From a virus: DNA of 64,000 bases. The stretch spans positions 1-64,000 of IMG/VR virus record IMGVR_UViG_3300044612_001255; one strand, 5' to 3'. Within the stretch, counting starts at the first letter, position 1. Every line of letters begins with the position of its first letter. Positions 1-64,000 of the stretch are shown piece by piece. Made by a program: the position numbers and the translations under genes. The notes under the pieces are model-generated. The model saw only the letters and a program-made list of their open reading frames with translations. It made no database searches and was not told the DNA's origin.

Positions 1-2
1 TC

Positions 3-455
3 CAGTCAAACGTTAAAGCAATGGCTACTGATATGATATTCTTAACAACTCTACTAGTTCTTACAACACAAATCATCCCAGCAATGGCACCAGATGATGA
101 TGAGGATAAAGCTGTAGTTAACCAACACAAGTTTGTCTCTAAGATTGGAGACAAACTACTTGATGAATTGATGTACTTCTACAATCCAACATCTATTCTA
201 AATCTTGTTGGTAGTGGACCATTTCCAGCATTCTCTTTGATAAATAATGCTGTGAAGACAATAGGAGGTACACTAGATGAATTATACGGAGTGCTAACTT
301 CAGATGAAGAGAGAATAGAAAAAGCAAAACCTTTGAAGTATTTCTTAAGAACATTCCCTATTACAAATCAAATAGTTGGATATCTACCAATGTTCTACCC
401 TGATATTGCAAAAGATCTTGGTATTAGAATGCAGAGTAATTACGGAGTTAGATAA
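3..455 (+). CDS. C-terminal part of a larger virion-type protein (5' end outside window)
   Basis: The reading frame is open from base 3 with no stop before the first Met at base 21, so this is most likely the C-terminal end of a gene that begins before the window. It has a hydrophobic stretch near the start (about residues 5-25 from the Met) and then a mixed helical tail ending in a conserved-looking aromatic/proline segment. I do not recognise the family. It lies directly upstream of a strong terminator and of the fibre genes, which suggests a structural protein at the end of the virion operon. If the Met at 21 were a genuine start, this would instead be a 144-residue membrane protein. The open upstream frame makes me prefer the partial-gene reading. 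Confidence 0.6.
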   Translation, partial: QSNVKAMATDMIFLTTLLVLTTQIIPAMAPDDDEDKAVVNQHKFVSKIGDKLLDELMYFYNPTSILNLVGSGPFPAFSLINNAVKTIGGTLDELYGVLTSDEERIEKAKPLKYFLRTFPITNQIVGYLPMFYPDIAKDLGIRMQSNYGVR

Positions 456-498
456 CCTATTGAGAAATAACTCAATAATCATTAGTTTTACATAACTA

Positions 499-550
499 CA
501 GAAAGTAAAAAACCTAGGAGCAATACTGTTTCTAGGTTTTGTATTTTCTG
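499..550. terminator. long hairpin terminator before the fibre genes
   Basis: Bases 499-517 and 532-550 form a 19-bp stem with one mismatch and one G-T pair around a 14-base loop. The A-rich left arm and T-rich right arm make it a plausible intrinsic terminator in both directions. It separates the gene ending at 455 from the fibre gene starting at 567. Confidence 0.75.
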
Positions 551-566
551 AAAACATAACAACAAC

Positions 567-3095
567 ATGGCAGAAGCATATTGCGGATCTGAACCTTGCC
601 CTTTATTCTTGAATTCCACTTGTGTGTTCTACACAGGTGAGAGTCTTCTTTATATAGGTGTACAAACAAATGACACTCTTGAGGCAATCATTATAAAGAT
701 TAACCAAGCATTCCAAAATACTGGGATTGGATACGCATTTACAAATGGATTGATACAACCTACACCATCTCAACCTGTACAGCTTGGTGGTGCATTGATA
801 CAGAACACTACTATTGGTGGAAACTTCACGCTAGCATTTACAGGAAACGTCCAAGCTGCTAAACACATCACCACTGGTGGAACATCTTCACAGTTTGTAA
901 AAGGTGATGGAACATTAGATTCAACAGCCTATCAACCAGCTGGCAATTACATGACTGGACTCTCTGGAGATGCAACAGCTTCAGGTCCTGGTGTAGCAGC
1001 TATGACGCTAGCCACTGTAAACTTTGCCTCTGGAACATTTGGTAATGGAAACACCATACCAATTGTAACAGTGAATGCAAAAGGTTTAGTTACAAACATA
1101 ACTCCTGTACCAGTTACTATACCACCACTACCATTAAACTTCATTGGTGATGTAGTTGGATCGGGATTCACAGGAAGCAACATCACTCTGCTATTGCAGA
1201 ATGTCAATCCAAACCCATACACCACCATCACTCCTCTAAAGTTTACAGTGAATGGTAAAGGATTGGTTACGTCTGCTTCCCCAATAACAGCTTCTGACAT
1301 TGTAAACATTCTTGGTTACTATCCAGGAACATCTGGAACTACAGGAACAAGTGGTACATCAGGTACAAGTGGTACCTCAGGTACAAGCGGAACAACAGGG
1401 ACAAGCGGAACCACTGGTACAAGCGGTACTAGTGGTACCAGTGGTACCAGTGGTACTAGCGGTACGACAGGTACTTCAGGGACAACAGGAACTAGTGGAA
1501 CTACTGGCACCAGTGGTACTAGTGGTACGAGTGGAACAACAGGTACGTCTGGCACAACAGGCACCAGCGGTACAACAGGAACTAGTGGTACAACAGGTAC
1601 TAGTGGCACCACTGGTACGAGCGGTACTAGCGGTACATCTGGAACTAGTGGAACGTCTGGTACAACAGGTACTAGCGGTACTACGGGAACTTCTGGTACA
1701 ACTGGTACATCAGGTACAAGCGGAACCACAGGTACATCTGGTACTACAGGTACTAGCGGTACTTCAGGTACATCAGGTACTAGTGGTACTACAGGAACAA
1801 GTGGAACCAGTGGAACAAGTGCAACCAGTGGAACTAGTGGCACAACAGGTACCTCTGGTACCTCTGCAACAAGTGGTACCTCTGCAACAAGTGGTACGTC
1901 TGGAACAGCAGGAACTACTGGAACCTCAGGTACATCTGGTGTAAGTGGTGACGAATATAGAACAACATCAACATCAACTTTCACTCTTGGTAATAGTGGA
2001 ACTATTACAGTGGGAACAGGGCTAGCTTACACTCCTGCACAATCTATTATTGTCGTATATGACACTAATAATTTCCAAGAATGCGAAATAATATCATATA
2101 ACTCAATTACAGGCGAACTTGTATTTGGAACACCCACTAGAACAGTTGGTTCTGGAACTTATTCTACATGGACTATTAACCTAGATGGTGCTAGCGGTGG
2201 AGACGGTTCTTCTGGTAGCAGCGGTACTAGTGGTACATCTGCTACTTCTGGAACAAGCGGAACAACTGGTACTAGTGGTACATCTGGTACTAGCGGTACA
2301 AGTGCAACAAGTGGGACAAGTGGTACTACAGGAACTTCTGGAACAAGTGGAACTACAGGTACTTCTGGTACAACTGGAACAAGCGGTACTAGTGGTACAA
2401 GTGGCACAACAGGAACAAGTGGTACAACAGGTACCTCTGGTACCACAGGTACATCAGGCACCACTGGTACAAGCGGTACAACTGGAACATCTGGAACTAC
2501 TGGTACTAGCGGTACAAGCGGTACCAGCGGTACAACAGGAACAAGCGGTACTTCTGGAACCACTGGTACTTCTGGTACTTCTGGAACTAGTGGTACAACA
2601 GGTACTAGTGGAACAACAGGTACTTCAGGTACAAGCGGAACCTCTGGTACTTCTGGTACTTCTGGTACGTCAGGTACAAGTGGTTTATCATCTTTATTTT
2701 ATGGTGAAAGTTTAAATTGTATAACTTTACCATTAACTACTACTACCACTACAACAGGAACACCAACTACTACTACAACTACAACAGCTGCATCTTGTAT
2801 TTTAACAGTATACTTTGATGGATCACAGTCTCCAGGAACTCAGGGTTGGAACAATTCTACTGATGCTTGTAACGGAACTGGAACTCCATTATCTGTTTAC
2901 TTTTCTAATGCTGGTGGTTGTCCTACAAACTTACAAGATGTATTCAATGATGGTAAGATAATCTATATAGATGTTGCTTTAACGACTCCCCTTGCTGGTA
3001 ATAGTAAATGGTATAAGAGTGTTTCATCTCCTAGTTCTGGTCAAGCAATTCTAGTAGATAATAGTGGATTTATAAACCAGATTCTAAATTGTTAA
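567..3095 (+). CDS. Gly-Thr-Ser repeat tail fibre protein 1 (collagen-like)
   Basis: This 842-residue protein is very probably a virion fibre. Residues 1-250 form a beta-rich head. Residues about 253-458 and 545-707 are perfect three-residue repeats GTS/GTT, a collagen-like Gly-X-Y pattern with no proline. Between them (about 461-543) sits a beta domain beginning GDEYRTTSTS. A poly-Thr linker (about 724-741) joins a C-terminal domain with several Cys and a terminal Cys. Thr codons vary freely within the repeats, so the repeat is kept at protein level rather than produced by slippage. The beta domain recurs in the next gene. The Thr/Ser density, with glycosyltransferases downstream, suggests O-glycosylation; that is inference. 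A triple-helical fold is also inferred from periodicity only. Confidence 0.85.
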   Translation: MAEAYCGSEPCPLFLNSTCVFYTGESLLYIGVQTNDTLEAIIIKINQAFQNTGIGYAFTNGLIQPTPSQPVQLGGALIQNTTIGGNFTLAFTGNVQAAKHITTGGTSSQFVKGDGTLDSTAYQPAGNYMTGLSGDATASGPGVAAMTLATVNFASGTFGNGNTIPIVTVNAKGLVTNITPVPVTIPPLPLNFIGDVVGSGFTGSNITLLLQNVNPNPYTTITPLKFTVNGKGLVTSASPITASDIVNILGYYPGTSGTTGTSGTSGTSGTSGTSGTTGTSGTTGTSGTSGTSGTSGTSGTTGTSGTTGTSGTTGTSGTSGTSGTTGTSGTTGTSGTTGTSGTTGTSGTTGTSGTSGTSGTSGTSGTTGTSGTTGTSGTTGTSGTSGTTGTSGTTGTSGTSGTSGTSGTTGTSGTSGTSATSGTSGTTGTSGTSATSGTSATSGTSGTAGTTGTSGTSGVSGDEYRTTSTSTFTLGNSGTITVGTGLAYTPAQSIIVVYDTNNFQECEIISYNSITGELVFGTPTRTVGSGTYSTWTINLDGASGGDGSSGSSGTSGTSATSGTSGTTGTSGTSGTSGTSATSGTSGTTGTSGTSGTTGTSGTTGTSGTSGTSGTTGTSGTTGTSGTTGTSGTTGTSGTTGTSGTTGTSGTSGTSGTTGTSGTSGTTGTSGTSGTSGTTGTSGTTGTSGTSGTSGTSGTSGTSGTSGLSSLFYGESLNCITLPLTTTTTTTGTPTTTTTTTAASCILTVYFDGSQSPGTQGWNNSTDACNGTGTPLSVYFSNAGGCPTNLQDVFNDGKIIYIDVALTTPLAGNSKWYKSVSSPSSGQAILVDNSGFINQILNC
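1327..2691 (+). repeat. Gly-Thr-Ser coding repeats in fibre 1
   Basis: Two blocks of nine-base-periodic coding repeat (about 1327-1945 and 2200-2691) encode GTS/GTT triplets, separated by a non-repetitive beta-domain segment. Synonymous codons are shuffled throughout. The long frames on the other strand (Val-Pro rich) and in the shifted frame (Val-Gln-Leu rich) are by-products of this repeat, not genes. Confidence 0.9.
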
Positions 3096-3139
3096 ATGAT
3101 TGCGTTAGCTGTCTAAAAACTTAAAATATTAATTTTAAA

Positions 3140-6100
3140 ATGCCATACTCTAACATAACAATAACAACTGATACAGGATTATCATTTATTGCTGGTCAAT
3201 TCATACAATTGATTGCTGACAGCAGCAATTACATTGTAGGTCAAGTAGTTTCTTATAATCCCGCTACTGGTGAATTAATATTTACTCCAAGTACATTCAT
3301 TGGTAGTGGTGAGTACTGTAATTGGGATGTTGTACTTTCTGGTGTTCCAGGAACTACAGGTTCTTCTGGTAGTAGTGGAACAAGCGGAACTTCTGGCACA
3401 TCAGGTACAAGCGGAACAGCAGGAACAACTGGAACCAGTGGTACAACAGGTACTAGCGGTACTTCTGGAACAAGTGGCACATCTGGTAGTGTAGGAACAA
3501 GCGGTACTTCAGGAACTACTGGTACATCGGGTACAAGTGGTACAAGAGGTACTAGTGGTACTTCAGGTACAAGCGCAACTAGTGGTACCTCTGGAACGAC
3601 AGGAACCAGTGGCACTACTGGTACTTCTGGCACTACTGGTACTTCTGGTACAACGGGTACATCTGGTACCAGTGGTACAAGTGCAACGTCAGGTACGAGT
3701 GGTAGCTCAGGTACTTCTGGAACCACTGGCACCAGTGGAACTAGTGGTACCACAGGCACGTCAGGTACTACAGGAACCTCTGGTACATCTGGAACCAGAG
3801 GAACGTCTGGAACCTCTGGTACCACTGGTACGAGTGGAACTACTGGTACTTCTGGTACCACTGGTACTAGCGGTACAAGTGGTACACGAGGAACTTCTGG
3901 CACTAGTGGTACATCTGCTACCTCTGGCACTAGCGGTACAACAGGTACTAGTGGTAGCTCTGGAACAAGTGGTACATCCGCTACTAGTGGAACATCTGGT
4001 ACAGCTGGAACTACAGGAACCTCTGGAACTAGTGGTATCTCTGGAGATAGATATAGAACAACTTCTACATCTTCTTTTACTTTAGGAAACAGCGGTACAA
4101 TAACTGTAGGTACAGGTTTAGCTTATACTGCTGCACAATCAATCATTATTGTTTATGACACTTCTAATTTCCAAGAGTGTGAAATAATATCTTACGATTC
4201 TAATACAGGCTCTCTTACATTTGGTGCCCCTACACGAACAGTGGGTGGTGGCACATACACTTCTTGGGTTGTCAATTTAGATGGTGCTAGTGGAGGCGAT
4301 GGTTCAAGTGGATCTAGCGGAACTAGTGGAACTTCTGCTACTTCTGGTACCAGTGGAACAACAGGAACTAGCGGAAGCAGTGGTACCAGTGGAACAACAG
4401 GAACATCTGGTACTTCTGGAAATAGTGGAAGCAGTGGAACCAGTGGTACACGAGGTACATCTGGAACTTCTGGAACAAGAGGTACTAGTGGTACTTCTGG
4501 TATAAATGGAACATCTGGCACAAGTGGTATTAATGGAACATCTGGAACTTCTGGAACTTCTGGAACCTCTGGTATAGATGGTACCAGTGGAACAAGTGGT
4601 ATTAATGGTACCTCTGGAACATCGGGTACTAGGGGTACCAGTGGAACTAGTGGTACTAGTGGTACCAGTGGAACTACAGGAACCAGCGGTACCTCTGGTA
4701 CTAGAGGCACTTCTGGTACAAGTGGTACTTCGGGTACTACTGGTTCAAGTGGTACTAGTGGTACAGCTGGGCAAGCAGGTGGAGTAAGATATAATTTTTC
4801 TACAACCACGACCAACGCAGATCCTGGCGATGGAATAGTTGCATATAATAACTCTACAATTGCTTCAGTAACTGAAATTTATATAGATAATTTAGACCAG
4901 TTAGGTAATACACAAACTGCATGGTACGATACTTGGGATGATAGTACAACAACCTCAGCTAGAGGCGTAATTGCACTATATAGTAGAGATAATGGTACAG
5001 TGGTAAATCAGTTTCAAGTTACAGGAGCTGTAACAGCAAATGTTGGATATTATACAATACCTGTTTCTTACATTAGCGGAACTCTTCCAACTAATGGTGC
5101 ACAATTAGCAACCATGTTCTCAAGAACTGGTAATGCTGGTACAACTGGTACCTCTGGAACTTCAGGTACTAGCGGGACAAGCGGTACCTCTGGGACAAGC
5201 GGAACAAGTGGTACTTCTGGTATAAATGGTATAAACGGTACGAGTGGTACAAGTGGTGTGAATGGTACCAGTGGGACATCAGGTACTAGTGGTACTAGTG
5301 GTACTAGGGGTACTAGTGGTACTAGTGGTACTAGGGGTACCAGTGGTACTAGTGGTACTAGTGGTACTAGTGGAACATCAGGTAGTACACCTGTTAATCA
5401 AGTGACAGGAACAGGGACAAGCGGAACAATTCCAGTATTTACTGGCAGCACAACTATTGGAAACAGTATTGTGCAATCAAATTCTACTCAAGTAAACATT
5501 GTTGGCAATGGCTCACAATTACTTTTTGATTCTTTGAGTGCAAGTAAATCTGGAGGAATTCAATACACAAATGATTTTGAATTATTAATAAATAATAGTA
5601 GAGGAACTGGAAGTGCTATTTATTTAGGAAATACAAATTTAGATTTTCATACCAACGTATCTGGAAATCCTAGACTTAGGATTACCGATGGGGGCAACGT
5701 GCTTATTGGAACGACAACGGACGCAGGCTTTAAGCTAGACGTTAACGGGACTGGGCGGTTTTCAAGTAGCGTGACGGCTGGGGGGACAAATTATTTGGTA
5801 AACACTTCAACAGGAACTGCAACAACTTATCAACGTATTTTAAACACAGGAGGTGATTTAATATTAGGTATAAATAATAGTGCTGGTAATTCTTTAGCAA
5901 GTGGAGGTTTATCTTATGCAACTATGATGTATAATAATACTAATACCGCTTTGCAATTTGGAACTAATACAGACATAAAATTAACCATCACCTCAGGCGG
6001 CAACGTAGGGATTGGGACGACTACTCCAGGACAAAGATTATCAGTATTCCAAGATACAAACGGGGATGCAAGATTATCTTTAACTAATCCTAACACAGGA

Positions 6101-6922
6101 GTATCAGCAAGAACATTTTTGTATACGATTACCACAGGTAACAGATATGTTGGTATGCTTGCTTATGGAGCTAATGCAACAGGTACAACAGTTGGATTAA
6201 GTAATGCAAGTTTAGGTATTTTAGAAGCTGGAGGTGATATAAGTAATTTTTTAATTAATTCCACAAATCCTATGGTATTTGGGGTTAATGGTTCTGAGCG
6301 AATGCGCATTAATTCAAATGGTTTTTTAAAAGCTAGTAATAATGGTGTTTTTTATGATTCTGCAAGTAGTTATCACGAATTAATGAGTAATCAAGGTAAT
6401 AATATAGCTTATTTATGGAATACCTCAGCTAATCCTTATGGCCCATATATAAGGTTTTCAGCTGCTGCGCCTAATAACGGTACTAATTATTACCTTTATT
6501 TTGATGACACCTCAGCAGCTAGATTTATAGTTTACTCAAATGGTGGAATTTCTAATTATCAGGCTAATGATACAAACCTTTCTGACGAAAGGACAAAAAA
6601 GGAAATTGCGCCTCTTGAATCTTATTGGGATAAATTTAAAAATATTGAAATTGTAAAATTCAAGTACAAAGACCAAACGCATGACGATTTTAATATTGGA
6701 GTTATTGCACAACAAGTTGAAAAAGTAGCTCCTGAATTTGTAGACGTAGACGGATGGACTAATAAAACCGAATCAAATAAAGATGCAATAATTAGTCAAG
6801 AAGAGCCAATAAAATCAATTTATACCGCTGACTTGCACCATGCAACTATTAAAGTACTTCAGGAAGCAATGGCAAAAATCGAAAAACTAGAAACAGAAAT
6901 AGATAAACTAAAAAACGTATGA
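3140..6922 (+). CDS. Gly-Thr-Ser repeat tail fibre protein 2 with C-terminal S74-type chaperone
   Basis: This 1260-residue protein is a second, longer fibre. Residues 1-70 are a divergent copy of the beta domain found in both fibres. GTS repeats run about 71-297, 383-545 and 667-750, with a full beta-domain copy at about 300-382 and a different globular domain at about 546-665. Residues about 750-1110 carry repeated GGNV-IGTTT blocks typical of beta-helical fibre shafts. The C-terminus (from about 1149) starts [12 protein letters not shown] and continues with a [10 protein letters not shown] motif and a terminal coiled coil. This is the signature of intramolecular S74 peptidase/chaperone domains, which trimerise fibres and often cleave themselves off. 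It is probably a receptor-binding fibre. The next gene overlaps its stop as ATGA. Confidence 0.9.
3352..5388 (+). repeat. Gly-Thr-Ser coding repeats in fibre 2
   Basis: Three repeat blocks (about 3352-4035, 4290-4775 and 5140-5388) encode GTS/GTT with occasional GTR, GIN and GSS triplets. Part of the third block is nearly identical at nucleotide level (repeated GGTACTAGT units around 5280-5370), so recent unequal exchange or slippage is likely there. Confidence 0.85.
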
Positions 6923-7278
6923 AAACAATCGAACCTGTCTCAATCTGGGACAACGGACAAACAGTAGAGGCAAAGATTCTAAATGCCTACGCTGTAAATG
7001 TTACACTAGGAACAAGTGCTACATTCTACTATCAGCTGTTTGCTGAAACTGTAGACCTAGCAGTTGGTCAACAAGTGGCACAAGGAAACTTGAGCATGAC
7101 TGGTGAGGCATACCAAGAATGGAATCAAGACGAATTTGCATGGGAATGGGTAGCAGCACAGCTGAACCTAACCATCACAGGTGACTATGTACCACCAGTA
7201 CCAACCACTACTACCACCACTACAGCTGTTCCAGAAACTACAACCACTACTACTACTACTACGGATATTGTAGAATAA
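6919..7278 (+). CDS. small virion protein with poly-Thr tail
   Basis: This 119-residue protein has a globular first part (about 1-92) rich in beta-forming residues, then a low-complexity tail of Pro-bounded Thr runs (about 95-116). Its start overlaps the fibre 2 stop (ATGA), implying translational coupling and a role in the same structure, such as a fibre accessory or decoration protein. Thr codons in the tail are mixed. The poly-Thr pattern is shared with the genes at 15937 and 17150 and with fibre 1, and resembles mucin-like O-glycosylated linkers. I do not recognise the globular family. Confidence 0.75.
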
Positions 7279-7303
7279 TTAAACAAATAAAAAACCAATA
7301 AGT

Positions 7304-7708
7304 ATGAAATTTAAACTATTTCAAATGTTTGAGCTTGAGCTAGAAATAGCTGGAGGCAAGAGAGAAGAATCATCAATTGTAGGATTGATGAATGAGAGTA
7401 TCAGCTTCAAAAACAAATATCTTCTACAGAAAGTTCTGAAGAAGATTGGTGAAGAGAAGGAGCAATACATGAAATCTGAGAAAGAGTTATTCACTAGTCT
7501 TGGTGCTGTTGAAAAAGATGGCAACCTTGTTATTGAAAACACTCTTGAGGATGGTTCTCCTAACCCAGCAATCCAAAAGCTTATTGAAGAAAGAACACAA
7601 CTTATGAACGTAGAAGTGGATGCTGGTGAACTAGATTTTAAAATCGAAGACTTTGATTTTAAATCAGAATCAACCTATCCAGTTTTCATGTTGCTTGCTT
7701 TCGATTAA
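7304..7708 (+). CDS. hypothetical helical protein, last gene of the left fibre operon
   Basis: This 134-residue protein has a Lys/Glu-rich helical centre (about 40-65), an acidic C-terminal half and a short hydrophobic end. I do not recognise the family. An AAAACCAATA element lies 8-17 bases upstream of its ATG, as before several other genes here. Its last 39 bases overlap the end of the convergent glycosyltransferase gene. That suggests the sugar cassette was inserted tightly against a pre-existing structural operon. Confidence 0.75.
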   Translation: MKFKLFQMFELELEIAGGKREESSIVGLMNESISFKNKYLLQKVLKKIGEEKEQYMKSEKELFTSLGAVEKDGNLVIENTLEDGSPNPAIQKLIEERTQLMNVEVDAGELDFKIEDFDFKSESTYPVFMLLAFD

Positions 7709-10681
7709 GGCTATAACATCCCCACTTGTTATGCTTGACTGGCATTCATATTGTCTGTCAGTTCCAGCATGAACAGGACACCAGTCCCAACTCTTATCAA
7801 ACTTATACTTGGGACTATTCCAACAACCACTACATACACTCTTCTTCACAGGACGTATGCAGGAAAACTCATGTCCTTCCTCTGTGAAGTTTGCTATCAT
7901 CACAACAGGCTTATTCATAGCCCAAGCTAACCAGCTTAACCCACTAGATAGTCCTATAAAGAACTCGCTATAGCTTATAGCGTCCATCGCACTCTGCAAT
8001 GATTTATCTTCTAGTGGTTCACAATTCTCAAATGGATTATCTTCTTTAGACACGTTAATCACTCTGTAATTTTTTGAATGCAGATAGTGTATTAACTCTT
8101 GCCAAGCTTCTCTTGTCCAGAACTTACAACCAGCTGTTGAATTGGTGGCTATTGTAACAATTTTATTATCAAATTTGTTACAAACAGTGTGTGCAATTCG
8201 TGGTCTAATCTCTTCATATTCAAGTCCTAGGATGTTCGTAGCAGCTTTCTGAAGTGGTATAGTGTTTGGTAGGATGGGTTCCTTAGTGCTATCGTAAAAC
8301 CATCCAATAGAATACATTCCTTTGATGTTGTTAACCACTGTACCTGGGTCTACAAACTCAAGCTCTGGATACACATCCTGGAAAAGAAAGTTCTTGAATG
8401 TGCTTACAACAACATGACAGTTGTGTTTTTTCTTGAACTCAAGTGCGTATGGCATCCAAGCTATTGTATCTCCTAATGAAGAGCTCTCTAGTGATATGTA
8501 GACACGTTGGTTTTCATAGTTGAGTTCAAAGTGGTAGATGAGATAGTTATTTTCCCACACCTTTATTCTCCAATCAGTGAACCATCTTCTACTAAGTCTT
8601 ATCCAATTATTTGACCTGATGGTGTTCTGATAAATGCATATATCATTCTCATCGTAGAATCTTACTAAATAATCTTTGTTTGATCTACCAGTGATTTCAA
8701 GAAATGGTTCACCTACAAAGTTTACATCAATATTAATCTTCTGAAGCATCATCTCATTAGTGAGTACAGTGTTGTAGATGTACATCTGACTCACCTTGAA
8801 ATTAAAAAATGCTTCACTAAGTGGTTTATTCTTTGGTGCTTTGATCGATAGAAGCTGCTCCAATACATCATTTTCTTTCAGGGGCGTAATCCAATCATCA
8901 AACATTCCCACATACTGTGGAAGGTTTCTTGCAAGAATAGGCAATCCGTGACTCGCTGCTTGACGAACGACTAATGGATTGCATTCCCATGTAGAATTAA
9001 ACATGAACACGTCACAGGCTATCATAAACTTGTCTACATCACTACGCTCTCCCCACACATGAACATTATCTGGAAGATTTTGCATTAATGGTTCCCAGTA
9101 GTGCTTGAAGTTAACAGCTTGGTTTCCTACAAAGTGAAACTCCATCTCAGGAAGTTGTCTAGCTATCTCCACTCCCTCTCCTTGATTTTTTCCTGGTGTC
9201 CATAGTCCCACATTGAGAACATGTTTCTTTAATGGATTCATACCAAGCTTCACCTTTTCATAAAGCTTTTCTGCTTTACTTGGAATTTTATTCTCTATTG
9301 GATATTCTAGAACAAACTTTGCAGAAGGCATCTTTCCAAATGTTCCTAGATGATATGGTGTACAGAAGATGTATGCATCAGGGTGATACTTCTTCTCTAT
9401 ATCAGGTTTGAAATATACATTGTGACAAGTCTCTACAATCTTCCAAGTTCTATCATTGTCGTACAGATTGTTCAATAGATCAACAGGAAAGTTATTGACA
9501 CTATCCTCCACCATCTCTTCTATGTGCACAAGGTGTACATTGTGTCTCTTGATGATGTCTATCAATTCCATCTTGTTATCCACAAGTGTGTACATCTTGT
9601 GGACAAGTTTTTTGATTTCATTCTTCTGTACAACGTATTCATCGCTGTGATTAGAATATTCAACAACAATAATCTCTACATCAAATCCTTCTAAAGCCTG
9701 TATCCTCTTTAGAAGAACTGATGGCATCCCACCTGTTGACAAGTGTGGGGCTAGATATAAAATTTTAAACTTGTTATGCTGGTTGACAACCTCACGCATT
9801 TTTTTCATTTTGTCAACTCGTTTCTCTCCATGTATGACAAGAACATCTTCTTTCTTTTCAGGAATTTTTTTCCAATCCTCCACGAGATAAGTTTCTCCAA
9901 TGTATCTGTATTCATTGTACACTTTCTTTGTCTCTTCTACAGATCCATTAGTGTAAAGACATGGTAAACCATCAATATGATTATATTTCCACAATAAAAC
10001 ATTCAGCAAAGTCTCCTCATGGAATGGTGTATAAAACTCTCTATTTTTAATTATTTCAGAGTGCTTGCTTATCGTTTTCCATTCTTTAATAAATGATAGA
10101 GATGGTTGACCAGCTATAAAAAGATTTGTTGTTCTATAAAGTTTTCTTACAGATTGATCTATGCCCAAAAGCTGACAAACATTATACTCTAGTGTTCCTG
10201 TCATGTCTTCTCTTGTCTCACAACCACCACGACCATCGTAAAGCATCCATTCATATATCCCCTCTGTGGCAAGCACGTATGGCTCACCATTGTACATGTG
10301 GAATATTCTGTCTAGATTTTCTGTAGCAATAGAATCACTGTCTACATACACAATAGTGTCTGCATGATTTAATAAAGCATCTTCAATGATTGCTATGCGT
10401 TCTACAAGAATGTTGTAGATGTCTTTCTTTCCACGCTTGATGTAGAAGTTTCCTTGCTCATCTTTATTGTAAAGATCTTTTTCAGACAGATCGATGTACC
10501 AGGGAACAATAGTGACATTCTTATCTATGTAATAGTCATTATTAAAATTACTACCATCTCCCATCAAATACACCAACACTGGCACATCACTGACTGCTGT
10601 AATGGATAGTGCACACTGTTCTAGTGTTGGTAGATATGCTTCTGTTCCATAGAGAACGTATGCTCTTTTTATTTTTTGCAT
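7670..10681 (-). CDS. triple glycosyltransferase fusion: GT-A, GT4-like and TibC/Aah-type heptosyltransferase
   Basis: At 1003 residues this is three enzymes in one chain. Residues about 1-280 are a GT-A (GT8-like) domain with the metal-binding YVDSDS near residue 115. Residues about 304-620 are a GT4-like domain, with a Gly-rich HLSTGG start and the E-containing C-terminal signature (STWECNPLVV near 560). Residues about 724-1003 resemble the GT9-like O-heptosyltransferases that modify bacterial autotransporters (Aah/TibC). They begin with SLESSSLGDTIAWMPYA and end with four cysteines (950, 953, 968, 980) placed like the iron-binding finger of that family. That family transfers sugar to Ser/Thr of repetitive beta-strand surface proteins, which fits the Thr/Ser-rich fibres next door. 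The substrate here is inference. It is the last gene of a four-gene minus-strand unit and overlaps the upstream gene by 13 bases. Confidence 0.85.
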   Translation of the reverse strand: MQKIKRAYVLYGTEAYLPTLEQCALSITAVSDVPVLVYLMGDGSNFNNDYYIDKNVTIVPWYIDLSEKDLYNKDEQGNFYIKRGKKDIYNILVERIAIIEDALLNHADTIVYVDSDSIATENLDRIFHMYNGEPYVLATEGIYEWMLYDGRGGCETREDMTGTLEYNVCQLLGIDQSVRKLYRTTNLFIAGQPSLSFIKEWKTISKHSEIIKNREFYTPFHEETLLNVLLWKYNHIDGLPCLYTNGSVEETKKVYNEYRYIGETYLVEDWKKIPEKKEDVLVIHGEKRVDKMKKMREVVNQHNKFKILYLAPHLSTGGMPSVLLKRIQALEGFDVEIIVVEYSNHSDEYVVQKNEIKKLVHKMYTLVDNKMELIDIIKRHNVHLVHIEEMVEDSVNNFPVDLLNNLYDNDRTWKIVETCHNVYFKPDIEKKYHPDAYIFCTPYHLGTFGKMPSAKFVLEYPIENKIPSKAEKLYEKVKLGMNPLKKHVLNVGLWTPGKNQGEGVEIARQLPEMEFHFVGNQAVNFKHYWEPLMQNLPDNVHVWGERSDVDKFMIACDVFMFNSTWECNPLVVRQAASHGLPILARNLPQYVGMFDDWITPLKENDVLEQLLSIKAPKNKPLSEAFFNFKVSQMYIYNTVLTNEMMLQKINIDVNFVGEPFLEITGRSNKDYLVRFYDENDICIYQNTIRSNNWIRLSRRWFTDWRIKVWENNYLIYHFELNYENQRVYISLESSSLGDTIAWMPYALEFKKKHNCHVVVSTFKNFLFQDVYPELEFVDPGTVVNNIKGMYSIGWFYDSTKEPILPNTIPLQKAATNILGLEYEEIRPRIAHTVCNKFDNKIVTIATNSTAGCKFWTREAWQELIHYLHSKNYRVINVSKEDNPFENCEPLEDKSLQSAMDAISYSEFFIGLSSGLSWLAWAMNKPVVMIANFTEEGHEFSCIRPVKKSVCSGCWNSPKYKFDKSWDWCPVHAGTDRQYECQSSITSGDVIALIESKQHENWIG

Positions 10682-11649
10682 GGTAGATATCTTGCTGAAA
10701 TTAATTGTTCTTTTTTATATGCCTTGATAATTAAATTTTGCTGATCAATTTGATCATTAGTGTACAGAATGTAGGTGATTTCACAAGATAGATCTTCGAA
10801 ATAATATTTAATCATCACTTCATTATTTTCATTACACAAGTCAATCCAAACATCTTCTAAGTCATCGAAGCATGTAAACTTAATTATTGAAGGTTCACGA
10901 ACATATGCCATCAATTCTCCTCCAGAAAAATGATTGAGCATGTCAAGTAGATCAGTACGCTCCTTTGCAGAATAATTGCTCACGTGTACAATGAAATCAC
11001 CTGGTTGCCAGATGTTATTGTTTACACTCTTGTTGTGAAAGTTTATAAATGGATTATTGACATACCAAAATCTATTAAGAAGATGCTCCTCAACTACTTT
11101 TACACGCTTTGAAAATTGTGGCTTGTTGATGGTAACTCTTGTTTGTCTACCCTCATGATCAAATTTATTAATGTCCATGTCAGCTGGCCAATCACTTGCT
11201 TCCCAGATGTCTTCTAGGATAGCCATTCCCATCTCATCGTTCTTTACAAAAAATTGACTGGTTATTACGCAATCTGTACCCATCTCATTTAATACAGGTG
11301 TGTCAATTGCTTTTATGTTGTGAGCTGGAATAATGAATGAGTATTCATCACTGATAAAAGTTTCTAACATTTTGGAATGATCCATGATGATGCAATCTAC
11401 ATCTATGTAAAAAATCCAATCGTACAAAGGAAGTGCATCAATACAAGCAATAATTTTATTCCAGGCTGCATACCTATCCATTCTTTCAGACTCCTGCTTA
11501 TCGATGTGCAGCGTGTATCCATGTAGCTTGCAATAGTGCTCAATATTTTCAAAAACACTAACTCTCGCCATGTCTGAGTAAGCATCATTGAATGATACTA
11601 CAACACCAATATTATACTTTTTTAACAAACCAGCTTCCGAAGAACTCAT
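10669..11649 (-). CDS. GT-A glycosyltransferase (galactosyl/mannosyltransferase GT34-like)
   Basis: This 326-residue protein has an N-terminal fold start (YNIGVVVSFNDAYSDMARVS), a conserved RYAAWNKI segment and a DxD metal/nucleotide-sugar site in FYIDVDCIIM (about 81-90). These match GMA12/MNN10-type (GT34) enzymes. The C-terminal 100 residues look like a separate small domain. It overlaps the upstream methyltransferase by 38 bases and the downstream fusion by 13, so the set is probably translated together. Donor and acceptor sugars cannot be read from sequence. Confidence 0.75.
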   Translation of the reverse strand: MSSSEAGLLKKYNIGVVVSFNDAYSDMARVSVFENIEHYCKLHGYTLHIDKQESERMDRYAAWNKIIACIDALPLYDWIFYIDVDCIIMDHSKMLETFISDEYSFIIPAHNIKAIDTPVLNEMGTDCVITSQFFVKNDEMGMAILEDIWEASDWPADMDINKFDHEGRQTRVTINKPQFSKRVKVVEEHLLNRFWYVNNPFINFHNKSVNNNIWQPGDFIVHVSNYSAKERTDLLDMLNHFSGGELMAYVREPSIIKFTCFDDLEDVWIDLCNENNEVMIKYYFEDLSCEITYILYTNDQIDQQNLIIKAYKKEQLISARYLPCKK

Positions 11650-12226
11650 CAGTGATGTATGAATTTAGACCATTAGATTTACAAAACTCTTCTACAGCTG
11701 GATTAACTCCAAACATTCCAAAGTATCCATTCTCATTCCAGATGTGCTTGTCGATACCATTCTTGTCAAACTTAGGATCATTCCACCAGTCCATCTTTAT
11801 ATAGTCGTGTCCACACAACCATCCACCTTTCTTCACCTTGGGCCACCATAAAGCAATGTCCTGCTTGACAAATGCGTATGCGTGATTAGCATCGATGTAT
11901 GCAAAGTCTAAACTCTCGTCAGCAAAGATGTCTGCGCCTACCTCAGAGGTAGCTCTGATCATGACACCTCTATCCTCAAGACCTTGAATGTTGTTCATTG
12001 CATCTTTGAAGACACCCTGTTCAAAGTTTGCATGGTTACTGGAATCAACATATTCATCTCCCAGTGGTCGCCACACATCAAGCATGTATAGTGTACCATC
12101 CCACATCTTTAGGACTTCTATAGACAGTTCACCTTTAAAGGTTCCCACTTCAATACCCTTACCGTTAGGTATTTGACTCAACATTTCTTTAAGAAACTCA
12201 AGTCTGTTTTTTTCAACTTGTATCAT
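11612..12226 (-). CDS. class I SAM-dependent methyltransferase (Methyltransf_24 type)
   Basis: This 204-residue enzyme shows the glycine-rich SAM site GIEVGTFKGELS (about 24-35), an acidic residue after strand 2 (MLDVW), and the LDFAYIDANHAY motif followed by WPKVKKGGWLCGHDY. These are typical of small O-methyltransferases that act on sugars and that accompany phage and bacterial glycan genes. Given the surrounding glycosyltransferases, it probably methylates a glycan added by them. It overlaps both neighbours. The exact substrate is unknown. Confidence 0.8.
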   Translation of the reverse strand: MIQVEKNRLEFLKEMLSQIPNGKGIEVGTFKGELSIEVLKMWDGTLYMLDVWRPLGDEYVDSSNHANFEQGVFKDAMNNIQGLEDRGVMIRATSEVGADIFADESLDFAYIDANHAYAFVKQDIALWWPKVKKGGWLCGHDYIKMDWWNDPKFDKNGIDKHIWNENGYFGMFGVNPAVEEFCKSNGLNSYITDEFFGSWFVKKV

Positions 12227-13170
12227 TTTTTAAAATTTATATAACCCATTTCTGCAAATTTTGGAAAATTTAATTCATTAATTGAAAATGATTTGAATAT
12301 TGTTTGGACACCTTCAACAATCTCAACGTTAAATAAATCTCCCACATTTACTTGTTGATAATAATATCCGTTAGGTGGAATGTTTCCTCCATCGTTTCCA
12401 TTTATTTTAAAACTGATATCAGTTGGATTATCTGGAGAGTTTGAAATCCACAAGAAATATCTATCATCATCAATATCTTTGATGACTTCAGCCTTACGAT
12501 GGTTCGCTATGATGTTGATTTCACTAGTCTGTAATAATTCTTCACTTGACTGGTTAATGATTAGGCAATGATCTTCTTTGTATCTGAAGCTTGTGTAAAA
12601 AATATCTTCAAGTGTTGGATGAACATTGTATTTTCGAATATCATCAGCTTTAGATGGTAGTTGTGCATTGTTTAAAAAGAAATGTGGGTTTCCTCCAAAC
12701 ATCAAGGACTCATACCTTGCATTAGTCTCTTCATTAATTTTAAAAAGAATTATTTCCTTTTCTTCACAAGACATTTGTGAGGCAAGAGAAGTTAGTTTAT
12801 TAACATCTTCTAAAGAAATAATGTTGTCGCTCTCCATGTAATAAAAAAATCCATAACCTAGAACATCTAAAAGTCCTATTGAATTTTTCATATTTCTAGT
12901 AATTGGAACAATGTGTCCTCGTCCATTAATTTGAACAGAGAACACATCAGAATGATACCAGTAAACAGGGGTGAGGTCAATAGGGTCTAGAACATTTTCT
13001 CCATCGTAGATGTAATAGTCTACAAGTTCAACGATGTGTTGAGGGAGTGCTTTGTGGGATGTTAAAAAAATATCCCAACCAAATCTCTTGACACTTTCTA
13101 TGCAAGAGACGAGCATTTCTTCTGTAGTTTTATCAGTGGGAAATGTCCCTATGATAATTGCCTTCTTCAT
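12223..13170 (-). CDS. glycosyltransferase-like protein (GT-A fold), first gene of sugar cassette 1
   Basis: This 315-residue protein begins AIIIGTFPTDKTTEEMLVSC. It has a GYGFFYYMESDNIIS segment (about 104-118) that looks like the acidic metal site of a GT-A glycosyltransferase, with ESD in place of a canonical DxD. The last 100 residues are beta-rich and may be an accessory domain. It is the first gene of the minus-strand cassette and its stop overlaps the next start as ATGA. The family assignment is moderate; no clear GT family could be named. Confidence 0.6.
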   Translation of the reverse strand: MKKAIIIGTFPTDKTTEEMLVSCIESVKRFGWDIFLTSHKALPQHIVELVDYYIYDGENVLDPIDLTPVYWYHSDVFSVQINGRGHIVPITRNMKNSIGLLDVLGYGFFYYMESDNIISLEDVNKLTSLASQMSCEEKEIILFKINEETNARYESLMFGGNPHFFLNNAQLPSKADDIRKYNVHPTLEDIFYTSFRYKEDHCLIINQSSEELLQTSEINIIANHRKAEVIKDIDDDRYFLWISNSPDNPTDISFKINGNDGGNIPPNGYYYQQVNVGDLFNVEIVEGVQTIFKSFSINELNFPKFAEMGYINFKK

Positions 13171-13188
13171 GAATTAAAGATACAAAAT

Positions 13189-13220
13189 TTTGGTAGTTAT
13201 CGATACATGTCCTAAATTTA
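13189..13220 (+). promoter_or_regulatory. candidate Bacteroidota-type promoter for the lysis cassette
   Basis: TTTG at 13189-13192 and TAAATTTA at 13213-13220 are 20 bases apart. This is close to the Bacteroidota -33/-7 consensus (TTTG and TAnnTTTG), with a mismatch in the last base. It lies between divergent units and points to the lysis genes. The hairpin at 13265-13288 would fall inside the leader. Confidence 0.45.
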
Positions 13221-13264
13221 CTACTATTCGCCAGAATTGAATAAAACTGTCCAAAAAACTCCAT

Positions 13265-13288
13265 AGCACACCTCAAAAGGGGTGTGCT
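13265..13288 (+). terminator. hairpin with T-rich tail between divergent units
   Basis: AGCACACC and GGTGTGCT form a perfect 8-bp stem (13265-13272 with 13281-13288), followed by TTTGTTGTTT on the plus strand. It could stop plus-strand transcripts that read antisense through the sugar cassette. It could also act as an attenuator, since it lies downstream of the candidate promoter at 13189. Confidence 0.6.
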
Positions 13289-13321
13289 TTGTTGTTTCAA
13301 TCAATTGTAAATGAATCTAGT

Positions 13322-13645
13322 ATGTCAACTGACTTGTATCAGCAACAAATTAACAACGAATTAAAGAGTATGGATCAGCGTCTCTATGACCTAGAGGAGA
13401 AGATGTCTTCTATTGATGGGAAACTTACACAAGTGGTGGATGCAATTCTAGGCAATCCCCTAACAAAGTCTGGTGGATTTGTAGATAAAATAGAAATACT
13501 AGAAGAGAAGATTGCTCTAATGGAGAAAAAAATAGAAAAGCAAGAAGAATTTAGAAGAAGAATTACATGGACAATTGGAATAGTGGTAGCTATAGCAGCA
13601 TTGCTACAATATCTATCTGGCTTATTGTCCAACATCAATCAATAA
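13322..13645 (+). CDS. coiled-coil protein with C-terminal membrane anchor, lysis cassette
   Basis: This protein has 107 residues from the ATG at 13322. An upstream TTG at 13289 would start inside the hairpin and is rejected. Residues about 8-80 are heptad-like coiled coil with two segments. Residues about 83-101 form one transmembrane helix (IGIVVAIAALLQYLSGLL) near the C-terminus. This architecture fits a holin-associated or spanin-like membrane protein of a lysis cassette. It is one base away from the PAS gene and clearly in the same operon. The role is inferred from position and topology only. Confidence 0.75.
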   Translation: MSTDLYQQQINNELKSMDQRLYDLEEKMSSIDGKLTQVVDAILGNPLTKSGGFVDKIEILEEKIALMEKKIEKQEEFRRRITWTIGIVVAIAALLQYLSGLLSNINQ

Positions 13646-13646
13646 A

Positions 13647-14399
13647 ATGAAAAACTTATCAAAAGAAGAACTGCTAAGTAGGATGGAGGCAATTAATCGT
13701 AGTAATGCGATTATTTACTTTGACCTAAATGGCTTTATTCTTGGAATGAATTCGATATTCTTGAAGGCAATGGGATTTCAAGAAAAGGAACATGATAAGT
13801 TAATAGGCAAGCATCACAGCATTTTTGTGTCCTACGAGTACTCAAAGTCTGATGACTACAAAAAGTTTTGGGAGACCTTAGCAAGTGGTCAATTTTATGA
13901 GGGTGAATTTGAAAGGAAAAAAGTAGATGGTAGCCCAATTTATTTGCAAGCAACCTATAACCCAATCTTTGACGATAACGGTATAATTACAAAAGTAATG
14001 AAGATAGCAACGGACATTACTGAAACCATTATCAGCAAGAATAAAATTAATGAGCTATCAAGGACGTTGCAGGTTGAGTTAGATAACACTAACAAGTTGA
14101 AACTAGCTATTGAAATTGAAAAGGACGCAGCCGTTAATGACTTAGATGCTACAATTAAGAAAAGCCAAAACGAGTTAATCAAAGTAATCGTAAAGTCTGC
14201 TTTATTTGTAATTATGAGTGTAGGCTTTATTACAACCATAATGTACTCCTTTGCTATTCTATCAAATAAAGACACACAGATTATTGGTTCAACATGGAGC
14301 AACATGTTCTCAGTGTTGTTGACCAATGCCTTTTCTATAGTAGGCACAATTATGGGAATTAAATATGCAACATCAGAAGATAAAAAATCAAAGGAATGA
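13647..14399 (+). CDS. membrane-anchored PAS-domain sensor within the lysis cassette
   Basis: This 250-residue protein has an N-terminal PAS domain (about 15-128). It closely follows the PAS/PAC pattern of chemoreceptor- and BdlA-type sensors: AIIYFDLNGFILGMNSIFLK, a GKHHSIFV motif, a GEFERKKVDG segment, LQATYNPIFDDNG and the PAC end KIATDITET. A coiled coil (about 135-180) follows. Then come two transmembrane helices (about 184-205 and 215-238) separated by a short loop, and a charged tail. There is no kinase, cyclase or MCP output domain; the output is the membrane hairpin itself, which resembles a small holin. Its stop overlaps the endolysin start (ATGA). Such PAS domains usually bind haem, flavin or small ligands; the ligand here is unknown. 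Sensing of host redox or energy state to time lysis is a hypothesis. Confidence 0.85.
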   Translation: MKNLSKEELLSRMEAINRSNAIIYFDLNGFILGMNSIFLKAMGFQEKEHDKLIGKHHSIFVSYEYSKSDDYKKFWETLASGQFYEGEFERKKVDGSPIYLQATYNPIFDDNGIITKVMKIATDITETIISKNKINELSRTLQVELDNTNKLKLAIEIEKDAAVNDLDATIKKSQNELIKVIVKSALFVIMSVGFITTIMYSFAILSNKDTQIIGSTWSNMFSVLLTNAFSIVGTIMGIKYATSEDKKSKE

Positions 14400-14860
14400 A
14401 AATTAGCCCACATCTAAGCATTGCAGAAATTACTAGAAGTGATTCTGCAAAACGTCACGGAATTGACAACACTCCAACTGCTGAGCATTTGGAAAACTTT
14501 AAACTATTAGCTGAGAAAGTATTCGAACCTATTCGTGCACACTTTGGAGTTCCTATTTTTATCTCGAGCGGGTACAGAAGCAAGGCCCTCAATGATTTCA
14601 TTAAAGGTAGTTTGTCCAGTCAACATTGTAAGGGCGAAGCGATTGACATCGATATGGATGGCAGTAATGGAGAAGTAACTAATAGAATGGTATTTGACTT
14701 CATAAAAAATAAGTTGGATTTCGACCAGCTTATCTGGGAGTTTGGAACTGACTTTAATCCTGACTGGGTTCATGTCAGCTACACCAAGACTGGAAATAGG
14801 AAACAAAAGTTAAAAGCTGTTAGAGTGAATGGTAAAACATCTTATCAAGTATTCAAATGA
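14396..14860 (+). CDS. endolysin, M15 family peptidase (D-Ala-D-Ala/L-Ala-D-Glu type)
   Basis: This 154-residue enzyme has the M15 zinc-peptidase signature. FISSGYRSKALN (about 57-68) precedes the H-x-x-G-x-A-x-D core in SQHCKGEAIDIDMDG (about 75-89), and the second metal motif is WVHVSYTKTG (about 124-133). The N-terminal SIAEITRSDSAKRHGIDN segment is typical of phage M15 proteins. It should cleave peptidoglycan stem or cross-link peptides during lysis. There is no signal peptide, so export needs a holin. One lies immediately downstream, overlapping its stop (ATGA). Confidence 0.92.
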   Translation: MKISPHLSIAEITRSDSAKRHGIDNTPTAEHLENFKLLAEKVFEPIRAHFGVPIFISSGYRSKALNDFIKGSLSSQHCKGEAIDIDMDGSNGEVTNRMVFDFIKNKLDFDQLIWEFGTDFNPDWVHVSYTKTGNRKQKLKAVRVNGKTSYQVFK

Positions 14861-15108
14861 AACAATTCATAAAAGATTTATTTAACGATCAGAACAGCAT
14901 CAATGAAAAGTCCTTAGTGGGATTCATTGCTTTTGTAATGATGATTGCTACACTAATTACAGATGTTGTAACAGGTGTAATGGGAAAAGAAATGCCTATA
15001 CATGAATTCATATTTGATGGGTTTATGGTGATTGTGCTAGGATCATTTGGCATAGCTTCTGTAGATAAATGGATTAATAAGACAAAAAATAATAGTGTTG
15101 ATGAATAA
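14857..15108 (+). CDS. holin, two transmembrane helices
   Basis: This 83-residue protein has two hydrophobic helices (about 19-42 and 51-68) separated by a short polar loop (GKEMPIHEF), with a charged N-terminus and a lysine-rich tail. Size, topology and its overlap with the endolysin gene make it the best holin candidate. The PAS protein upstream has a similar membrane hairpin, so the cassette may hold two pore-forming or antagonistic membrane partners. Confidence 0.8.
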   Translation: MKQFIKDLFNDQNSINEKSLVGFIAFVMMIATLITDVVTGVMGKEMPIHEFIFDGFMVIVLGSFGIASVDKWINKTKNNSVDE

Positions 15109-15152
15109 TGAATAATTATTTATAAATTCACACTATTGAAAATGAATGAGTT

Positions 15153-15281
15153 ATGGCTAAAGCAAAAGTTACAGCTGAATCAAGAAAGATCTCCTTTGGA
15201 AAAAGAAGAATTGGAAAGGCTAGAAACATGAACACCCCAAAGGGTAAGAAGGTCAGTAAGTATAGAGGACAAGGAAGATAA
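15153..15281 (+). CDS. small basic protein (42 aa)
   Basis: Starting at 15153, this 42-residue peptide is very rich in Lys and Arg, with the pattern SFGKRRIGKARN followed by KYRGQGR at the C-terminus. Small basic proteins of this kind are common in phages of Bacteroidota and are presumed to be virion or DNA-binding proteins. It sits three bases before the next gene. An overlapping 29-residue frame from 15142 is possible but less convincing. Confidence 0.7.
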   Translation: MAKAKVTAESRKISFGKRRIGKARNMNTPKGKKVSKYRGQGR

Positions 15282-15283
15282 TC

Positions 15284-15934
15284 ATGGGCATATTCAACAA
15301 GCAGATAGGCTGGAGCCAAGAATCTAATCTTCTCTGGGAGATTGCTAATCAATTGAATAAATTGATTGGTGTCACCAGTAAGGTTAGTGGACCTCCAGGA
15401 CCACAAGGACCTCCAGGTCCATCAGATGGTTTGTTTGCTCAAACAGCGAATAGCACTCCTGTAACTGCCACCACTGTTGAAACATCTTTAGTTAATGGTG
15501 GTGTAGGATCAATGAGTGTTCCAGCCAATGGATTTGCTGTTGGTGATAGCTTTAACGCTGCTTTGAGTGGTGTGATGGATGCTGCTAATAATCAAACTAT
15601 ACGAATTAGAGTGAAAGCTGGATCTGTTGTTCTTCTTGATAGTGGTATTCAATCATTATCAAATGCTATCATAGACGACATTTGGACATTAAATATTGAC
15701 TTTACTATTAGACAAATTGGTGCTGCTGGTGTAGCGTCAATTGCTTCGTTTGGCAGATTCACCTATGCTAAAACAAATAATGCTAGTCTAGAAGGTTTTG
15801 GAATCAACACTGTCAACTCCACCACCTTTGACACTACAGTTAGTAACATGTTAGATATCACTGTTCAATGGGGAAGTAACAATGCTGGAAACAGTATATA
15901 TACAGATGTTTTTGTACTAAATAAAATTTATTAA
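15284..15934 (+). CDS. fibre-like protein with short collagen segment
   Basis: This 216-residue protein begins MGIFNKQIGWSQESNLLWEI (residues 1-20). A proline-rich collagen stretch of about 12 residues (GPPGPQGPPGPS, about 36-47) follows, then a beta-rich C-terminal domain of about 165 residues that resembles a fibre knob. The first 28 residues are repeated almost exactly in the next gene, suggesting a shared virion-docking segment. It is likely a short fibre or decoration protein. True Pro-containing collagen repeats here contrast with the proline-free repeats of the large fibres. Confidence 0.8.
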   Translation: MGIFNKQIGWSQESNLLWEIANQLNKLIGVTSKVSGPPGPQGPPGPSDGLFAQTANSTPVTATTVETSLVNGGVGSMSVPANGFAVGDSFNAALSGVMDAANNQTIRIRVKAGSVVLLDSGIQSLSNAIIDDIWTLNIDFTIRQIGAAGVASIASFGRFTYAKTNNASLEGFGINTVNSTTFDTTVSNMLDITVQWGSNNAGNSIYTDVFVLNKIY

Positions 15935-15936
15935 TA

Positions 15937-16095
15937 ATGGGCATACCTAACAAACAAATAGGATGGAGTCAGGAGAGTAATCTTCTTTGGCAAATATCAA
16001 ATCAGCTTGATCAGTTGATTAAGGTGACTGCTAGTTTAACAACTACTACCACCACAACTGCTTCTCCAACTACGACAACAACTACCACTGTATAA
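15937..16095 (+). CDS. docking segment fused to poly-Thr tail (52 aa)
   Basis: This 52-residue protein has the same N-terminal segment as the preceding gene (GIPNKQIGWSQESNLLW) but ends in two poly-Thr runs separated by ASP and closed by Val. The pairing looks like a gene duplication in which the knob was replaced by a mucin-like tail. Thr codons are mixed, so selection acts on the peptide. It probably binds the same virion site as its neighbour. Confidence 0.75.
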   Translation: MGIPNKQIGWSQESNLLWQISNQLDQLIKVTASLTTTTTTTASPTTTTTTTV

Positions 16096-16119
16096 AAGAG
16101 AAACCAATAACAACTACAT

Positions 16120-17136
16120 ATGAAGGATCTTAGATTTATCTGCGTTCAGCCAGATGACACTTATTTTACATGGCAAGTGCATCTATGGTTGGAAAGTCTC
16201 AAAGAAATAGGACACTCTGATAAAGCAATTGTTCTTCTTTACATTCCAACAGGAAGAGTGAAGAACACAAAATGGGAACAAATCATCAATTTGTATCCAG
16301 AAGCAGAGTTTCATTTCTATCAAGACGAGGGTGATTTAGATAAGTATTTACCTATATACATCCCAATACTCAGACCTTGGACATTATGGAAACACTTCAA
16401 GGAAAATCCAGATCTTAGTAACAAAGCAATATTCTACTGCGATTCTGATGTGCTATTCACAAAGAATTTCAATGTAGATGATTATACACAGGATGATGTA
16501 TGTTATTTGTCAGATACAAACAGTTACATCAACGCTACATATTTTGAAAGTAAACAAAATGACGTTCTTCCAAATAAGTTGGAAGAGTATAAAACTAGAG
16601 ATATTCTTGGAGAAGTGATGAGCTTAGTTGGTGTTGATAAGGATGTAGCTTATGACAACAATGAACACTCAGGAGGAGCACAATACTTCCTTAAAGATGT
16701 TGATGCTACATTCTGGAACAAGGTGATGAATGATTCTTTATTGATAAGAACTTATTTACAGAAAGTAAATAGAGAGTTCTTTGAAAATGAAAATAAGGGA
16801 TATCAAAGCTGGTGTGCAGATATGTGGGGTGTACTTTGGAATCTCTGGTTTAGAGGACAAGAAACAAAAGTGATTAAAGAAATGAATTTCTCTTGGGCAA
16901 CTGATCCAATTGAAAGACTAGAAGAAAATACGCTGTTTCACAATGCAGGAATTGTATCTCCACATAACGGAACATACCATTGCTTCTACAAAGGAAAGTA
17001 TCACAATGGTGGAGATCCTACACAAGATCCACATCTAGATGCAATTCTTAATGATGAAACATCTCAAAAATATTGCACATGGTTCTATGCAAATAAAATT
17101 AAAGAACTAAAAAATAAATATAACCTAACCTATTAA
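16120..17136 (+). CDS. GT-A type glycosyltransferase
   Basis: This 338-residue protein has an N-terminal FICVQPDDTYFTWQVHLWLE, a central IFYCDSDVLFTK with a DxD-type motif (about 105-116) and a C-terminal HSGGAQYF/FHNAGI pair that may position the acceptor. The pattern fits GT-A enzymes related to hydroxyproline arabinosyltransferase-like proteins, but the family call is tentative. It lies on the plus strand between poly-Thr and collagen-like virion genes, which strengthens the link to virion glycosylation. An AAACCAATAA element lies 10-19 bases before its ATG. Confidence 0.75.
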   Translation: MKDLRFICVQPDDTYFTWQVHLWLESLKEIGHSDKAIVLLYIPTGRVKNTKWEQIINLYPEAEFHFYQDEGDLDKYLPIYIPILRPWTLWKHFKENPDLSNKAIFYCDSDVLFTKNFNVDDYTQDDVCYLSDTNSYINATYFESKQNDVLPNKLEEYKTRDILGEVMSLVGVDKDVAYDNNEHSGGAQYFLKDVDATFWNKVMNDSLLIRTYLQKVNREFFENENKGYQSWCADMWGVLWNLWFRGQETKVIKEMNFSWATDPIERLEENTLFHNAGIVSPHNGTYHCFYKGKYHNGGDPTQDPHLDAILNDETSQKYCTWFYANKIKELKNKYNLTY

Positions 17137-17149
17137 CCGTAAAACAATT

Positions 17150-17389
17150 ATGGGAGCTTACAACAGAAAAGATTTGAAAGCGTATGTACGCTACGATGGT
17201 AGCGGACGTGTAGTAGCAGGTAGCTTGATCCTAAGAAGACAGAAGCCTAAAGTTGGTAATTGGGTAGAAGTTCCAGCATACGAATGCTGTGCGCCTACAA
17301 CAACCACTACTACAAGTACAAGTAGCACAACTACCACCACTACAACGGTAGCACCTACTACTACAACCACCACCACTTCACCTACCTAA
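17150..17389 (+). CDS. small virion protein with long poly-Thr tail (79 aa)
   Basis: Residues 1-48 form a small domain with an SGRVVAGSLILRRQ strand pair and a CC pair near residue 47. Residues about 50-79 are almost all Thr with Pro, Ser, Val and Ala breaks. It resembles small phage decoration proteins with a mucin-like tail. It is translated just before the ferritin-like gene (two-base gap). Confidence 0.75.
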   Translation: MGAYNRKDLKAYVRYDGSGRVVAGSLILRRQKPKVGNWVEVPAYECCAPTTTTTTSTSSTTTTTTTVAPTTTTTTTSPT

Positions 17390-17391
17390 TA

Positions 17392-17808
17392 ATGGCAAAG
17401 TCATTATTTCCAGAGGAAATGATTAACAAAAGCAATGGACCAGGGACTATGAGTCTCGAATCCATTGCTTCTAAGTTAACTTACTTTCAGGAGCAATTAC
17501 ATTTATTACATTGGCAAACTTCTAGCTATGCTGAACACAAAGCTACAGGTAAACTATATGAGTATCTACAGGACTTCAGAGATGATGTTGTAGAGAAAAT
17601 AATGGGATACACTGCAAGAAAACCAATGTCATTAAAGATTGATCCAATAGGACCAGCAGAGGTAGCAATGGTGGTTAGTGAATTAATGTCTTTTGCTTCT
17701 TCCCTAAAAGTTTATGGGGAATCAAACAGTTATCATGACATCGCAAATCTTGCAGATGCATTATCTGGAGAAGCAGCTAAAACTAAATATTTACTAACTT
17801 TGTCTTAA
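17392..17808 (+). CDS. ferritin-like / Dps-like helical protein (DUF5856-like)
   Basis: This 138-residue, all-helical protein has SKLTYFQEQLHLLHWQTSSY (about 24-43), a pattern like helix A of Dps/ferritin proteins (LHxxHWxT), and a later acidic helix FRDDVVEKIMG. Families like this recur in crAss-like and other Bacteroidota phages. Whether it binds iron cannot be decided: the His and Glu/Asp residues are present but the full ferroxidase set is not obvious. Roles could be protection of DNA or virion assembly. It overlaps the next start by one base. Confidence 0.65.
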   Translation: MAKSLFPEEMINKSNGPGTMSLESIASKLTYFQEQLHLLHWQTSSYAEHKATGKLYEYLQDFRDDVVEKIMGYTARKPMSLKIDPIGPAEVAMVVSELMSFASSLKVYGESNSYHDIANLADALSGEAAKTKYLLTLS

Positions 17809-18089
17809 TGGAGATAGTAAGGAAGTTCTTTCCAGAGATCATGCAGGATAACGACATGGTCTACTTTGCAAGACTAGAGGGTATGATCGACTCAATCGAT
17901 GAGCTCTCTGCATTGCAGATAACAAAGAGCACTCATTCCTATCAATTTAGACTTGCCCCTAGTCACCCCAAGTATATAGAAATGTTGCTTGAGGAGATAT
18001 TAAAGTTTCACAACATCTATAACATTAGATTGAATCTTTCAAAAAGTATCAAGACAACGGGCTCAATATCATTTGAAATCATTTTATAA
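17808..18089 (+). CDS. hypothetical protein (93 aa)
   Basis: This is a small mixed alpha/beta protein without Cys, recognisable motifs or membrane segments. The start codon overlaps the previous stop, so it is co-translated with the ferritin-like gene. I do not recognise the family. Confidence 0.65.
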   Translation: MEIVRKFFPEIMQDNDMVYFARLEGMIDSIDELSALQITKSTHSYQFRLAPSHPKYIEMLLEEILKFHNIYNIRLNLSKSIKTTGSISFEIIL

Positions 18090-18102
18090 ACCAATAATAA
18101 TT

Positions 18103-18354
18103 ATGTCTTACGATCCAACACAAAAGTACGTCTGGTCTCCAGATGAGAAAATTGAACTAACTGGTCAGGAATTTGCAATAGTGGTTAATGCTGTAAGAAG
18201 CATTCTTAACCTTCCAGAAGCTCCAGCAATCATTTTAGCTGACAAGGCTAATACAGCTCTTGACAGTATTATGGCTAAGAGTGTTGAAGAGGGAAAAATC
18301 AAACCTGCCCCTACACAATTAACTATTCACAAAGATGAAGAAGGAAATGATTAA
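18103..18354 (+). CDS. hypothetical protein (83 aa)
   Basis: The start at 18103 (MSYDPTQKYVWSPDEKIELT) is preferred over an upstream Met at 18073. It is preceded by an AAACCAATAA element at 18088-18097 and avoids overlapping the previous gene. The protein is helical with a short strand pair at the C-terminus. Similar short proteins sit among virion genes in related phages, but I cannot name a function. Confidence 0.75.
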   Translation: MSYDPTQKYVWSPDEKIELTGQEFAIVVNAVRSILNLPEAPAIILADKANTALDSIMAKSVEEGKIKPAPTQLTIHKDEEGND

Positions 18355-18493
18355 AAGAGCTGATGGCTCAGTTTCACAAAGAGGTTTGTGGGACAATATT
18401 AGAGCAAACAAAGGCAGTGGGAAAAAACCCACTGCTGCTATGCTCAAGCAAGAAAAAAAGATTAAGGCACAATCTAAAAGTAAAAAGAAATGA
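18347..18493 (+). CDS. small basic protein (48 aa)
   Basis: It starts at 18347 (or at an in-frame ATG at 18335). It has an RADGSVSQRGLWDNIRANKG core, then a KKPTAAMLKQEKKIK segment and a Lys-rich end. This core recurs in small proteins of many environmental phages. It overlaps the previous gene by 8 bases and the next by 4 (ATGA). It is probably a virion-packaged or DNA-binding peptide; the function is not known to me. Confidence 0.75.
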   Translation: MIKRADGSVSQRGLWDNIRANKGSGKKPTAAMLKQEKKIKAQSKSKKK

Positions 18494-18867
18494 AAAAGAA
18501 AATGCAAGCTGGTGGAGTTGTTAAATCTCAACCAAAACGTGTAGGACCTGTTGATCCTGATGGTGCTTGGACTAAAGTGCAAGAAAGAAACTTGCCTCCA
18601 GTTAACGCAAAAACTAAGGTGAGTCTTGCTCCAGATAAAGAACTTGGTGCTACCAAGATGATGAAAAAGGGTGGTGAGGTAGAAAAAGCTAAAGGTGGTA
18701 AGTGGATTCAAAAGGCTATCAAAAAGCCAGGAGCTCTACGTGCACAACTTGGTGCTAAGAAGGGTGAACCAATTCCTGCTGGTAAACTTGCAGCTGCTGC
18801 AAAGAAGCCTGGGAAACTTGGTCAAAGAGCTCGTCTTGCTCAGACACTAAAGAAAATGAAGAAATAA
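18490..18867 (+). CDS. basic Lys/Ala/Gly-rich protein (125 aa)
   Basis: The N-terminus KKKMQAGGVV resembles the IKKAQ-x-G motif of proteins at 22959, 23446 and 23942. A central KKGGEVEKAKGG linker follows. The C-terminal half (GKWIQKAIKKPGALRAQLGA through LGQRARLAQTLKKM) is a strongly basic segment found in many phages. It may bind nucleic acid or be processed in the capsid; this is inference. Confidence 0.75.
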   Translation: MKKKMQAGGVVKSQPKRVGPVDPDGAWTKVQERNLPPVNAKTKVSLAPDKELGATKMMKKGGEVEKAKGGKWIQKAIKKPGALRAQLGAKKGEPIPAGKLAAAAKKPGKLGQRARLAQTLKKMKK

Positions 18868-18872
18868 TAGCC

Positions 18873-19307
18873 ATGCAGGACATTAAGAACTTTGATATGG
18901 GACAATACATTCTTGTTATTGGTAAGGATGCTACGGACATATTTAAGTTTTATAATGTTAAAGAAATGCATGGTTTGAATTACAAAGATGCCAAAGCTGA
19001 AGAGGTTGACAAGACAAAAGGGAATGGAGTTTACATCTATGGACTTACAAACTATGATCCAGAAGATAAGAAGCTCACAGCCAAAGATCCATATAAACCT
19101 TTTGTCTTCTTGAATATGGGTACGTTTAATAAATATAGCGCAGATGAACAGAAGACAGCGATTATGCATGAAACTATGCACCTAGCTTTTCTTTTATACA
19201 AATGGGATGCTGAAAAAAAATCAGAGGAGATAATAACTCTTGCTGAAGATGAGGCTAACACAATCGTAAAGAAATTAAAATCTCTTAACCTTTTAAAAAA
19301 GAAATGA
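18873..19307 (+). CDS. putative zinc metallopeptidase (HExxH zincin)
   Basis: This 144-residue protein contains IMHETMHLAFLL (about 97-108), a good HExxH zinc-binding motif within a hydrophobic helix. An acidic helix about 20 residues later (ITLAEDEANTIV) could supply the third ligand as in gluzincins. No signal peptide or membrane segment is seen. Because it is embedded among small basic virion-type proteins that share short repeated motifs, it is a candidate for processing virion proteins. It might equally be delivered into the host. Confidence 0.7.
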   Translation: MQDIKNFDMGQYILVIGKDATDIFKFYNVKEMHGLNYKDAKAEEVDKTKGNGVYIYGLTNYDPEDKKLTAKDPYKPFVFLNMGTFNKYSADEQKTAIMHETMHLAFLLYKWDAEKKSEEIITLAEDEANTIVKKLKSLNLLKKK

Positions 19308-19657
19308 GAAACATCACACCTGTTCCAAATGGTCCTCTTGTTAAAAAGAAAGGACTATTTAAAGGTTCTACACTAAAGAATGGTGGTAAGGTGAAGGTGA
19401 TGGCTGGTGGTGAAAAGCATGTAGTTTATAAATCTGCCAAAAACAGTAGTAAAGCTACCAAAGGAGACATAATGGTAAACCATCCTACAATGGATAAAGG
19501 TAAATGGGATACCATCAATCTCACTAAGATAGGAAGAGCTAAAACAGTTAAACAAGGTGTCGCTTCTACAAAGAAATGGCACAAAGATAATCCTGATTAT
19601 AAATATAAAGGAAAAAGAAATGGCAAAGACAGCAGCTTGGACAAGAAAAGAAGGTAA
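19304..19657 (+). CDS. basic protein (117 aa), unknown
   Basis: This is a Lys/Gly-rich protein with an LKNGGKVKVMAGGEKHVV segment and a basic tail (KYKGKRNGK). It overlaps the zincin stop by four bases (ATGA), and its own end overlaps the next gene by 38 bases. It appears to belong to the same set of small basic proteins. Confidence 0.7.
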   Translation: MRNITPVPNGPLVKKKGLFKGSTLKNGGKVKVMAGGEKHVVYKSAKNSSKATKGDIMVNHPTMDKGKWDTINLTKIGRAKTVKQGVASTKKWHKDNPDYKYKGKRNGKDSSLDKKRR

Positions 19658-19892
19658 AGATCCTAAGGGTGGCCTAAATCGTAAAGGTGTTGCCTCATAC
19701 AGAAGAGCAAATCCTGGAAGCAAATTAAAGATGGCTGTAACAACTAAGCCATCTAAGCTTGACCCAGATAGCAAGCCTGCAAAAAGACGCAAGTCTTTCT
19801 GTGCTAGGATGTCTGGTGTAAAGGGTCCTATGACAAAGCCCAATGGCAAACCTACAAGAAAAGCTTTAGCTCTAAGAAAGTGGAACTGCTAG
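19620..19892 (+). CDS. conserved small basic protein (90 aa, DUF6321-like)
   Basis: Starting at 19620, it has the pattern AAWTRKEGKDPKGGLNRKG and, at the C-terminus, RRKSFCARMSGVKGPM plus TRKALALRKWNC. This combination recurs in short proteins of phages and giant viruses, possibly the family DUF6321; that name is from memory and unverified. Conserved Cys residues (two) and basic character suggest a nucleic-acid or metal role. It ends with TAG. Confidence 0.8.
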   Translation: MAKTAAWTRKEGKDPKGGLNRKGVASYRRANPGSKLKMAVTTKPSKLDPDSKPAKRRKSFCARMSGVKGPMTKPNGKPTRKALALRKWNC

Positions 19893-20030
19893 CCATCATA
19901 TTATATATCACTTTTTTAGTTATGTGCTCTAAGCATGTACGTTATAACTTCAACTTTTTAAAATCAACTAATGATAGGAGACCAAAACTTTTTACGTGGT
20001 CAGTGAATAAATCAACTAAAGCTCCGCACA

Positions 20031-20906
20031 ATGTTTAAAATAGAAAGAATACTGAAGAATGTACATTCTTTAGAACTGAAAGACTATAAGCTAGCAATCA
20101 TATCAGACTTACATTGGGACAATCCTAAATGCGACAGAACAAAACTTAAAGATCATCTAGAATATTGTAAGACCAATAAGATACCCATCCTGGTCAACGG
20201 AGACCTATTTTGCCTCATGCAGGGCAGGGGCGATCGTAGAGCTAATAAATCAGACATTAGACCAGAGCATAACAACGCTAAGTATCTAGACTCTGTTATT
20301 GAGACAGCTGTAGAATGGTTTAGTCCATACGCACATTTATTTACAGTGATTGCTTATGGTAATCATGAGACTAGCATTATCAAATACCAGGAGACAGATG
20401 TTCTACAGAGATTTGTAGACCTTCTCAATTACAAGAACAAAACAAATGTTCAAGTGGGTGGATATGGTGGATGGGTTTCTATAAAGTTAAATTACAGTAG
20501 TGTATCACTTGTAAAACATCTTAAGTATTTTCATGGTTCTGGTGGTGGAGGTATCGTAACGAAAGGTGCAATCAACCTCACAAGAGCCCTTGAAATGTAT
20601 GAGAACATGGATATATTTGTTCTTGGTCACATTCACGAGAACTGGTGTAGAAATGATGTAAGAGACGTTTTGAAATTCAATCGTGGAAAGCGTGAATATG
20701 AGCTGGAGCAGAAAGAAATTCACCATTGCATTGTTGGAACATACAAAGAAGAATATGGCGATGGGTCACATGGATGGCACATTGAACGTGGTGCTCCTCC
20801 AAAACCTACGGGTGGTAGAATTATTTTATTCAATATGAAAAGACATCAATCAAAAAGTACAAATACTTACAGTGTTTTAATAGATTCTATTAAATTCCCG
20901 CTATGA
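20031..20906 (+). CDS. calcineurin-like metallophosphoesterase
   Basis: This 291-residue enzyme has the full metal-ligand motif series: SDLHWD (about 25-30), NGDLF (about 57-61), YGNHE (about 112-116), YFHG (about 170-173) and GHIHENW (about 201-207). It could hydrolyse phosphodiesters or phosphomonoesters. Members occur next to replication or virion genes in several crAss-like phages. It is preceded by a 138-base gap without another visible gene. Specific substrate unknown. Confidence 0.9.
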   Translation: MFKIERILKNVHSLELKDYKLAIISDLHWDNPKCDRTKLKDHLEYCKTNKIPILVNGDLFCLMQGRGDRRANKSDIRPEHNNAKYLDSVIETAVEWFSPYAHLFTVIAYGNHETSIIKYQETDVLQRFVDLLNYKNKTNVQVGGYGGWVSIKLNYSSVSLVKHLKYFHGSGGGGIVTKGAINLTRALEMYENMDIFVLGHIHENWCRNDVRDVLKFNRGKREYELEQKEIHHCIVGTYKEEYGDGSHGWHIERGAPPKPTGGRIILFNMKRHQSKSTNTYSVLIDSIKFPL

Positions 20907-20929
20907 AAGCGAAATTGATTTAATAAATT

Positions 20930-21226
20930 ATGGAAAAGAAAAAACGTTTGTCTCGAGAAGAAAAATCACAAATGTTTCTTGTAGATGCTATAAACAAAAT
21001 GTTTGAAATTGCTGGTCACCCTATTACGTATGGAGATATTAAAGATAGAAAAGACAATTGGTTTCAACAGTGGGAAATGACATATGAACAAGGTGAAAAT
21101 TGGAAGCAGTGGGGTATTTTGGAAATTAAAAAAAGATTAAAGATGAATCAACACTTAGCAGAAAGAGAAATGGCAATGATTAACTTAATGTGGGGGTTAA
21201 AGTATTCAAACTTTCCAAAAGAATAA
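20930..21226 (+). CDS. hypothetical protein (98 aa)
   Basis: This is a helical, Trp-rich protein (NWFQQWEMTY and NWKQWGILEIKKRL). No membrane segment or known motif is visible. It follows the phosphoesterase with 23 bases between and is probably in the same transcript. Confidence 0.7.
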   Translation: MEKKKRLSREEKSQMFLVDAINKMFEIAGHPITYGDIKDRKDNWFQQWEMTYEQGENWKQWGILEIKKRLKMNQHLAEREMAMINLMWGLKYSNFPKE

Positions 21227-21244
21227 ACTATAACATCAAGACAA

Positions 21245-21793
21245 ATGAAAGAGTTACTTGACGATGAACGAATCAGGATTGCTATTTTAGCTTTTATTGC
21301 AGGGGTAATTTTAGCTTTTATAGTATATCCTAGACCTGAACAGGAGACAGTGTACAAGTTTGAAACAAAAGTGGAAACTGATACAGTCTACAAAGAGATT
21401 AAAGACACAGTGTACATCCCTAAAACTAAGATAAAAACAGAAGTTCTTAGGGATACAATCCTTGTTGACTACAAGCCTACAATTAATAGCTTCAGTACAA
21501 TAACTCCTTTTGAATATGGTAAGACATATGTTTCTGGAGAAGTGCTTGGAGAGGTGCTTAAAATGACTGTAACGAATGATTTCAAAATCCCTACAGTGAC
21601 AAACACCATCACCAACACAGAGACTAAGACTATTATACAAAAGCCTAAAGGAATCTATGTTGGTGCAGGCATCAACTCTTTGTTAGATCCAGCTGCAAAA
21701 GTTGCTTATTTGGACAACAAGTATCTATTCCAATATCAATATCAACCTGTGACAAAAATTCACAGTTTGGGAATTAGTAAGAAGTTATTCTAA
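21245..21793 (+). CDS. single-pass membrane protein with beta-rich outer part
   Basis: Of 182 residues, about 10-28 (IRIAILAFIAGVILAFIVYP) form an N-terminal membrane anchor. A repetitive strand region TVYKFETKVETDTVYKEIKD and a Gly-containing C-terminal domain follow. Topology suggests an inner-membrane anchor with a periplasmic part reaching outward, as in spanins or stator-like proteins. A spanin role is only a possibility, as the lysis cassette is 6 kb away. It is the last gene before a hairpin-rich spacer. Confidence 0.7.
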   Translation: MKELLDDERIRIAILAFIAGVILAFIVYPRPEQETVYKFETKVETDTVYKEIKDTVYIPKTKIKTEVLRDTILVDYKPTINSFSTITPFEYGKTYVSGEVLGEVLKMTVTNDFKIPTVTNTITNTETKTIIQKPKGIYVGAGINSLLDPAAKVAYLDNKYLFQYQYQPVTKIHSLGISKKLF

Positions 21794-21832
21794 AGGTTTA
21801 CAAAAGTTCCCAATTTGGTAACTTATAAGTTA

Positions 21833-21865
21833 ACGAGGGTAGAAAGTTGCAAAATCTACCCTCGT
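21833..21865. terminator. perfect 11-bp hairpin after the phosphoesterase operon
   Basis: ACGAGGGTAGA (21833-21843) pairs with TCTACCCTCGT (21855-21865). The tract after it is only weakly T-rich, so termination efficiency is uncertain. It is the first of several inverted repeats in the 275-base spacer between convergent genes. Confidence 0.6.
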
Positions 21866-21969
21866 AATTCGAAAAACTTCCGATAAGATTAAAGATATTT
21901 TACATAAACTGCCAAATTGTAAATTCTATTTTACTTTTGGCAACTTATAGCAAATAGTGCCAAAATATA

Positions 21970-22016
21970 GTCCCAGATTTAGTCAATATCTGGGACGAAT
22001 TGTTTAGTTTTTTAGC
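21970..22016 (+). terminator. intrinsic terminator, 9-bp stem plus T tract
   Basis: GTCCCAGAT (21970-21978) pairs with ATCTGGGAC (21988-21996). It is followed by GAATTGTTTAGTTTTTT, a good plus-strand T tract. Confidence 0.75.
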
Positions 22017-22032
22017 AAATAAACTGGACATT

Positions 22033-22065
22033 TTTGTCGCAAAAACTCACTAAATGTGCGACAAA
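22033..22065. terminator. hairpin beside the stop of the convergent minus-strand gene
   Basis: TTTGTCGCA (22033-22041) pairs with TGCGACAAA (22057-22065). It starts three bases after the end of the minus-strand gene ending at 22069 and probably ends that transcript. A T run on the plus side makes it bidirectional. Confidence 0.65.
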
Positions 22066-22068
22066 TTT

Positions 22069-22446
22069 TTAATCCTCGTTGTGTGATTTACTAGTAGTAT
22101 GACTCCAAGTAGTAGTATGTGCATACCCACATGAAGCAGTTGAGTTAGTATTGTAAGGGTTGCTTATATTACTTGGTGTAGTTTGTTTTGCATGAATTTT
22201 TAACAAAACAAGATAGCCAACTAAGTCATTAACTACATCTTCATCATCCTTCTCAAGGCTACCGTTTTTGATTCTCTTGAGCTTATCATCAATCCTAACC
22301 AGTAGTCCTTCTTTTGCGGACAACTGACTGAACACACCAAGAGGTTCTAATGCTGAGTTACCATACTTTTCATTCTTAGCAATTAAGAGATCTTCAATCT
22401 TTTGAAGAACATCATGAACTTCTTCTTGAAATTTATTATCAGGCAT
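22069..22446 (-). CDS. DUF1599-like nucleotide-modification-associated protein
   Basis: This 125-residue protein has the pattern KNEKYGNSALEPLGVFSQ (about 24-41), LLVRIDDKLKRIKNG (about 48-62) and EDVVNDLVGYLVLL (about 68-81). This pattern is typical of the DUF1599 / Nmad1 family, which is linked to nucleotide metabolism or base modification in phages. The C-terminal 35 residues are Thr/Ser/His-rich and look disordered. An ATTGGTTT (AAACCAAT on its strand) lies just upstream of its start. Enzymatic activity is unproven. Confidence 0.7.
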   Translation of the reverse strand: MPDNKFQEEVHDVLQKIEDLLIAKNEKYGNSALEPLGVFSQLSAKEGLLVRIDDKLKRIKNGSLEKDDEDVVNDLVGYLVLLKIHAKQTTPSNISNPYNTNSTASCGYAHTTTWSHTTSKSHNED

Positions 22447-22448
22447 AT

Positions 22449-22631
22449 TTATTGGTTTTTTATTTCTATAAAATCATTCCACCTTAAAAGATCTTCTTCT
22501 GTAATGCCCGCCCATTTTCCAGAGTTGTGTCTCATGAAGTTTACATCTTTTACAGTGTACACAATTCCTACAATAGGTTTTGTCTTCCAACCATACATAT
22601 GGGGATCACCTTCAAACCTGAACTTCTTCAT
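22449..22631 (-). CDS. hypothetical protein (60 aa)
   Basis: The start at 22631 (MKKFRFEGDPHMYGW) is chosen over a longer frame because it overlaps the upstream stop by only 20 bases. It has a short mixed alpha/beta sequence with several Trp and no motif I can name. It is the middle gene of a three-gene minus-strand unit. Confidence 0.6.
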   Translation of the reverse strand: MKKFRFEGDPHMYGWKTKPIVGIVYTVKDVNFMRHNSGKWAGITEEDLLRWNDFIEIKNQ

Positions 22632-22866
22632 AGAAGGATTTGAAGCTTTTAAACTTTTGACCTTTGAGGTAGTCGCTGGTTTTAAACTTGGCTCTCCCTT
22701 TTTTAACCAGGAGACCATCTGGGAAAAGAACGTAGAATTCATTTTCAATTTCAGGTTCATTGAGTGAGACATAATCTTTCCACCATTCGTTAGGCTTTTT
22801 GTTCTCGTCAATAACCTTCAACACTTCGTGGGTTCCAAAAGGGTTTAAAACATCAATGTGTTCCAT
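22612..22866 (-). CDS. hypothetical protein (84 aa)
   Basis: This is a mixed-charge protein with an EPEIENEFYVLFPDGLLVKK strand region and a basic C-terminal end. It is the first gene of the small minus-strand unit, divergent from the basic-protein cluster at 22959. Family unknown. Confidence 0.65.
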   Translation of the reverse strand: MEHIDVLNPFGTHEVLKVIDENKKPNEWWKDYVSLNEPEIENEFYVLFPDGLLVKKGRAKFKTSDYLKGQKFKSFKSFYEEVQV

Positions 22867-22958
22867 ACATTTAATTAAATTTTGGTTTTATGAAAAATAT
22901 ACAAATTATTTTTAAATTTACTAAACATTCGACAATTCAAACAAAACATTTATAAATC

Positions 22959-23444
22959 ATGAAAAAAATTGCAAAAGCCAAATCTGGTAAAAGTTTTGGA
23001 ATGCTTTCTGTAAAAGCAGGCATTGACAAAAATCCTAAGCCTACAGCAGCTGATAGAATTGCTGGTGCTAAAATGAATGCAGGAAAAGCTAAGTATGGTG
23101 CTAAAGTTGCTGCTAAAAAAGTAGTTGCTAAGAAACCAATTAAAAAAGCTCAAGCTGGAGATAATGTTAAAAATTATGACCAAGAGGGATCAATGCTTCC
23201 TGAAGCTGTAGTAACTGCTTCCAGAATGACTGATAAGCCTACTAAAACAGCTAGTTCACAAAAAAGTAAGCCAAGCAATAGCTATAAAGCCATTATCAAA
23301 AGATCTAATAAGATGAATAAAAATCAGTCTGGATTCAGTAGAATGAATCCTAGAAAAAGATTTGAAGATGGTGGAGAAGTTAGCATGGCTAAAAAAGGAG
23401 CTTCTGTAAAGAAGTCTATGGGTAAATGTAAAATGGGTTGCTGA
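22959..23444 (+). CDS. Lys/Ala-rich basic protein with KKAQAG motif and CKMGC end (161 aa)
   Basis: The N-terminal 70 residues are histone-like low complexity (Lys, Ala, Val), ending in KKPIKKAQAGD. A MLPEAVVTASRM segment and a disordered Ser/Lys region follow, and the last residues are GKCKMGC. It is a paralogue of the next gene (shared KKPIKKAQ, MLPE-V, GG linker and KCK-x-GC end). The composition suggests DNA or RNA binding inside the capsid, perhaps with proteolytic trimming at the Gly motif. Not recognised as a named family. Confidence 0.7.
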   Translation: MKKIAKAKSGKSFGMLSVKAGIDKNPKPTAADRIAGAKMNAGKAKYGAKVAAKKVVAKKPIKKAQAGDNVKNYDQEGSMLPEAVVTASRMTDKPTKTASSQKSKPSNSYKAIIKRSNKMNKNQSGFSRMNPRKRFEDGGEVSMAKKGASVKKSMGKCKMGC

Positions 23445-23445
23445 T

Positions 23446-23940
23446 ATGAAAAATAAATTAATGTCAACTGCTAAAACGAAGGCTGTAAAAGCTAAGCTTG
23501 CTGGAAAAGTTGGTGCTAAAAAGCCAATTAAAAAAGCTCAGGTCGGAACAAAAGAAACTATGCTTCCTGAAGTTACTAAAAGATCTACAAGCCTAAGACC
23601 AATGGAAATTGCACTTGGTGATGATAGAAAGATGTCTATTGATACTGTTGGTTACAAATCAGGTAATTATAGATCACCTGATAAAATGCGTAATGAAACA
23701 TTCAACTACACTGTATCAGATAAAAGCGGAAAGGTTATTAAACAAGATAGACTAACTAGTCAGCCAGGTAGAAGTAGAGTAGGTATTGTGGATGACATGG
23801 TGAAAGGCTTGGAGAGTGGTAAATTAAAAAGACCAGCTTTCAAAAGTGGTGGAAAAATCACAGCAAAGAAGACAACAGCTAAGAAAGGCATGGCTGCAAA
23901 GAAGACAATGAATGGTGGTAAATGTAAAAACGGTTGTTAA
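23446..23940 (+). CDS. paralogous basic protein with KKAQVG motif and CKNGC end (164 aa)
   Basis: It has the same layout as the gene just upstream: a Lys/Ala N-terminus ending KKPIKKAQVG, the MLPEV segment, then a distinct central domain (about 50-125, with FNYTVSDKSGKVIKQD), then a Lys/Ala repeat and GGKCKNGC at the end. One base separates the two genes. The central domain could be the functional unit, with basic arms binding nucleic acid. Function unknown. Confidence 0.7.
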   Translation: MKNKLMSTAKTKAVKAKLAGKVGAKKPIKKAQVGTKETMLPEVTKRSTSLRPMEIALGDDRKMSIDTVGYKSGNYRSPDKMRNETFNYTVSDKSGKVIKQDRLTSQPGRSRVGIVDDMVKGLESGKLKRPAFKSGGKITAKKTTAKKGMAAKKTMNGGKCKNGC

Positions 23941-23941
23941 T

Positions 23942-24487
23942 ATGAAAAAGGATATTAAAAAAGCTCAGCGTGGACTATTGATACCACCTCCTGGTTGGAA
24001 GCCAAAGACAGGGTATGATGATTACATGAATACCACTAAAGGAGAATCTTTCAACTTCTCAACAAAAGCTAAAGAGGAAAAGAAAGAGGTTGTTAAAAAA
24101 GAATCTTCTCCTAAACAATCCTCTGCTAAAAAATCTACAGAGCAGGTCAAGAAGCCTGGAATCACTCCAAAAATGGGAAGTGTTATGCCTTCTAAAATTA
24201 AGAAGAGTTTAGATATACCCAAGAGAGAGGCTGTAGATATTTCTTATAAACCAAAAGCAAGAACTTATTCTGATTCTGAAAAGAAAATGATGAGTGTTAT
24301 GGAAAAGGGTAAGAAGGCTGATGGTACAATGAAAGAGAGTGCTCAGCGAAAGATTCAAGCTATTCGTACAAAAGAGCGTCTTGCTACACAAAAGATTAGA
24401 AATAAAGCTGAAAGAGCTGAGAAACGATATGAAGTAAAATCAGCAAAGGACAAAGTAAAAGCTGTAAGAAAATCATTCAAGAAATGA
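23942..24487 (+). CDS. basic protein with N-terminal KKAQRG motif (181 aa)
   Basis: The start at 23942 (MKKDIKKAQRGLLIPPPGW) is preferred because it places the KKAQ-x-G motif at the N-terminus. The middle is disordered and Lys/Ser/Pro-rich, and the last 70 residues are a long basic helix. It belongs to the same group as the two preceding genes. A role in DNA condensation or as an internal capsid protein is inference. Confidence 0.7.
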   Translation: MKKDIKKAQRGLLIPPPGWKPKTGYDDYMNTTKGESFNFSTKAKEEKKEVVKKESSPKQSSAKKSTEQVKKPGITPKMGSVMPSKIKKSLDIPKREAVDISYKPKARTYSDSEKKMMSVMEKGKKADGTMKESAQRKIQAIRTKERLATQKIRNKAERAEKRYEVKSAKDKVKAVRKSFKK

Positions 24488-24636
24488 AATCTGGAAAACC
24501 AAAGAAAGCACCAAAGGTTCCTAATCCAAAACCAAATTCAAACTATATGAGAGAGTATAGTAGTAATGATGTTAGGAGTAAGAAACAACAAGGGAATGCT
24601 CAATGGCCCATGTCAAAGAAAAAGCTTTCAAAATAA
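24484..24636 (+). CDS. small basic protein (50 aa)
   Basis: This is a Pro/Lys/Asn-rich peptide (KPKKAPKVPNPKPNSN at residues 5-20) that overlaps the previous stop as ATGA and ends immediately before a terminator. No motif is recognised. It is probably co-expressed with the basic-protein set. Confidence 0.65.
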   Translation: MKSGKPKKAPKVPNPKPNSNYMREYSSNDVRSKKQQGNAQWPMSKKKLSK

Positions 24637-24642
24637 TGTAAG

Positions 24643-24665
24643 AGCCCCCTTTTAGGGGGCTTTTA
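24643..24665. terminator. GC-rich terminator between convergent units
   Basis: AGCCCCC and GGGGGCT form a perfect 7-bp stem (24643-24649 with 24655-24661), followed by TTTT. It ends the basic-protein operon and abuts the stop of the minus-strand glycosyltransferase at 24663. Confidence 0.9.
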
Positions 24666-25316
24666 TAGTTTAATTAAAGTTTTGTAAGAAGATGCGCTAG
24701 TAGCATTATCCATGTAGTACATAAACTCTTCACTGTTCCTAGCTTCTTCAACTGAGAACTCCCAAGGATAGTGTCTAGCTACATAAGGAAATGTTGTAGA
24801 GCCTCCTCCTATAAAATAATGATCTACATTATACAGAGCAAAGGTTGTATCAATCTGAACCTCTGTATACACACCATCTATCACAGGAGAATTACTCCAT
24901 CTACTTTTCTCGTACACGTTTAATCTTTCGTAATAAGGAGACTTCTTCTCAACAATCTGCCAGTCTAGTCCTAGTCCCACCTTATCAAGCTGTAAGCTAT
25001 TGAGCTTATCAAATAAGTATAACAGTGTATCATCTGGAGTGTCTTCTAGTCCCATATCTGGATCAGTGAGTACATAAGGAGCACCATTCAATTGTTTAAC
25101 CACCTCTGATACCCAAGGAGCACCCATACCTAAGTTATCATTCAATCTTTCTATTCTACAAGGATTTGTAGCATACCACTCTAACAATGGTGGATATGTA
25201 GAATCATTGTCAACGATAATTATCTCTCCAACACCATCATATTCTTTTATTCTTTCCACCATTGCTTTGGGCCATGTTAGAAAGTTTCTGTTATTTATGA
25301 TGACAGGGATTTTCAT
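24663..25316 (-). CDS. family 2-like glycosyltransferase (sugar cassette 2)
   Basis: This 217-residue protein has a GT2 nucleotide-sugar entry IIIVDNDSTYPPLLEW (about 32-47), a conserved NDNLGMGAP and a DPDMGLED acidic motif (about 85-92). The C-terminal half lacks an obvious catalytic ED motif, so acceptor or activity cannot be judged. It is the last gene of the four-gene cassette, overlapping the methyltransferase by four bases. Confidence 0.75.
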   Translation of the reverse strand: MKIPVIINNRNFLTWPKAMVERIKEYDGVGEIIIVDNDSTYPPLLEWYATNPCRIERLNDNLGMGAPWVSEVVKQLNGAPYVLTDPDMGLEDTPDDTLLYLFDKLNSLQLDKVGLGLDWQIVEKKSPYYERLNVYEKSRWSNSPVIDGVYTEVQIDTTFALYNVDHYFIGGGSTTFPYVARHYPWEFSVEEARNSEEFMYYMDNATSASSYKTLIKL

Positions 25317-25858
25317 TCCTTTTCAATGATTAGAAGCTTAGCATTAACTGTTAAGATCATGCAATATGGTTTATCGCTTAACCATTCTGTAATTATTTTA
25401 ATTGTTTCTTGTCTATTAGCATGACCTGCGTGTAGATCTTCAATAAAATAATAACCTCCAGGTTTTACATGTTCCCACAAAAGTTTGAAGGACGATGTAA
25501 TGTGATCACCAACATGACTTCCATCATCAATTATAAAATCAAATGGTCCACCACTCTTTACAATCTCATCTAGAACAATTGGATCTGTTTGATCTCCAAT
25601 ATAAATGTGATATGAATTAGGATGTTCAATGTGATTAACAACATTAGCATCTATGTCGATTGCATGTATTTCAAGTTCAGGATTGTAAGCTTTCCACATT
25701 CTTAAAGAATCACCATGCCATATTCCTATTTCTAATAGTTTATATGCACCTGCTTCAGGAATATATTTATCGTAAACTTCTGTATATCCATGCTTCTCAT
25801 AATGTTCTGTACCCTTATCAGTCTTCTGATGATTGGCAATCTCTGTGAGCTTTCCCAT
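25313..25858 (-). CDS. class I SAM-dependent methyltransferase
   Basis: This 181-residue protein has LLEIGIWHGDSLRMW (SAM motif I, about 43-57), IHAIDIDANVV (motif II), FDFIIDDGSHVGDH (about 107-120) and a GGYYFIEDLHAGH motif. These features fit the rhamnosyl/macrocin O-methyltransferase-like families that act on sugars. The neighbours are three GT2-type genes, so it probably caps a glycan. Confidence 0.85.
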   Translation of the reverse strand: MGKLTEIANHQKTDKGTEHYEKHGYTEVYDKYIPEAGAYKLLEIGIWHGDSLRMWKAYNPELEIHAIDIDANVVNHIEHPNSYHIYIGDQTDPIVLDEIVKSGGPFDFIIDDGSHVGDHITSSFKLLWEHVKPGGYYFIEDLHAGHANRQETIKIITEWLSDKPYCMILTVNAKLLIIEKE

Positions 25859-25862
25859 AGAT

Positions 25863-26429
25863 TTAATTATGCACGAATAAAACTTTATTAATCTTGTGAA
25901 TTCCTTGTAATGGAAATTTCTTTTTAAAAGTTTCTATAAACATCCCATCAGCAGAATACGCAACGCCAAGATATATTTCTTTGGCTAAATCTGTACGTGT
26001 AGCAAATGCTCCCATGTCGATTTGACCATCTCCTGGGGCACATTTGAAACATGTGTAATGGTAATGTGAATGCACCATATCCCAGTAAATCATACCAGCA
26101 TCTACATCACATAAATACTTTATTTCTGATACAAAGTTAGGAGTGTAATAATTATCATCACCTGTCATAATCACATACTTTGCCTCACTCTGCTGCTTAC
26201 CATACTCTCTTGGTGTATGACCCCAGTCATTGTATCTTTTGTCCATCTTTGACCATCTGATTCTATCATCCTGAAAGCTTTCTACAAGCTTTACATTATT
26301 TTCATCATCAGGATTATCAATGACAACATGAGCTCCCCAATCTGCATTAGTTTGTGCAACTAATGAAGCTAGCATACATTTTAATGGAGCAGGTCGATTA
26401 TACGTTGGAATTATGAAGTCCACTAACAT
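25863..26429 (-). CDS. family 2 glycosyltransferase
   Basis: This 188-residue protein begins VDFIIPTYNRPAPLKCMLAS (about 3-22), the standard GT2 start. It continues with a nucleotide-site Asp (VVIDNPDD) and the TGDDNYY metal motif (about 93-99). It is short for GT2, consistent with a minimal single-domain enzyme. It overlaps the upstream GT2 by 32 bases. Confidence 0.85.
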   Translation of the reverse strand: MLVDFIIPTYNRPAPLKCMLASLVAQTNADWGAHVVIDNPDDENNVKLVESFQDDRIRWSKMDKRYNDWGHTPREYGKQQSEAKYVIMTGDDNYYTPNFVSEIKYLCDVDAGMIYWDMVHSHYHYTCFKCAPGDGQIDMGAFATRTDLAKEIYLGVAYSADGMFIETFKKKFPLQGIHKINKVLFVHN

Positions 26430-27159
26430 ATTCTTCTAATTGTTTTTGGTAATCAAGTTCCCAATGAGGATTCAAATTTACATCTCCTGTAGGGATTAAT
26501 TCTTTTTTTCTAAGAATCTCAATATGATTTGAATGTCTCTCAATAACATTAGCTCTGTCGCTAGTGTCTGTACCCATTCCACTCATGTGATAACCTCTTC
26601 CTCCCCACATGTAGAACCAGCTAGCGTCTTTATTAGGCATCTCAACAAACTTTCTACCACCATAATGGGCAAGAGCATTTATAAATGTCATATCGTAACC
26701 AGCGTTTTCTATAGGGTGTCCACCAATAGCTTTCCATGCAGACTTCCTAAACACAATACCTGAGTTACCTATCCATCCAACATTTGTAATACTTGAGTTG
26801 TTGTAATAAACACCTGTGGCCCAGTGAAGAATATTAACATCATCTGTAAATTGTTCTGCAACATTCTTTAAGTGCCAAGGCATAGCAACATCATCATCGT
26901 CCCATTGACAAATGATTTCTCCTCCACATAATTCTGTAGCATAGTTTTCCTTATCCCCAATAGTTTTAAATGTTTCATCTAGATTGTATATTCTTACATC
27001 TGGATGATCAAACACAAGCTTCTGTAGAGGATAGTCATTTACAATCACTAGTTCCTTTTCTCCAGGATAATCCTGAAGAAGAAAAGAGTGGAGAGACTCC
27101 TCGAGAAACTCCACTCTTCCATAAGTGATCATCTTACAAGAGATCAATGGATAGTTCAT
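26398..27159 (-). CDS. family 2 glycosyltransferase
   Basis: This 253-residue protein has a GT2 N-terminal domain (ISCKMITYGRVEFLEESLHS), the acidic motif CQWDDDDVAMPWHLKN (about 87-102) and a GNSGIVFRKSAW acceptor-side segment. It is the first GT of cassette 2. Its start overlaps the stop of the small upstream gene (27156). Confidence 0.88.
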   Translation of the reverse strand: MNYPLISCKMITYGRVEFLEESLHSFLLQDYPGEKELVIVNDYPLQKLVFDHPDVRIYNLDETFKTIGDKENYATELCGGEIICQWDDDDVAMPWHLKNVAEQFTDDVNILHWATGVYYNNSSITNVGWIGNSGIVFRKSAWKAIGGHPIENAGYDMTFINALAHYGGRKFVEMPNKDASWFYMWGGRGYHMSGMGTDTSDRANVIERHSNHIEILRKKELIPTGDVNLNPHWELDYQKQLEEYVSGLHNSNV

Positions 27160-27455
27160 GATTCAATATTCATTACTTTAACAAACCTTTCTGAATCTTC
27201 TAGGTTGAGATAGATTTCAGTTTGGTAAGTGTTACGCTCACGCTTGAATCCTCTAGTCTGTCCATTCTTTGGATTAACGTCAGGCACTTCTGTAGAACGC
27301 TCATGGATATCATCTAGCAACACTAGACGATTACCATTTTCTACGATGATGGTTCTAATCACCTTCTTAATATTGAAGCTGTCTAGATGTTCTTTGAATT
27401 CAAGAGGATCTGTCCCTTGAATTGGTTCTTTTCTTGTATAAAAGAATTGATTCAT
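27156..27455 (-). CDS. hypothetical protein (99 aa)
   Basis: This is a mixed alpha/beta protein with a strand segment VIRTIIVENGNRLVLLDDIH and a Lys/Arg-rich loop. An AAAACCAATTT element lies 7-15 bases upstream of its start. Its four-base overlap with the first GT2 gene links the sugar cassette to this upstream minus-strand operon. Not recognised. Confidence 0.65.
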   Translation of the reverse strand: MNQFFYTRKEPIQGTDPLEFKEHLDSFNIKKVIRTIIVENGNRLVLLDDIHERSTEVPDVNPKNGQTRGFKRERNTYQTEIYLNLEDSERFVKVMNIES

Positions 27456-27469
27456 AATGTAAATTGGTT

Positions 27470-27682
27470 TTAGAATTTTTTAATTAAGATTTCAACGCTA
27501 TCAGGAGAGTGGGCATACTCTTCACCTACTTCTCTTGTGGCCCTAAAGATAACGTCTTTCTCGTCAACAGCAAGGACATACCTTGGCTCAATGATCAATT
27601 CAGAGTCTAGATACACTTTAGTTGCTGACTCATTAAGTCCATACTTGTGAAATATAACTGTATATTGGAATAATTGCTTCAT
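27470..27682 (-). CDS. hypothetical protein (70 aa)
   Basis: This is a small beta-rich protein (SELIIEPRYVLAVDEKDVIF) without known motifs. Its start overlaps the stop of the HNH-like gene (27679). Confidence 0.65.
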   Translation of the reverse strand: MKQLFQYTVIFHKYGLNESATKVYLDSELIIEPRYVLAVDEKDVIFRATREVGEEYAHSPDSVEILIKKF

Positions 27683-28077
27683 GTTAAATCATATTTTTCT
27701 TTTAAATACTCACGTCTTTTGTTCACTTCTTCATAACGATAGATGTTGTTCTCTACATTCGAATGCTCGTCTAGTGTCATAAGAATAATGTTCTCTTCAT
27801 CAAGAGCTGCCTGCTTATACTTTTCCTTTGGAAGGATGTGGTGAAAGAATATTGACAAAGGTTCTGTCCCTAGTTTTTCTCCACTAATCTCAGACTTGTG
27901 TGGTCTTTTCTTCCATATCCCTAAAAACATCTCACGCATAGAGGATTTCTCCTCTATGATGAGTTTTGTTGAATAGTTAGATGTTATTCTTGCTAACATT
28001 GGTTTTCTTGGTTTGTGCCTAAAGCAATACTCTCCTTCACAGGATGCACCACATGTTTTACACTTTGGTTTAGGCAT
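27679..28077 (-). CDS. HNH-like nuclease with N-terminal zinc ribbon
   Basis: This 132-residue protein has an N-terminal Cys-x2-Cys/Cys-x3-Cys group (CKTCGASCEGEYCFRHK). The C-terminal pattern FFHHILPKE, ENIILMTLDEHSNVEN follows the HNH/beta-beta-alpha-metal order His-His, Asn, His. It could be a nicking, recombination or homing nuclease. It overlaps the MazG-like gene by 8 bases. Confidence 0.65.
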   Translation of the reverse strand: MPKPKCKTCGASCEGEYCFRHKPRKPMLARITSNYSTKLIIEEKSSMREMFLGIWKKRPHKSEISGEKLGTEPLSIFFHHILPKEKYKQAALDEENIILMTLDEHSNVENNIYRYEEVNKRREYLKEKYDLT

Positions 28078-28375
28078 CTTTTACAAATTGTCCATCCACC
28101 ATCTTTCCTGTACGCTTAGCAATAATATTGTAAGCACCTTCGAGACATTCAACTAAGGACATGTTCTGCATCTTAGCTTGGATGATGATGGTAACAAGAA
28201 TATCACCTAGAGCATCTGATATCTCTTCTCTGTTGTCATCTTGTATAGCATCAATAAGTTCTTGACACTCTTCCATTGTTTTGTTAGCCTGTGCAGAAGT
28301 TGTAGCTTTTTCAAGAATACCTTTGTTGGCTGCCCATTCAATTACTAAGCTTTCTAATTGATTATAATCCATCAT
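28070..28375 (-). CDS. mazG: MazG-like nucleotide pyrophosphohydrolase
   Basis: This 101-residue protein contains the EECQELIDAIQDDNREEISD motif (about 34-53), the ExxE...ExxD metal-binding signature of MazG/all-alpha NTP pyrophosphatases, followed by ALGDILVTIIIQAKM. It may cleanse NTP/dNTP pools or lower (p)ppGpp as proposed for other phage MazG proteins. It overlaps RecA downstream and the HNH gene. Confidence 0.85.
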   Translation of the reverse strand: MMDYNQLESLVIEWAANKGILEKATTSAQANKTMEECQELIDAIQDDNREEISDALGDILVTIIIQAKMQNMSLVECLEGAYNIIAKRTGKMVDGQFVKDA

Positions 28376-29387
28376 CTTCTGGTGTAGGTTCTATGTTTTT
28401 GATTCGATTAATAATTGTTTGCTTGATATCTTCTTCAAGCTCTGGGTTATCTTCTAGTAGTTTTTGGAATCCATCGTATTGATACTTCTCTTCTTTGTAT
28501 GTCACTGTAGAGCCATACTTTCTAAGAACACTATACTCACTACCAAGCTCCATAAGCTCTGCAAACTTATCAATACCCTGACCATAGACAATATCAAAAC
28601 TTGTTAGTCTATATGGAGGAGACATCTTGTTCTTTACAGCCTTCACCTTGGTGATATTGCCATAAGTCACATCTCCTTCCTTTGCCAATGATCTGCTCAC
28701 TTCTATTCTACAATCTGAATAGAACTTTAATGCATGACCACCTTGAGTTGTTGTTGGGTTACCAAACATAACACCAATCTTCTCACGATACTGACTGATT
28801 ACAATCACACATACATTGTGTGTAGATAATGCAGTCTTTAGCTTTGGATATGCATTGCTGTTAAGTATAGCTTTCTTACCAATAGAACTATCACCCACAT
28901 CACCATCTAGCACCTTCTTTGGAATCAATGAACTATCGCTGTCAATGATTACAAGATCTATCTCTCCAGTGTTGATTAAGTCCATAGCAATCTGAAAACC
29001 TTCTTCGCCACAGCTTGGCTGAGCAATCAACATCTCATCAGTGTTGACACCTAGAGCTTCGAAATAAATCTTATCAACAGCATGCTCGCCATCGATGTAC
29101 AACACTCTACCACCTTTTGCTTGACATTCTGCTACAGTGTGACCACAGATGGTTGACTTACCTGTGCCCTCCCATCCCATTAGTTCATACAGTTTCCCTT
29201 TAACAAAACCTCCTACACCTAATGTGATGTGATCAAAACCAACAGAACCTGTACTAATGAGTTCATAAGTGTTTTGATTCTTAGAATTCAATGTAAGTAC
29301 GCTACCTACACCATACGCTTTGTTCAGCTTGTCCAGAGCTGCTTGGAACTTAGTTTGTTCCTCTACATTTTCTTTTTTCTTTGCCAT
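28362..29387 (-). CDS. recA: RecA/UvsX-type recombinase
   Basis: This 341-residue protein (start at MAKKKENVEE, 29387; an upstream in-frame Met at 29441 adds 18 hydrophobic residues and is less likely) has Walker A GWEGTGKST (about 70-78), Walker B LVIIDSDSS, the MAW-like loop and GHALKFYSD. It performs strand exchange and supports recombination-dependent replication and repair. The C-terminal tail is acidic, as in RecA. It is the first gene after a terminator and likely has its own promoter. Confidence 0.95.
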   Translation of the reverse strand: MAKKKENVEEQTKFQAALDKLNKAYGVGSVLTLNSKNQNTYELISTGSVGFDHITLGVGGFVKGKLYELMGWEGTGKSTICGHTVAECQAKGGRVLYIDGEHAVDKIYFEALGVNTDEMLIAQPSCGEEGFQIAMDLINTGEIDLVIIDSDSSLIPKKVLDGDVGDSSIGKKAILNSNAYPKLKTALSTHNVCVIVISQYREKIGVMFGNPTTTQGGHALKFYSDCRIEVSRSLAKEGDVTYGNITKVKAVKNKMSPPYRLTSFDIVYGQGIDKFAELMELGSEYSVLRKYGSTVTYKEEKYQYDGFQKLLEDNPELEEDIKQTIINRIKNIEPTPEDDGL

Positions 29388-29443
29388 TATTGAATTGAAT
29401 TTAGATATAACGAATTTAATTAAAATTTCTAACATTTTCAATT

Positions 29444-29478
29444 AAAAAACCCCACAACACATGTCATGGGGCTTTTTT
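29444..29478 (-). terminator. terminator upstream of recA
   Basis: CCCCA (29450-29454) pairs with TGGGG (29467-29471), extended by A/T runs on both sides. On the minus strand the stem is followed by a T run. It ends the transcript that includes the gene stopping at 29498. Confidence 0.75.
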
Positions 29479-29497
29479 ATAAACAAAAACACACTAA

Positions 29498-29743
29498 TTA
29501 ATCAAATTTCCAAGCATATGAATGCAGTCTATAGCTTTCTATATTTCCATACTTTGCTCTGAATGGCTCACTAATCTTCAAAGGTTCTAAAAGCTCAATT
29601 GGTGTATATACACTTGTTCCAGGAAATGAACCACATGTAACTACTATACTTTTACCACTTTCGATTGCAGCTTTGACAATGAAGTCTCTAATATCAATGT
29701 TTCCTCTAAAATCTTTTTTACAATGAACTTTGATTGTTTCCAT
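29498..29743 (-). CDS. hypothetical protein (81 aa)
   Basis: This is a small mixed protein with a central strand KSIVVTCGSFPG and an aromatic C-terminus. It overlaps the upstream small gene by 26 bases. No family recognised. Confidence 0.65.
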   Translation of the reverse strand: METIKVHCKKDFRGNIDIRDFIVKAAIESGKSIVVTCGSFPGTSVYTPIELLEPLKISEPFRAKYGNIESYRLHSYAWKFD

Positions 29744-29939
29744 TTTTCTCTATTCCTAATGTTGCATTTACATATATTCTAATCTGATCTGACATATAGT
29801 GTCTCACATGTCCTCCATCACAGAGCACAACACACCATATATCATTCTCGAATGCTCCAGAGTCACTAACATAAAGAGCATACCCATCCCTATTGCCTTC
29901 TACAACAACAGGAATGGGGTTTTTAAACTCGTGTATCAA
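29718..29939 (-). CDS. hypothetical protein (73 aa)
   Basis: This is a beta-rich small protein (GYALYVSDSGAFENDIWCVV). It overlaps both neighbours, consistent with a compact early operon. No function can be assigned. Confidence 0.65.
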   Translation of the reverse strand: MIHEFKNPIPVVVEGNRDGYALYVSDSGAFENDIWCVVLCDGGHVRHYMSDQIRIYVNATLGIEKNGNNQSSL

Positions 29940-30304
29940 TTTAGTAACTCAAAAGCTTTCTCTACAGCAGCTCTCTCGCAAGCAACTCTTCCTTCAAAGA
30001 ATTGTCCTGTTGTTTTACCATTAATTTTGTAATAGAATAAATCAGGATTGATGTTCTCATCCCTAAGAATTTCAACCACTATTCTATTCTCATCCAAAAC
30101 ATCAAAGAAGTTTCTAGGACTCTGCTCAAACATAATTGCTAGAGTGATGTCTGACACACCTCTTGATAACATTTGCTTCTTGAAATCCTCTGGAGCATTG
30201 TCTTGCTCAAAGCTTTCAATCATCTTCTTCAAAAACCAATCCCTAACAGTTTCTGTAGCTAGGGGGTAATCATTTAGTATTTCAATTGCTAACTTGTTCG
30301 ACAT
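29936..30304 (-). CDS. hypothetical protein (122 aa)
   Basis: The helical N-terminal two-thirds is followed by a GKTTGQFFEGRVACERAAVE segment near the C-terminus. It overlaps the gene at 30282 by 23 bases and the next by four. Unknown function. Confidence 0.7.
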   Translation of the reverse strand: MSNKLAIEILNDYPLATETVRDWFLKKMIESFEQDNAPEDFKKQMLSRGVSDITLAIMFEQSPRNFFDVLDENRIVVEILRDENINPDLFYYKINGKTTGQFFEGRVACERAAVEKAFELLN

Positions 30305-30848
30305 GTTCTTTTATGTTGTTAATATTTAATGTTTCTCTTTCTTCGTGGAATCCTTCCCAAACTTCTTGATCACTAGATAATGTTATACCCAGCTTGTCTT
30401 CCCAAAAGTTGATGAGATCTTGTGTCTTATTAAAGATTCTGTATTGCAGAGACACTTCATCTCTGTGTTTACCATTTCTTATAATCTTCACAACCTTTGG
30501 AAAGACATTCTGAAAATCTTTACTGGTTTTGGAATACAAACCTTGTTTAACAAGTTCATAGTCCTTTTTAAACTTTGGATCTAGTTTGTAAACCATCACC
30601 ACATAACCACCTTCGTAATCATAATCTTCTATGATGTTGCTAGTTCTTTCATATTCGCCATCTATGAAATCTCTAAACAAATCCATATCAGTAGGTTTGA
30701 AAAGCAAATACACGCAATCTTGATATATACAATCATGGTTTACATCTCGTATGAAACCATTAATGAAACCCACCTTGTCAAGCTTTTCAATGCCTATACC
30801 AAGTGGTTTTACCATAAATAACGTTGTGATGCTTCTCGTTAATTTCAT
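30282..30848 (-). CDS. conserved-type phage protein, unknown (188 aa)
   Basis: It starts with a hydrophobic stretch (ITTLFMVKPLGIGIEKLDK) and continues with a beta-rich domain including DYEGGYVVMVYKLDPKFKKD. The C-terminal half is helical and acidic. It lies in the nuclease-RecA operon, touching the PD-(D/E)XK gene by one base. I do not recognise the family. Confidence 0.7.
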   Translation of the reverse strand: MKLTRSITTLFMVKPLGIGIEKLDKVGFINGFIRDVNHDCIYQDCVYLLFKPTDMDLFRDFIDGEYERTSNIIEDYDYEGGYVVMVYKLDPKFKKDYELVKQGLYSKTSKDFQNVFPKVVKIIRNGKHRDEVSLQYRIFNKTQDLINFWEDKLGITLSSDQEVWEGFHEERETLNINNIKEHVEQVSN

Positions 30849-31891
30849 TATCCTCTTATGTTTACGATTCCTTTATTTTCATAATTTGTTCTGGAAATAT
30901 TCCAGACACCATTGTAAAGAGCCCACTTCAAGTCTTCAATAGTTTCTTTCACACCAGGATAGTTTCTCCCTTTATGAGTGAACCCATTGTAACAATCTGC
31001 CAAATCTTCTTGTGTAAGAGTGTAGATGAGCGGATTATAATAGTTTGTACTATCACAGACAATGAACTCTGGAATAAGTGCTGCATATCCTTTCCACTTC
31101 GTTTCAACTAGATGAAGAGTTGCTCTGGCATAAAGATATGCTTGAATATACGCACGTCTGTACAAATAATATTCATCGAAGAAGTTTTCTACGCTCCATG
31201 TACATTTCAAATCATACACCTGCACAGTTTGTTTGTCGTGATCAACAACAAGCTTGTCAAACATACTCTTGAATACGTGACCATCTACTGTATATGAATC
31301 CACTTGGTACTGATTCAGAACAGTATATCTAACGTCACTGGTTAGATTGATGACATCTTTTGTGACAATGTTGTTTCTCAATTCTGTCACAATTCTTTCA
31401 GCATTTGTGACATCGTTGCTGTTAACCACTGTCAGGTTTTGTGATCTCACCTTTCTGATCTCATTGTAATACACCTCAGCGTCAGTGCCTACAAACTTAC
31501 TAATCACCTGCTCAATCTTAATCTTGAACCCTGATTCTAGATAGGCATCCTTTGTTAGTTCATCAAATGTCCTTGTCACAACACCAAAAGCATCTGTTGC
31601 TTCCTTAGTGAACTTGTATAGAGCTTCTACAAAGTCTAGCATGAGTCCTGTTGGTGTGCTTGCACAAGATGACATGTAGAATCTTTGGTCGAACTGCTCA
31701 GGCTCTAGAAGAAGAGTTTCAACAAGCCTGCCAATTGTAGCAGCCTGGCTATCTTTATCTTCTACACGTTCTCCAAGAACATATTTCTTGTGGTACTTCT
31801 TTCTGTCCATTGAGAACTCTTTCAATGAACTGGAGCTATCAGTTTGAATAGCTCTATAGTTAGCTTCTGTTTTACTTTGTCCTTGTATCAT
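30848..31891 (-). CDS. PD-(D/E)XK nuclease (RecE/YqaJ-like exonuclease)
   Basis: This 347-residue protein has an early conserved IGRLVETLLLEPE (about 47-60). The nuclease core is a KSMFDKLVVDHDKQTVQVYD segment followed by LKCTWS (about 205-232), giving D-x(n)-D-x-K. A Tyr-rich helix YRRAYIQAYLY with the Q-x3-Y element follows. Such enzymes resect double-stranded DNA ends and cooperate with single-strand annealing proteins or RecA. It belongs with the Sak4-like ATPase and SSB-like proteins further down the same strand. Confidence 0.8.
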   Translation of the reverse strand: MIQGQSKTEANYRAIQTDSSSSLKEFSMDRKKYHKKYVLGERVEDKDSQAATIGRLVETLLLEPEQFDQRFYMSSCASTPTGLMLDFVEALYKFTKEATDAFGVVTRTFDELTKDAYLESGFKIKIEQVISKFVGTDAEVYYNEIRKVRSQNLTVVNSNDVTNAERIVTELRNNIVTKDVINLTSDVRYTVLNQYQVDSYTVDGHVFKSMFDKLVVDHDKQTVQVYDLKCTWSVENFFDEYYLYRRAYIQAYLYARATLHLVETKWKGYAALIPEFIVCDSTNYYNPLIYTLTQEDLADCYNGFTHKGRNYPGVKETIEDLKWALYNGVWNISRTNYENKGIVNIRG

Positions 31892-32111
31892 GTAGTTTTT
31901 GTTTAAATGCGTTAATAATTAATGGATACATTGCCCTCACTTCTCTAGGCACTCTTTGGAAAAACCATCTCACTTCTATTTCATACTCATTTCCATTCAG
32001 ATCAACTCCTTGTGGATGTATGAGCCAGAATCTATGTATTTCCTCATCATGCTCCACATGTCCCTCATGCCAAATCTCTGTGAATGATGGTTGCTTGTTA
32101 ATTGATATCAT
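31872..32111 (-). CDS. hypothetical protein (79 aa)
   Basis: This is a Trp/His-rich small protein (FTEIWHEGHVEHDEEIHRFW) with an aromatic strand centre. It overlaps the exonuclease start by 20 bases. Unknown. Confidence 0.65.
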   Translation of the reverse strand: MISINKQPSFTEIWHEGHVEHDEEIHRFWLIHPQGVDLNGNEYEIEVRWFFQRVPREVRAMYPLIINAFKQKLHDTRTK

Positions 32112-32142
32112 AAAATAATCATTTTAGTTAGAAATTACAAAT

Positions 32143-32172
32143 AAAAAAACCTTCCCCCAGTGAGGGAAGGCT
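32143..32172 (-). terminator. terminator after the HNH endonuclease gene
   Basis: CCTTCCC (32150-32156) pairs with GGGAAGG (32164-32170). On the minus strand the stem is followed by TTTTTTTAT, a strong intrinsic terminator for the gene ending at 32201. Confidence 0.85.
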
Positions 32173-32200
32173 TTCTGAAATGTTAACCCAAATCTATAAA

Positions 32201-32602
32201 TCATTTACTTAACTCTTTTCTGTCATCAACTGTCTTTACATCGTGACAATCCTTGCAAAGAACTTGCAAATTGTCCACTTCACAAAACAATTTTTCAACA
32301 AATTCTGGAAGATCTTTAGCTGTCTGAAGACTTCCAGCTGGAACAATGTGGTCTACATTTATAGATGTTGCAGGAAACCATCCTTTACAGCAGTTGCATT
32401 GATATTCATACTTTTGTCTCTTGTTTGGCCCATGATAGTTACGCTTAGCATTCTCTTTACAGAGTGTGATAGGTTTCCACCATCTAGACTTTTGTCTTAA
32501 AGCACTTCGTATGAATGACCAGAATGCACTCTCTGTCATTGTTCCAGCATTTCTTGATTTAGGTTTTACACTACTTCTCTTTTTTACTACTTTCTTTTTC
32601 AT
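32201..32602 (-). CDS. HNH endonuclease
   Basis: This 133-residue protein has a basic N-terminus, a CNCC zinc-knuckle pair (about 69-72), the catalytic NVDHIVPAGSLQ (about 81-92), and LQVLCKDCHDVKT (about 112-124) with the second CxxC and final His. This is a complete classical HNH fold. It could be a free-standing homing endonuclease or a packaging/recombination nuclease. It stands alone between terminators, which favours the homing or mobile interpretation. Confidence 0.9.
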   Translation of the reverse strand: MKKKVVKKRSSVKPKSRNAGTMTESAFWSFIRSALRQKSRWWKPITLCKENAKRNYHGPNKRQKYEYQCNCCKGWFPATSINVDHIVPAGSLQTAKDLPEFVEKLFCEVDNLQVLCKDCHDVKTVDDRKELSK

Positions 32603-32684
32603 CTTCTTAATCCTTTTCCAACAAACCTAAATGAGTTTATTGGCTAATATAATAGTATTTTTCAACTATTACGCTAGGATGAAA

Positions 32685-34166
32685 TTATACAACTTCTTTA
32701 ACTCTACCACCAAGCTCGTCTTTCATCTTCTTTAGAGAGTTGACAATCTTACCTATCTCAGAAGAAGAAATAGCAGGGAGATTAAATTCATATTTCTTAA
32801 CTTCTTGAGCAAATGCTTTCTCAGCTCTTTCAGATAGAGATTCTAATTCATTCTCTACATAGAATTCATCCAGATCAATTGTGCTAAAGTCTAAGTCATG
32901 AAGAATCTGTGTTGCTTCATCTCTAGATACAGTGGAGATTGGAAGATACTCATAGCATCTACCTTTTGCTGTACCAATACCAACAACCTTCATAGGGTTG
33001 ATGAGCATCAATACAGATTGATCACCACATCCTACATAGTGAATTTGATCAGCAGTGAAGTGAAGACCAGCAGCAGCACAATCTTGTGTAGACCAGTTAC
33101 AATCCTCCATTGGCATCTTCACAACTTGACCAATACGAATGTCAAATGTCTTAGTCCAGTCATCTGTAAATCTGTTCTCTGCTCTGTTAGGAAGATCTAA
33201 ATACAAATCTGTAAGAACTCCTAGATCTGTACCCTCATAAGTCTTCCTGCTGTAAGTAGCTTCTCCTTCCCCATCACAATCATAACACATGATATATTCT
33301 TCATATAAATCATCCCAAATATCTCCTGTACCATCACAAGTCTCACACTTCTCAGTGTATTGTTCTGTCATTTCAGTATAGTGCATGAACTTGTATTCTC
33401 CATCAGGAGAAAGAATAACATGATAGTGATTAGGGCTTTTCTTCCACACAGCTTTAATCTTTGTGTACACCTCACTAACAAACTTAACAAGTTCATTTGA
33501 GCCATGTAGTGTAACAACATTTCTTAGAGCTACGAAGAAGCCTTGCTTAGTTATTCTGAAGCTGTTGTCTACAAGAAATCTGTATAACTCATCAGCCACT
33601 TCAGCACGAGGATTTAAGCAGCACCACATAAAGAATCTCTTCAATGACAGATATTGTTCATCATTGTAAACATCTTCATGCGGATCACTATCTCCATCCT
33701 GGTATAAAGAAATCACTTCAATAAACTTTTCTACAAGAAGCTGTGGCATTGTTCTGTTAATGCCCTTGAGTTTTACAGATCCATCTTCAACATCAAAGTC
33801 TTGCATTCTGGATAGCATTTCTAGTTTTGAAGAAATGTCTGCAAGAACCTTTTGCTGCTTCACTTCTTTAACCATCTCATCAGTGGAAAGCTTCTTGTTA
33901 AACAATGCAATGATTTCAATCTCATTGTTAGCATTCTTTACATCATTGAAGTCATCAACTGTACATGATGGCTTAGATAACACTTCTCCGTCCTTTAAAA
34001 CAACTGTAAGCACATCATTAACGAGTTTCAGTTTCTCGTATGGTTTAAAAGAAGTTTCTAGTTCTCTTCTTAGTAAACTGTTCTTCAATGCTTGTTCTTC
34101 TATCTTTAGATTATCAAGCATTCTTTTTGCGTTGGATTTGAACCAATCTAGTGTGAAAATTGACAT
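32685..34166 (-). CDS. rIIB: rIIB-like protein with inserted DnaJ-type zinc ribbon
   Basis: This 493-residue protein's C-terminal part resembles the T4 rIIB type: a DCNWSTQDCAAAGLHFTADQ-like segment (about 350-370) and MLINPMKVVGIG. The preceding gene encodes a GHKL ATPase like rIIA. An unusual element at about residues 274-306 holds two C-x-x-C-x-G-x-G repeats (CETCDGTG and CYDCDGEG), as in DnaJ zinc domains. In T4, rIIA/rIIB affect lysis and exclusion by resident phages through the membrane. The role here is inferred from pairing. An AAAACCAA element lies upstream. Confidence 0.7.
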   Translation of the reverse strand: MSIFTLDWFKSNAKRMLDNLKIEEQALKNSLLRRELETSFKPYEKLKLVNDVLTVVLKDGEVLSKPSCTVDDFNDVKNANNEIEIIALFNKKLSTDEMVKEVKQQKVLADISSKLEMLSRMQDFDVEDGSVKLKGINRTMPQLLVEKFIEVISLYQDGDSDPHEDVYNDEQYLSLKRFFMWCCLNPRAEVADELYRFLVDNSFRITKQGFFVALRNVVTLHGSNELVKFVSEVYTKIKAVWKKSPNHYHVILSPDGEYKFMHYTEMTEQYTEKCETCDGTGDIWDDLYEEYIMCYDCDGEGEATYSRKTYEGTDLGVLTDLYLDLPNRAENRFTDDWTKTFDIRIGQVVKMPMEDCNWSTQDCAAAGLHFTADQIHYVGCGDQSVLMLINPMKVVGIGTAKGRCYEYLPISTVSRDEATQILHDLDFSTIDLDEFYVENELESLSERAEKAFAQEVKKYEFNLPAISSSEIGKIVNSLKKMKDELGGRVKEVV

Positions 34167-34190
34167 AGTTTTGTTTTGGTTTTAAATGAA

Positions 34191-34213
34191 AAAGGGAGGA
34201 CTAAGCCTCCCTT
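34191..34213 (-). terminator. terminator between the rIIA-like and rIIB-like genes
   Basis: AAGGGAGG pairs with CCTCCCTT around a five-base loop. On the minus strand it is followed by TTTCATTT. It lies between the stop of the rIIA-like gene (34235) and the start of the rIIB-like gene (34166), so the two may be transcribed separately. Confidence 0.8.
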
Positions 34214-34234
34214 AAGTTATTGATTTTTAATTAA

Positions 34235-36547
34235 TTAACAAAATTGTTCTTCTAATTTATCTTCTTCAAGACGAGTGTAGTGATCAAGATTCACTTTGAA
34301 TTTGTGATACTTCATCAAATCTACCATAGCTCTTTCAACTCCTGGAGACATACTAGTATTATAAGTATAGAAATTAAGTGATCCAAGAAGAGCATTTAGA
34401 AAATACAGCTTTTCAAGAGTTGCTTTCATACGTATATACTCATGGTATATACTGTAATCGAAAAGGTTCTTCTCTTGTGCTAATTCAAGCATAGCGTTAT
34501 AAATCTCAGTGGATCCATCTCTATAGTTCTTGTTTCTATAGTCTTCAAGCAATGATAGCTTATTCATTAACTCGCTTGATACATTTTTCAAATAAGTATA
34601 TTTTCTGAAAACATACGTTTGATCAGTCATTAGCTTATTAATTACATAAGCAGTGACAAGCTTCTTGAATGGTTTGTTTGTACCCTCCATAAATTTTGAA
34701 TAAGACATTACATTGTTCAACTCTAGTTCTTCAAGCACCTTCATCTCTTTGGTTGACAGAGAGATTATAGTGATGTTCATTTTACCATAAGATATGCCAT
34801 ATAGCTTATCAAGCTTCAGGCTATCATCATGATGACTATACACCAATAGAGTTTTCTTCTTTGCTATCTCCTTCAAAGACCACGTGTCAGCAACAAACTT
34901 ACAATGCTTACCATCAACAAATCTTTCTAGTGGAGCTGCCTTCTTGACAATGATATCACCAGCTAGCTTCTCACGTCTATTAACTGCTGTTCTACCAGTA
35001 ATTTGCTTTCTAGACTGAATAAAGCTGTCTGGAACAACAACATCATCAAGATTCTTGAATCCAGAAATCATAGATTTCACAATACCCTGAAACTCTATGA
35101 TTGCCTCTCTCCAGTGTTCTCTGTTAATCTTAGAAAGTTCTAGCAGTTGATAATAGTTATCATTACGTTTCAAACTTTTGATATAACTAGAACCATCGCT
35201 TTTATTAAACAAAGAGAACGTTCCTGTTCTTTTCACAAAGTAATAATTGCTGTATGTACCATTCTGTAAATGAGTTCTTAGATACGCCTTCTTCAACTCT
35301 GAGATCCTAGAAGAATACATGTATGTGTTGTTGCCCATAACATTGTTTCTACTAACATTCGATTCCCAGCTTCCACTCTTCACTTCCTTGAACTTTCCTC
35401 TGTTGAGAGTGTATGTTACAGCATACTCATTTAGAATGTATTCACTCTTATCAACAAGCTTTCTTAGATCAAGATGTTTTACACCTTCCATTTTAGGCTC
35501 ATTCATCACTATATCGCTGAAGATAGATAGGTAACCAACGTTCAAAGACTTGCCAGGAACAATCTCTACACTTCTTTTCTTGCTGGTGTAATACTCTATC
35601 ACTTGATCAAATGTAGAGCAGTTTTGCATCTCACGATTGTATTTCTCAATGAAGAAGTCAGACATTTGTCCCAATCTTTTGAGAATAATGTCCTTAGCTT
35701 CTTGTGTATACCTGATAGCCTCTCTGTTTGGTGTTGGAAATATTCCATCAGTCAAACTAAATCTCAATGCTACAGGAAACTCTAAATGAGAAATACCAAG
35801 CTTACCAAAGTCTAGTGGATAATACACATTGTCTAGACAAATGTGTAGGTAATTATCCTTTGACATTTCAGAATACTGAAAGTGCTCACTACGATAGATG
35901 GTGAATTTGTTATTCAAAGTGTATCCAGCTGCTGTAACATCAAGATACACACTATCAAAATAAGCTAGTTGCTCCTGAATTTTGTCGTAGAAGCTAAATC
36001 TATCACCCCATTTAACTGGAATAATCACCTTGACACCATTTCCTTCAGCTGTAGGTCTTTCATACAGACGATCAATAGTGTTTGTGTCCTCACCTTCGTA
36101 CATCATATACTTACGTTCTATGTTATCTTTACGACAGATGAAATAGAAACTAGATGAATAAGCAAGAGGGGCTTTAAAGCCAAGCCCCATCATGCCTAAT
36201 TCTGTATTAGAGTTACGTTTGGTAGACTTACCATACTTACTAATGATGTTCCTCACATCATCATCATTTAGACCAACACCAAAGTCTTCTACAGAGAAGT
36301 AGTAGTTGTTATTGTCATCTAGTTTAAAACTTACAACAATTGGATCTTCCACACAAGCTCTTCTGTGACTATCTAGTGCATTACTTGCACACTCTCTGAT
36401 AGTTGAGCCTATTGAATCTGAATAGAGATTCTTACTTAACATCTGCATCAAAATCTGAGCAGAATCTAAGTCCAAAGACATTCCAATTGATTCGTTTATT
36501 TCGCCATCAGCGAAAACCATTGCTTCTTTTTGTTTTTCTAGTATCAT
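34235..36547 (-). CDS. rIIA: rIIA-like GHKL ATPase
   Basis: This 770-residue protein has the N-terminal GHKL ATP-binding fold. TIRECASNALDSHRRA supplies the Mg-binding Asn (about residue 53), FSVEDFGVGLNDDDV the DxGxG motif (about 80-94), and ELGMMGLGFKAPLAYSS the ATP lid (about 115-131). The remainder is a large, mostly helical region without recognised domains. The combination matches T4 rIIA and its relatives, which are found in several large phage groups, including crAss-like ones. It overlaps the next gene downstream of its own start by four bases. Confidence 0.85.
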   Translation of the reverse strand: MILEKQKEAMVFADGEINESIGMSLDLDSAQILMQMLSKNLYSDSIGSTIRECASNALDSHRRACVEDPIVVSFKLDDNNNYYFSVEDFGVGLNDDDVRNIISKYGKSTKRNSNTELGMMGLGFKAPLAYSSSFYFICRKDNIERKYMMYEGEDTNTIDRLYERPTAEGNGVKVIIPVKWGDRFSFYDKIQEQLAYFDSVYLDVTAAGYTLNNKFTIYRSEHFQYSEMSKDNYLHICLDNVYYPLDFGKLGISHLEFPVALRFSLTDGIFPTPNREAIRYTQEAKDIILKRLGQMSDFFIEKYNREMQNCSTFDQVIEYYTSKKRSVEIVPGKSLNVGYLSIFSDIVMNEPKMEGVKHLDLRKLVDKSEYILNEYAVTYTLNRGKFKEVKSGSWESNVSRNNVMGNNTYMYSSRISELKKAYLRTHLQNGTYSNYYFVKRTGTFSLFNKSDGSSYIKSLKRNDNYYQLLELSKINREHWREAIIEFQGIVKSMISGFKNLDDVVVPDSFIQSRKQITGRTAVNRREKLAGDIIVKKAAPLERFVDGKHCKFVADTWSLKEIAKKKTLLVYSHHDDSLKLDKLYGISYGKMNITIISLSTKEMKVLEELELNNVMSYSKFMEGTNKPFKKLVTAYVINKLMTDQTYVFRKYTYLKNVSSELMNKLSLLEDYRNKNYRDGSTEIYNAMLELAQEKNLFDYSIYHEYIRMKATLEKLYFLNALLGSLNFYTYNTSMSPGVERAMVDLMKYHKFKVNLDHYTRLEEDKLEEQFC

Positions 36548-36861
36548 CTTTCAATTTTAAATTTTTGTTGTTCTAAATAAATCATTGCTTCATTGTATTG
36601 CTCAAGGGTTTCATCATTCAAATCATTGACATTCACCTTAACCACTCTTGATGCATGCGGTGCATTGACATAAGACTTACTATAATTATGGAGATGTCTA
36701 TTTTCTTTATAAAAAACACTTAACGCATAAAGTGAATAGTATTGAATAGTTCCTGTTTTTCCACGTCCTACATAAATTCCAAGAAGCATGTAGTTATCAT
36801 ATCCTATCGCAATCAAATCACCTTTTCTTATTGTTCCAGTGTATTTGCTTTCAAACGTCAT
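36544..36861 (-). CDS. hypothetical small beta-barrel-like protein (105 aa)
   Basis: The N-terminal half (GTIRKGDLIAIGYDNYMLLG) looks like an SH3/KOW-type small barrel, and the C-terminus is helical. It overlaps both neighbours as ATGA. The next gene has a similar IGDVVIY start, so the two may be distant paralogues. Unknown function. Confidence 0.65.
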   Translation of the reverse strand: MTFESKYTGTIRKGDLIAIGYDNYMLLGIYVGRGKTGTIQYYSLYALSVFYKENRHLHNYSKSYVNAPHASRVVKVNVNDLNDETLEQYNEAMIYLEQQKFKIER

Positions 36862-37175
36862 ACCTCAATCACTTTAATTATTGGAGCAGAAAAATTCAAA
36901 TACTTCACCTCGTTAAACTCTTCAAGGTTGAAGTTCTGAGTTTTAAAGCTGCGTGTTCCTTCAATAACATACGCTCCATTTTTCCAAACATTTTTTGGGT
37001 AGGTTTTTACAGTAACATTCACTTTACATCTAGTAGGTTTATGATAAGTTGATGTGGGGGAGCTTTTAACAGGCTTCCTTTCAATCTTAGCACTTCTCAT
37101 TCCAACACCAGAAGAATATATCACTACATCTCCTATCTCTAGATCTTCTAAATCATTAACTAATTCTGTTATCAT
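36858..37175 (-). CDS. hypothetical small beta-barrel-like protein (105 aa)
   Basis: It begins with an acidic helix and then DLEIGDVVIYSSGVGMRSAK, an SH3/KOW-like opening, followed by a basic middle and an IKVIEV C-terminal strand. It is the same length as the next gene. Possibly nucleic-acid-binding. Confidence 0.65.
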   Translation of the reverse strand: MITELVNDLEDLEIGDVVIYSSGVGMRSAKIERKPVKSSPTSTYHKPTRCKVNVTVKTYPKNVWKNGAYVIEGTRSFKTQNFNLEEFNEVKYLNFSAPIIKVIEV

Positions 37176-37187
37176 AATGTGTTTTGT

Positions 37188-37928
37188 TTAAAATGGCAGA
37201 TCTTCATCTAACCACCAGATTTGTGTTTTCTTTTCATCTAATAGTACTCTATTCACTTTTGTGAATACACCTTCTGAATCCCAATCAGCGTTCTTGTAAG
37301 AAGCACTAGCTGGATGACTCAATTCGAAGGACCATGTTAACGGAGGCATGTAACGCTTAAACTTGCTAGCTTCCTTACCTAGAAATACAACAGGCACTCT
37401 GCTTGCAGCAATAGCATTCTCAAATACATACTTGATAAATGGCTCCCATATTTTCAAATGAGAACCAGCTTTATTGATTTCTGTAGTGAGAGCTGCGTTA
37501 AGCATCAATACGCCCTGCTCAGCTAGATATTCTACATTAGTGTTCTTTTTGTATTTCAGATTCAATCCTTTGTAACAATCTTTCTCTACAGCATTGTAAA
37601 ACTGCTCTAGTGAAGGTTGAAGCTTATCTGCAACAGAACATCCCATTAACAAACCATCTGCCACTGGCAGGCCATTTAACTGCGTGTGATAAGGACACAT
37701 ACCCAAGAGCACCACCTTCATTTCATTCAAAGGTGTTACTTTAAAACATTTATAGGTAACAGAAGAAAGAGGGGCAATTTTCTTACCCCTCCTAGATTCT
37801 GTTTTCAAATGTTCATAGATTGCATCACACTCTTCACTCTCAATAAATGGACGCATTACATCATGCCAACTCTCATGAAAGTGATCTTTGAATTTATCCC
37901 ACAACATCTGCTTCTTGTAATTGATCAA
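37188..37928 (-). CDS. ung: uracil-DNA glycosylase homologue with altered catalytic motif
   Basis: This 246-residue protein matches family 1 UDG in layout: MKVVLLGMCPYH (about 70-81) at the place of GQDPYH, a GVLMLNAALT element (about 139-148) and a C-terminal SHPAS (about 210-214) for HPSPLS. The catalytic Asp of GQDPYH is replaced by Cys (residue 78), and the His-Pro loop is also non-canonical. It may therefore be inactive on uracil, altered in specificity, or a structural replication factor as UDG is in poxviruses. It overlaps the upstream gene by 35 bases; a later Met at 37907 would reduce this to 14. Confidence 0.8.
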   Translation of the reverse strand: MINYKKQMLWDKFKDHFHESWHDVMRPFIESEECDAIYEHLKTESRRGKKIAPLSSVTYKCFKVTPLNEMKVVLLGMCPYHTQLNGLPVADGLLMGCSVADKLQPSLEQFYNAVEKDCYKGLNLKYKKNTNVEYLAEQGVLMLNAALTTEINKAGSHLKIWEPFIKYVFENAIAASRVPVVFLGKEASKFKRYMPPLTWSFELSHPASASYKNADWDSEGVFTKVNRVLLDEKKTQIWWLDEDLPF

Positions 37929-38697
37929 AGATTGTCAACTGTCTCCTAGTTGTCGACTCTTCAAATGATATGTTAACTGATTTACTTTTTATCTCACCAG
38001 ATGCATTCACAAAGAACTCATGAGCATCAACGTGATTGCCCATCCATAGTGTTGGATGAACCTCCTTCATTGAGTATGTGGTGTATTGATACAACTCCCA
38101 TAAACTTTCTGGAGCACCATAGTCAAACGTTGGTTTCTTCAACTCACGCTTGATGATATTCACTTGTGTGGATTCAATAAACTCTTTCTCAAGAATCATT
38201 CTTCCTACAAGCTCAGCTGTTACACGAGCATCAATCTGAACATGCTTCATAAGCTCACGCTCATCTTGCATTTTTCTGAATCCATCACCAGCAGCTTTAA
38301 TGTATTCTACAATAGCACTTGGTGTAAACTCTTGCACATCTCCTTGATGCTTTCTTTTGAATGCACCATAATCACCACTAACCATGCCGTTTTGACAAAC
38401 GATGATTTGTGTACCAATAGCAAACTTCAAGCTAAGACTTTTGTCATAGCTGTTCTGCCAGCCAATCTGTAGCTGCATTTCTCTATCAGCTACGTTGCTG
38501 ATTGTGAATCTGCCGTTAGCAATGTTACCATCTCTTGCAGCAGAATACTTTTCTGAATCAAGCTTAAATCCTGCTTGATGAATGCTCTCCAGGGTGAGGT
38601 CAATTAGTTGACCATGTGAAACAGGCTTATATGTTCTTGTTTCTTTAGGAAGTTCCGTACCTGTGAGGAAATATTTAGTTGTTGAATAAGTTGACAT
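37894..38697 (-). CDS. DUF932-like phage protein
   Basis: This 267-residue protein has the typical order PVSHGQLIDLTLESIHQAGF near the N-terminus, a beta centre with LKFAIGTQIIVCQNGMVSGD (about 91-110) and KRKHQGD, then a helical C-terminus. This resembles the DUF932 / phage-plasmid TIGR03299-type proteins found near replication genes. The biochemical role is not established. Confidence 0.65.
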   Translation of the reverse strand: MSTYSTTKYFLTGTELPKETRTYKPVSHGQLIDLTLESIHQAGFKLDSEKYSAARDGNIANGRFTISNVADREMQLQIGWQNSYDKSLSLKFAIGTQIIVCQNGMVSGDYGAFKRKHQGDVQEFTPSAIVEYIKAAGDGFRKMQDERELMKHVQIDARVTAELVGRMILEKEFIESTQVNIIKRELKKPTFDYGAPESLWELYQYTTYSMKEVHPTLWMGNHVDAHEFFVNASGEIKSKSVNISFEESTTRRQLTIFDQLQEADVVG

Positions 38698-38699
38698 AA

Positions 38700-38891
38700 T
38701 TAGTTACAGTTTTCTTTGATTAATTCTTCTACGTCTGATTTGCATAATTGTATTTCATTCCATACTGATGCACCATCTTCAATCTCACTGATTGCTAAGT
38801 CTAGTAGATCTTGTATTTCTTCTTTTAACGATGGGCACTTTTTAGCACGTTCTGTGCACCATGCCACTAAATCTTTTACTTCTTGATTCAT
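38700..38891 (-). CDS. hypothetical acidic helical protein (63 aa)
   Basis: The start at 38891 (MNQEVKDLVAWC) overlaps the primase stop by four bases (ATGA), which makes it preferable to an upstream Met at 38963. Several Cys and a Glu-rich helix are visible; no family recognised. Confidence 0.7.
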   Translation of the reverse strand: MNQEVKDLVAWCTERAKKCPSLKEEIQDLLDLAISEIEDGASVWNEIQLCKSDVEELIKENCN

Positions 38892-39901
38892 GGTATTATT
38901 AGTTTTTGTTTTAGATAGTGTTCTATAATTTGCATTCCATACTTCTTTGCCAGATCTGCCCAATCTTTGATTCCTTCTTGTAGATAGTACCTTGGTACAT
39001 TACAATAATCAAAGTTGAACATCTCTGTTACCATTTTAGAATTCTTCACACCTGGTACATCACTGTCAAAAGAAAGGATTTGGCTGCTTGAATTGTGTTT
39101 CAAGAAGTCAATATTGTCTTCAGAGAAGCATGCCACTCCTTCGTTTTGAACAGCACATGAATGAGGATAAATCTTCTTCATCACCATGTAGTCTTTCTTA
39201 CTCTTGTTTATGAAAGCCATCTTGGTTTTGTCAAGATTATCTTTGCCATCCATAGCAGATATTGGAACATTGTTTGGAAACCATTTAAAATCCTTATTAA
39301 ATGGTCTGTAAATCTTCCAATGTCCATCATAAAAGTAACCAAACCTAAGTTCAGTTTCTTTTAGATGAACAGCTCTTCTGTTCAGGTAGAGCTTCTTAAT
39401 AGAATAAACATTATTCTGCTTTAGATCTTCTATGTCTTGATGGTATTGGTTCCAGTATTCTAGCTCTTCGTTAGTGAACTTTCTAGCAATCACTTGAATA
39501 TGTGAATACTTCTTTTCCAACTTCTCAGGCTGTTCATACTTAGAAACAATCTCTACGTGACTAGGTAGATCATCTCTCTTCTTTAGTCTAATTCCTAGAT
39601 TAAAATCTCTATCAATCATTTCCAGACATTCATTATGCCCTACATTGAATAGCTGCTTTATGAAATCAAAGCATCCTCCTCTGTAGTGTGGATCTGAAAA
39701 ATCAAGATAGAATAATCTACCATCTTTGGAATAGATTGTAAAAGAGGGCCTAGACTCATTTCTGAATGGAGAATAAGTTGTTCTATTAACCTCCCATTTC
39801 TTATTAGGCATGTACCATCTGAATATATCATACTCAGATATTTTAGAAAGGATGGTTTCAAAATTTAATTGTTCGAATACTTTTTTCTCCCCAGTAATCA
39901 T
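38888..39901 (-). CDS. DnaG-type primase (Toprim), atypical zinc domain
   Basis: This 337-residue protein has an N-terminal CHC2-like fold without the cysteines (CPFHNEKTPS replaced by YSPFRNESRPSF, about 42-53; GRLFYLDF and GGCFDFIKQLF follow). The Toprim domain includes ACFSEDNIDFLKH (glutamate motif) and ILSFDSDVPGVKNS (the DxD motif, about 278-291). It should synthesise primers for the DnaB-type helicase and PolB replisome encoded on the same strand. The lack of zinc ligands is notable but occurs in phage primases. Confidence 0.85.
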   Translation of the reverse strand: MITGEKKVFEQLNFETILSKISEYDIFRWYMPNKKWEVNRTTYSPFRNESRPSFTIYSKDGRLFYLDFSDPHYRGGCFDFIKQLFNVGHNECLEMIDRDFNLGIRLKKRDDLPSHVEIVSKYEQPEKLEKKYSHIQVIARKFTNEELEYWNQYHQDIEDLKQNNVYSIKKLYLNRRAVHLKETELRFGYFYDGHWKIYRPFNKDFKWFPNNVPISAMDGKDNLDKTKMAFINKSKKDYMVMKKIYPHSCAVQNEGVACFSEDNIDFLKHNSSSQILSFDSDVPGVKNSKMVTEMFNFDYCNVPRYYLQEGIKDWADLAKKYGMQIIEHYLKQKLIIP

Positions 39902-40290
39902 TGATAATTCACATATTCTTTTACCTCGTTTATTCTAGATCCCATTGCAGCGTTGATTTTACTTTTCATTTCAAATCGTCTGTCGTTAAGGAAATAAACA
40001 CTTCTGGCTTTTGCAATAAATTCTTCATCAAATTGTTTACTAGCTTCCATTTTTCTCAGGTCATCTTCTACATCCCAGAGATTTTTGTTTACTATCAGAA
40101 GAAGATCATATAGCTCTTCTACTTCTTTGTTCTCTAAAAAGGGTGTTGCTACATCCATTAACTCTTGTAGCTCATCCTTTACCATTGCTAGCTTCTCTGT
40201 GTCGCTGATCATGACACGTTTAATATTGAGGATGCTCACTTTATCAAGTAGCTCCCCAATGCTTCCAGGTATCCAAATTACTTTTGCCAT
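39898..40290 (-). CDS. DUF6165-like helical protein
   Basis: This 130-residue protein has the pattern PGSIGELLDKVSILNIKRVM (about 8-27), VNKNLWDVEDDLRKME (about 68-83), then FDEEFIAKARSVYFLNDRRF (about 87-106), a conserved order in small helical proteins often found beside sugar or replication genes. The DUF name is from memory. It overlaps the primase start by four bases. Confidence 0.7.
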   Translation of the reverse strand: MAKVIWIPGSIGELLDKVSILNIKRVMISDTEKLAMVKDELQELMDVATPFLENKEVEELYDLLLIVNKNLWDVEDDLRKMEASKQFDEEFIAKARSVYFLNDRRFEMKSKINAAMGSRINEVKEYVNYQ

Positions 40291-40302
40291 AGTTTGTAAA
40301 TA

Positions 40303-40330
40303 AAAAAGGCCCTCATAAAATGAGAGCCTT
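40303..40330 (-). terminator. terminator after the SSB-like gene
   Basis: AAGGCcCTCAT pairs with ATGAGaGCCTT (one internal mismatch) around AAA. On the minus strand a TTTTTTATTT tail follows. Confidence 0.8.
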
Positions 40331-40349
40331 CAATTTAAAAGATTATTTA

Positions 40350-41243
40350 TTAATAATCAGCATCATCATTAGCAATCACTTTATTTGAGGCAACCATATT
40401 TGTTTCTGGATCATAATCATGTAGATCTTTGAATGTATAATAGTCTTTACATCCATACTCACCAGAAATCTTAACAACAAATCTTTCGTGTGGACGAAGA
40501 TCTTTTGACTTCTTAGATAGCAATGAAGATACTTTAGAAGAATCATTGTAATCATTCTCTTTAAGTCTGAATTGCTTCAATGAATATGCTGGAAGAAATG
40601 CTTTGTTGTATACGCTCTGATACTCTTTTACTTCTCCATCTTTTTCTCTAGTGGTAATTGTAGCCATTGCTACAAAGTTTCCACAATACTCACCATTCAC
40701 CTGAGAAGAGATTTCCTTAACATTTCCTCTAATAAGCTTCTTCCAATCTAGTGATAGAGTGGTATCATTTCTGCTGTAATCCAATTCACATAACCAGTTA
40801 CGTAGGAATTCATAGAACTCTTCCTCACCAACATAGGCAACTCTGTAGTCTTTTTCATTACCAGGAGTTCCCTTAAACCATTGTGCAAGACCATCTTCAT
40901 CAGCTGCCCAAGCACAAAGTCCTAGTTGGTTAATGTATTGCTTTTTGGTTCCATCCTTGTTCTCACGTTCTTTGTCTTCTAGATAGTAACTGATGTTAAA
41001 ATTCTGTCCAGATTTAACATCTTTTAACCATACACTGATTCTAACAGTGGTGTTGCCATCTCTGCTTTCGCCAAGATATTCTGTTGCCTTGCTGTCTTCT
41101 TTGAGTTCGATTCCTAGAATGTCTTTGTACTGCTCAATCGTTGGATTGATTGCAATAACACTAGCTTCGAATAAGCCAACTTTCTTTGGAAACTCACTTC
41201 CACCTTCTTTTCTTTCTCTTTTTGATCCGCCAATTCCTGACAT
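40350..41243 (-). CDS. putative single-stranded DNA-binding protein
   Basis: This 297-residue protein has a beta-rich middle domain (VRISVWLKDVKSGQNFNISYYLED) and a distinctive acidic-aromatic C-terminal end (ANDDADY). Such a tail recruits partners in phage SSBs of the gp32/gp2.5 kind. It lies next to a Sak4-like ATPase and an SF2 helicase. Sak4-type annealing proteins usually need a partner SSB, which supports the call. No zinc or ATPase motif is seen. It remains a prediction from tail and context. Confidence 0.6.
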   Translation of the reverse strand: MSGIGGSKRERKEGGSEFPKKVGLFEASVIAINPTIEQYKDILGIELKEDSKATEYLGESRDGNTTVRISVWLKDVKSGQNFNISYYLEDKERENKDGTKKQYINQLGLCAWAADEDGLAQWFKGTPGNEKDYRVAYVGEEEFYEFLRNWLCELDYSRNDTTLSLDWKKLIRGNVKEISSQVNGEYCGNFVAMATITTREKDGEVKEYQSVYNKAFLPAYSLKQFRLKENDYNDSSKVSSLLSKKSKDLRPHERFVVKISGEYGCKDYYTFKDLHDYDPETNMVASNKVIANDDADY

Positions 41244-41264
41244 AGCTTTAATTGTTTAGTTGTT

Positions 41265-41936
41265 TTATTTATAATACGCATTTACACTATCTACAACCAC
41301 TTGTAGATTGTTTGGAATCTTGATTTCACTGAACATGCCATCAGGTGATTTTGCTGGCATCTTTCTGTACCTGTTGGTGATAAAGCTGTAAGTTGCTGTA
41401 CCATCCTTTTGCTCTTCTACAAGTGCATATAGACATACAGTCATCAAACCTTCCAACAACACTTGGTTGTCAATCAACTTACCTGCTGTCTTAATCTTGT
41501 AACCAATGATTTCACCACTATCCTCAATCACTTCTGGGTGAGTGAAATAAAACACAACAATGTCTTCTCTGAGCATTCTTGCTGTTCTAAACAAATCAAC
41601 CATGTCTTTTGCCATCAATGAGAACTTCTGATAGCCTACTTCTGTGGCTTTAGACACAATTGTAAAGCCCATGATGTAGTTAGAATCCTCGATAACAATG
41701 TTCTTGATGTGAGGAGCTTTCTCAGAGATAGTCTTCATAAGCCTTGAAATCTCATTAGCATCATCTACGTCCTTGTAGTTCTTCTTCTCTGCGTTGTACA
41801 TCTTCTCAGAACCTTTGAAGGGAAGTTCCTTCTTAGCTACGTTGATGATGTAAGTCTCATCTGGATTTAGGTGTTTGATTGATGTTGATTTTCCTGTGGA
41901 TGTTTCTCCAACAATCCCAATCAGTTTACTTGCCAT
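41265..41936 (-). CDS. Sak4-like RecA-fold ATPase
   Basis: This 223-residue protein has Walker A GETSTGKST (about 10-18), Walker B IKNIVIEDSNYIMG, and a later sensor-like VVFYFTHPEV. Size and layout match the phage NTP-binding AAA_24/Sak4 group, which anneal single strands or act as minimal RecA-like recombinases together with an SSB. It is located directly upstream (in transcription order) of the SSB-like gene and downstream of a helicase. Confidence 0.75.
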   Translation of the reverse strand: MASKLIGIVGETSTGKSTSIKHLNPDETYIINVAKKELPFKGSEKMYNAEKKNYKDVDDANEISRLMKTISEKAPHIKNIVIEDSNYIMGFTIVSKATEVGYQKFSLMAKDMVDLFRTARMLREDIVVFYFTHPEVIEDSGEIIGYKIKTAGKLIDNQVLLEGLMTVCLYALVEEQKDGTATYSFITNRYRKMPAKSPDGMFSEIKIPNNLQVVVDSVNAYYK

Positions 41937-41990
41937 TTGCTTTGATTTTTAGGTTTTAACTTTTTTGATTATAAATATACACTTTTTTGG

Positions 41991-43091
41991 TTATAAATTC
42001 CTACTGTCAACAAATTTAATTTTCTCCCTGTCAAAGAATTCTAAAGACTTCTGTAACCACTTCAACTCCACCTGTTCATTGCTTGATATAATGTATATCT
42101 GAGCTTTTTTGTCAGGATTATTGTATTCCATAGCTGTACATCTCTGTATTTTCTGAGCAAGGTTTTCACTATTGCTGTCGAAGTAATTAATTACAACACG
42201 ATTCAAGGGTTTGTATGTGACACCTGTGTTGCCAATCTTCACAACAGCCATGTGATTACCTTTGCCCTCAGCGAAATCATTAAATAATTGTTTTTCGCTG
42301 GATTTGCTGTGATAGGAAGGAATTCCTAAACCATCAGCCACCTTTGTTACACCACAGAATATGAGCATTCTCTCATCCTGGTGCTTACTAATCAACTTCT
42401 TGGTAAGATTCATCTTTGCTAAAGAAGATTGTATGAGCCTCATTCTTGCTAGTCTAAGAAACATGGTATCTCTGCGTTCTGACTGCATCTTGTTAATCAC
42501 CCATCCATAGCTATCATATTGTTGCTTCTCTGTCTTGGATTTAGTTCCAAACATTTGATTAGTAACATTATCTAAAGGTGTTGTGACAACAGTGATTTCA
42601 TAGTCTACAATGATGCATTCTTCTATAGCCTTCTCAAGAGGATATTCAGCAACGATATTTAATGCTAAATAGTCTGCTAATACATTCTTTGTGTCTTTAG
42701 AAAGAGTTCCTGTTAGTCCTAGCACTTTCTGGTTAATGTCAAAGAAGTCTTGACACACCTCAATCTGCGCTTCACTAAGAAGATGTATCTCATCTACAAT
42801 CACCAAGTCAAACTTTTTCCCTGCATATTTTTTCAATGAAAGATGTGTTGTGAACGTGATGTTGTCATTATCATATCCAAGTGCTTCAAAATCATCTAGC
42901 CAGGATTGCTTTATCTTATTGTCTGGATAGGCAATAAGCACCTCTGCATCTTTAGGAAACTCCTTCAGTACATTGATACTAGTTCTAATCTTCCCAAATC
43001 GTGGACACAAATAGAGAATACCATATTCTCCTTTGTCTTTCCAAGCTTTTGCAAACTCAGCCTGTCGTTGGTCCCTCAGTGTCATTATCAT
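41991..43091 (-). CDS. SF2 helicase
   Basis: This protein has about 366 residues from the Met at 43091 (MIMTLRDQRQAEFAKAW). It has the Q-like motif at the N-terminus, motif I LCPRFGKIRTS (about 29-39; an atypical Walker A that keeps the GK), motif II VDEIHLLS (about 98-105) and motif III LTGTLS. Helicase-C motifs follow: a GNTGVTYKPL and an SENLAQKIQRCTAM segment. It is likely a branch-migration or repair helicase similar to those of T4-like and crAss-like phages. Starts at 43085 or 43118 are also possible. Confidence 0.85.
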   Translation of the reverse strand: MIMTLRDQRQAEFAKAWKDKGEYGILYLCPRFGKIRTSINVLKEFPKDAEVLIAYPDNKIKQSWLDDFEALGYDNDNITFTTHLSLKKYAGKKFDLVIVDEIHLLSEAQIEVCQDFFDINQKVLGLTGTLSKDTKNVLADYLALNIVAEYPLEKAIEECIIVDYEITVVTTPLDNVTNQMFGTKSKTEKQQYDSYGWVINKMQSERRDTMFLRLARMRLIQSSLAKMNLTKKLISKHQDERMLIFCGVTKVADGLGIPSYHSKSSEKQLFNDFAEGKGNHMAVVKIGNTGVTYKPLNRVVINYFDSNSENLAQKIQRCTAMEYNNPDKKAQIYIISSNEQVELKWLQKSLEFFDREKIKFVDSRNL

Positions 43092-43224
43092 AGTATTTGT
43101 AGAATAATGCACAATCAATAATAGCTTGTACTATCTGTGATTTATTCATACTTGCAACTTCTTCAGGATCATATTCATCACTCTGTAGTTCTTTCAGAAA
43201 TTTTACTAATTGTTCTCTTTTCAT
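43057..43224 (-). CDS. small hypothetical protein (55 aa)
   Basis: The frame starts at MKREQLVKFLKELQ (43224), is helical with an acidic centre, and overlaps the helicase start by 35 bases. It is too small for confident prediction. Its upstream neighbour overlaps it by 47 bases, giving an unusual chain of three overlapping frames. Confidence 0.5.
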   Translation of the reverse strand: MKREQLVKFLKELQSDEYDPEEVASMNKSQIVQAIIDCALFYKYYDNDTEGPTTG

Positions 43225-43336
43225 TGTTATTCAGTTTTGTTTGCTTTTTACACTTTAAACACAAAATCACACCATTATTCAGGGTGTGACTCGTGATGTT
43301 CTTACACTTATCGCAATGTTGAGCTATGCTGATCAT
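43178..43336 (-). CDS. small zinc-ribbon protein (52 aa)
   Basis: The frame has two CxxC knuckles (CDKC at 8-11, CLKC at 26-29) about 14 residues apart, a classic mini zinc ribbon, followed by a basic tail. It overlaps the DnaB-type helicase end by 29 bases and the next small gene by 47. The paired knuckles make chance unlikely, but the overlaps lower confidence. Confidence 0.5.
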   Translation of the reverse strand: MISIAQHCDKCKNITSHTLNNGVILCLKCKKQTKLNNNEKRTISKISERTTE

Positions 43337-44390
43337 TTAAGAAGAAGCTTTTGTTTACAACATTTTCATAGTCTACATCTGTAATATCCTTCCTCTTGGG
43401 AAGTTCCTTGAACATACCTATCTGGCCAAGAAAGCCAAGACCAATTCTTACGTCATCCTCACCATAACTATTCTTGATGAGTCTTAGTGATCTGAAATAC
43501 TTACCACCATATTCATCAATCAACCTGTCAAGATTATAACCACTGGGATCAGACACTTTGTATCTCATAGGATCAAATAGTGCTAGAACAACGTCAGCAT
43601 CCTCTTGAGGAACTGATGACTCTTTGAAGTCTTCTAGCTGTGGTTCTACATCACCATTCTTGATTCTAATAGGATTTGAAATGTCACGATTGAACTGCTG
43701 TACAGCTACAATAGTATAGCCATAGAAGTCTCTTGCATATCTGAGTTCATCACTCATCTTGTCAATAGTTTGCTTTTTTGTAGTGAGCTCTTTGGTAGTC
43801 TTGAGCAATCCTAGGTGATCTACAACAACAATAGTTACTTCATTCTCATCATTAGGAATGTAAATCTTGTTGTATTCATCAAGCTGTTCAATCACACCAT
43901 TCTTCAATGCATGACTTCTCAAGTCTTTAGCAATACCAACAGGATTTTCTGGACCATCAATGATTGTAATGACATCATCCATTTGTTCCATGTAGTCTTT
44001 GTACAATAGAAATATGTCATGTTCATCCTTTGTCATCTTCTCAGTCCAGCCCAACAACTTACTTACAGGAACAATATATCCATGATCTAAGAAGATCTTT
44101 CTACAAACCCACTTAGCAAGTTTGTATGTTCTACTACGCTCCATTGACCGATATATAATACGAAGTTTGAATTTTGGTTCTTTTTGACTGATATACCAGT
44201 CATAAGGATTCAAAACAAACGCATCGTCAACAAAGCTAGTCTTACCTGAACCTGTCAAACCACCTGTTACAAAGTACATTCTCTTACGAATACCTATGTA
44301 TCTATTAAGACGATGAAATCCCATAGGAATACCATTATTCCTACCATTTAAACCATTGTCTACTTCTCTTTTAAGTGCTTCAAAACTCAT
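43308..44390 (-). CDS. replicative DnaB-type helicase (SF4)
   Basis: This 360-residue protein has Walker A TGGLTGSGKTSF (about 42-53), motif H1a-like YRSMERSRTYKLAKW, Walker B VTIVVVDHLGLL (about 187-198), and the DnaB H3 glutamine motif TIVAVQQFNRD (about 227-237). It lacks the N-terminal primase-binding domain, as in compact phage helicases. It works with the primase at 38888 and PolB at 45760. Its start overlaps the putative loader gene stop (ATGA). Confidence 0.9.
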   Translation of the reverse strand: MSFEALKREVDNGLNGRNNGIPMGFHRLNRYIGIRKRMYFVTGGLTGSGKTSFVDDAFVLNPYDWYISQKEPKFKLRIIYRSMERSRTYKLAKWVCRKIFLDHGYIVPVSKLLGWTEKMTKDEHDIFLLYKDYMEQMDDVITIIDGPENPVGIAKDLRSHALKNGVIEQLDEYNKIYIPNDENEVTIVVVDHLGLLKTTKELTTKKQTIDKMSDELRYARDFYGYTIVAVQQFNRDISNPIRIKNGDVEPQLEDFKESSVPQEDADVVLALFDPMRYKVSDPSGYNLDRLIDEYGGKYFRSLRLIKNSYGEDDVRIGLGFLGQIGMFKELPKRKDITDVDYENVVNKSFFLNDQHSSTLR

Positions 44391-45010
44391 ATGTCCACTG
44401 ATCTTTTTGTTTGTGCGTTAGGTACTTCTACTCCTGTTTTAATCATTTCTATAAACGGCTCAAAACTTCTCTGTACAAGATAGGTGAAACTATTTTGCAA
44501 GAAACTGAGCTTATTATCACCACTTCGTATAGAAGCTTCCTTCTTTAGATATACATCTAGATTGGTAGCATCAACAATGTCCTGTGCAACATATTCCCCT
44601 TCAGCAAGAATCTTATTGAATTTGATTCTACAATCCTCTCTAGATCTCTTTAAAGCTCTTGACCCAGGAAACTTCTTTCCTTTATGCTCAAAGTTATCTG
44701 TAGATGGAAATGCATTCCACCAGCTTTCAAAGTCTGATGATTTTTGCTTTAGTTTCTTCATAGGTTCTTTCACCTCTGAATCAGCAAATGTTAACAACTC
44801 TCTTCCTATGTGTGTAATCTCTTGAGTTACATCAGAGACAAGACCTTTCCTGACTAAAGACTGGTAGAGGCCAGCTATCTTCATACTTCCATCTGTTAAT
44901 GGTTGTATGTCAATATTGGCCTCTACAAGCTTTAATAAGAAAATGTGATCTAGACTATAGGATTGTTTGAGAAGTTGTTCAAAATGGGAGGGTGTCACAT
45001 TGAACTTCAT
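44387..45010 (-). CDS. putative replisome organiser / helicase loader
   Basis: This 207-residue protein has a helical N-terminal winged-helix-like region and an FESWWNAFPSTDNF motif (about 93-106). A KGKKFPGSRALKRSREDCRI segment follows, and then a C-terminal helical domain. Proteins with a WW-x(2)-FP motif next to a DnaB-type helicase are often replication initiation or loading factors. That function is inferred from position (four-base overlap with the helicase gene). Confidence 0.6.
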   Translation of the reverse strand: MKFNVTPSHFEQLLKQSYSLDHIFLLKLVEANIDIQPLTDGSMKIAGLYQSLVRKGLVSDVTQEITHIGRELLTFADSEVKEPMKKLKQKSSDFESWWNAFPSTDNFEHKGKKFPGSRALKRSREDCRIKFNKILAEGEYVAQDIVDATNLDVYLKKEASIRSGDNKLSFLQNSFTYLVQRSFEPFIEMIKTGVEVPNAQTKRSVDI

Positions 45011-45158
45011 TGTTCTTCTTCTCTGTAGTTAGGATGATTTTTGCAGGTTTTCTTTTCTCATACTCGTGGTTTGCTTGTTCCACTTCTTCTATCTTCTGCA
45101 ATCGTATAATAGCAGCTTCTCTAACATGTTCGTGTTCGTAATCTTCGTTTGTGTTCAT
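44979..45158 (-). CDS. small hypothetical protein (59 aa)
   Basis: This is an acidic, helical peptide (NEDYEHEHVREAAIIRLQKI) overlapping the next gene by 32 bases. Its ATG overlaps the stop of the upstream 30-residue membrane peptide (ATGA), evidence that both are translated. Confidence 0.6.
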   Translation of the reverse strand: MNTNEDYEHEHVREAAIIRLQKIEEVEQANHEYEKRKPAKIILTTEKKNNEVQCDTLPF

Positions 45159-45247
45159 CGTTTTCTATCATGTTTAATTATAAATTCTACTAATGCAATT
45201 AATAATGCAGTACTAAACAAAAAATAGATTAGAAGAAAACCAGCCAT
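45155..45247 (-). CDS. 30-residue membrane peptide
   Basis: A single hydrophobic helix (FLLIYFLFSTALLIALVEFI) is followed by a basic end (KHDRKR). It sits four bases from the preceding gene and overlaps the next by ATGA, which supports translation despite the size. The positive-inside charge suggests a cytoplasmic C-terminus. Confidence 0.55.
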   Translation of the reverse strand: MAGFLLIYFLFSTALLIALVEFIIKHDRKR

Positions 45248-45250
45248 TAC

Positions 45251-45757
45251 TCAAAGTGTTAGAAGTCCAAAGTTTTTATCAAAGAACTCGTATGTTTCAC
45301 GAGCTTTTGCACCGTTGAATCTAAAAACTTTTTTCAATATTCCAAGGGCATAGCTCTTGAATATTTCTTTTTGCTTCTTAGTTAGTTTCCATTCTTTCTT
45401 CCATGATTGTTCTGTAACAGTGTTTGCCATTGTTTTACCAATAATATTGAACTGGTATTCCAGAAGATGTTCTGAAACATTTGTTCTATTTATTGGAGGA
45501 TGTGGAACATGTGTGAATTTTAAAAGCCTCACTTGGTTTTTAAACTCATCCACTTCCCAAACATCAATCATAGCATTTTCCTTAATAGGCATTAACTTAA
45601 TTGTGTCTGGCTTAGAATATATCACTACATGCACTACACCATACAGATCAAAGTATCTACTACCTCTTGCTATTGGAATCTTCATTGATCTTAAATGTAC
45701 AGGAATAAAGTTAACAGGAGGTAGTGTTTCTATTTGTGTGTAAGATTTTTCTTCCAT
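45251..45757 (-). CDS. unknown protein of the replication operon (168 aa)
   Basis: It has a beta-rich N-terminal two-thirds (YFDLYGVVHVVIYSKPDTIK) and a basic helical C-terminus (SWKKEWKLTKKQKEIFKSYA). It lies between PolB (two-base gap) and the membrane peptide. Possibly a replication accessory protein; not recognised. Confidence 0.65.
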   Translation of the reverse strand: MEEKSYTQIETLPPVNFIPVHLRSMKIPIARGSRYFDLYGVVHVVIYSKPDTIKLMPIKENAMIDVWEVDEFKNQVRLLKFTHVPHPPINRTNVSEHLLEYQFNIIGKTMANTVTEQSWKKEWKLTKKQKEIFKSYALGILKKVFRFNGAKARETYEFFDKNFGLLTL

Positions 45758-45759
45758 AA

Positions 45760-47727
45760 TTAAAATAAAGAAATTTGGTTAGGTATTCTTTCTACTTTCC
45801 GTTTCTTACCTTTTGTAACAATCTTCAGCACAAGACTTTCAGCCTTATCAATGTAATACTGATAATTGATATTCATTGATTTGACATCTGTATTTGCAGG
45901 AAGATAGTTTACCACCTTGCACAACCAATCACCAGCCTCCACTTGAGAGCTGCTTGGTGCAGTTGAATCTGATTCTTGGTTCTTGATTTTCAATAGCTTC
46001 TCACCATCACCACCACTTGTTATGTAGTAGCGAATAAGCTTATTGTATACAGATGGTTCCATGCCTTTTCTATAACCTTCATAGTGAAAATCACTTGTTG
46101 ATTTCTGTCTTATGCAAAAATCATAAGGACTTCTATGAAGAAGAATAGTTTCAGCAATATCAATACCGTCAACAAAGTAACGCTCAAGAGCAAGAGGCAC
46201 AATTCTGGCGGACTTGTTTTTATGAAGTTCGAAATCCGTGAGAAAATCCCCTTTCTTTTTAATTTCTCCATCTGTTTTGATTGCTAAATAGTCATTAACT
46301 GTTGAGAATATAATCTTCTTGTAATCAGCTCTTTCAAGCTCATATCCTGTAATCTTACACCACCAAGCATTAATCTTATCCATCTCAGCTAGTTTGCTTT
46401 TGTGGATTTGGATTGTAACACCATCAGTGTTTGCTGATATGACACGTATTTCTTTAGCTTCATACGCTTCAATGAGCATCATCAAGGACAATTCTCCCGT
46501 AATAGTTGTAAACATAGTTAGTTGTCTATCATATATCCAACTATTCATGTCACTAGATTTACCATACACAGAGTTTACAGCAAGCTTCAACGCACCAACA
46601 ATACCTCTAATCTTCTTATCCTTCTTTGCAAAAGGCTTTAGTTCAAGACGCTTCTCATACATCTTTTTATAGCCTGTAAGAAACTCTTTACCTAAATGAT
46701 ATGGATACTGTTTGTTGTTGATGATAATGGCAGGATAGTAGCTAGAAACGTCCCAGTCAATGATGAGATGATCTTCATCCTCCTCAAACACTTCTGGTTT
46801 GTTTTCTGTGTGCAATCCACCCTTCATAAACGAATACACATTGTCATAAAAGTGTATGTGTTCTTTGAAATCATCTGTAAGCTCTAGACGCATCTTCTTA
46901 ATTTTCTTAAGAAACTCTGTGAGCTGAACAGTCTTGAACTGTACGTAAGTAGCTACACATTGGCTGATGAAGATGTATTTTCTAAAGTGACCTTTTCTAG
47001 GAAGTGTTTTGATATCTATCTTCTTCTCTTCACAATAGTATTTCTTGATGATCTCATCACCAATCTTACTATCTGAATAGTTTATACATGGAATGTCAAA
47101 CTCTTTCTCTATGTCAAGTCTCAATTGAACTTGATCATTACCCTTGTACAATGGATGTTCCGTTTCACCTATGGTTACTTTGTAGAATTCATAAGTGGCC
47201 ATAACATCATTCTTACAATACTGACGTGTGAGCTTTCTATCATCTAGAGTCATTCCCACCTTTGTGTGATGAATTGGCATCTCTTCAATGTTCTCAAGAT
47301 CCATTTCAAACTCTAGTCTCTTTAGACTAACACGTCTATTCTTATTGTCAAAGTGATGTATCTTAAACAAATCAATCTGCTTTAGAGATAGTTCTTCTTC
47401 TCTGTATTCAGCAAACACATCATAATTAGCATCATGAATAACATCCTGTGCTTTCTGAGCAATCATACCTGCTACATCTAGATTAGATTTCTCTCCCCAG
47501 TCATGGCACTTTCTCAAGATCCATTCAACAACTTGGCAGTCAAATCTTAGATTGTTGTAGCCCACCCAATAGAAGTCTTTATACTTCTCTGAGAACTCTA
47601 CAAACTTATCTAGATCGTATTTGCTTTTGCTCACTTCAAACTCATGATATGTGTCCTCGTGAGGAATATAAATCCCCACGAGAAACATTTCTTTCAGAGT
47701 TTCAATGTCGTAAATTAGAACATTCAT
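45760..47727 (-). CDS. family B DNA polymerase with 3'-5' exonuclease
   Basis: This 655-residue protein has exonuclease motifs LIYDIETL (ExoI, about 4-11), GYNNLRFDC (ExoII, about 56-64) and TRQYCKNDVMATY (ExoIII). Polymerase motif A is IDWDVSSYYPAIII (about 321-334), motif B KLAVNSVYGKSS (about 384-395) and motif C ISANTDGVTIQ (about 430-440). It is short for a PolB, lacking much of the thumb. The TDG variant of motif C (usually DTD) occurs in some phage and crAss-like polymerases. It leads the replication transcript, with ATTGGTTT (AAACCAAT on its strand) 24-31 bases before the ATG. Confidence 0.93.
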   Translation of the reverse strand: MNVLIYDIETLKEMFLVGIYIPHEDTYHEFEVSKSKYDLDKFVEFSEKYKDFYWVGYNNLRFDCQVVEWILRKCHDWGEKSNLDVAGMIAQKAQDVIHDANYDVFAEYREEELSLKQIDLFKIHHFDNKNRRVSLKRLEFEMDLENIEEMPIHHTKVGMTLDDRKLTRQYCKNDVMATYEFYKVTIGETEHPLYKGNDQVQLRLDIEKEFDIPCINYSDSKIGDEIIKKYYCEEKKIDIKTLPRKGHFRKYIFISQCVATYVQFKTVQLTEFLKKIKKMRLELTDDFKEHIHFYDNVYSFMKGGLHTENKPEVFEEDEDHLIIDWDVSSYYPAIIINNKQYPYHLGKEFLTGYKKMYEKRLELKPFAKKDKKIRGIVGALKLAVNSVYGKSSDMNSWIYDRQLTMFTTITGELSLMMLIEAYEAKEIRVISANTDGVTIQIHKSKLAEMDKINAWWCKITGYELERADYKKIIFSTVNDYLAIKTDGEIKKKGDFLTDFELHKNKSARIVPLALERYFVDGIDIAETILLHRSPYDFCIRQKSTSDFHYEGYRKGMEPSVYNKLIRYYITSGGDGEKLLKIKNQESDSTAPSSSQVEAGDWLCKVVNYLPANTDVKSMNINYQYYIDKAESLVLKIVTKGKKRKVERIPNQISLF

Positions 47728-47792
47728 ATGTTTGATTATACACCATTACTATTGGTTTTAAGTTTTTTCGTTAGTAAAATACACAATTTCAG

Positions 47793-48311
47793 TTAGTCTT
47801 GCAAGTATTCATCCCAATCTTGATCATCATCATATAGATCATCTATGAATTGATATTTCATTATCACTTCTTGGTCTTCTGTAATGGTGTAGATTGTACC
47901 ATCTTGATCATAGGCTTGCTCATCAATGAGTATAGATATTTTACCACCATTGTTCTGAATGATCCAGTTCGCATCATCAATATCAAACTCTCTGATTGAA
48001 TCGTCATCTTGATGAACCCATCCTATTTCTGGCGAATATGCCACAATTAAATCAGGCTCGTCAGGATTACCCATTTCTAGTGTAACCATTGGTTCAACAG
48101 GAAATCCATTCTTTGCTATAAAATTGTCATATTCTTCTTCAATGATGTCTTCTTCAAGAAGCCACAGTTCGACAAACTCTCTATCAGTTCCTGGATATAG
48201 GCTATTCATAAACCACATACCAGCCAATAAATCCTCAGGTTGGTAGAAGCTAACTTTGAAGTTAGCCTCTAACCACATGAGATGTCTCATATCAAATAAT
48301 GACCCAGCCAT
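47793..48311 (-). CDS. acidic hypothetical protein (172 aa)
   Basis: This protein is strongly acidic, especially at the C-terminus (DDLYDDDQDWDEYLQD), and Trp-rich. Acidic phage proteins of this size sometimes mimic DNA or block host nucleases; that is speculation. It overlaps the next gene upstream by 20 bases. Confidence 0.7.
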   Translation of the reverse strand: MAGSLFDMRHLMWLEANFKVSFYQPEDLLAGMWFMNSLYPGTDREFVELWLLEEDIIEEEYDNFIAKNGFPVEPMVTLEMGNPDEPDLIVAYSPEIGWVHQDDDSIREFDIDDANWIIQNNGGKISILIDEQAYDQDGTIYTITEDQEVIMKYQFIDDLYDDDQDWDEYLQD

Positions 48312-48534
48312 TGTCTTTGTCTAGTTTATCTTGAATATCCATCCAATAATTATGACCTTCGTTTGATTTCTCCCAAACAAATGCAGAATAAAGAAATTCA
48401 TTCTCGAATACATTCACAGTTGAAGGATCTATTAATACTTCTTGGCTTGCCATATTAGCAAAGAATTTGTCTGCATTGTCCTTGTCTAGATATACATCTG
48501 CCCAATGCTTGTAAGTGCTTAGTTGTTTTTCCAT
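48292..48534 (-). CDS. hypothetical protein (80 aa)
   Basis: This is a mixed helical protein rich in Asp/Asn and Trp, overlapping both neighbours. No recognised motif. Confidence 0.65.
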   Translation of the reverse strand: MEKQLSTYKHWADVYLDKDNADKFFANMASQEVLIDPSTVNVFENEFLYSAFVWEKSNEGHNYWMDIQDKLDKDNGWVII

Positions 48535-48674
48535 GATGGGTCTGGTTTTCTTGCTTCGTTAAATATGTGATCAAATACTTCATTGAACCCATAGGTTCCT
48601 TTAATTGTGCTTTTTACACCTGTTGGTGCTAAATCTCCTGGTCTTTCGATTTCTCGTGCTTTAAATAGTTTCAT
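48519..48674 (-). CDS. small hypothetical protein (51 aa)
   Basis: Starting at 48674 (MKLFKAREIERPGD) with an alternative Met at 48677, this short protein overlaps its neighbours by 16 and 14 bases. It fills what would otherwise be a 126-base gap in an operon without gaps, which supports it. Confidence 0.6.
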   Translation of the reverse strand: MKLFKAREIERPGDLAPTGVKSTIKGTYGFNEVFDHIFNEARKPDPSWKNN

Positions 48675-48885
48675 CATCGTTTAACTTTTTACGTGCTTTA
48701 AAATTTCTCTTTGCTGTTTCCATTGCCTCCACTTCTGTGTCAGCAAACCCTGTATCATACGTCCAATCATCATTGAACCAATACAACCATTCTCCTACAT
48801 GTGACTGAAACACTCCTATTGAATCAATTGGAATATCTCTGCCATAAAATAGGCTCTTCGCTTGTTTTCCTAAATAGACTTCCAT
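48661..48885 (-). CDS. hypothetical protein (74 aa)
   Basis: It has a beta-sheet N-terminus with a GEWLYWFNDDWTYDTGF aromatic segment, and a helical, basic C-terminal tail. Unknown. Confidence 0.65.
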   Translation of the reverse strand: MEVYLGKQAKSLFYGRDIPIDSIGVFQSHVGEWLYWFNDDWTYDTGFADTEVEAMETAKRNFKARKKLNDDETI

Positions 48886-48925
48886 AATGCTAAAATAAAA
48901 ATGTCCAGTGATTAAAACTGGACAA

Positions 48926-49123
48926 TTATTCTTTTCCTTTTACAATATCCTTGAGTTGATTCCAGATATTCTCTGCATTCTCTCCCCAATAGTAATCACA
49001 CTTACCATCCTCAATAGGCGGTTTCATAAACCAAGATTGATAATCACTTGGTTTAGCTGTAAATCTATAACATTTTTCTCTCTGGGGACAATTTGTCCCC
49101 TTGCACATGGTTATGTCAGGCAT
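48926..49123 (-). CDS. small Cys-rich protein (65 aa)
   Basis: The Cys pattern is C7-x4-C12-x5-C18 and C42 (MCKGTNCPQREKCYRF, later GKCDYYW), typical of small metal-binding proteins found repeatedly in phages of Bacteroidota. It overlaps the upstream gene by 8 bases. It probably binds zinc; function unknown. Confidence 0.75.
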   Translation of the reverse strand: MPDITMCKGTNCPQREKCYRFTAKPSDYQSWFMKPPIEDGKCDYYWGENAENIWNQLKDIVKGKE

Positions 49124-49346
49124 CTTTTTCTTGTTTTAAATATTCTTCAAACATATCTTCATCTGTATAATGAAAATATTCTTCTGCTTTTTCATTCATC
49201 CTCATCCACATATAGAAATTAAGCATCTGCTCCTTCTCCATCTCTTTGGCTTCTTCATACCAGTCTAGGAAATCATGCATCTCCTTTGGACTTATGTTTA
49301 GGTACATCACCTTTGATGCAAATAATTTAACTGCTGTCTGTTTCAT
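49116..49346 (-). CDS. hypothetical helical protein (76 aa)
   Basis: This is an acidic, all-helical protein (DFLDWYEEAKEMEKEQMLNF). Its ATG overlaps the previous stop (ATGA at 49343-49346). No family recognised. Confidence 0.65.
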   Translation of the reverse strand: MKQTAVKLFASKVMYLNISPKEMHDFLDWYEEAKEMEKEQMLNFYMWMRMNEKAEEYFHYTDEDMFEEYLKQEKDA

Positions 49347-49495
49347 AACTTATCAATTAGATTTTTTAAGTTCTCATCTGATGGGAAGTTCTCCTTGTCA
49401 GCATTCCAATACTCTAGATACTTGTCTCTGTGTATAGCGTACCATTTTTGTGTGTGTTCATTCCAATGAAACACATAATTCCAAATCTTTTCCAT
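49343..49495 (-). CDS. small aromatic protein (50 aa)
   Basis: It is Trp/Tyr-rich (KIWNYVFHWNEHTQKWYAIH). The ATGA overlap with the next gene supports translation. Unknown function. Confidence 0.6.
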   Translation of the reverse strand: MEKIWNYVFHWNEHTQKWYAIHRDKYLEYWNADKENFPSDENLKNLIDKL

Positions 49496-49521
49496 ATTGT
49501 TTTTATTTATAATAAGAAAGG

Positions 49522-49561
49522 CTACCTGCTAACAACTCACACCCTAATTGCAGGCAGGTAG
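49522..49561 (-). terminator. hairpin downstream of the tRNA-like gene
   Basis: CTACCTGC (49522-49529) pairs with GCAGGTAG (49554-49561), 16 bases past the tRNA-like 3' end on the minus strand, followed by CTTTCTTATT. It could terminate or help process the RNA. The inner 24 bases could pair alternatively with the flank (ACCCTA with TAGGGT). Confidence 0.5.
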
Positions 49562-49576
49562 GGTCCCTTAGCCTTG

Positions 49577-49711
49577 TAGTCAGGACAGGATTCGAACCTG
49601 CACACACATCTAAGGTTATCTCAATGTGCCATTACTTTTAACAAGTAGTTCCAATGTGCGTCTTCCTATGTACTTCCCGTAATAACAGGGCACACTTTCC
49701 GCCACCTGACC
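49577..49711 (-). tRNA. enlarged or degenerate tRNA-like RNA, class II (Leu-like)
   Basis: Read on the minus strand, the 5' end GGTCAGG pairs with the 3' end CCTGACT (7-bp acceptor). A canonical T arm follows (GCAGG, loop TTCGAAT, CCTGT), and TGGCGG...GACGC recalls the D-arm of tRNA-Leu. The total of about 135 nt is about 50 more than normal tRNA-Leu. The D-loop holds roughly 25 extra bases, with a possible internal hairpin. The anticodon stem CATTG/TAATG closes a 17-base instead of a 7-base loop. A CACAT/ATGTG variable arm follows. CCA is not encoded. The anticodon cannot be assigned securely. It may be a mature tRNA with insertions, a decayed tRNA, or a different RNA using a tRNA shell. Confidence 0.5.
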
Positions 49712-49721
49712 AAATTTACCA

Positions 49722-49925
49722 TTACTCTTCTAAGAATTCAATTTTTGTAGGACTTCCTGTAAGCTTCTTGTATTGTATCTGCGTCACCGCAGTTTTTGTA
49801 GCTTCACCATACGCTTTAACAGCAATCATTGCTGCCTTCAAGTCTTTCGACTGATCATACTTTGCTTTTGCATCGTCACCAATTTGTACAAGTTTTTCCC
49901 TGATTGATAGAATTTTCTGTGCCAT
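49722..49925 (-). CDS. small helical protein (67 aa)
   Basis: This protein is helical with a Lys/Ala-rich middle (DDAKAKYDQSKDLKAAMIAV) and a strand-forming end. The conserved-looking composition and its position just before the tRNA-like gene suggest a real gene. Family not recognised. Confidence 0.7.
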   Translation of the reverse strand: MAQKILSIREKLVQIGDDAKAKYDQSKDLKAAMIAVKAYGEATKTAVTQIQYKKLTGSPTKIEFLEE

Positions 49926-49942
49926 AGTTGTTTTTGATTATA

Positions 49943-50488
49943 TTATTTCAAAGCGTTGATATTGATATTATTTTCTTCACAAATTTTTCTTTTGAATTGA
50001 ATAAGATTTTTTTGATGCTCGTAAAGTTCATCTGATAATTCAGAAATTGAAATATTTAAAGTGTTAGAAATGTACAATTTTGATAAAGATTCAACGTGAA
50101 GCTTCATTGTTCTCTTTTTATACAAATTGTATTTCTCACGATATTTTAATAAGCATTTGTTTTCTGAAATTTTACGATTCATTATTTTACAACAATCACA
50201 ATAATGATCATTCAATAACTTAACATGATTTTTACAATCATCAGTATTGCAGGATTTATATCCATAATGATTAATCATTAATTGTCCTTTACTGTAAACT
50301 TTTTCTTTTATTCTAAATACTCTACTATTTGGCCCATAATTTTTTGAACCTTTTTTGAAATGACCTTTGATTAATGATTCTACATAGACTTTTTTTCCAT
50401 TTCGAAGAATGTTGTAATTTTTAATAACTACACCATCTTCTCTGATTGAATACTGTTCATTTGTTCCTTCAATGAATTTTGTTTCCAT
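49943..50488 (-). CDS. possible homing-endonuclease-related protein (181 aa)
   Basis: The N-terminus (EQYSIREDGVVIKNYN) resembles the opening of NUMOD/HNH-associated homing endonucleases. A Cys/His cluster (CNTDDCKNHVKLLNDHYCDC) could bind zinc, and the C-terminus is a basic helix pair. It is markedly AT-rich and Lys/Asn/Ile-rich compared with neighbours, as many mobile endonuclease genes are. No full HNH or GIY-YIG motif is visible, so activity is uncertain. Confidence 0.5.
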   Translation of the reverse strand: METKFIEGTNEQYSIREDGVVIKNYNILRNGKKVYVESLIKGHFKKGSKNYGPNSRVFRIKEKVYSKGQLMINHYGYKSCNTDDCKNHVKLLNDHYCDCCKIMNRKISENKCLLKYREKYNLYKKRTMKLHVESLSKLYISNTLNISISELSDELYEHQKNLIQFKRKICEENNININALK

Positions 50489-50523
50489 GATCTTTTGATT
50501 TTATGATTGTAAACATGAAAATG

Positions 50524-50554
50524 AAAAGAGTCTAATCAATGACTAGACTCTTTT
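50524..50554. terminator. perfect 11-bp terminator hairpin
   Basis: AAAAGAGTCTA (50524-50534) and TAGACTCTTTT (50544-50554) form an uninterrupted stem around nine bases. It separates the endonuclease-like gene from the small upstream genes and works in either orientation. Confidence 0.85.
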
Positions 50555-50601
50555 ACCACTGGAAAGCACTGGCGACTTAGTTTAACATCAAACCCTATTT
50601 A

Positions 50602-50757
50602 CTATCCTACTAATAAACGCTTCTTAAGCTGATAATACACTTGTGTAGGCTTTTTATTCATGTGCCAAGCCATCTCTTTAATTGTTAGCTTATCTCGCCA
50701 CAATTCTATGAGAGTGTCTACTTCTTCTTCTGTGAATACGCTCATAATTCTATTCAT
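50602..50757 (-). CDS. small helix-turn-helix protein (51 aa)
   Basis: The start at 50757 (or Met at 50745) gives FTEEEVDTLIELWRDKLTIK then EMAWHMNKKPTQVYYQLKKR, a three-helix SANT/GcrA-like or resolvase-like HTH. It ends with TAG. It is probably a DNA-binding regulator of the adjacent early genes. Confidence 0.7.
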   Translation of the reverse strand: MNRIMSVFTEEEVDTLIELWRDKLTIKEMAWHMNKKPTQVYYQLKKRLLVG

Positions 50758-50917
50758 AATAGCCCCATTGGATTAGTTTATCCTCTGGGGCTGTAACATG
50801 ATATAAATCTTTAACTGGTTTTACATTAAATTTGACATTGAACTTGTCAGCAATAGCTCTAAAGTTCTCGATCTCCTCCTCTGTTAGTTTTATTGTTTTG
50901 GTCTTTACGGGGCTCAT
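50750..50917 (-). CDS. small hypothetical protein (55 aa)
   Basis: It begins MSPVKTKTIKLTEEEIENFR, with a helical first half, and ends with TAG. It overlaps the HTH gene by 8 bases and the upstream membrane protein by 59, a large overlap that limits confidence. Confidence 0.55.
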   Translation of the reverse strand: MSPVKTKTIKLTEEEIENFRAIADKFNVKFNVKPVKDLYHVTAPEDKLIQWGYYE

Positions 50918-51113
50918 ACATGTATATTGTTAATAGAATCACTGATGACGCTATTACATGAGCCAGAAAGCCAAGAGATGGATGGAGAGTTATTGTTCTC
51001 CATGTGATTATCATTGCTAGTGTGATCATGTAATACACAAATATGTAAAACGCTAAGATCAATGCAATAAAACTTATCATATTTTTCATATGTTCTTTCA
51101 GTTGAGGCTTCAT
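50859..51113 (-). CDS. small membrane protein (84 aa)
   Basis: It has two transmembrane helices (about 12-38 and 47-66) with a basic, polar C-terminal tail. It overlaps the upstream gene by four bases. The role is unknown; the holin-like topology is common among phage membrane proteins. Confidence 0.65.
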   Translation of the reverse strand: MKPQLKEHMKNMISFIALILAFYIFVYYMITLAMIITWRTITLHPSLGFLAHVIASSVILLTIYMYEPRKDQNNKTNRGGDREL

Positions 51114-51373
51114 AACCTAAATTTATTCATGAGCATTTCAATTAAATCTGATCTAGTAGTCTTAGTATTTCTAATCTCCACTTCATCACTAACCACCTTG
51201 TAAATTACTTCACTTCGATGTCTGATATTACTATACCATCTGTTTGTTACAACTAATGGTGTTATCCCAGTAATATCACTTACACGTTTGAATGCGTATG
51301 TAAGATTAGTAGGATAGAGCTTCACCATTGTAATGATGATTCTGTCGAGTTGTTCCTTGTTTTTAACTTTCAT
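51110..51373 (-). CDS. putative DNA-binding protein (87 aa)
   Basis: This is a basic helical protein with a possible HTH (LTYAFKRVSDITGITPLVVT followed by NRWYSNIRHRS). It overlaps the ParB-like gene by four bases and may act with it. Confidence 0.55.
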   Translation of the reverse strand: MKVKNKEQLDRIIITMVKLYPTNLTYAFKRVSDITGITPLVVTNRWYSNIRHRSEVIYKVVSDEVEIRNTKTTRSDLIEMLMNKFRL

Positions 51374-52098
51374 GATTGTAACCAGTTAATAAATGTGCTT
51401 TCAAATGAATCCAAACTTAGTTTACTAATCTTATGGCAGTATTTTGCATAAGCTTCTGTAAATTTCTCTCTGTCGAAGATCTCTAAGGCCATCACTACAT
51501 TCAATGATAGCACCATTCTGTTAGATAGTGGTTTATACTTAGATAGTTCACCAGCATAACTAAATACTTCGTTAGCCTCTTTCAATCTTGTTATCTTGAA
51601 ATTACCTTTCTTGATATTTTCAGACTGTGCATTTTTACTAACAGAAGAAAGTATCATTGCAACAGCAGTGATAGAATAAGGAGTTTTAGATTTGATCTGT
51701 ATTAAATCTAAATATTCCTTCTTACCAACATGAGCATATGATCTAATATAGTCCATGTTAATCCAAGCTTTCTGACTGTTGTTAAGACTTGACACATATT
51801 CAACAAGTCCTTCAACATTTGAAAACCTGTTATCTAGAATAACACCATGAAATGGAATATTCAAATAAAGAGCTGTAATTGCTCTATTGTGTCCATCTAC
51901 AATGTAAATTCTTTCAAATCCATCAAGTAGATTAGTCTTAATCATTAAAATGGGGACTGTAAATCCCCATTTGTTCATACTTTCAACTAAGTCTTTTCTA
52001 ACCTTTGCATCTCTATTAAAAGGCATGCTATTTACTTTCTTATCAAATTCTTGTCTTGATGAGAAACTGACTAAAACTGCATTTTTCATGGCTATCAA
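51370..52098 (-). CDS. ParB/Srx-like domain protein
   Basis: This 242-residue protein (a start at 52089 is also plausible) contains a ParB N-terminal-type core. This is a KDLVESMNKWGFTVPILMIK segment and the nucleotide box YIVDGHNRAITALYL (about 69-83), with GHNR in the place of GERR. The C-terminal half is helical, as in phage ParB-like regulators. It may bind nucleotide or DNA and regulate the operon; there is no ParA nearby, so partition is unlikely. Confidence 0.75.
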   Translation of the reverse strand: MIAMKNAVLVSFSSRQEFDKKVNSMPFNRDAKVRKDLVESMNKWGFTVPILMIKTNLLDGFERIYIVDGHNRAITALYLNIPFHGVILDNRFSNVEGLVEYVSSLNNSQKAWINMDYIRSYAHVGKKEYLDLIQIKSKTPYSITAVAMILSSVSKNAQSENIKKGNFKITRLKEANEVFSYAGELSKYKPLSNRMVLSLNVVMALEIFDREKFTEAYAKYCHKISKLSLDSFESTFINWLQS

Positions 52099-52370
52099 GA
52101 GTTAAAGAGTAAATCAAAATGATTAACCACTTCATTCATTGTATCCCATTTGTAAACGAAATGAGATCCAACTTCCTGATGTACACTAATAGATAAAGGA
52201 ATGAATGTACGTGTTAGAAAAACTTCTCCTCTCATAGCTTCAAACTCATCTTCTCCTGGATAGGAAAAGTAAAACGTGTTCTCGTGATCTGTAATCACAA
52301 TGAACTTCTTTGCTGCATCAGGTGTATTGATGTCCATCAACACGTCTGCGATTGTTGTGTGTGCTTTCAT
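52095..52370 (-). CDS. hypothetical protein (91 aa)
   Basis: This is a mixed alpha/beta protein with aromatic strands (NTFYFSYPGEDEFEAMRG) and a His-rich end. It overlaps the ParB-like start by four bases. Unknown. Confidence 0.65.
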   Translation of the reverse strand: MKAHTTIADVLMDINTPDAAKKFIVITDHENTFYFSYPGEDEFEAMRGEVFLTRTFIPLSISVHQEVGSHFVYKWDTMNEVVNHFDLLFNS

Positions 52371-52471
52371 GTGCGTTTTTGCTTTAATTGTTTGTTTATT
52401 TGCTTTGATTTTTACTTAATGCTATATAATTGAGCAGTTTATTCTGATGCTCAGCAGACGCACAAATCACG

Positions 52472-52600
52472 TTAGAATATGATTTGTGGATATTGCTTAA
52501 TAAACTCAATCCACCACACAATAAGTGCGCAGATTAAAATCCCTAACATGCTATAGAATACTATTGCATAGCTAAACTCTTTTTTAGTTAATCTTTTCAT
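52472..52600 (-). CDS. single-pass membrane peptide (42 aa)
   Basis: One membrane helix (FYSMLGILICALIVWWIEFI) follows a basic N-terminus (MKRLTKKEFSY). It lies between two small genes with short gaps. The 101 bases between it and the next gene (52371-52471) hold nothing I can identify. Confidence 0.6.
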   Translation of the reverse strand: MKRLTKKEFSYAIVFYSMLGILICALIVWWIEFIKQYPQIIF

Positions 52601-52615
52601 GTGCGTTTGATTAAA

Positions 52616-52792
52616 TTAATCCTCTAATTCTCCAAATAACTCTCTCCATTCTACTGGATGAATACCAGATATGATAAACTCACGTTCATCAACAGACAAA
52701 TGAGGAAATGCATCTTGAGCAAGTCCTGATATGCCATCAACAAAATCATTCAACCTGATAAGTCTTACCAGATATAATACTCTGTTTTTCAA
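52616..52792 (-). CDS. small acidic protein with TTG start (58 aa)
   Basis: There is no ATG start in this frame, but TTG at 52792 overlaps the preceding TGA stop as TTGA, the same coupling used by ATGA pairs nearby. The product ends with a conserved-looking DEREFIISGIHPVEWRELFG and an acidic tail. Pattern and coupling support a real gene. Confidence 0.6.
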   Translation of the reverse strand: MKNRVLYLVRLIRLNDFVDGISGLAQDAFPHLSVDEREFIISGIHPVEWRELFGELED

Positions 52793-53004
52793 TTATCATA
52801 ATCTTCAACGTCTGATTCAACATCTTCCCATTCTGTGTAATAAATTACATCATCAACATAAGCATCGTCAATATCTCTATATCCTCTGCTTATGCACCAT
52901 TGCAATGCATCTTTTTCATATTTGAAATAGACACATCCATCATCTCCCACCCATCCTTGATTCATTCCTTCACCTGTAATAGAACACTCTCTGGCATATT
53001 TCAT
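52789..53004 (-). CDS. small hypothetical protein (71 aa)
   Basis: The start at 53004 (MKYARECSITGEGMNQGW) overlaps the upstream stop as ATGA and matches the usual opening of this kind of phage protein. The C-terminus is acidic (EWEDVESDVEDYDN). Two Cys are visible. Unknown. Confidence 0.7.
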   Translation of the reverse strand: MKYARECSITGEGMNQGWVGDDGCVYFKYEKDALQWCISRGYRDIDDAYVDDVIYYTEWEDVESDVEDYDN

Positions 53005-53306
53005 AAGAATACCAGAGAAAGTGTTCCAAGAATACAAATGATCATCAATGTAACAGCATGATTAAATGTCGTCTGATGAATCTTCTTTACAGCTTCTGTA
53101 TAAGCCTCATCTCTTCTAATAATCGCATCAATGGCTGACCAATACAATGTAGAAATGAAGAATACAATAACAGTGATGAGAAACTGCTCATCTGTTACAC
53201 CCATATCAATTGCTGATCCTGTAAATACAAGAATACAAATAGATAAGACTCCTGCGAGCACAGCTGTTCCCATAGCTATAGCTCTAACTAATTTTAATGT
53301 TTTCAT
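53001..53306 (-). CDS. three-helix membrane protein (101 aa)
   Basis: From MKTLKLVRAIAMGT (53306) there are three membrane helices (about 5-28, 38-58 and 80-100) with a charged cytoplasmic loop (IIRRDEAYTEAVKK). Function unknown. Confidence 0.7.
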   Translation of the reverse strand: MKTLKLVRAIAMGTAVLAGVLSICILVFTGSAIDMGVTDEQFLITVIVFFISTLYWSAIDAIIRRDEAYTEAVKKIHQTTFNHAVTLMIICILGTLSLVFL

Positions 53307-53421
53307 AAATAATGGATTAAAATTGGTAAACAATAAATACTATCTAATACGAGACATGTAGCAAATGCTTTCAATGTCTCAGTGCGTGTTCCCTTGAAAT
53401 TGGGCATGATACATAGTGTGA

Positions 53422-53601
53422 TCATAAGTCATGCATGTAAGATTGATCCAATTGCTCGTTTTCAAGATGCATTCTTTCTTCATACTCATGGATCTCATCC
53501 CATTGTTGCTGCATATCATCAGCAAAATACTTATCAAGAGCATCCTTCTTTATAGAAGCAATAGTCTTAGGAAACAAGAAGGTTAAGATTGATTTTAACA
53601 T
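53422..53601 (-). CDS. small helical protein (59 aa)
   Basis: The start at 53601 (MLKSILTFLFPKTI) gives a short hydrophobic N-terminus followed by a charged helix (WDEIHEYEERMHLENEQLDQ). A Met at 53658 would read through the tetranucleotide repeat and is rejected. Confidence 0.55.
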   Translation of the reverse strand: MLKSILTFLFPKTIASIKKDALDKYFADDMQQQWDEIHEYEERMHLENEQLDQSYMHDL

Positions 53602-53618
53602 GTTGTTGTGTGGGTTTA

Positions 53619-53645
53619 AATGAATAAATAAATAAATAAATAAAT
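53619..53645. repeat. tandem tetranucleotide repeat (AAAT/TAAA)
   Basis: About six copies of AAAT occur immediately upstream of the small gene at 53422. The number of copies may vary and alter spacing to a promoter or start codon. Confidence 0.8.
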
Positions 53646-53805
53646 GCAGGCTTTGCACCTGCTCGGGAGCATCTGACCCTCCAAATTATAATATACATGT
53701 TGTTTCTTTCATCAAGGTTAACCCAATCTATTGTTGGAGTCAGAATCATACATCCTACTTGATTACTTACAACATGTGATACATTACAACAATCCCTCTG
53801 CACTT

Positions 53806-53882
53806 AGTTGTAGCTTTATAGTCCTCTCTCTATCTAGTAAAGCTAGAAGATTAATGGAGTATACTCTTAATAGGCTACAACT
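53806..53882. ncRNA. cloverleaf-like structured element (77 nt)
   Basis: AGTTGTAGC (53806-53814) and GCTACAACT (53874-53882) form a perfect 9-bp closing stem. Inside are three smaller hairpins: ATAG...CTAT, CTAG-TAAAG-CTAG and TTAAtgGAG-TATA-CTCTTAA. The size equals a tRNA, but there is no TTCGA T-loop and no clear anticodon. It may be a tRNA relic or an unrelated small RNA. The strand cannot be decided. Confidence 0.35.
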
Positions 53883-53901
53883 GAATGGTGCATTGAAACA
53901 A

Positions 53902-53923
53902 AAGAGCCCCATTACAGGCTCTT
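53902..53923 (-). terminator. terminator after the gene ending at 53934
   Basis: AAGAGCC pairs with GGCTCTT, and on the minus strand TTTTGTTT follows. The bases between 53646 and 53805 hold no gene I can support. Confidence 0.75.
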
Positions 53924-53933
53924 ATTGTCCATT

Positions 53934-54104
53934 CTAAGAAGATTCTTGCATAGCAATAGAATGTTCCATTTGAATCTTACCAGCTAATGCTTCAAGCTTC
54001 TTTGCCATCTGTCTAATAAACTCTTTATGCTCTATGTTAGAATAGACAGCTTCTTTACACTCACAAGAGAGTGCATATACCAATTCATCCAATGACTTTT
54101 CCAT
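53934..54104 (-). CDS. small helical protein (56 aa)
   Basis: The start at 54104 (MEKSLDELVYALSCEC) removes a hydrophobic extension that would start at 54152. It is all-helical with Cys-x-Cys near residue 14. Unknown function. Confidence 0.6.
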   Translation of the reverse strand: MEKSLDELVYALSCECKEAVYSNIEHKEFIRQMAKKLEALAGKIQMEHSIAMQESS

Positions 54105-54408
54105 TTTAATTTTCAGTTTAATGCTATATAAAATGATGAATACTAAAATCAAGGTTTATGAAAACACCTCATTATTACGTGTGTGGTGTCACTCCTACTC
54201 CATTACACACAACTATTTCTTAGCAAAGTACAACATGAAGTTTACAATTCCCCGTGTAAAACTTTATTAAATTGTACATTACCATAAAACCATTGCATTT
54301 TACCTAGAGAATAGCAACTACACATCCTCACACCATATATAATACAACGCAACATGTATCATATACGTCTGATTTGCTCAGATGCATTGGATGTGTAATA
54401 GTGCCTAT
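54105..54408. other. 304-base spacer without a supported gene
   Basis: No convincing frame or tRNA was found. The region has short inverted repeats (TTTAC/GTAAA near 54240; GTGTG/CACAC near 54180-54210) and AT-rich stretches. It may hold promoters for the leftward transcript or decayed RNA genes. Confidence 0.5.
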
Positions 54409-54440
54409 ACACGAGGAAAGGGCCTAAGCCCCTTCCGTGT
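54409..54440 (-). terminator. hairpin after the rightmost minus-strand gene
   Basis: ACACGaGGAAaGGGC pairs with GCCCcTTCCGTGT with small mismatches. It overlaps the stop region of the gene ending at 54440. The T tract is weak. Confidence 0.55.
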
Positions 54441-54847
54441 TAACCTATTGCCTCTTCTAGCTCAACGATGTTAGCAGTGTCTGTGAAGTTCCCTTCAGAG
54501 TAACGCTTTGCTAAGCCTTCCACCTTCTTGTTGGAGAGATAACTTCCAACAGTGCTGTAGCCATCGAAGTCCCATAAATCTCTGGTGATTCTTGCGCCAT
54601 CCTCGTCCACTCCTAAATCAACGCCTTTGCGTTCAATCAAATAGATTGCGCGAACCTTCTCACCTTTAGCAACAATATCTTTGGTAAAAGCATCTTTGCT
54701 AGGTACTCTAAAGGTGATGCCTTTAACCTTGTAGACCTCATAGGATTCGTTAGCAAAGCCTTCCTTTTCGCTCTTATACTTCCTGGTAAGGATGTGCTGA
54801 ACTCTATCGATGTCCTGTCCTTCAATGGTTTTTTCTACGATGTTCAT
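54440..54847 (-). CDS. hypothetical protein (135 aa)
   Basis: The start at 54847 (MNIVEKTIEGQDIDRVQHIL) is chosen because an AAACCAAAAAC element lies just upstream and because it excludes a spacer-like extension from 54901. It is an alpha/beta protein with a KVKGITFRVPSKDAF strand region. It is the first gene of the leftward (minus) transcription block and perhaps early-expressed. Not recognised. Confidence 0.65.
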   Translation of the reverse strand: MNIVEKTIEGQDIDRVQHILTRKYKSEKEGFANESYEVYKVKGITFRVPSKDAFTKDIVAKGEKVRAIYLIERKGVDLGVDEDGARITRDLWDFDGYSTVGSYLSNKKVEGLAKRYSEGNFTDTANIVELEEAIG

Positions 54848-55042
54848 AATGTGTTTTTGTTTTTGGTTTACAGCAACAGGGGTACTACCCCAACTTGCCA
54901 AATTCCCTAAGGGGTTTCAATTAGATGTAAGCTCCTCCCCCATTGACACAACACTTTTCCAAATTTTGAAAATTTTGGTGGGGGTCTTTTTCCCAATCGC
55001 CTCATAGTGCGGGGTGTTCATTAAAAAACAGAAATAATAAAA

Positions 55043-55075
55043 TTTGTTATTTTCACGGAGGATGTTTTATATTTG
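55043..55075 (+). promoter_or_regulatory. Bacteroidota-type promoter of the packaging/capsid operon
   Basis: TTTG (55043-55046), a 21-base spacer, then TATATTTG (55068-55075) fit the Bacteroidota sigma consensus (-33 TTTG, -7 TAnnTTTG) at every consensus base. An AAACCAAT element (55080-55087) lies at the expected start of the transcript, just before the ATG at 55094. Confidence 0.8.
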
Positions 55076-55093
55076 TTATAAACCAATGGACTA

Positions 55094-55441
55094 ATGATTG
55101 TACAACGATTAAAGAAGGGATTACAGAATGACACGGAAGTGTCTTACAGGTATTATTCTGTTCTTTCTGCATTGAATGATTTGGAGCTTACAGACAGAGA
55201 GATTCAGCTTATGTCTTTCATTGCTGTTTCTGGAAGTATTTCTGTTCCTAGTAATAGGGAGAAATTCTGCTCAACATATGAGACAACAGGAGCAACGGTG
55301 AATAACATGGTGAGCAAGCTTAAGAAGAGAAATCTTCTTTTTAAGAAGGATGGAAAGATTGTTGTCAATCCGTTAATATCGTTAGATTTCTCCAGTGACA
55401 TTACATTAGAGATAAAGATTTTGCATGAAGAAAAAGCCTAG
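55094..55441 (+). CDS. putative winged-helix DNA-binding protein (115 aa)
   Basis: Helices LTDREIQLMSFIAVSG (about 32-47) and TTGATVNNMVSKLKKRNLLF (about 64-83), followed by a KKDGKIVVNP wing, are consistent with a MarR-like winged helix. As the first gene after a strong promoter and before HU/IHF and the terminase, it may regulate late genes or act in packaging-site recognition. Confidence 0.6.
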   Translation: MIVQRLKKGLQNDTEVSYRYYSVLSALNDLELTDREIQLMSFIAVSGSISVPSNREKFCSTYETTGATVNNMVSKLKKRNLLFKKDGKIVVNPLISLDFSSDITLEIKILHEEKA

Positions 55442-55838
55442 TTCAATGTCCCATAGGGATTGGTTTGTTAAACAGCTTGCCAATTCTTTAAACATGGATG
55501 TGAAGATTGTCGATCAAGTGATAAAGCATCAGTTTGACACAACGCTAGCAGCTCTACAGAAGAATAAGACAGTGGAGATTTCTGGATGGGGAACATTTAA
55601 ATGGAACGATAGAGCTGCACAGAAGAGGCTTGATGTTTTAGATGAGAAGATTAGAAGTTTGAGAGACATGATTTCCAGCTCTGATAGTGATGTTAAAACG
55701 GAGAAGTGGAATGATGATATTGATTACATGTTGTTGAGGCGTAAAGTATTAATGAATAAGATAAATGAGCTTAACACAGATTTACGAAGGTTGGAAAAAC
55801 AAGCTGCTCCCAGAAGAAAGCCTAAAGGAACAGATTGA
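55425..55838 (+). CDS. HU/IHF-like DNA-bending protein
   Basis: This protein has 137 residues. The N-terminal half (WFVKQLANSLNMDVKIVDQV) is followed by KNKTVEISGWGTFKWNDRAA, the HU/IHF dimer core with the conserved I-x-G-x-G-x-F turn. The C-terminal part (about 70-137) is an additional basic helical region, unusual for HU. IHF-like genes close to the terminase are typical of crAss-like phages. It probably helps packaging initiation or replication by bending DNA. It overlaps both neighbours. Confidence 0.85.
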   Translation: MKKKPSSMSHRDWFVKQLANSLNMDVKIVDQVIKHQFDTTLAALQKNKTVEISGWGTFKWNDRAAQKRLDVLDEKIRSLRDMISSSDSDVKTEKWNDDIDYMLLRRKVLMNKINELNTDLRRLEKQAAPRRKPKGTD

Positions 55839-56046
55839 TCAAGTGTCAGCGGAGAGAATGAGCATATGCAATGATTGTAAGTTTCATTCTAAACATCACA
55901 AGACAATACGTTTAGATGCACATTGTGTACATTGTGGATGTACGTTGTCAGCTAAAACAAAATGCTTGTCTTGTGCATGTCCTACAGAGAAATGGAAACC
56001 AGTGATGACAAGAGAACAAGAGGAGGAAATCGATGAGGCAGAATAA
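55765..56046 (+). CDS. zinc-ribbon protein (93 aa, DUF6171-like)
   Basis: It has a helical N-terminus and then a Cys cluster: CNDC (about 35-38), CVHCGC (about 54-59) and CLSCACP (about 68-74), giving two metal sites. Similar proteins sit next to terminase genes in many phages. The DUF number is from memory. It overlaps the HU-like gene by 74 bases, the largest overlap in this operon. Confidence 0.7.
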   Translation: MSLTQIYEGWKNKLLPEESLKEQIDQVSAERMSICNDCKFHSKHHKTIRLDAHCVHCGCTLSAKTKCLSCACPTEKWKPVMTREQEEEIDEAE

Positions 56047-56272
56047 AGAAATACGTTTTAGAAAAATCAGCTTGCAGCTACTCCTTGATACATTGACACA
56101 TATATGGGACTCTGGAGCTGATTACGTTGACATCATTGGTATTCAAGGCGAAGATCAAGATGTCATTAATATTGTTGTACAAGAAGAATACATGTCAGAG
56201 GAAGAAGACATTGAAGAAGATGACGAGGATCCACCAACACTTTCTGATGAAGATATAAACAACTTGATATGA
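56033..56272 (+). CDS. acidic small protein (79 aa)
   Basis: The basic N-terminus (KEIRFRKISLQLLLD) is followed by a strongly acidic C-terminus (SEEEDIEEDDEDPP). It is co-translated with neighbours on both sides. A role in head assembly is possible but not supported by motif. Confidence 0.65.
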   Translation: MRQNKEIRFRKISLQLLLDTLTHIWDSGADYVDIIGIQGEDQDVINIVVQEEYMSEEEDIEEDDEDPPTLSDEDINNLI

Positions 56273-56463
56273 ATAGAGCTATGATTGGACAAGAATCGAT
56301 GTCCGTAATTGAAAGATTGGCAGCGTTGTGCGCCACGCCTGGTATTGATGACAAAACCAAGGAGATTGCTAATAAACAGATTCAGGAATTGCTTGGCGGT
56401 CCTGTTCAAACTTCTGTTACAGAGTTGAAGACAGCTGCTGCTGGTATTGTAACCCTATCATAA
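56269..56463 (+). CDS. small hypothetical protein (64 aa)
   Basis: This is a helical protein with a central IDDKTKEIANKQIQELLG. It overlaps both flanking genes by one to four bases, so expression is coupled to the terminase set. Unknown. Confidence 0.65.
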   Translation: MNRAMIGQESMSVIERLAALCATPGIDDKTKEIANKQIQELLGGPVQTSVTELKTAAAGIVTLS

Positions 56464-56795
56464 TGGCTGCTCCAAAGAAAACTACGTACATTAATACAGA
56501 GCTTGATTGGGCAGAGGAGCAGCTTTCTAGCTGGAAGCAATATGTTGATGCCAATCCCATGCATGAGCTTAAGGATAGGATTGAATGGAAACCTACAGCT
56601 AAGGGTGGAATGTTGCCTATGGTGATTGCCAGTATTGAGAGTCAGGGTAAGTTTATTCAGGAGACAATGAAGAACTATCTAGCTCTTCTTGAGGTGGTGG
56701 ATAAGCTGAGAGAAAAGGAAGAATCTAAAGTGGAAATACGTGGTAATGGTGAGCTTGGCTCAATGGCTGAAGATTTCCTTAAAGGTAGACGATGA
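56463..56795 (+). CDS. possible terminase small subunit (110 aa)
   Basis: This is a helical protein directly before TerL with a four-base overlap. It has TELDWAEEQLSSWKQYVD and a long helical C-terminal half (IQETMKNYLALLEVVDKLRE). Position and size fit a small terminase, but no HTH motif is clear. Confidence 0.45.
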   Translation: MAAPKKTTYINTELDWAEEQLSSWKQYVDANPMHELKDRIEWKPTAKGGMLPMVIASIESQGKFIQETMKNYLALLEVVDKLREKEESKVEIRGNGELGSMAEDFLKGRR

Positions 56796-58816
56796 ATTTA
56801 GAAAATGTTAAATACAGTGAGTGGTTGATTAACCAGCCACGCCTTCCTGATAAAACATCACAGGAATACAAGCCCTTCTTTGATTTTCATAAGAAGCTGT
56901 GCCTAGATGGATTTATAATGGATGGTGTGTTCATCAACCCTTTTCTGTATTGGCATTTGAATCTGTGGCATACAGAAGTGGATGTTATGGATGATAGAGG
57001 ACGCATCTATCAGAAATATGCCAATCCCTCACTCAGAGACAATGAATGGTTAGTGACAAATGAAATAGACAGAGCCCATGCTGAGAAGCGTGGGTTGGTC
57101 ATTTTGGGTATTAGACGTTTTGCTAAGTCTGTCTTAGAAGCTAGCTACATTGCATGGGGTGCTACGTTTGATGAGAACTCACAGAACGTAATTGCTGGCT
57201 TGAATGCTCCAGATATAAAGCTTATTACAGACAAGCTTGACAAGGGCCTCAACTTTCTTCCTGAATACTTCAGATGGCAACGTGTAGAAGATAATTGGAA
57301 GAATCAAGTGACGTTAGGAATAAAGACAAAGAGTGGAGAGAGAATACCATTCTCTCAAATTCTTATTCGTAACTTAGATGAGGGTAATAATGAAGAAGCT
57401 ATTGCTGGTACAAAGCCACGAAAGCTTATCATTGATGAGATTGGTAAGGGGTCTTTTTTAAGAGGCTTACAGGCTGCTGTTCCTGGCTTTACAACACCAT
57501 TTGGATGGGGATGTTCTCCTATTCTTACAGGTACAGGGGGTGACATGAAGCGTTTTATGGATGCTAAATCGTTGATGTTTGATGTTGAGAATTACAACTT
57601 TCTAACATACAACAATGAAGATGATACAAAACGTGTACATGGGCTATTCATTTCTAATAAATATAGAATGGAAGCCAAAGAAAATTCTACGTTAGGAGAT
57701 TATGTAAAAGCTTCAAAGAATAGTGATCTTCGTAATGTAAAAATGTTAGTGTCTAATGAAGAGAAAGCTGATAGAATCACCACTGATAATTTAGAAAGAT
57801 TAAAGAAAGCTGGAGATAGAGTGGCATTTCTAAAAGAGAAGATGTACTATCCACAAAAGGTGGATGACATATTCCTCAACGAAGACACTAACATCTTCGA
57901 TATAGAAGCTGCTAAGAGACAGAAAACCAGACTATTACAGAACGAAAGAACAGGAACACCTGTTATTTTATTTAATGACGAAGGAAAGATAGGACATGAG
58001 TTTACAGACAACATGCCTATTACAAACTTTCCTCTCAAGAGTACAGACAGAAAAGATGCTCCTATAGTGATATATGAATTTCCTATAGAGAATCCTCCCT
58101 ATGGATTATACGTTGCAGGAGTTGACCCCTACAGACAAGGACAGGCAAAGTATTCAACTTCATTAGGTTCTGTGTATATTTACAAGAGAATGCACGATCT
58201 CACTGGTGAAAAATATCAGGATATGTTCGTAGCTTCGTACTGTGCAAGACCTGATAAGAAGGAAACGTGGGAAGAACAGGCTAGATTACTGATTAAATAT
58301 TACAACGCTAGAGCTCTTTGTGAAAATGACGATATTTCGTTCATTGAATACATGAAAAGCAAAGGCGATGCACACTATCTAGAGAAGCAACCACAATGGT
58401 TGTTAGAAGTGATTCCTAACACTACTGTGAAACGAGAGTATGGAATTCACAGATCAGCTCAAAAAATAATTGACTATCTACATACATGTTTGAAGAGATA
58501 CATGGAAGATGTTATTTATTCTGAGAAAGATGATAGTGGCGTTATAACTAGAGAAGTTACAGGGGTGAGTAAGATATTTGACCCAATGCTTCTTGAAGAA
58601 ATTATCCAATACAACGATGAGGGAAACTTCGATAGGATTATAGCAGCAGAACTTGCTATAGCTCAGGCACTTAAGATGGACCCTATATTAGGAAAGATTG
58701 GAGGAACTACTGATGAACGAGTTAAATCGTTATATTCAAAAAAAGGAAAGAATAATAAGCTGTTTAGCAGCTCTAAAAATATGTTCAATACGAGGAAAAA
58801 TAAATTATTTTCATAA
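56792..58816 (+). CDS. terL: terminase large subunit (TerL)
   Basis: This 674-residue protein's ATPase part has a variant Walker A LGIRRFAKSV (about 104-113), Walker B LIIDEIGK (about 210-217) and a coupling motif ILTGTGGDM (about 246-254). The nuclease part has the catalytic-acid motif VAGVDPYRQGQ (about 439-449), a LCENDD segment (about 510-515) and a final KIFDPMLLEE acid motif. It translocates DNA into the prohead and cuts it. It is directly followed by the portal gene (overlap of one base). Confidence 0.93.
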   Translation: MNLENVKYSEWLINQPRLPDKTSQEYKPFFDFHKKLCLDGFIMDGVFINPFLYWHLNLWHTEVDVMDDRGRIYQKYANPSLRDNEWLVTNEIDRAHAEKRGLVILGIRRFAKSVLEASYIAWGATFDENSQNVIAGLNAPDIKLITDKLDKGLNFLPEYFRWQRVEDNWKNQVTLGIKTKSGERIPFSQILIRNLDEGNNEEAIAGTKPRKLIIDEIGKGSFLRGLQAAVPGFTTPFGWGCSPILTGTGGDMKRFMDAKSLMFDVENYNFLTYNNEDDTKRVHGLFISNKYRMEAKENSTLGDYVKASKNSDLRNVKMLVSNEEKADRITTDNLERLKKAGDRVAFLKEKMYYPQKVDDIFLNEDTNIFDIEAAKRQKTRLLQNERTGTPVILFNDEGKIGHEFTDNMPITNFPLKSTDRKDAPIVIYEFPIENPPYGLYVAGVDPYRQGQAKYSTSLGSVYIYKRMHDLTGEKYQDMFVASYCARPDKKETWEEQARLLIKYYNARALCENDDISFIEYMKSKGDAHYLEKQPQWLLEVIPNTTVKREYGIHRSAQKIIDYLHTCLKRYMEDVIYSEKDDSGVITREVTGVSKIFDPMLLEEIIQYNDEGNFDRIIAAELAIAQALKMDPILGKIGGTTDERVKSLYSKKGKNNKLFSSSKNMFNTRKNKLFS

Positions 58817-61410
58817 TGGCAATCATTAGATATACCAAGGACGCAACCATACGATATGCCTATCTTAACATTTTCCCTGATCAATTCAAGACAGAGAAAG
58901 AAAAGCAGGATGAGAGTTGGGTGAAAAACACGATGGATTATTTCGCAAACAAGTCGTATGCGGAATACATGAAGAGTCGTGATACATTTGTTAAAAACTA
59001 TGACTTGGTGAAAGGAATTCTTCGTATGGAAGACTTCTACCAAGAGCCAGATGTAAAATCGTTTACAGAAATCTTACAAGCAGATTTAGGCTTACCAGCA
59101 TATGTTAAGCACTATTCTATTGTAACCACTCCTATTAATAACCTTGTAGGTGAAATATCTAAGCGTCCAGATACATTTCGTGTAAAGGCATTTGATGATG
59201 ATAGCCAGTCTGAAGAATTACAATTCAAGACAGATGTGCTACAAGAGTTTATTATCTCTAAAGCCAAAGAAGGCATAATGCAGAAACTAGCTATGCAAGG
59301 TCAAGAGATTGACGAAGAGCAGCTAGAACAAATGACAATGGAGCAAGTGAAGGATCAACTAGATTCTTACACCTCTGTAGCAGAGAAGTGGGCTAACCAC
59401 ATTCTAACATGCCAGAAAGCAGAATTCAATCTTAAAGAAAAGAGCGAAGATGCATTTAGAGATCTTCTTATTTCTGCTAGAGAGTTCTATCACATCTATG
59501 AAGATAACTCCAAACTTGGATTTAACATAGAAGTCGCCAACCCAAAGAACACATGGTTTTTAACAACACCAGATAGAAAGTGGATTTCTGATCCAACAGG
59601 AAGAAACCAAGGAGCGTATGCTGCTGGTACTGTGCAAGTTATGGAACTTTCTGAAATTATTGAATCAATTCCTGACCTCACTAAAGACGAGATTGATCAC
59701 CTAAGAAGCTCATTGCAAGACTACGGACTCATCAACGTTCGTGAATCTAATCTTGGTAATCCTAATGCTGCTGATGGTATTGACTCTATTCAATATGACA
59801 CATTCGATCCTCTTGTTCTTCAGACAAGAATGATGATTGAAAGTGAGATGAAAGAGAACAATGATGGACTAAAAGACTTCCTAGGACTAACAACAAACGT
59901 ATCTACATTTGGATATAAATATGTTGTTGTTAGATCATATTGGATTAGCAAAAGAAAGATTGGTAAACTTTCCTACCTTGATGAGATGGGTAATGAGCAA
60001 ACCGTTCTTGTTGATGAAAACTACAAATCAAACACTATTCCTACACAAATCTCTCTTGAATGGGGTTGGATTAACCAATGGTATCAGGGAACAAAGATTG
60101 GTCCAGATATCTACCACATCAAACCTCTTAAAATCCTTAACTATTGCCCTATTATAGGCACTACGTACGAGGTGAAGAACACAGAAGCTAAATCACTAGT
60201 AGATTTGATGAAGCCATTTCAAGTGTTGTACAACATTTGTATGAATCAGCTTTACAAACTCCTAGAGAAAGAAATTGGTAACGTAGCTTCTGTAAACATT
60301 AGACGTGTTCCTAGACTAAAAGATGGAGATGATCAAGATTCTCTTGACGTATGGGAAATGGAGGCAAGAGAGCGTGGTATTATATTTGATGATGACAGCC
60401 CAGAGAACACAAAGGCTGCTGTCTCTAACACCACCATTGCAAGAAACATAGACTTGACAAGAACAAACGAAATCCAGTCTAGATATAATCTTGCTCTTCA
60501 ATTGAAGAACGAATGCTGGGAACTTATAGGCATCTCTAGACAGCGTTTAGGAAGCGTACAAGCGAGCGAATCTGCCACAGGTGTCAACACAGCTGTCAGT
60601 CAGTCATATGCCCAGACAGAGCCCCTATTCATCGCACACGAGTATGTATTAGGTCAGTTATACCAAGCTATTGTAGATGCAGCACAATATATAGAAAGTG
60701 CTAAGCCAATGTCTACACTATCATACATTACATCAGAAGGAGAATCTGCATTTATACAAGTGAATGGTAATGATTTGAAGCTTCGTGATCTTAAAGTGTT
60801 TATTACAAATAGACCAGAGGATACACAAATGTTTAACGAGCTTCGTCAGCTATCTCAAGCAGTTATACAGAATGGTGGCACACTATATGATATAATAGAA
60901 TTGTATTCTACTAAGTCTATGAGAGAGATGAAGAAGACATTCAAAAATCTCAAGGATCGTCAACAGATGATGCAAGACCAGCAGATGCAACAACAGCAGC
61001 AACAGCTTGAGCAACAACAACAAATTGCAGCTGCTCAGATGCAGGCTCAACAACAGCAGCAGCAAGAAATGTTAGCTAACCAAAACTATCAGCAAGAACT
61101 TGATAGAATTAATAAGAAAGAAATAGCTCTTATTAATGCAGCTGCGAGAGGAGAAGCGGCAACACAAGATGTTGATGAGTCAGGCACTGCTGATATACTA
61201 GAGATATCAAACTTGTCTATGCAGCAGTCTAAAGCAGCTCAAGATTATCAATTGAAGATGCAAGACATTCAATCTAAAAACACTCAAGCTATGCAGAAGC
61301 TACAACTTGAAAAAGAAAAGATAAATGTTGCTAGAGAGAATATGAAGAATGATGTTGAAGTGGCTAAAATAAATGCTTCTAATAGAGCATCTAAAAGCAA
61401 TAAGAAATAA
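58816..61410 (+). CDS. portal protein with Gln-rich C-terminus
   Basis: This 864-residue protein has an N-terminal helical portion and a central clip/stem region with KPFQVLYNICMNQLYKLLEK (about 465-484) and SRQRLGSVQASESATGVNTA, typical of large phage portals. After about residue 720 the chain becomes a Gln/Met-rich coiled coil (QQMMQDQQMQQQQQQLEQQQ) and a basic end. It sits between TerL and the capsid genes. The long Gln-rich extension may be a tail-binding or packaged arm. Confidence 0.85.
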   Translation: MAIIRYTKDATIRYAYLNIFPDQFKTEKEKQDESWVKNTMDYFANKSYAEYMKSRDTFVKNYDLVKGILRMEDFYQEPDVKSFTEILQADLGLPAYVKHYSIVTTPINNLVGEISKRPDTFRVKAFDDDSQSEELQFKTDVLQEFIISKAKEGIMQKLAMQGQEIDEEQLEQMTMEQVKDQLDSYTSVAEKWANHILTCQKAEFNLKEKSEDAFRDLLISAREFYHIYEDNSKLGFNIEVANPKNTWFLTTPDRKWISDPTGRNQGAYAAGTVQVMELSEIIESIPDLTKDEIDHLRSSLQDYGLINVRESNLGNPNAADGIDSIQYDTFDPLVLQTRMMIESEMKENNDGLKDFLGLTTNVSTFGYKYVVVRSYWISKRKIGKLSYLDEMGNEQTVLVDENYKSNTIPTQISLEWGWINQWYQGTKIGPDIYHIKPLKILNYCPIIGTTYEVKNTEAKSLVDLMKPFQVLYNICMNQLYKLLEKEIGNVASVNIRRVPRLKDGDDQDSLDVWEMEARERGIIFDDDSPENTKAAVSNTTIARNIDLTRTNEIQSRYNLALQLKNECWELIGISRQRLGSVQASESATGVNTAVSQSYAQTEPLFIAHEYVLGQLYQAIVDAAQYIESAKPMSTLSYITSEGESAFIQVNGNDLKLRDLKVFITNRPEDTQMFNELRQLSQAVIQNGGTLYDIIELYSTKSMREMKKTFKNLKDRQQMMQDQQMQQQQQQLEQQQQIAAAQMQAQQQQQQEMLANQNYQQELDRINKKEIALINAAARGEAATQDVDESGTADILEISNLSMQQSKAAQDYQLKMQDIQSKNTQAMQKLQLEKEKINVARENMKNDVEVAKINASNRASKSNKK

Positions 61411-61477
61411 TAAAATATGGAAAAATTAACATTAATGCTATACGTATCAAAAAAACAACAATTTTGATTATTCCCTA

Positions 61478-61508
61478 TTTGATTATTTTACAAACGAAAG
61501 TACATTTA
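61478..61508 (+). promoter_or_regulatory. candidate Bacteroidota-type promoter for scaffold and capsid genes
   Basis: TTTG (61478-61481), 19 bases, then TACATTTA (61501-61508) differ from the consensus only at the last base. AAACCAAT follows at 61517-61524, the same layout as at 55043. It could give extra transcription for scaffold and capsid. Confidence 0.6.
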
Positions 61509-61543
61509 TATCATACAAACCAATCAAATAATTAACTACATAT

Positions 61544-62785
61544 ATGGCAGACAACCTAGACACTCCGTCATTTGGTAACTTCGGTATTGAAGATACTATG
61601 GAAATGGGGATAGGTAACACACAGTTGTTGGACGATTTGTTTTCTCCAGAAACTTCTACAGAAGATCCTGATAAGTTAGAAACAATCATAAAGACAGCAG
61701 ATGAACCAAAAGCTCCTAAAAAACCAGAAGTATCAAAAGGTAAAGAAGTTGTCCAAAAGCTAGATGGTGAGGAAACCACTCAACAAGATGTTTTAAAAAA
61801 CTTTCTTGGAGATGATGAAGACGAAGAATCAGAAGAAGATGATGTTGTAACACCACCAACCAAAGCTAAAGCAGAAGCTGAAGAAGAGGAAGACGATGTT
61901 GCAGAATCACCATTTGTTTCTTTATCGAAGGACCTTTTCAAACTTGGTGTTTTTACACAAGATGATGATGAAGAGGATACAGTTATTGAAACACCAGAAC
62001 AATTCCTGGAAAAATTCAATGCAGAGAAGAAGAAAGGTGCAATCGAGATTGTTGACAACTTCATTAGTCAGTTTGGAGAAGATTACCAAAAAGCGTTTGA
62101 TGCCATATTTGTAAAAGGAGCAGATCCTAAAGATTATTTTGGCGTATATAACAATGTAGTGAGCTTTGCTGAATTGGATTTGTCAGTTGAAGACAACCAA
62201 GTTAGAGTTATCAAACAAGCCTTGACAGATCAAGGATTCGATAATGAAGATGTCACTACAGAAATTGAAAGACTTAGAAACTACGGTGATTTAGAAACAG
62301 TTGCTAGCAAGCATCACAAAGTGCTTGTTAAGAAGGAAGCAGCAAAGTTGCAACAGATGGAGCAACAAGCTGAACAACAACTTCAGCAGAAAGCAATGGT
62401 TCGAAATCAGTATATTCAAAACGTTCAGTCTGTCCTCCAAGACAAATTGAAAACAAAGGAGTTTGATGGAATTCCATTAAACCCCAAATTGGCATCAGAA
62501 CTACAAGACTTCCTTTTGGTAGACAAGTACAAAACTCCTTCAGGTGAAACCCTGACAGATTTTGACAAGACTATCCTGGAACTTAAGAGACCTGAGAACC
62601 ACGCTGCAAAAGTTAAGCTGGGACTTCTTCTTAAGATTTTAGAAAAAGATCCTACGTTATCTACCATACAAAGAACAGGAGTGACTAAGAAGTCAACCCA
62701 GTTGTTTGAGGAAGTTGCGAGACAGACTAGTAAAAAACCTGGTTCTGGTGGCAATTCTGGAAAAGCGAACTCATGGTTCTTATAA
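61544..62785 (+). CDS. putative capsid scaffold/assembly protein (413 aa)
   Basis: The N-terminal half is very acidic (EEDDVVTPP, AEEEEDDVAE) and predicted disordered. A coiled-coil Gln/Lys region follows (EAAKLQQMEQQAEQQLQQK, about 267-285), and the C-terminus is small and Gly-rich (KPGSGGNSGKANSWFL). Position between portal and capsid, acidity and coiled coil are typical of scaffolding proteins. A protease role is not visible. Confidence 0.65.
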   Translation: MADNLDTPSFGNFGIEDTMEMGIGNTQLLDDLFSPETSTEDPDKLETIIKTADEPKAPKKPEVSKGKEVVQKLDGEETTQQDVLKNFLGDDEDEESEEDDVVTPPTKAKAEAEEEEDDVAESPFVSLSKDLFKLGVFTQDDDEEDTVIETPEQFLEKFNAEKKKGAIEIVDNFISQFGEDYQKAFDAIFVKGADPKDYFGVYNNVVSFAELDLSVEDNQVRVIKQALTDQGFDNEDVTTEIERLRNYGDLETVASKHHKVLVKKEAAKLQQMEQQAEQQLQQKAMVRNQYIQNVQSVLQDKLKTKEFDGIPLNPKLASELQDFLLVDKYKTPSGETLTDFDKTILELKRPENHAAKVKLGLLLKILEKDPTLSTIQRTGVTKKSTQLFEEVARQTSKKPGSGGNSGKANSWFL

Positions 62786-62810
62786 ATTAAATAAAACAAA
62801 GTAAAAAACA

Positions 62811-64000
62811 ATGGCAATTCAAACAATCCCAGGTTTAACTGGCTTTACCTATGCCCGTGTTGCGTCAATGGACAAACGTGCTGTAGGAAAGCTAACTGAT
62901 TCAAATCACTTGGAGTCATTTCACTCTACTGAGCCAGCTGATTATGACAAGAAGATTATCTCCTTGTACACTCAGAGCTCATTGTATAGCAATGACTTCC
63001 TTGATATGATCAACAAGTCCACTCCCTATTACATCGACAACAACAGCGATTCTTGGAAGTGGGATGTTCAAGTTCCTTACAAATTCCCTAAAATCATCGA
63101 CATCCCTAGCTCTACTGCTGAGTTGAGCAAGCCAGGTATTGATGGCCAGGAGTTTCAGGTGGTATTGGACACTAACGAATTCTCTAAGAACGCTATCGTT
63201 TCTGTAGGTTCTCGTCAGTATGGTCCAAGATGGTACGCTGTAAAAGATCCAGTTCCATGGAATGCAGGCTTCCTTTACACTTTCACATTGGTGTCTGATA
63301 ACCCAATCATGGATTTTGTAAGCTCTACTTTCTTGCAAATTGGTATCGAACTAGAACTAGTTGATGCTGCAATTGGTGAATTTGATCAGGACCTTCTTGG
63401 ATTACCAAGACTTGGTGAGAAAATCACTATGTTCGAATCTCTTGGTTCTGGATATGGTTTTGAGCACCAAGTTACTGCATGGGCTGATGATAAGACTATG
63501 CGTGATGCTTCTGGTAAACCTCTTGATATTTTGGTGTACGCTCCTCAGCGTAGAAACCAACTTCCTTTAACTCGTAATGATGTTAAGTGGGAGCCATTCG
63601 TAGAATTCATGTTAAGAAAAGCAATGCTTGAACTTAAGGTGAAGCGAATGATCTGGTCTAAGCCAGGCACTGTAAAAACTAATGGATCTAAGCAAGAATT
63701 GAAGCGTGTGTCTGCTGGTGTTTACCACAGAATGCGTAACAATGGTAACTTGGTACAATACAACCGTGGAGAATTCTCCGCAAACCTTATCCGTTCCGTA
63801 TTTGGAGACTTGTTCTACAGACGTGTGGATGTTAAGGATAGAAGAGTTAAAATGTACACTAACGAAGCTGGCTTCGATGTGTTCCAGCAGGCTCTTAAAA
63901 CAGATGCTTTGAACTCTGGTCTTACTTTCATGGCAGATAGCGGTAACCGTTACATGCAAGGAGAAGGACAGCACATCACTTACAACTTTGCATTCGATGC
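62811..64000 (+). CDS. major capsid protein (HK97-like), truncated by the window edge
   Basis: At least 396 residues from ATG 62811 with no stop before the edge. Composition and pattern (DSWKWDVQVPYKFPKIIDIP near the N-terminus, GFLYTFTLVSDNP, LPRLGEKITMFESLGSGYG, then the charged loop VKDRRVKMYTNEAGFDVF) fit capsid proteins of the crAss-like type. Codon use is noticeably less AT-rich than in neighbouring genes (more C/G third positions), as expected for a very highly expressed virion protein. Confidence 0.85.
   Translation, partial: MAIQTIPGLTGFTYARVASMDKRAVGKLTDSNHLESFHSTEPADYDKKIISLYTQSSLYSNDFLDMINKSTPYYIDNNSDSWKWDVQVPYKFPKIIDIPSSTAELSKPGIDGQEFQVVLDTNEFSKNAIVSVGSRQYGPRWYAVKDPVPWNAGFLYTFTLVSDNPIMDFVSSTFLQIGIELELVDAAIGEFDQDLLGLPRLGEKITMFESLGSGYGFEHQVTAWADDKTMRDASGKPLDILVYAPQRRNQLPLTRNDVKWEPFVEFMLRKAMLELKVKRMIWSKPGTVKTNGSKQELKRVSAGVYHRMRNNGNLVQYNRGEFSANLIRSVFGDLFYRRVDVKDRRVKMYTNEAGFDVFQQALKTDALNSGLTFMADSGNRYMQGEGQHITYNFAFD

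Follow-up and report, generated by a model that had tools for sequence, protein, structure and literature searches.

A thumb-less TibC-type glycosyltransferase linked to Gly-Thr/Ser-repeat proteins in crAss-like phages, other phages and bacteria

Results

Fibre and glycosyltransferase genes at the locus

The DNA analyzed here (the window) spans positions 1 to 64,000 of a virus record that is 108,291 bp long. It carries genes for a terminase, a portal protein, a major head protein and a DNA polymerase, with the portal and major head recognized through PHROG matches, and it was therefore placed among the crAss-like phages; the source is a freshwater crAss-like phage. Its terminase is 31% identical to that of Cellulophaga phage phi17:2, 24 to 30% identical to those of crAss-like phages and 40% identical to that of Leptolyngbya phage Lbo-JY46.

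Two collagen-like fibres are encoded on the plus strand (Table 1). A first-pass annotation of the same DNA had described them as rich in Gly-Thr-Ser triplets, and our counts agree, with 262 Gly-X-Y triplets over both proteins and Pfam Collagen (PF01391) scores of 158.7 and 201.4 bits against a cut-off of 27.2. Thr occupies the X position in 107 of the 110 triplets of fibre 1 and 130 of the 152 triplets of fibre 2, Ser occupies the Y position in 76 and 106, respectively, and Pro and charged residues are nearly absent from both positions. The Gly-X-Y phase is strict over up to 55 triplets, and the runs are interrupted. The triplet GTS occurs 74 times in fibre 1 and 97 times in fibre 2, encoded by 29 and 36 different 9-mers; this variety indicates selection on the protein rather than simple DNA slippage. 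The poly-Thr runs mentioned in the annotation are also present, in fibre 1 and in the small protein encoded directly after fibre 2. The next small protein, of unknown function, has relatives in two of the ten enzyme-positive and two of the ten enzyme-negative genomes described below.

A gene for a 1003-residue protein, hereafter the enzyme, is convergent with the fibre genes across a gap of 0.75 kb. Next to it, the annotation had placed a methyltransferase and two further glycosyltransferases. The methyltransferase was recovered as Methyltransf_24 and one of the two glycosyltransferases as GT34-like, but the other, a 315-residue protein, matched no family, which leaves its reading as a glycosyltransferase unsupported. 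Of the 20 genomes compared below, the GT34-like and 315-residue proteins occur in this one only and the methyltransferase in two, so these genes are accessories at most.

Table 1. Features of the locus and two genes elsewhere in the window. Positions refer to the window. Triplets were counted in runs of at least five; T+S is the fraction of X/Y positions filled by Thr or Ser.
Feature	Position	Strand	Evidence or remark
Collagen-like fibre 1, 842 aa	567..3095	+	PF01391 E=2.9e-47; 110 triplets, T+S 0.98
Fibre 1, main triplet blocks	1326-1820, 2313-2690	+	poly-Thr linker close to C-terminus
Collagen-like fibre 2, 1260 aa	3140..6922	+	PF01391 E=1.3e-60; 152 triplets, T+S 0.88
Fibre 2, triplet blocks	3341-4051, 4346-4777, 5129-5389	+	
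Fibre 2, C-terminal Peptidase_S74 chaperone	about 6581-6742	+	PF13884 E=2.6e-13
119-aa protein, poly-Thr C-terminus	6919..7278	+	relatives in 4/10 enzyme-positive, 4/10 enzyme-negative genomes
134-aa protein, phrog_1401 (unknown function)	7304..7708	+	3' end overlaps enzyme gene
Enzyme gene, 1003 aa	7670-10681	-	GT-A-like region, GT4 and TibC-type domain
TibC-type domain, aa 640-1003	7670..8764	-	beta-barrel, GT-B core, iron finger; TIGR04414 250.8 bits
GT4 domain, aa about 300-620	8822..9784	-	PF13692, PF00534
N-terminal GT-A-like domain, aa 1-290	9812..10681	-	DxD = DSD (YVDSDSI); putative fold class
GT34-like glycosyltransferase, accessory	10669..11649	-	PF05637 44 bits, cut-off 23; only this genome of 20
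Methyltransferase, Methyltransf_24, accessory	11612..12226	-	PF13578 58 bits; 2/20 genomes
315-aa protein	12223..13170	-	no family match; only this genome of 20
GT2 glycosyltransferase	26401..27159	-	10/10 enzyme-positive, 4/10 enzyme-negative genomes
DUF6165 protein, possible remote partner	39901..40290	-	8/10 enzyme-positive, 0/10 enzyme-negative genomes

Domains, conserved residues and predicted fold of the enzyme

The enzyme had been read as a combination of GT-A, GT4 and Aah/TibC-like domains. Family matches support the last two: the TibC-type domain exceeds the curated cut-off of 200 bits for TIGR04414 (hepto_Aah_TibC), and Pfam matches were obtained to GT4 (PF13692, 40.3 bits) and GT9 (PF01075, 32.4 bits). 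The N-terminal 290 or so residues gave no match in the family searches and are assigned as GT-A-like from their DxD motif; this region is missing from two-domain and stand-alone relatives. The EX7E motif of GT4 reads ECNPLVVRQ in the window, with Gln replacing the second Glu that most relatives keep, and the GT4 domain of the window may be impaired.

An AlphaFold2 model (pLDDT 86.3) matched TibC crystal structures (4rap) in a Foldseek search with E=1.9e-27 over approximately 370 columns and TMt values of 0.82 to 0.84, and PDB entry 4rap matched the TibC-type domain with E=2.2e-41. Asp738 is the predicted catalytic base (D110 in TibC), and Cys950/953/968/980 correspond to the iron-finger cysteines (Cys339/342/358/370 in TibC). 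The base, the iron-finger cysteines and three of the four sugar-binding residues (T226, K230 and W305) are kept in all 46 distinct phage domains, and Ser occupies position 300, as it does in AAH. By contrast, Arg286 is replaced by Thr in 43 domains, by Ala in two and by Val in one (the window has Ala), and the β-hairpin thumb is absent, with 29 residues instead of 39 across TibC 250-288. In TibC, Arg286 contacts adenine and the thumb is needed for the dodecamer, and AAH accepts both epimers of ADP-heptose (PMC4358343). Since the base and the iron finger are kept but the thumb and Arg286 are lost, the domain is predicted to be an active O-glycosyltransferase with a different acceptor geometry and perhaps a different donor; with Arg286 lost, ADP-heptose may not be that donor.

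Co-occurrence among crAss-like relatives

Relatives were gathered by their terminase, with neither partner used for the selection; 19 records with a length of 90 kb or more gave 20 near-complete genomes including the window. All nine enzyme-positive records have numerous collagen matches. Among the sampled relatives, the enzyme was found in nine of nine genomes with a Thr/Ser collagen and in none of the ten without (p=1.1e-5), or in 10/10 and 0/10 when the window is included. The TibC-type gene was the sole perfect match to the Thr/Ser collagen among 645 ORF clusters, and the DUF6165 gene came second. The collagens of enzyme-positive genomes mostly have Thr plus Ser fractions of 0.72 to 0.98, whereas enzyme-negative genomes have no collagen or, in four genomes, one short collagen with fractions of 0.03 to 0.07. 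Low-Thr/Ser collagens thus occur without the enzyme, which indicates that the link is to composition and not to collagen as such.

On a tree of 18 core genes, the trait changed three times, and both partners switched together each time; the sign test for this group gave p=0.25, as three independent changes alone cannot reach significance. In one close pair (G009 and G012), many structural proteins are 96 to 99% identical. G009 has an enzyme of 1128 residues and a GTS fibre and G012 has neither, while a 304-residue stretch of the fibre orthologue is retained at 80% identity; other genes of the pair differ too. Nearness of enzyme and fibre within the crAss-like genomes is modest (p=0.03). Poly-Thr tracts, which had also been proposed as targets, were ruled out as the linked substrate, since G012, G019 and G020 carry 13 to 23 such runs and no TibC gene. 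Stand-alone TibC domains of 358 to 367 residues were found in two phage genomes (G013 and G015) and in bacteria, and there the link to Thr/Ser repeats persists; the fused GT4 and GT-A domains are therefore optional and more likely to extend the sugar.

Reverse sampling of other phages

Viral contigs 40 kb or longer were picked by means of a DNA pattern encoding six Gly-Thr-x triplets, by a Gly-Pro-x pattern or at random. TIGR04414 matches above the cut-off were found in 16 of 38 Gly-Thr-x contigs, one of 23 Gly-Pro-x contigs and none of 14 random contigs. The single Gly-Pro-x contig was dropped as a counter-example because it also carries a GTS fibre of 750 triplets. Thr/Ser repeats were present in the flanks of 21 of 26 distinct, fully flanked TibC loci against 0 of 80 random loci, although the latter were shorter (mean 8 kb). 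The pair was also found in a 735-kb phage and in the cultured Microcystis phage Mel-JY01. In Mel-JY01, which has a T4-like capsid protein as well as a tail sheath, 185 triplets lie at 2-3049 and the enzyme at 4750-8430.

Long GTS fibres without TibC do exist, and they count against an enzyme-substrate relationship: a 91-kb contig (G046) has three, one of them followed by a GT2/GT4/epimerase cluster. A phage-profile search detected no weak TibC homologues in the TibC-negative GTS contigs. Absence of the enzyme is uninformative in three contigs, where the collagen lies at the contig end (G010 and G014) or about 3 kb from it (G029). We also asked whether the link extends to GT4 enzymes as a whole, but GT4 matches were no commoner in GTS contigs (2 of 12) than in controls (6 of 16); the link is thus confined to the TibC domain.

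Bacterial homologues

The nearest cellular homologues form two sets, split by the tree, one bearing the thumb and one lacking it. Eighty bacterial loci were analyzed, of which five are unclassified and one (L651, with a 39-residue thumb) was counted as thumb-bearing. Thr/Ser Gly-X-Y repeats occur in the 8-kb flanks of 15 of 20 thumb-less loci and none of 55 thumb-bearing loci (p=7e-12). The repeat-protein gene ends 25 to 110 bp ahead of the enzyme gene at several Methylococcaceae loci, and at the remaining thumb-less loci most pairs are no more than a few kb apart. Many of these bacterial partners are short, with signal- or lipoprotein-like N-termini and about 10 to 37 triplets.

In a one-order sample of 151 genomes, the GTx6 pattern was present in five of six genomes of the thumb-less class, as assigned from bit scores (about 304-327 vs 654-663), against three of 145 others (p=5e-7); three genomes have enzyme-to-repeat gaps of 0.55 to 0.75 kb. 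In a class sample of 369 genomes, G560 alone carries the enzyme apart from the seed genomes; it is among the three with the GTx6 pattern, and its enzyme and pattern are 214 bp apart. A statistical link between TibC-like genes and Thr-rich fibres, which the first-pass annotation had named as a check, is thus present in several independent samples, including bacteria.

Discussion

Proposed function and alternatives

We consider it likely that the TibC-type domain is an O-glycosyltransferase acting on the Gly-Thr-Ser and Gly-Ser-Ser repeats of the neighbouring fibre. The support consists of homology, the fold, the conserved catalytic base and iron finger, the loss of the thumb and Arg286, and co-occurrence and proximity in phages and bacteria; from these we infer catalysis on the repeats. 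The enzyme, encoded on the strand opposite the fibres, would work in the host cytoplasm while virions are being assembled, attaching a first sugar, drawn from host pools, to repeat hydroxyls. That sugar may stabilize a proline-free helix, shield the fibre from proteases or antibodies or take part in receptor binding; the roles suggested in the annotation (a stiffer helix, mimicry of host glycans, evasion of defences) are likewise candidates. Characterized TibC and AAH modify Ser and not Thr (PMC4358343), and Y is mostly Ser, so that Ser at Y is the first candidate site and decoration of Thr only, as originally envisaged, is disfavoured. Where present, the fused GT4 and GT-A domains, together with the variable neighbours, may extend or modify this sugar. 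Without the thumb that closes the dodecamer ring of TibC, the enzyme probably acts on a repeat chain in extended form and does so as a dimer or small oligomer. In bacteria, the acceptor would be the neighbouring secreted repeat protein. The original idea that a TibC-type enzyme serves Thr/Ser fibres therefore survives through co-occurrence in phages and bacteria, but poly-Thr tracts are not tied to the enzyme and the further genes beside it are at most accessories.

The phage domains form a clade that is sister to the autotransporter heptosyltransferases and is probably reserved for Gly-Thr/Ser repeats. With somewhat less assurance, we favour a wider reading in which the thumb-less BAHT sister clade is a dedicated Gly-Thr/Ser-repeat glycosylation system shared by unrelated phages and bacteria, one that would make proline-free glyco-collagens from a sugar donor other than, or not necessarily, ADP-heptose.

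Phage glycosyltransferases that modify host polysaccharides are common, and the enzyme could instead alter the host surface in seroconversion or phage exclusion, with fibre and enzyme linked only through a shared host-range cassette that moves as one unit. Fibre regions are indeed exchanged as modules, and G009 and G012 differ jointly in fibre, enzyme and other genes. This reading is nevertheless improbable, given that the link is to Thr/Ser composition rather than to collagen or glycosyltransferases generally, that the bacterial enzyme is often a single-domain gene adjoining a repeat protein and that the nearest characterized relatives act on proteins. We regard as slightly less probable still a target elsewhere in the virion, such as the poly-Thr tails or another tail protein, with GTS merely marking the fibre type: poly-Thr runs are commoner in most enzyme-positive genomes, but the enzyme-less genomes rich in such runs speak against it, and the bacterial partners have mainly the Gly-Thr/Ser repeat in common.

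A question separate from the acceptor is whether the glycosylated repeats form a triple helix. They may instead be flexible, mucin-like spacers in which the sugar provides protease resistance or solubility, a reading that includes the enzyme-substrate relationship proposed above, so that its probability overlaps with that of our main proposal. It is a substantial possibility, though one we place somewhat below even. The near absence of Pro and charge at X/Y, the interrupted runs of the fibres and the short, lipoprotein-like form of many bacterial partners are consistent with it, whereas the long stretches of strict Gly-X-Y phase suit a collagen-like trimer and the S74 chaperone of fibre 2 is typical of trimeric fibres.

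Environmental phages repeatedly carry Gly-Thr-Ser fibres, for which we found no biochemical explanation in the open-access papers searched. Should a dedicated enzyme turn these fibres into glycoproteins, they would illustrate how a collagen-like protein can be built with neither proline nor hydroxyproline, the co-occurrence signature would predict glycosylated tail fibres, and one enzyme clade would connect phage and bacterial surface proteins. The cultured phage Mel-JY01, which carries the pair, makes the glycosylation idea testable.

Comparison with known systems

One uncultured phage protein is already named "Glycosyltransferase Aah/TibC" in UniProt. Our searches of the open-access literature found no description of a TibC-type enzyme paired with Gly-Thr-Ser repeats, and nothing relevant on heptosyltransferases with collagen-like proteins or on crAss-like phages with collagen and glycosyltransferases.

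Several known systems share parts of the arrangement. Mimivirus also encodes collagen-like proteins together with a collagen-glycosylating enzyme, L230 (PMC9614988), but that enzyme is an unrelated bifunctional protein of a eukaryotic virus and glucosylates hydroxylysine. Phage-encoded glycosylation of virion proteins has a precedent in mycobacteriophage Che8 and its relatives (cited in PMC11256854); there, capsid proteins are modified by other glycosyltransferases, with no mention of collagen repeats. In the cuticle collagen of Riftia, glycosylated Thr is associated with collagen stability (cited in PMC11766948); as an animal protein modified by an unrelated enzyme, it offers a functional analogy only.

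The closest likenesses are to two bacterial systems. With the BAHT enzymes (TibC and Aah; TIGR04414), the phage enzyme shares the fold, the catalytic Asp, Thr226/Lys230/Trp305, the four-Cys iron finger, the N-terminal β-barrel and a gene paired with a repetitive, Ser-rich partner (PMC4358343). It differs in lacking the thumb, in having Thr, Ala or Val at Arg286 and in its frequent fusion to GT4 and GT-A domains. Its partner is a Gly-Thr/Ser-repeat protein and no autotransporter, and its neighbours in the window are collagen-like fibres and accessory genes; the acceptors of characterized BAHTs are β-helix repeats rather than Gly-X-Y, which counts against the proposed enzyme-substrate relationship. 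In Clostridioides difficile, the glycosyltransferase gene sgtA adjoins that of the collagen-like protein BclA3, whose triplets SgtA O-glycosylates (PMC7157674). SgtA, however, is a TPR-containing enzyme of the GT-A type and adds GlcNAc to Thr of Gly-Pro-Thr, whereas the domain linked to the repeats here is a TibC-type GT-B. By analogy, the phage pair would work like the SgtA-BclA3 and BAHT-autotransporter pairs, and it is a member of neither, because SgtA belongs to another kind of enzyme and two of the BAHT features that we tested are absent.

Genes possibly associated with fibre glycosylation

The DUF6165 gene lies 29 kb from the TibC-type enzyme gene in the window, and its product is a candidate partner in glycosylation. 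GTS fibres (collagen-like proteins of Gly-Thr-Ser triplets) were also found in the G046 phage contig, from which the TibC domain is absent. One of these fibres is immediately followed by genes for GT2, GT4, UDP-GlcNAc 2-epimerase, DegT aminotransferase, and hexapeptide transferase, a cluster that may provide an alternative pathway for glycosylating fibres. Near the thumb-less enzyme (lacking the TibC β-hairpin) of bacterial locus L640, no Gly-X-Y repeats were present, and a Ser-rich repeat protein is encoded approximately 1 kb away. Microcystis phage Mel-JY01 carries a collagen-like ORF of 1016 aa with 185 triplets and a Thr+Ser fraction of 0.83 at the X/Y positions; the record annotation lacks this ORF, and genes are called on the opposite strand across the same stretch.

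Features of the window and related loci
Feature	Location	Observation
DUF6165 gene	window 39901-40290	8/10 genomes with TibC-type enzyme, 0/10 without
Predicted PAS-domain protein	window 13647-14396	PAS_9, E=4e-10
Terminase	window 56792-58816	
GTS fibre and gene cluster, G046	L627 4949-17453	
Ser-rich repeat protein	L640 6682-7011	SSSSG
Collagen-like ORF, Mel-JY01	L711 (PP395634.1) 2-3049	

Lysis region and closest phage terminase

The endolysin gene adjoins that of the predicted PAS-domain protein, which apparently has membrane segments; to our knowledge, a PAS sensor is unusual content for a phage lysis region. Among phage records, Leptolyngbya phage Lbo-JY46 has the closest terminase, at 40% identity. 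A cyanobacterial host for a crAss-like phage would, as far as we know, be unexpected, which calls for caution over the host listed for Lbo-JY46.
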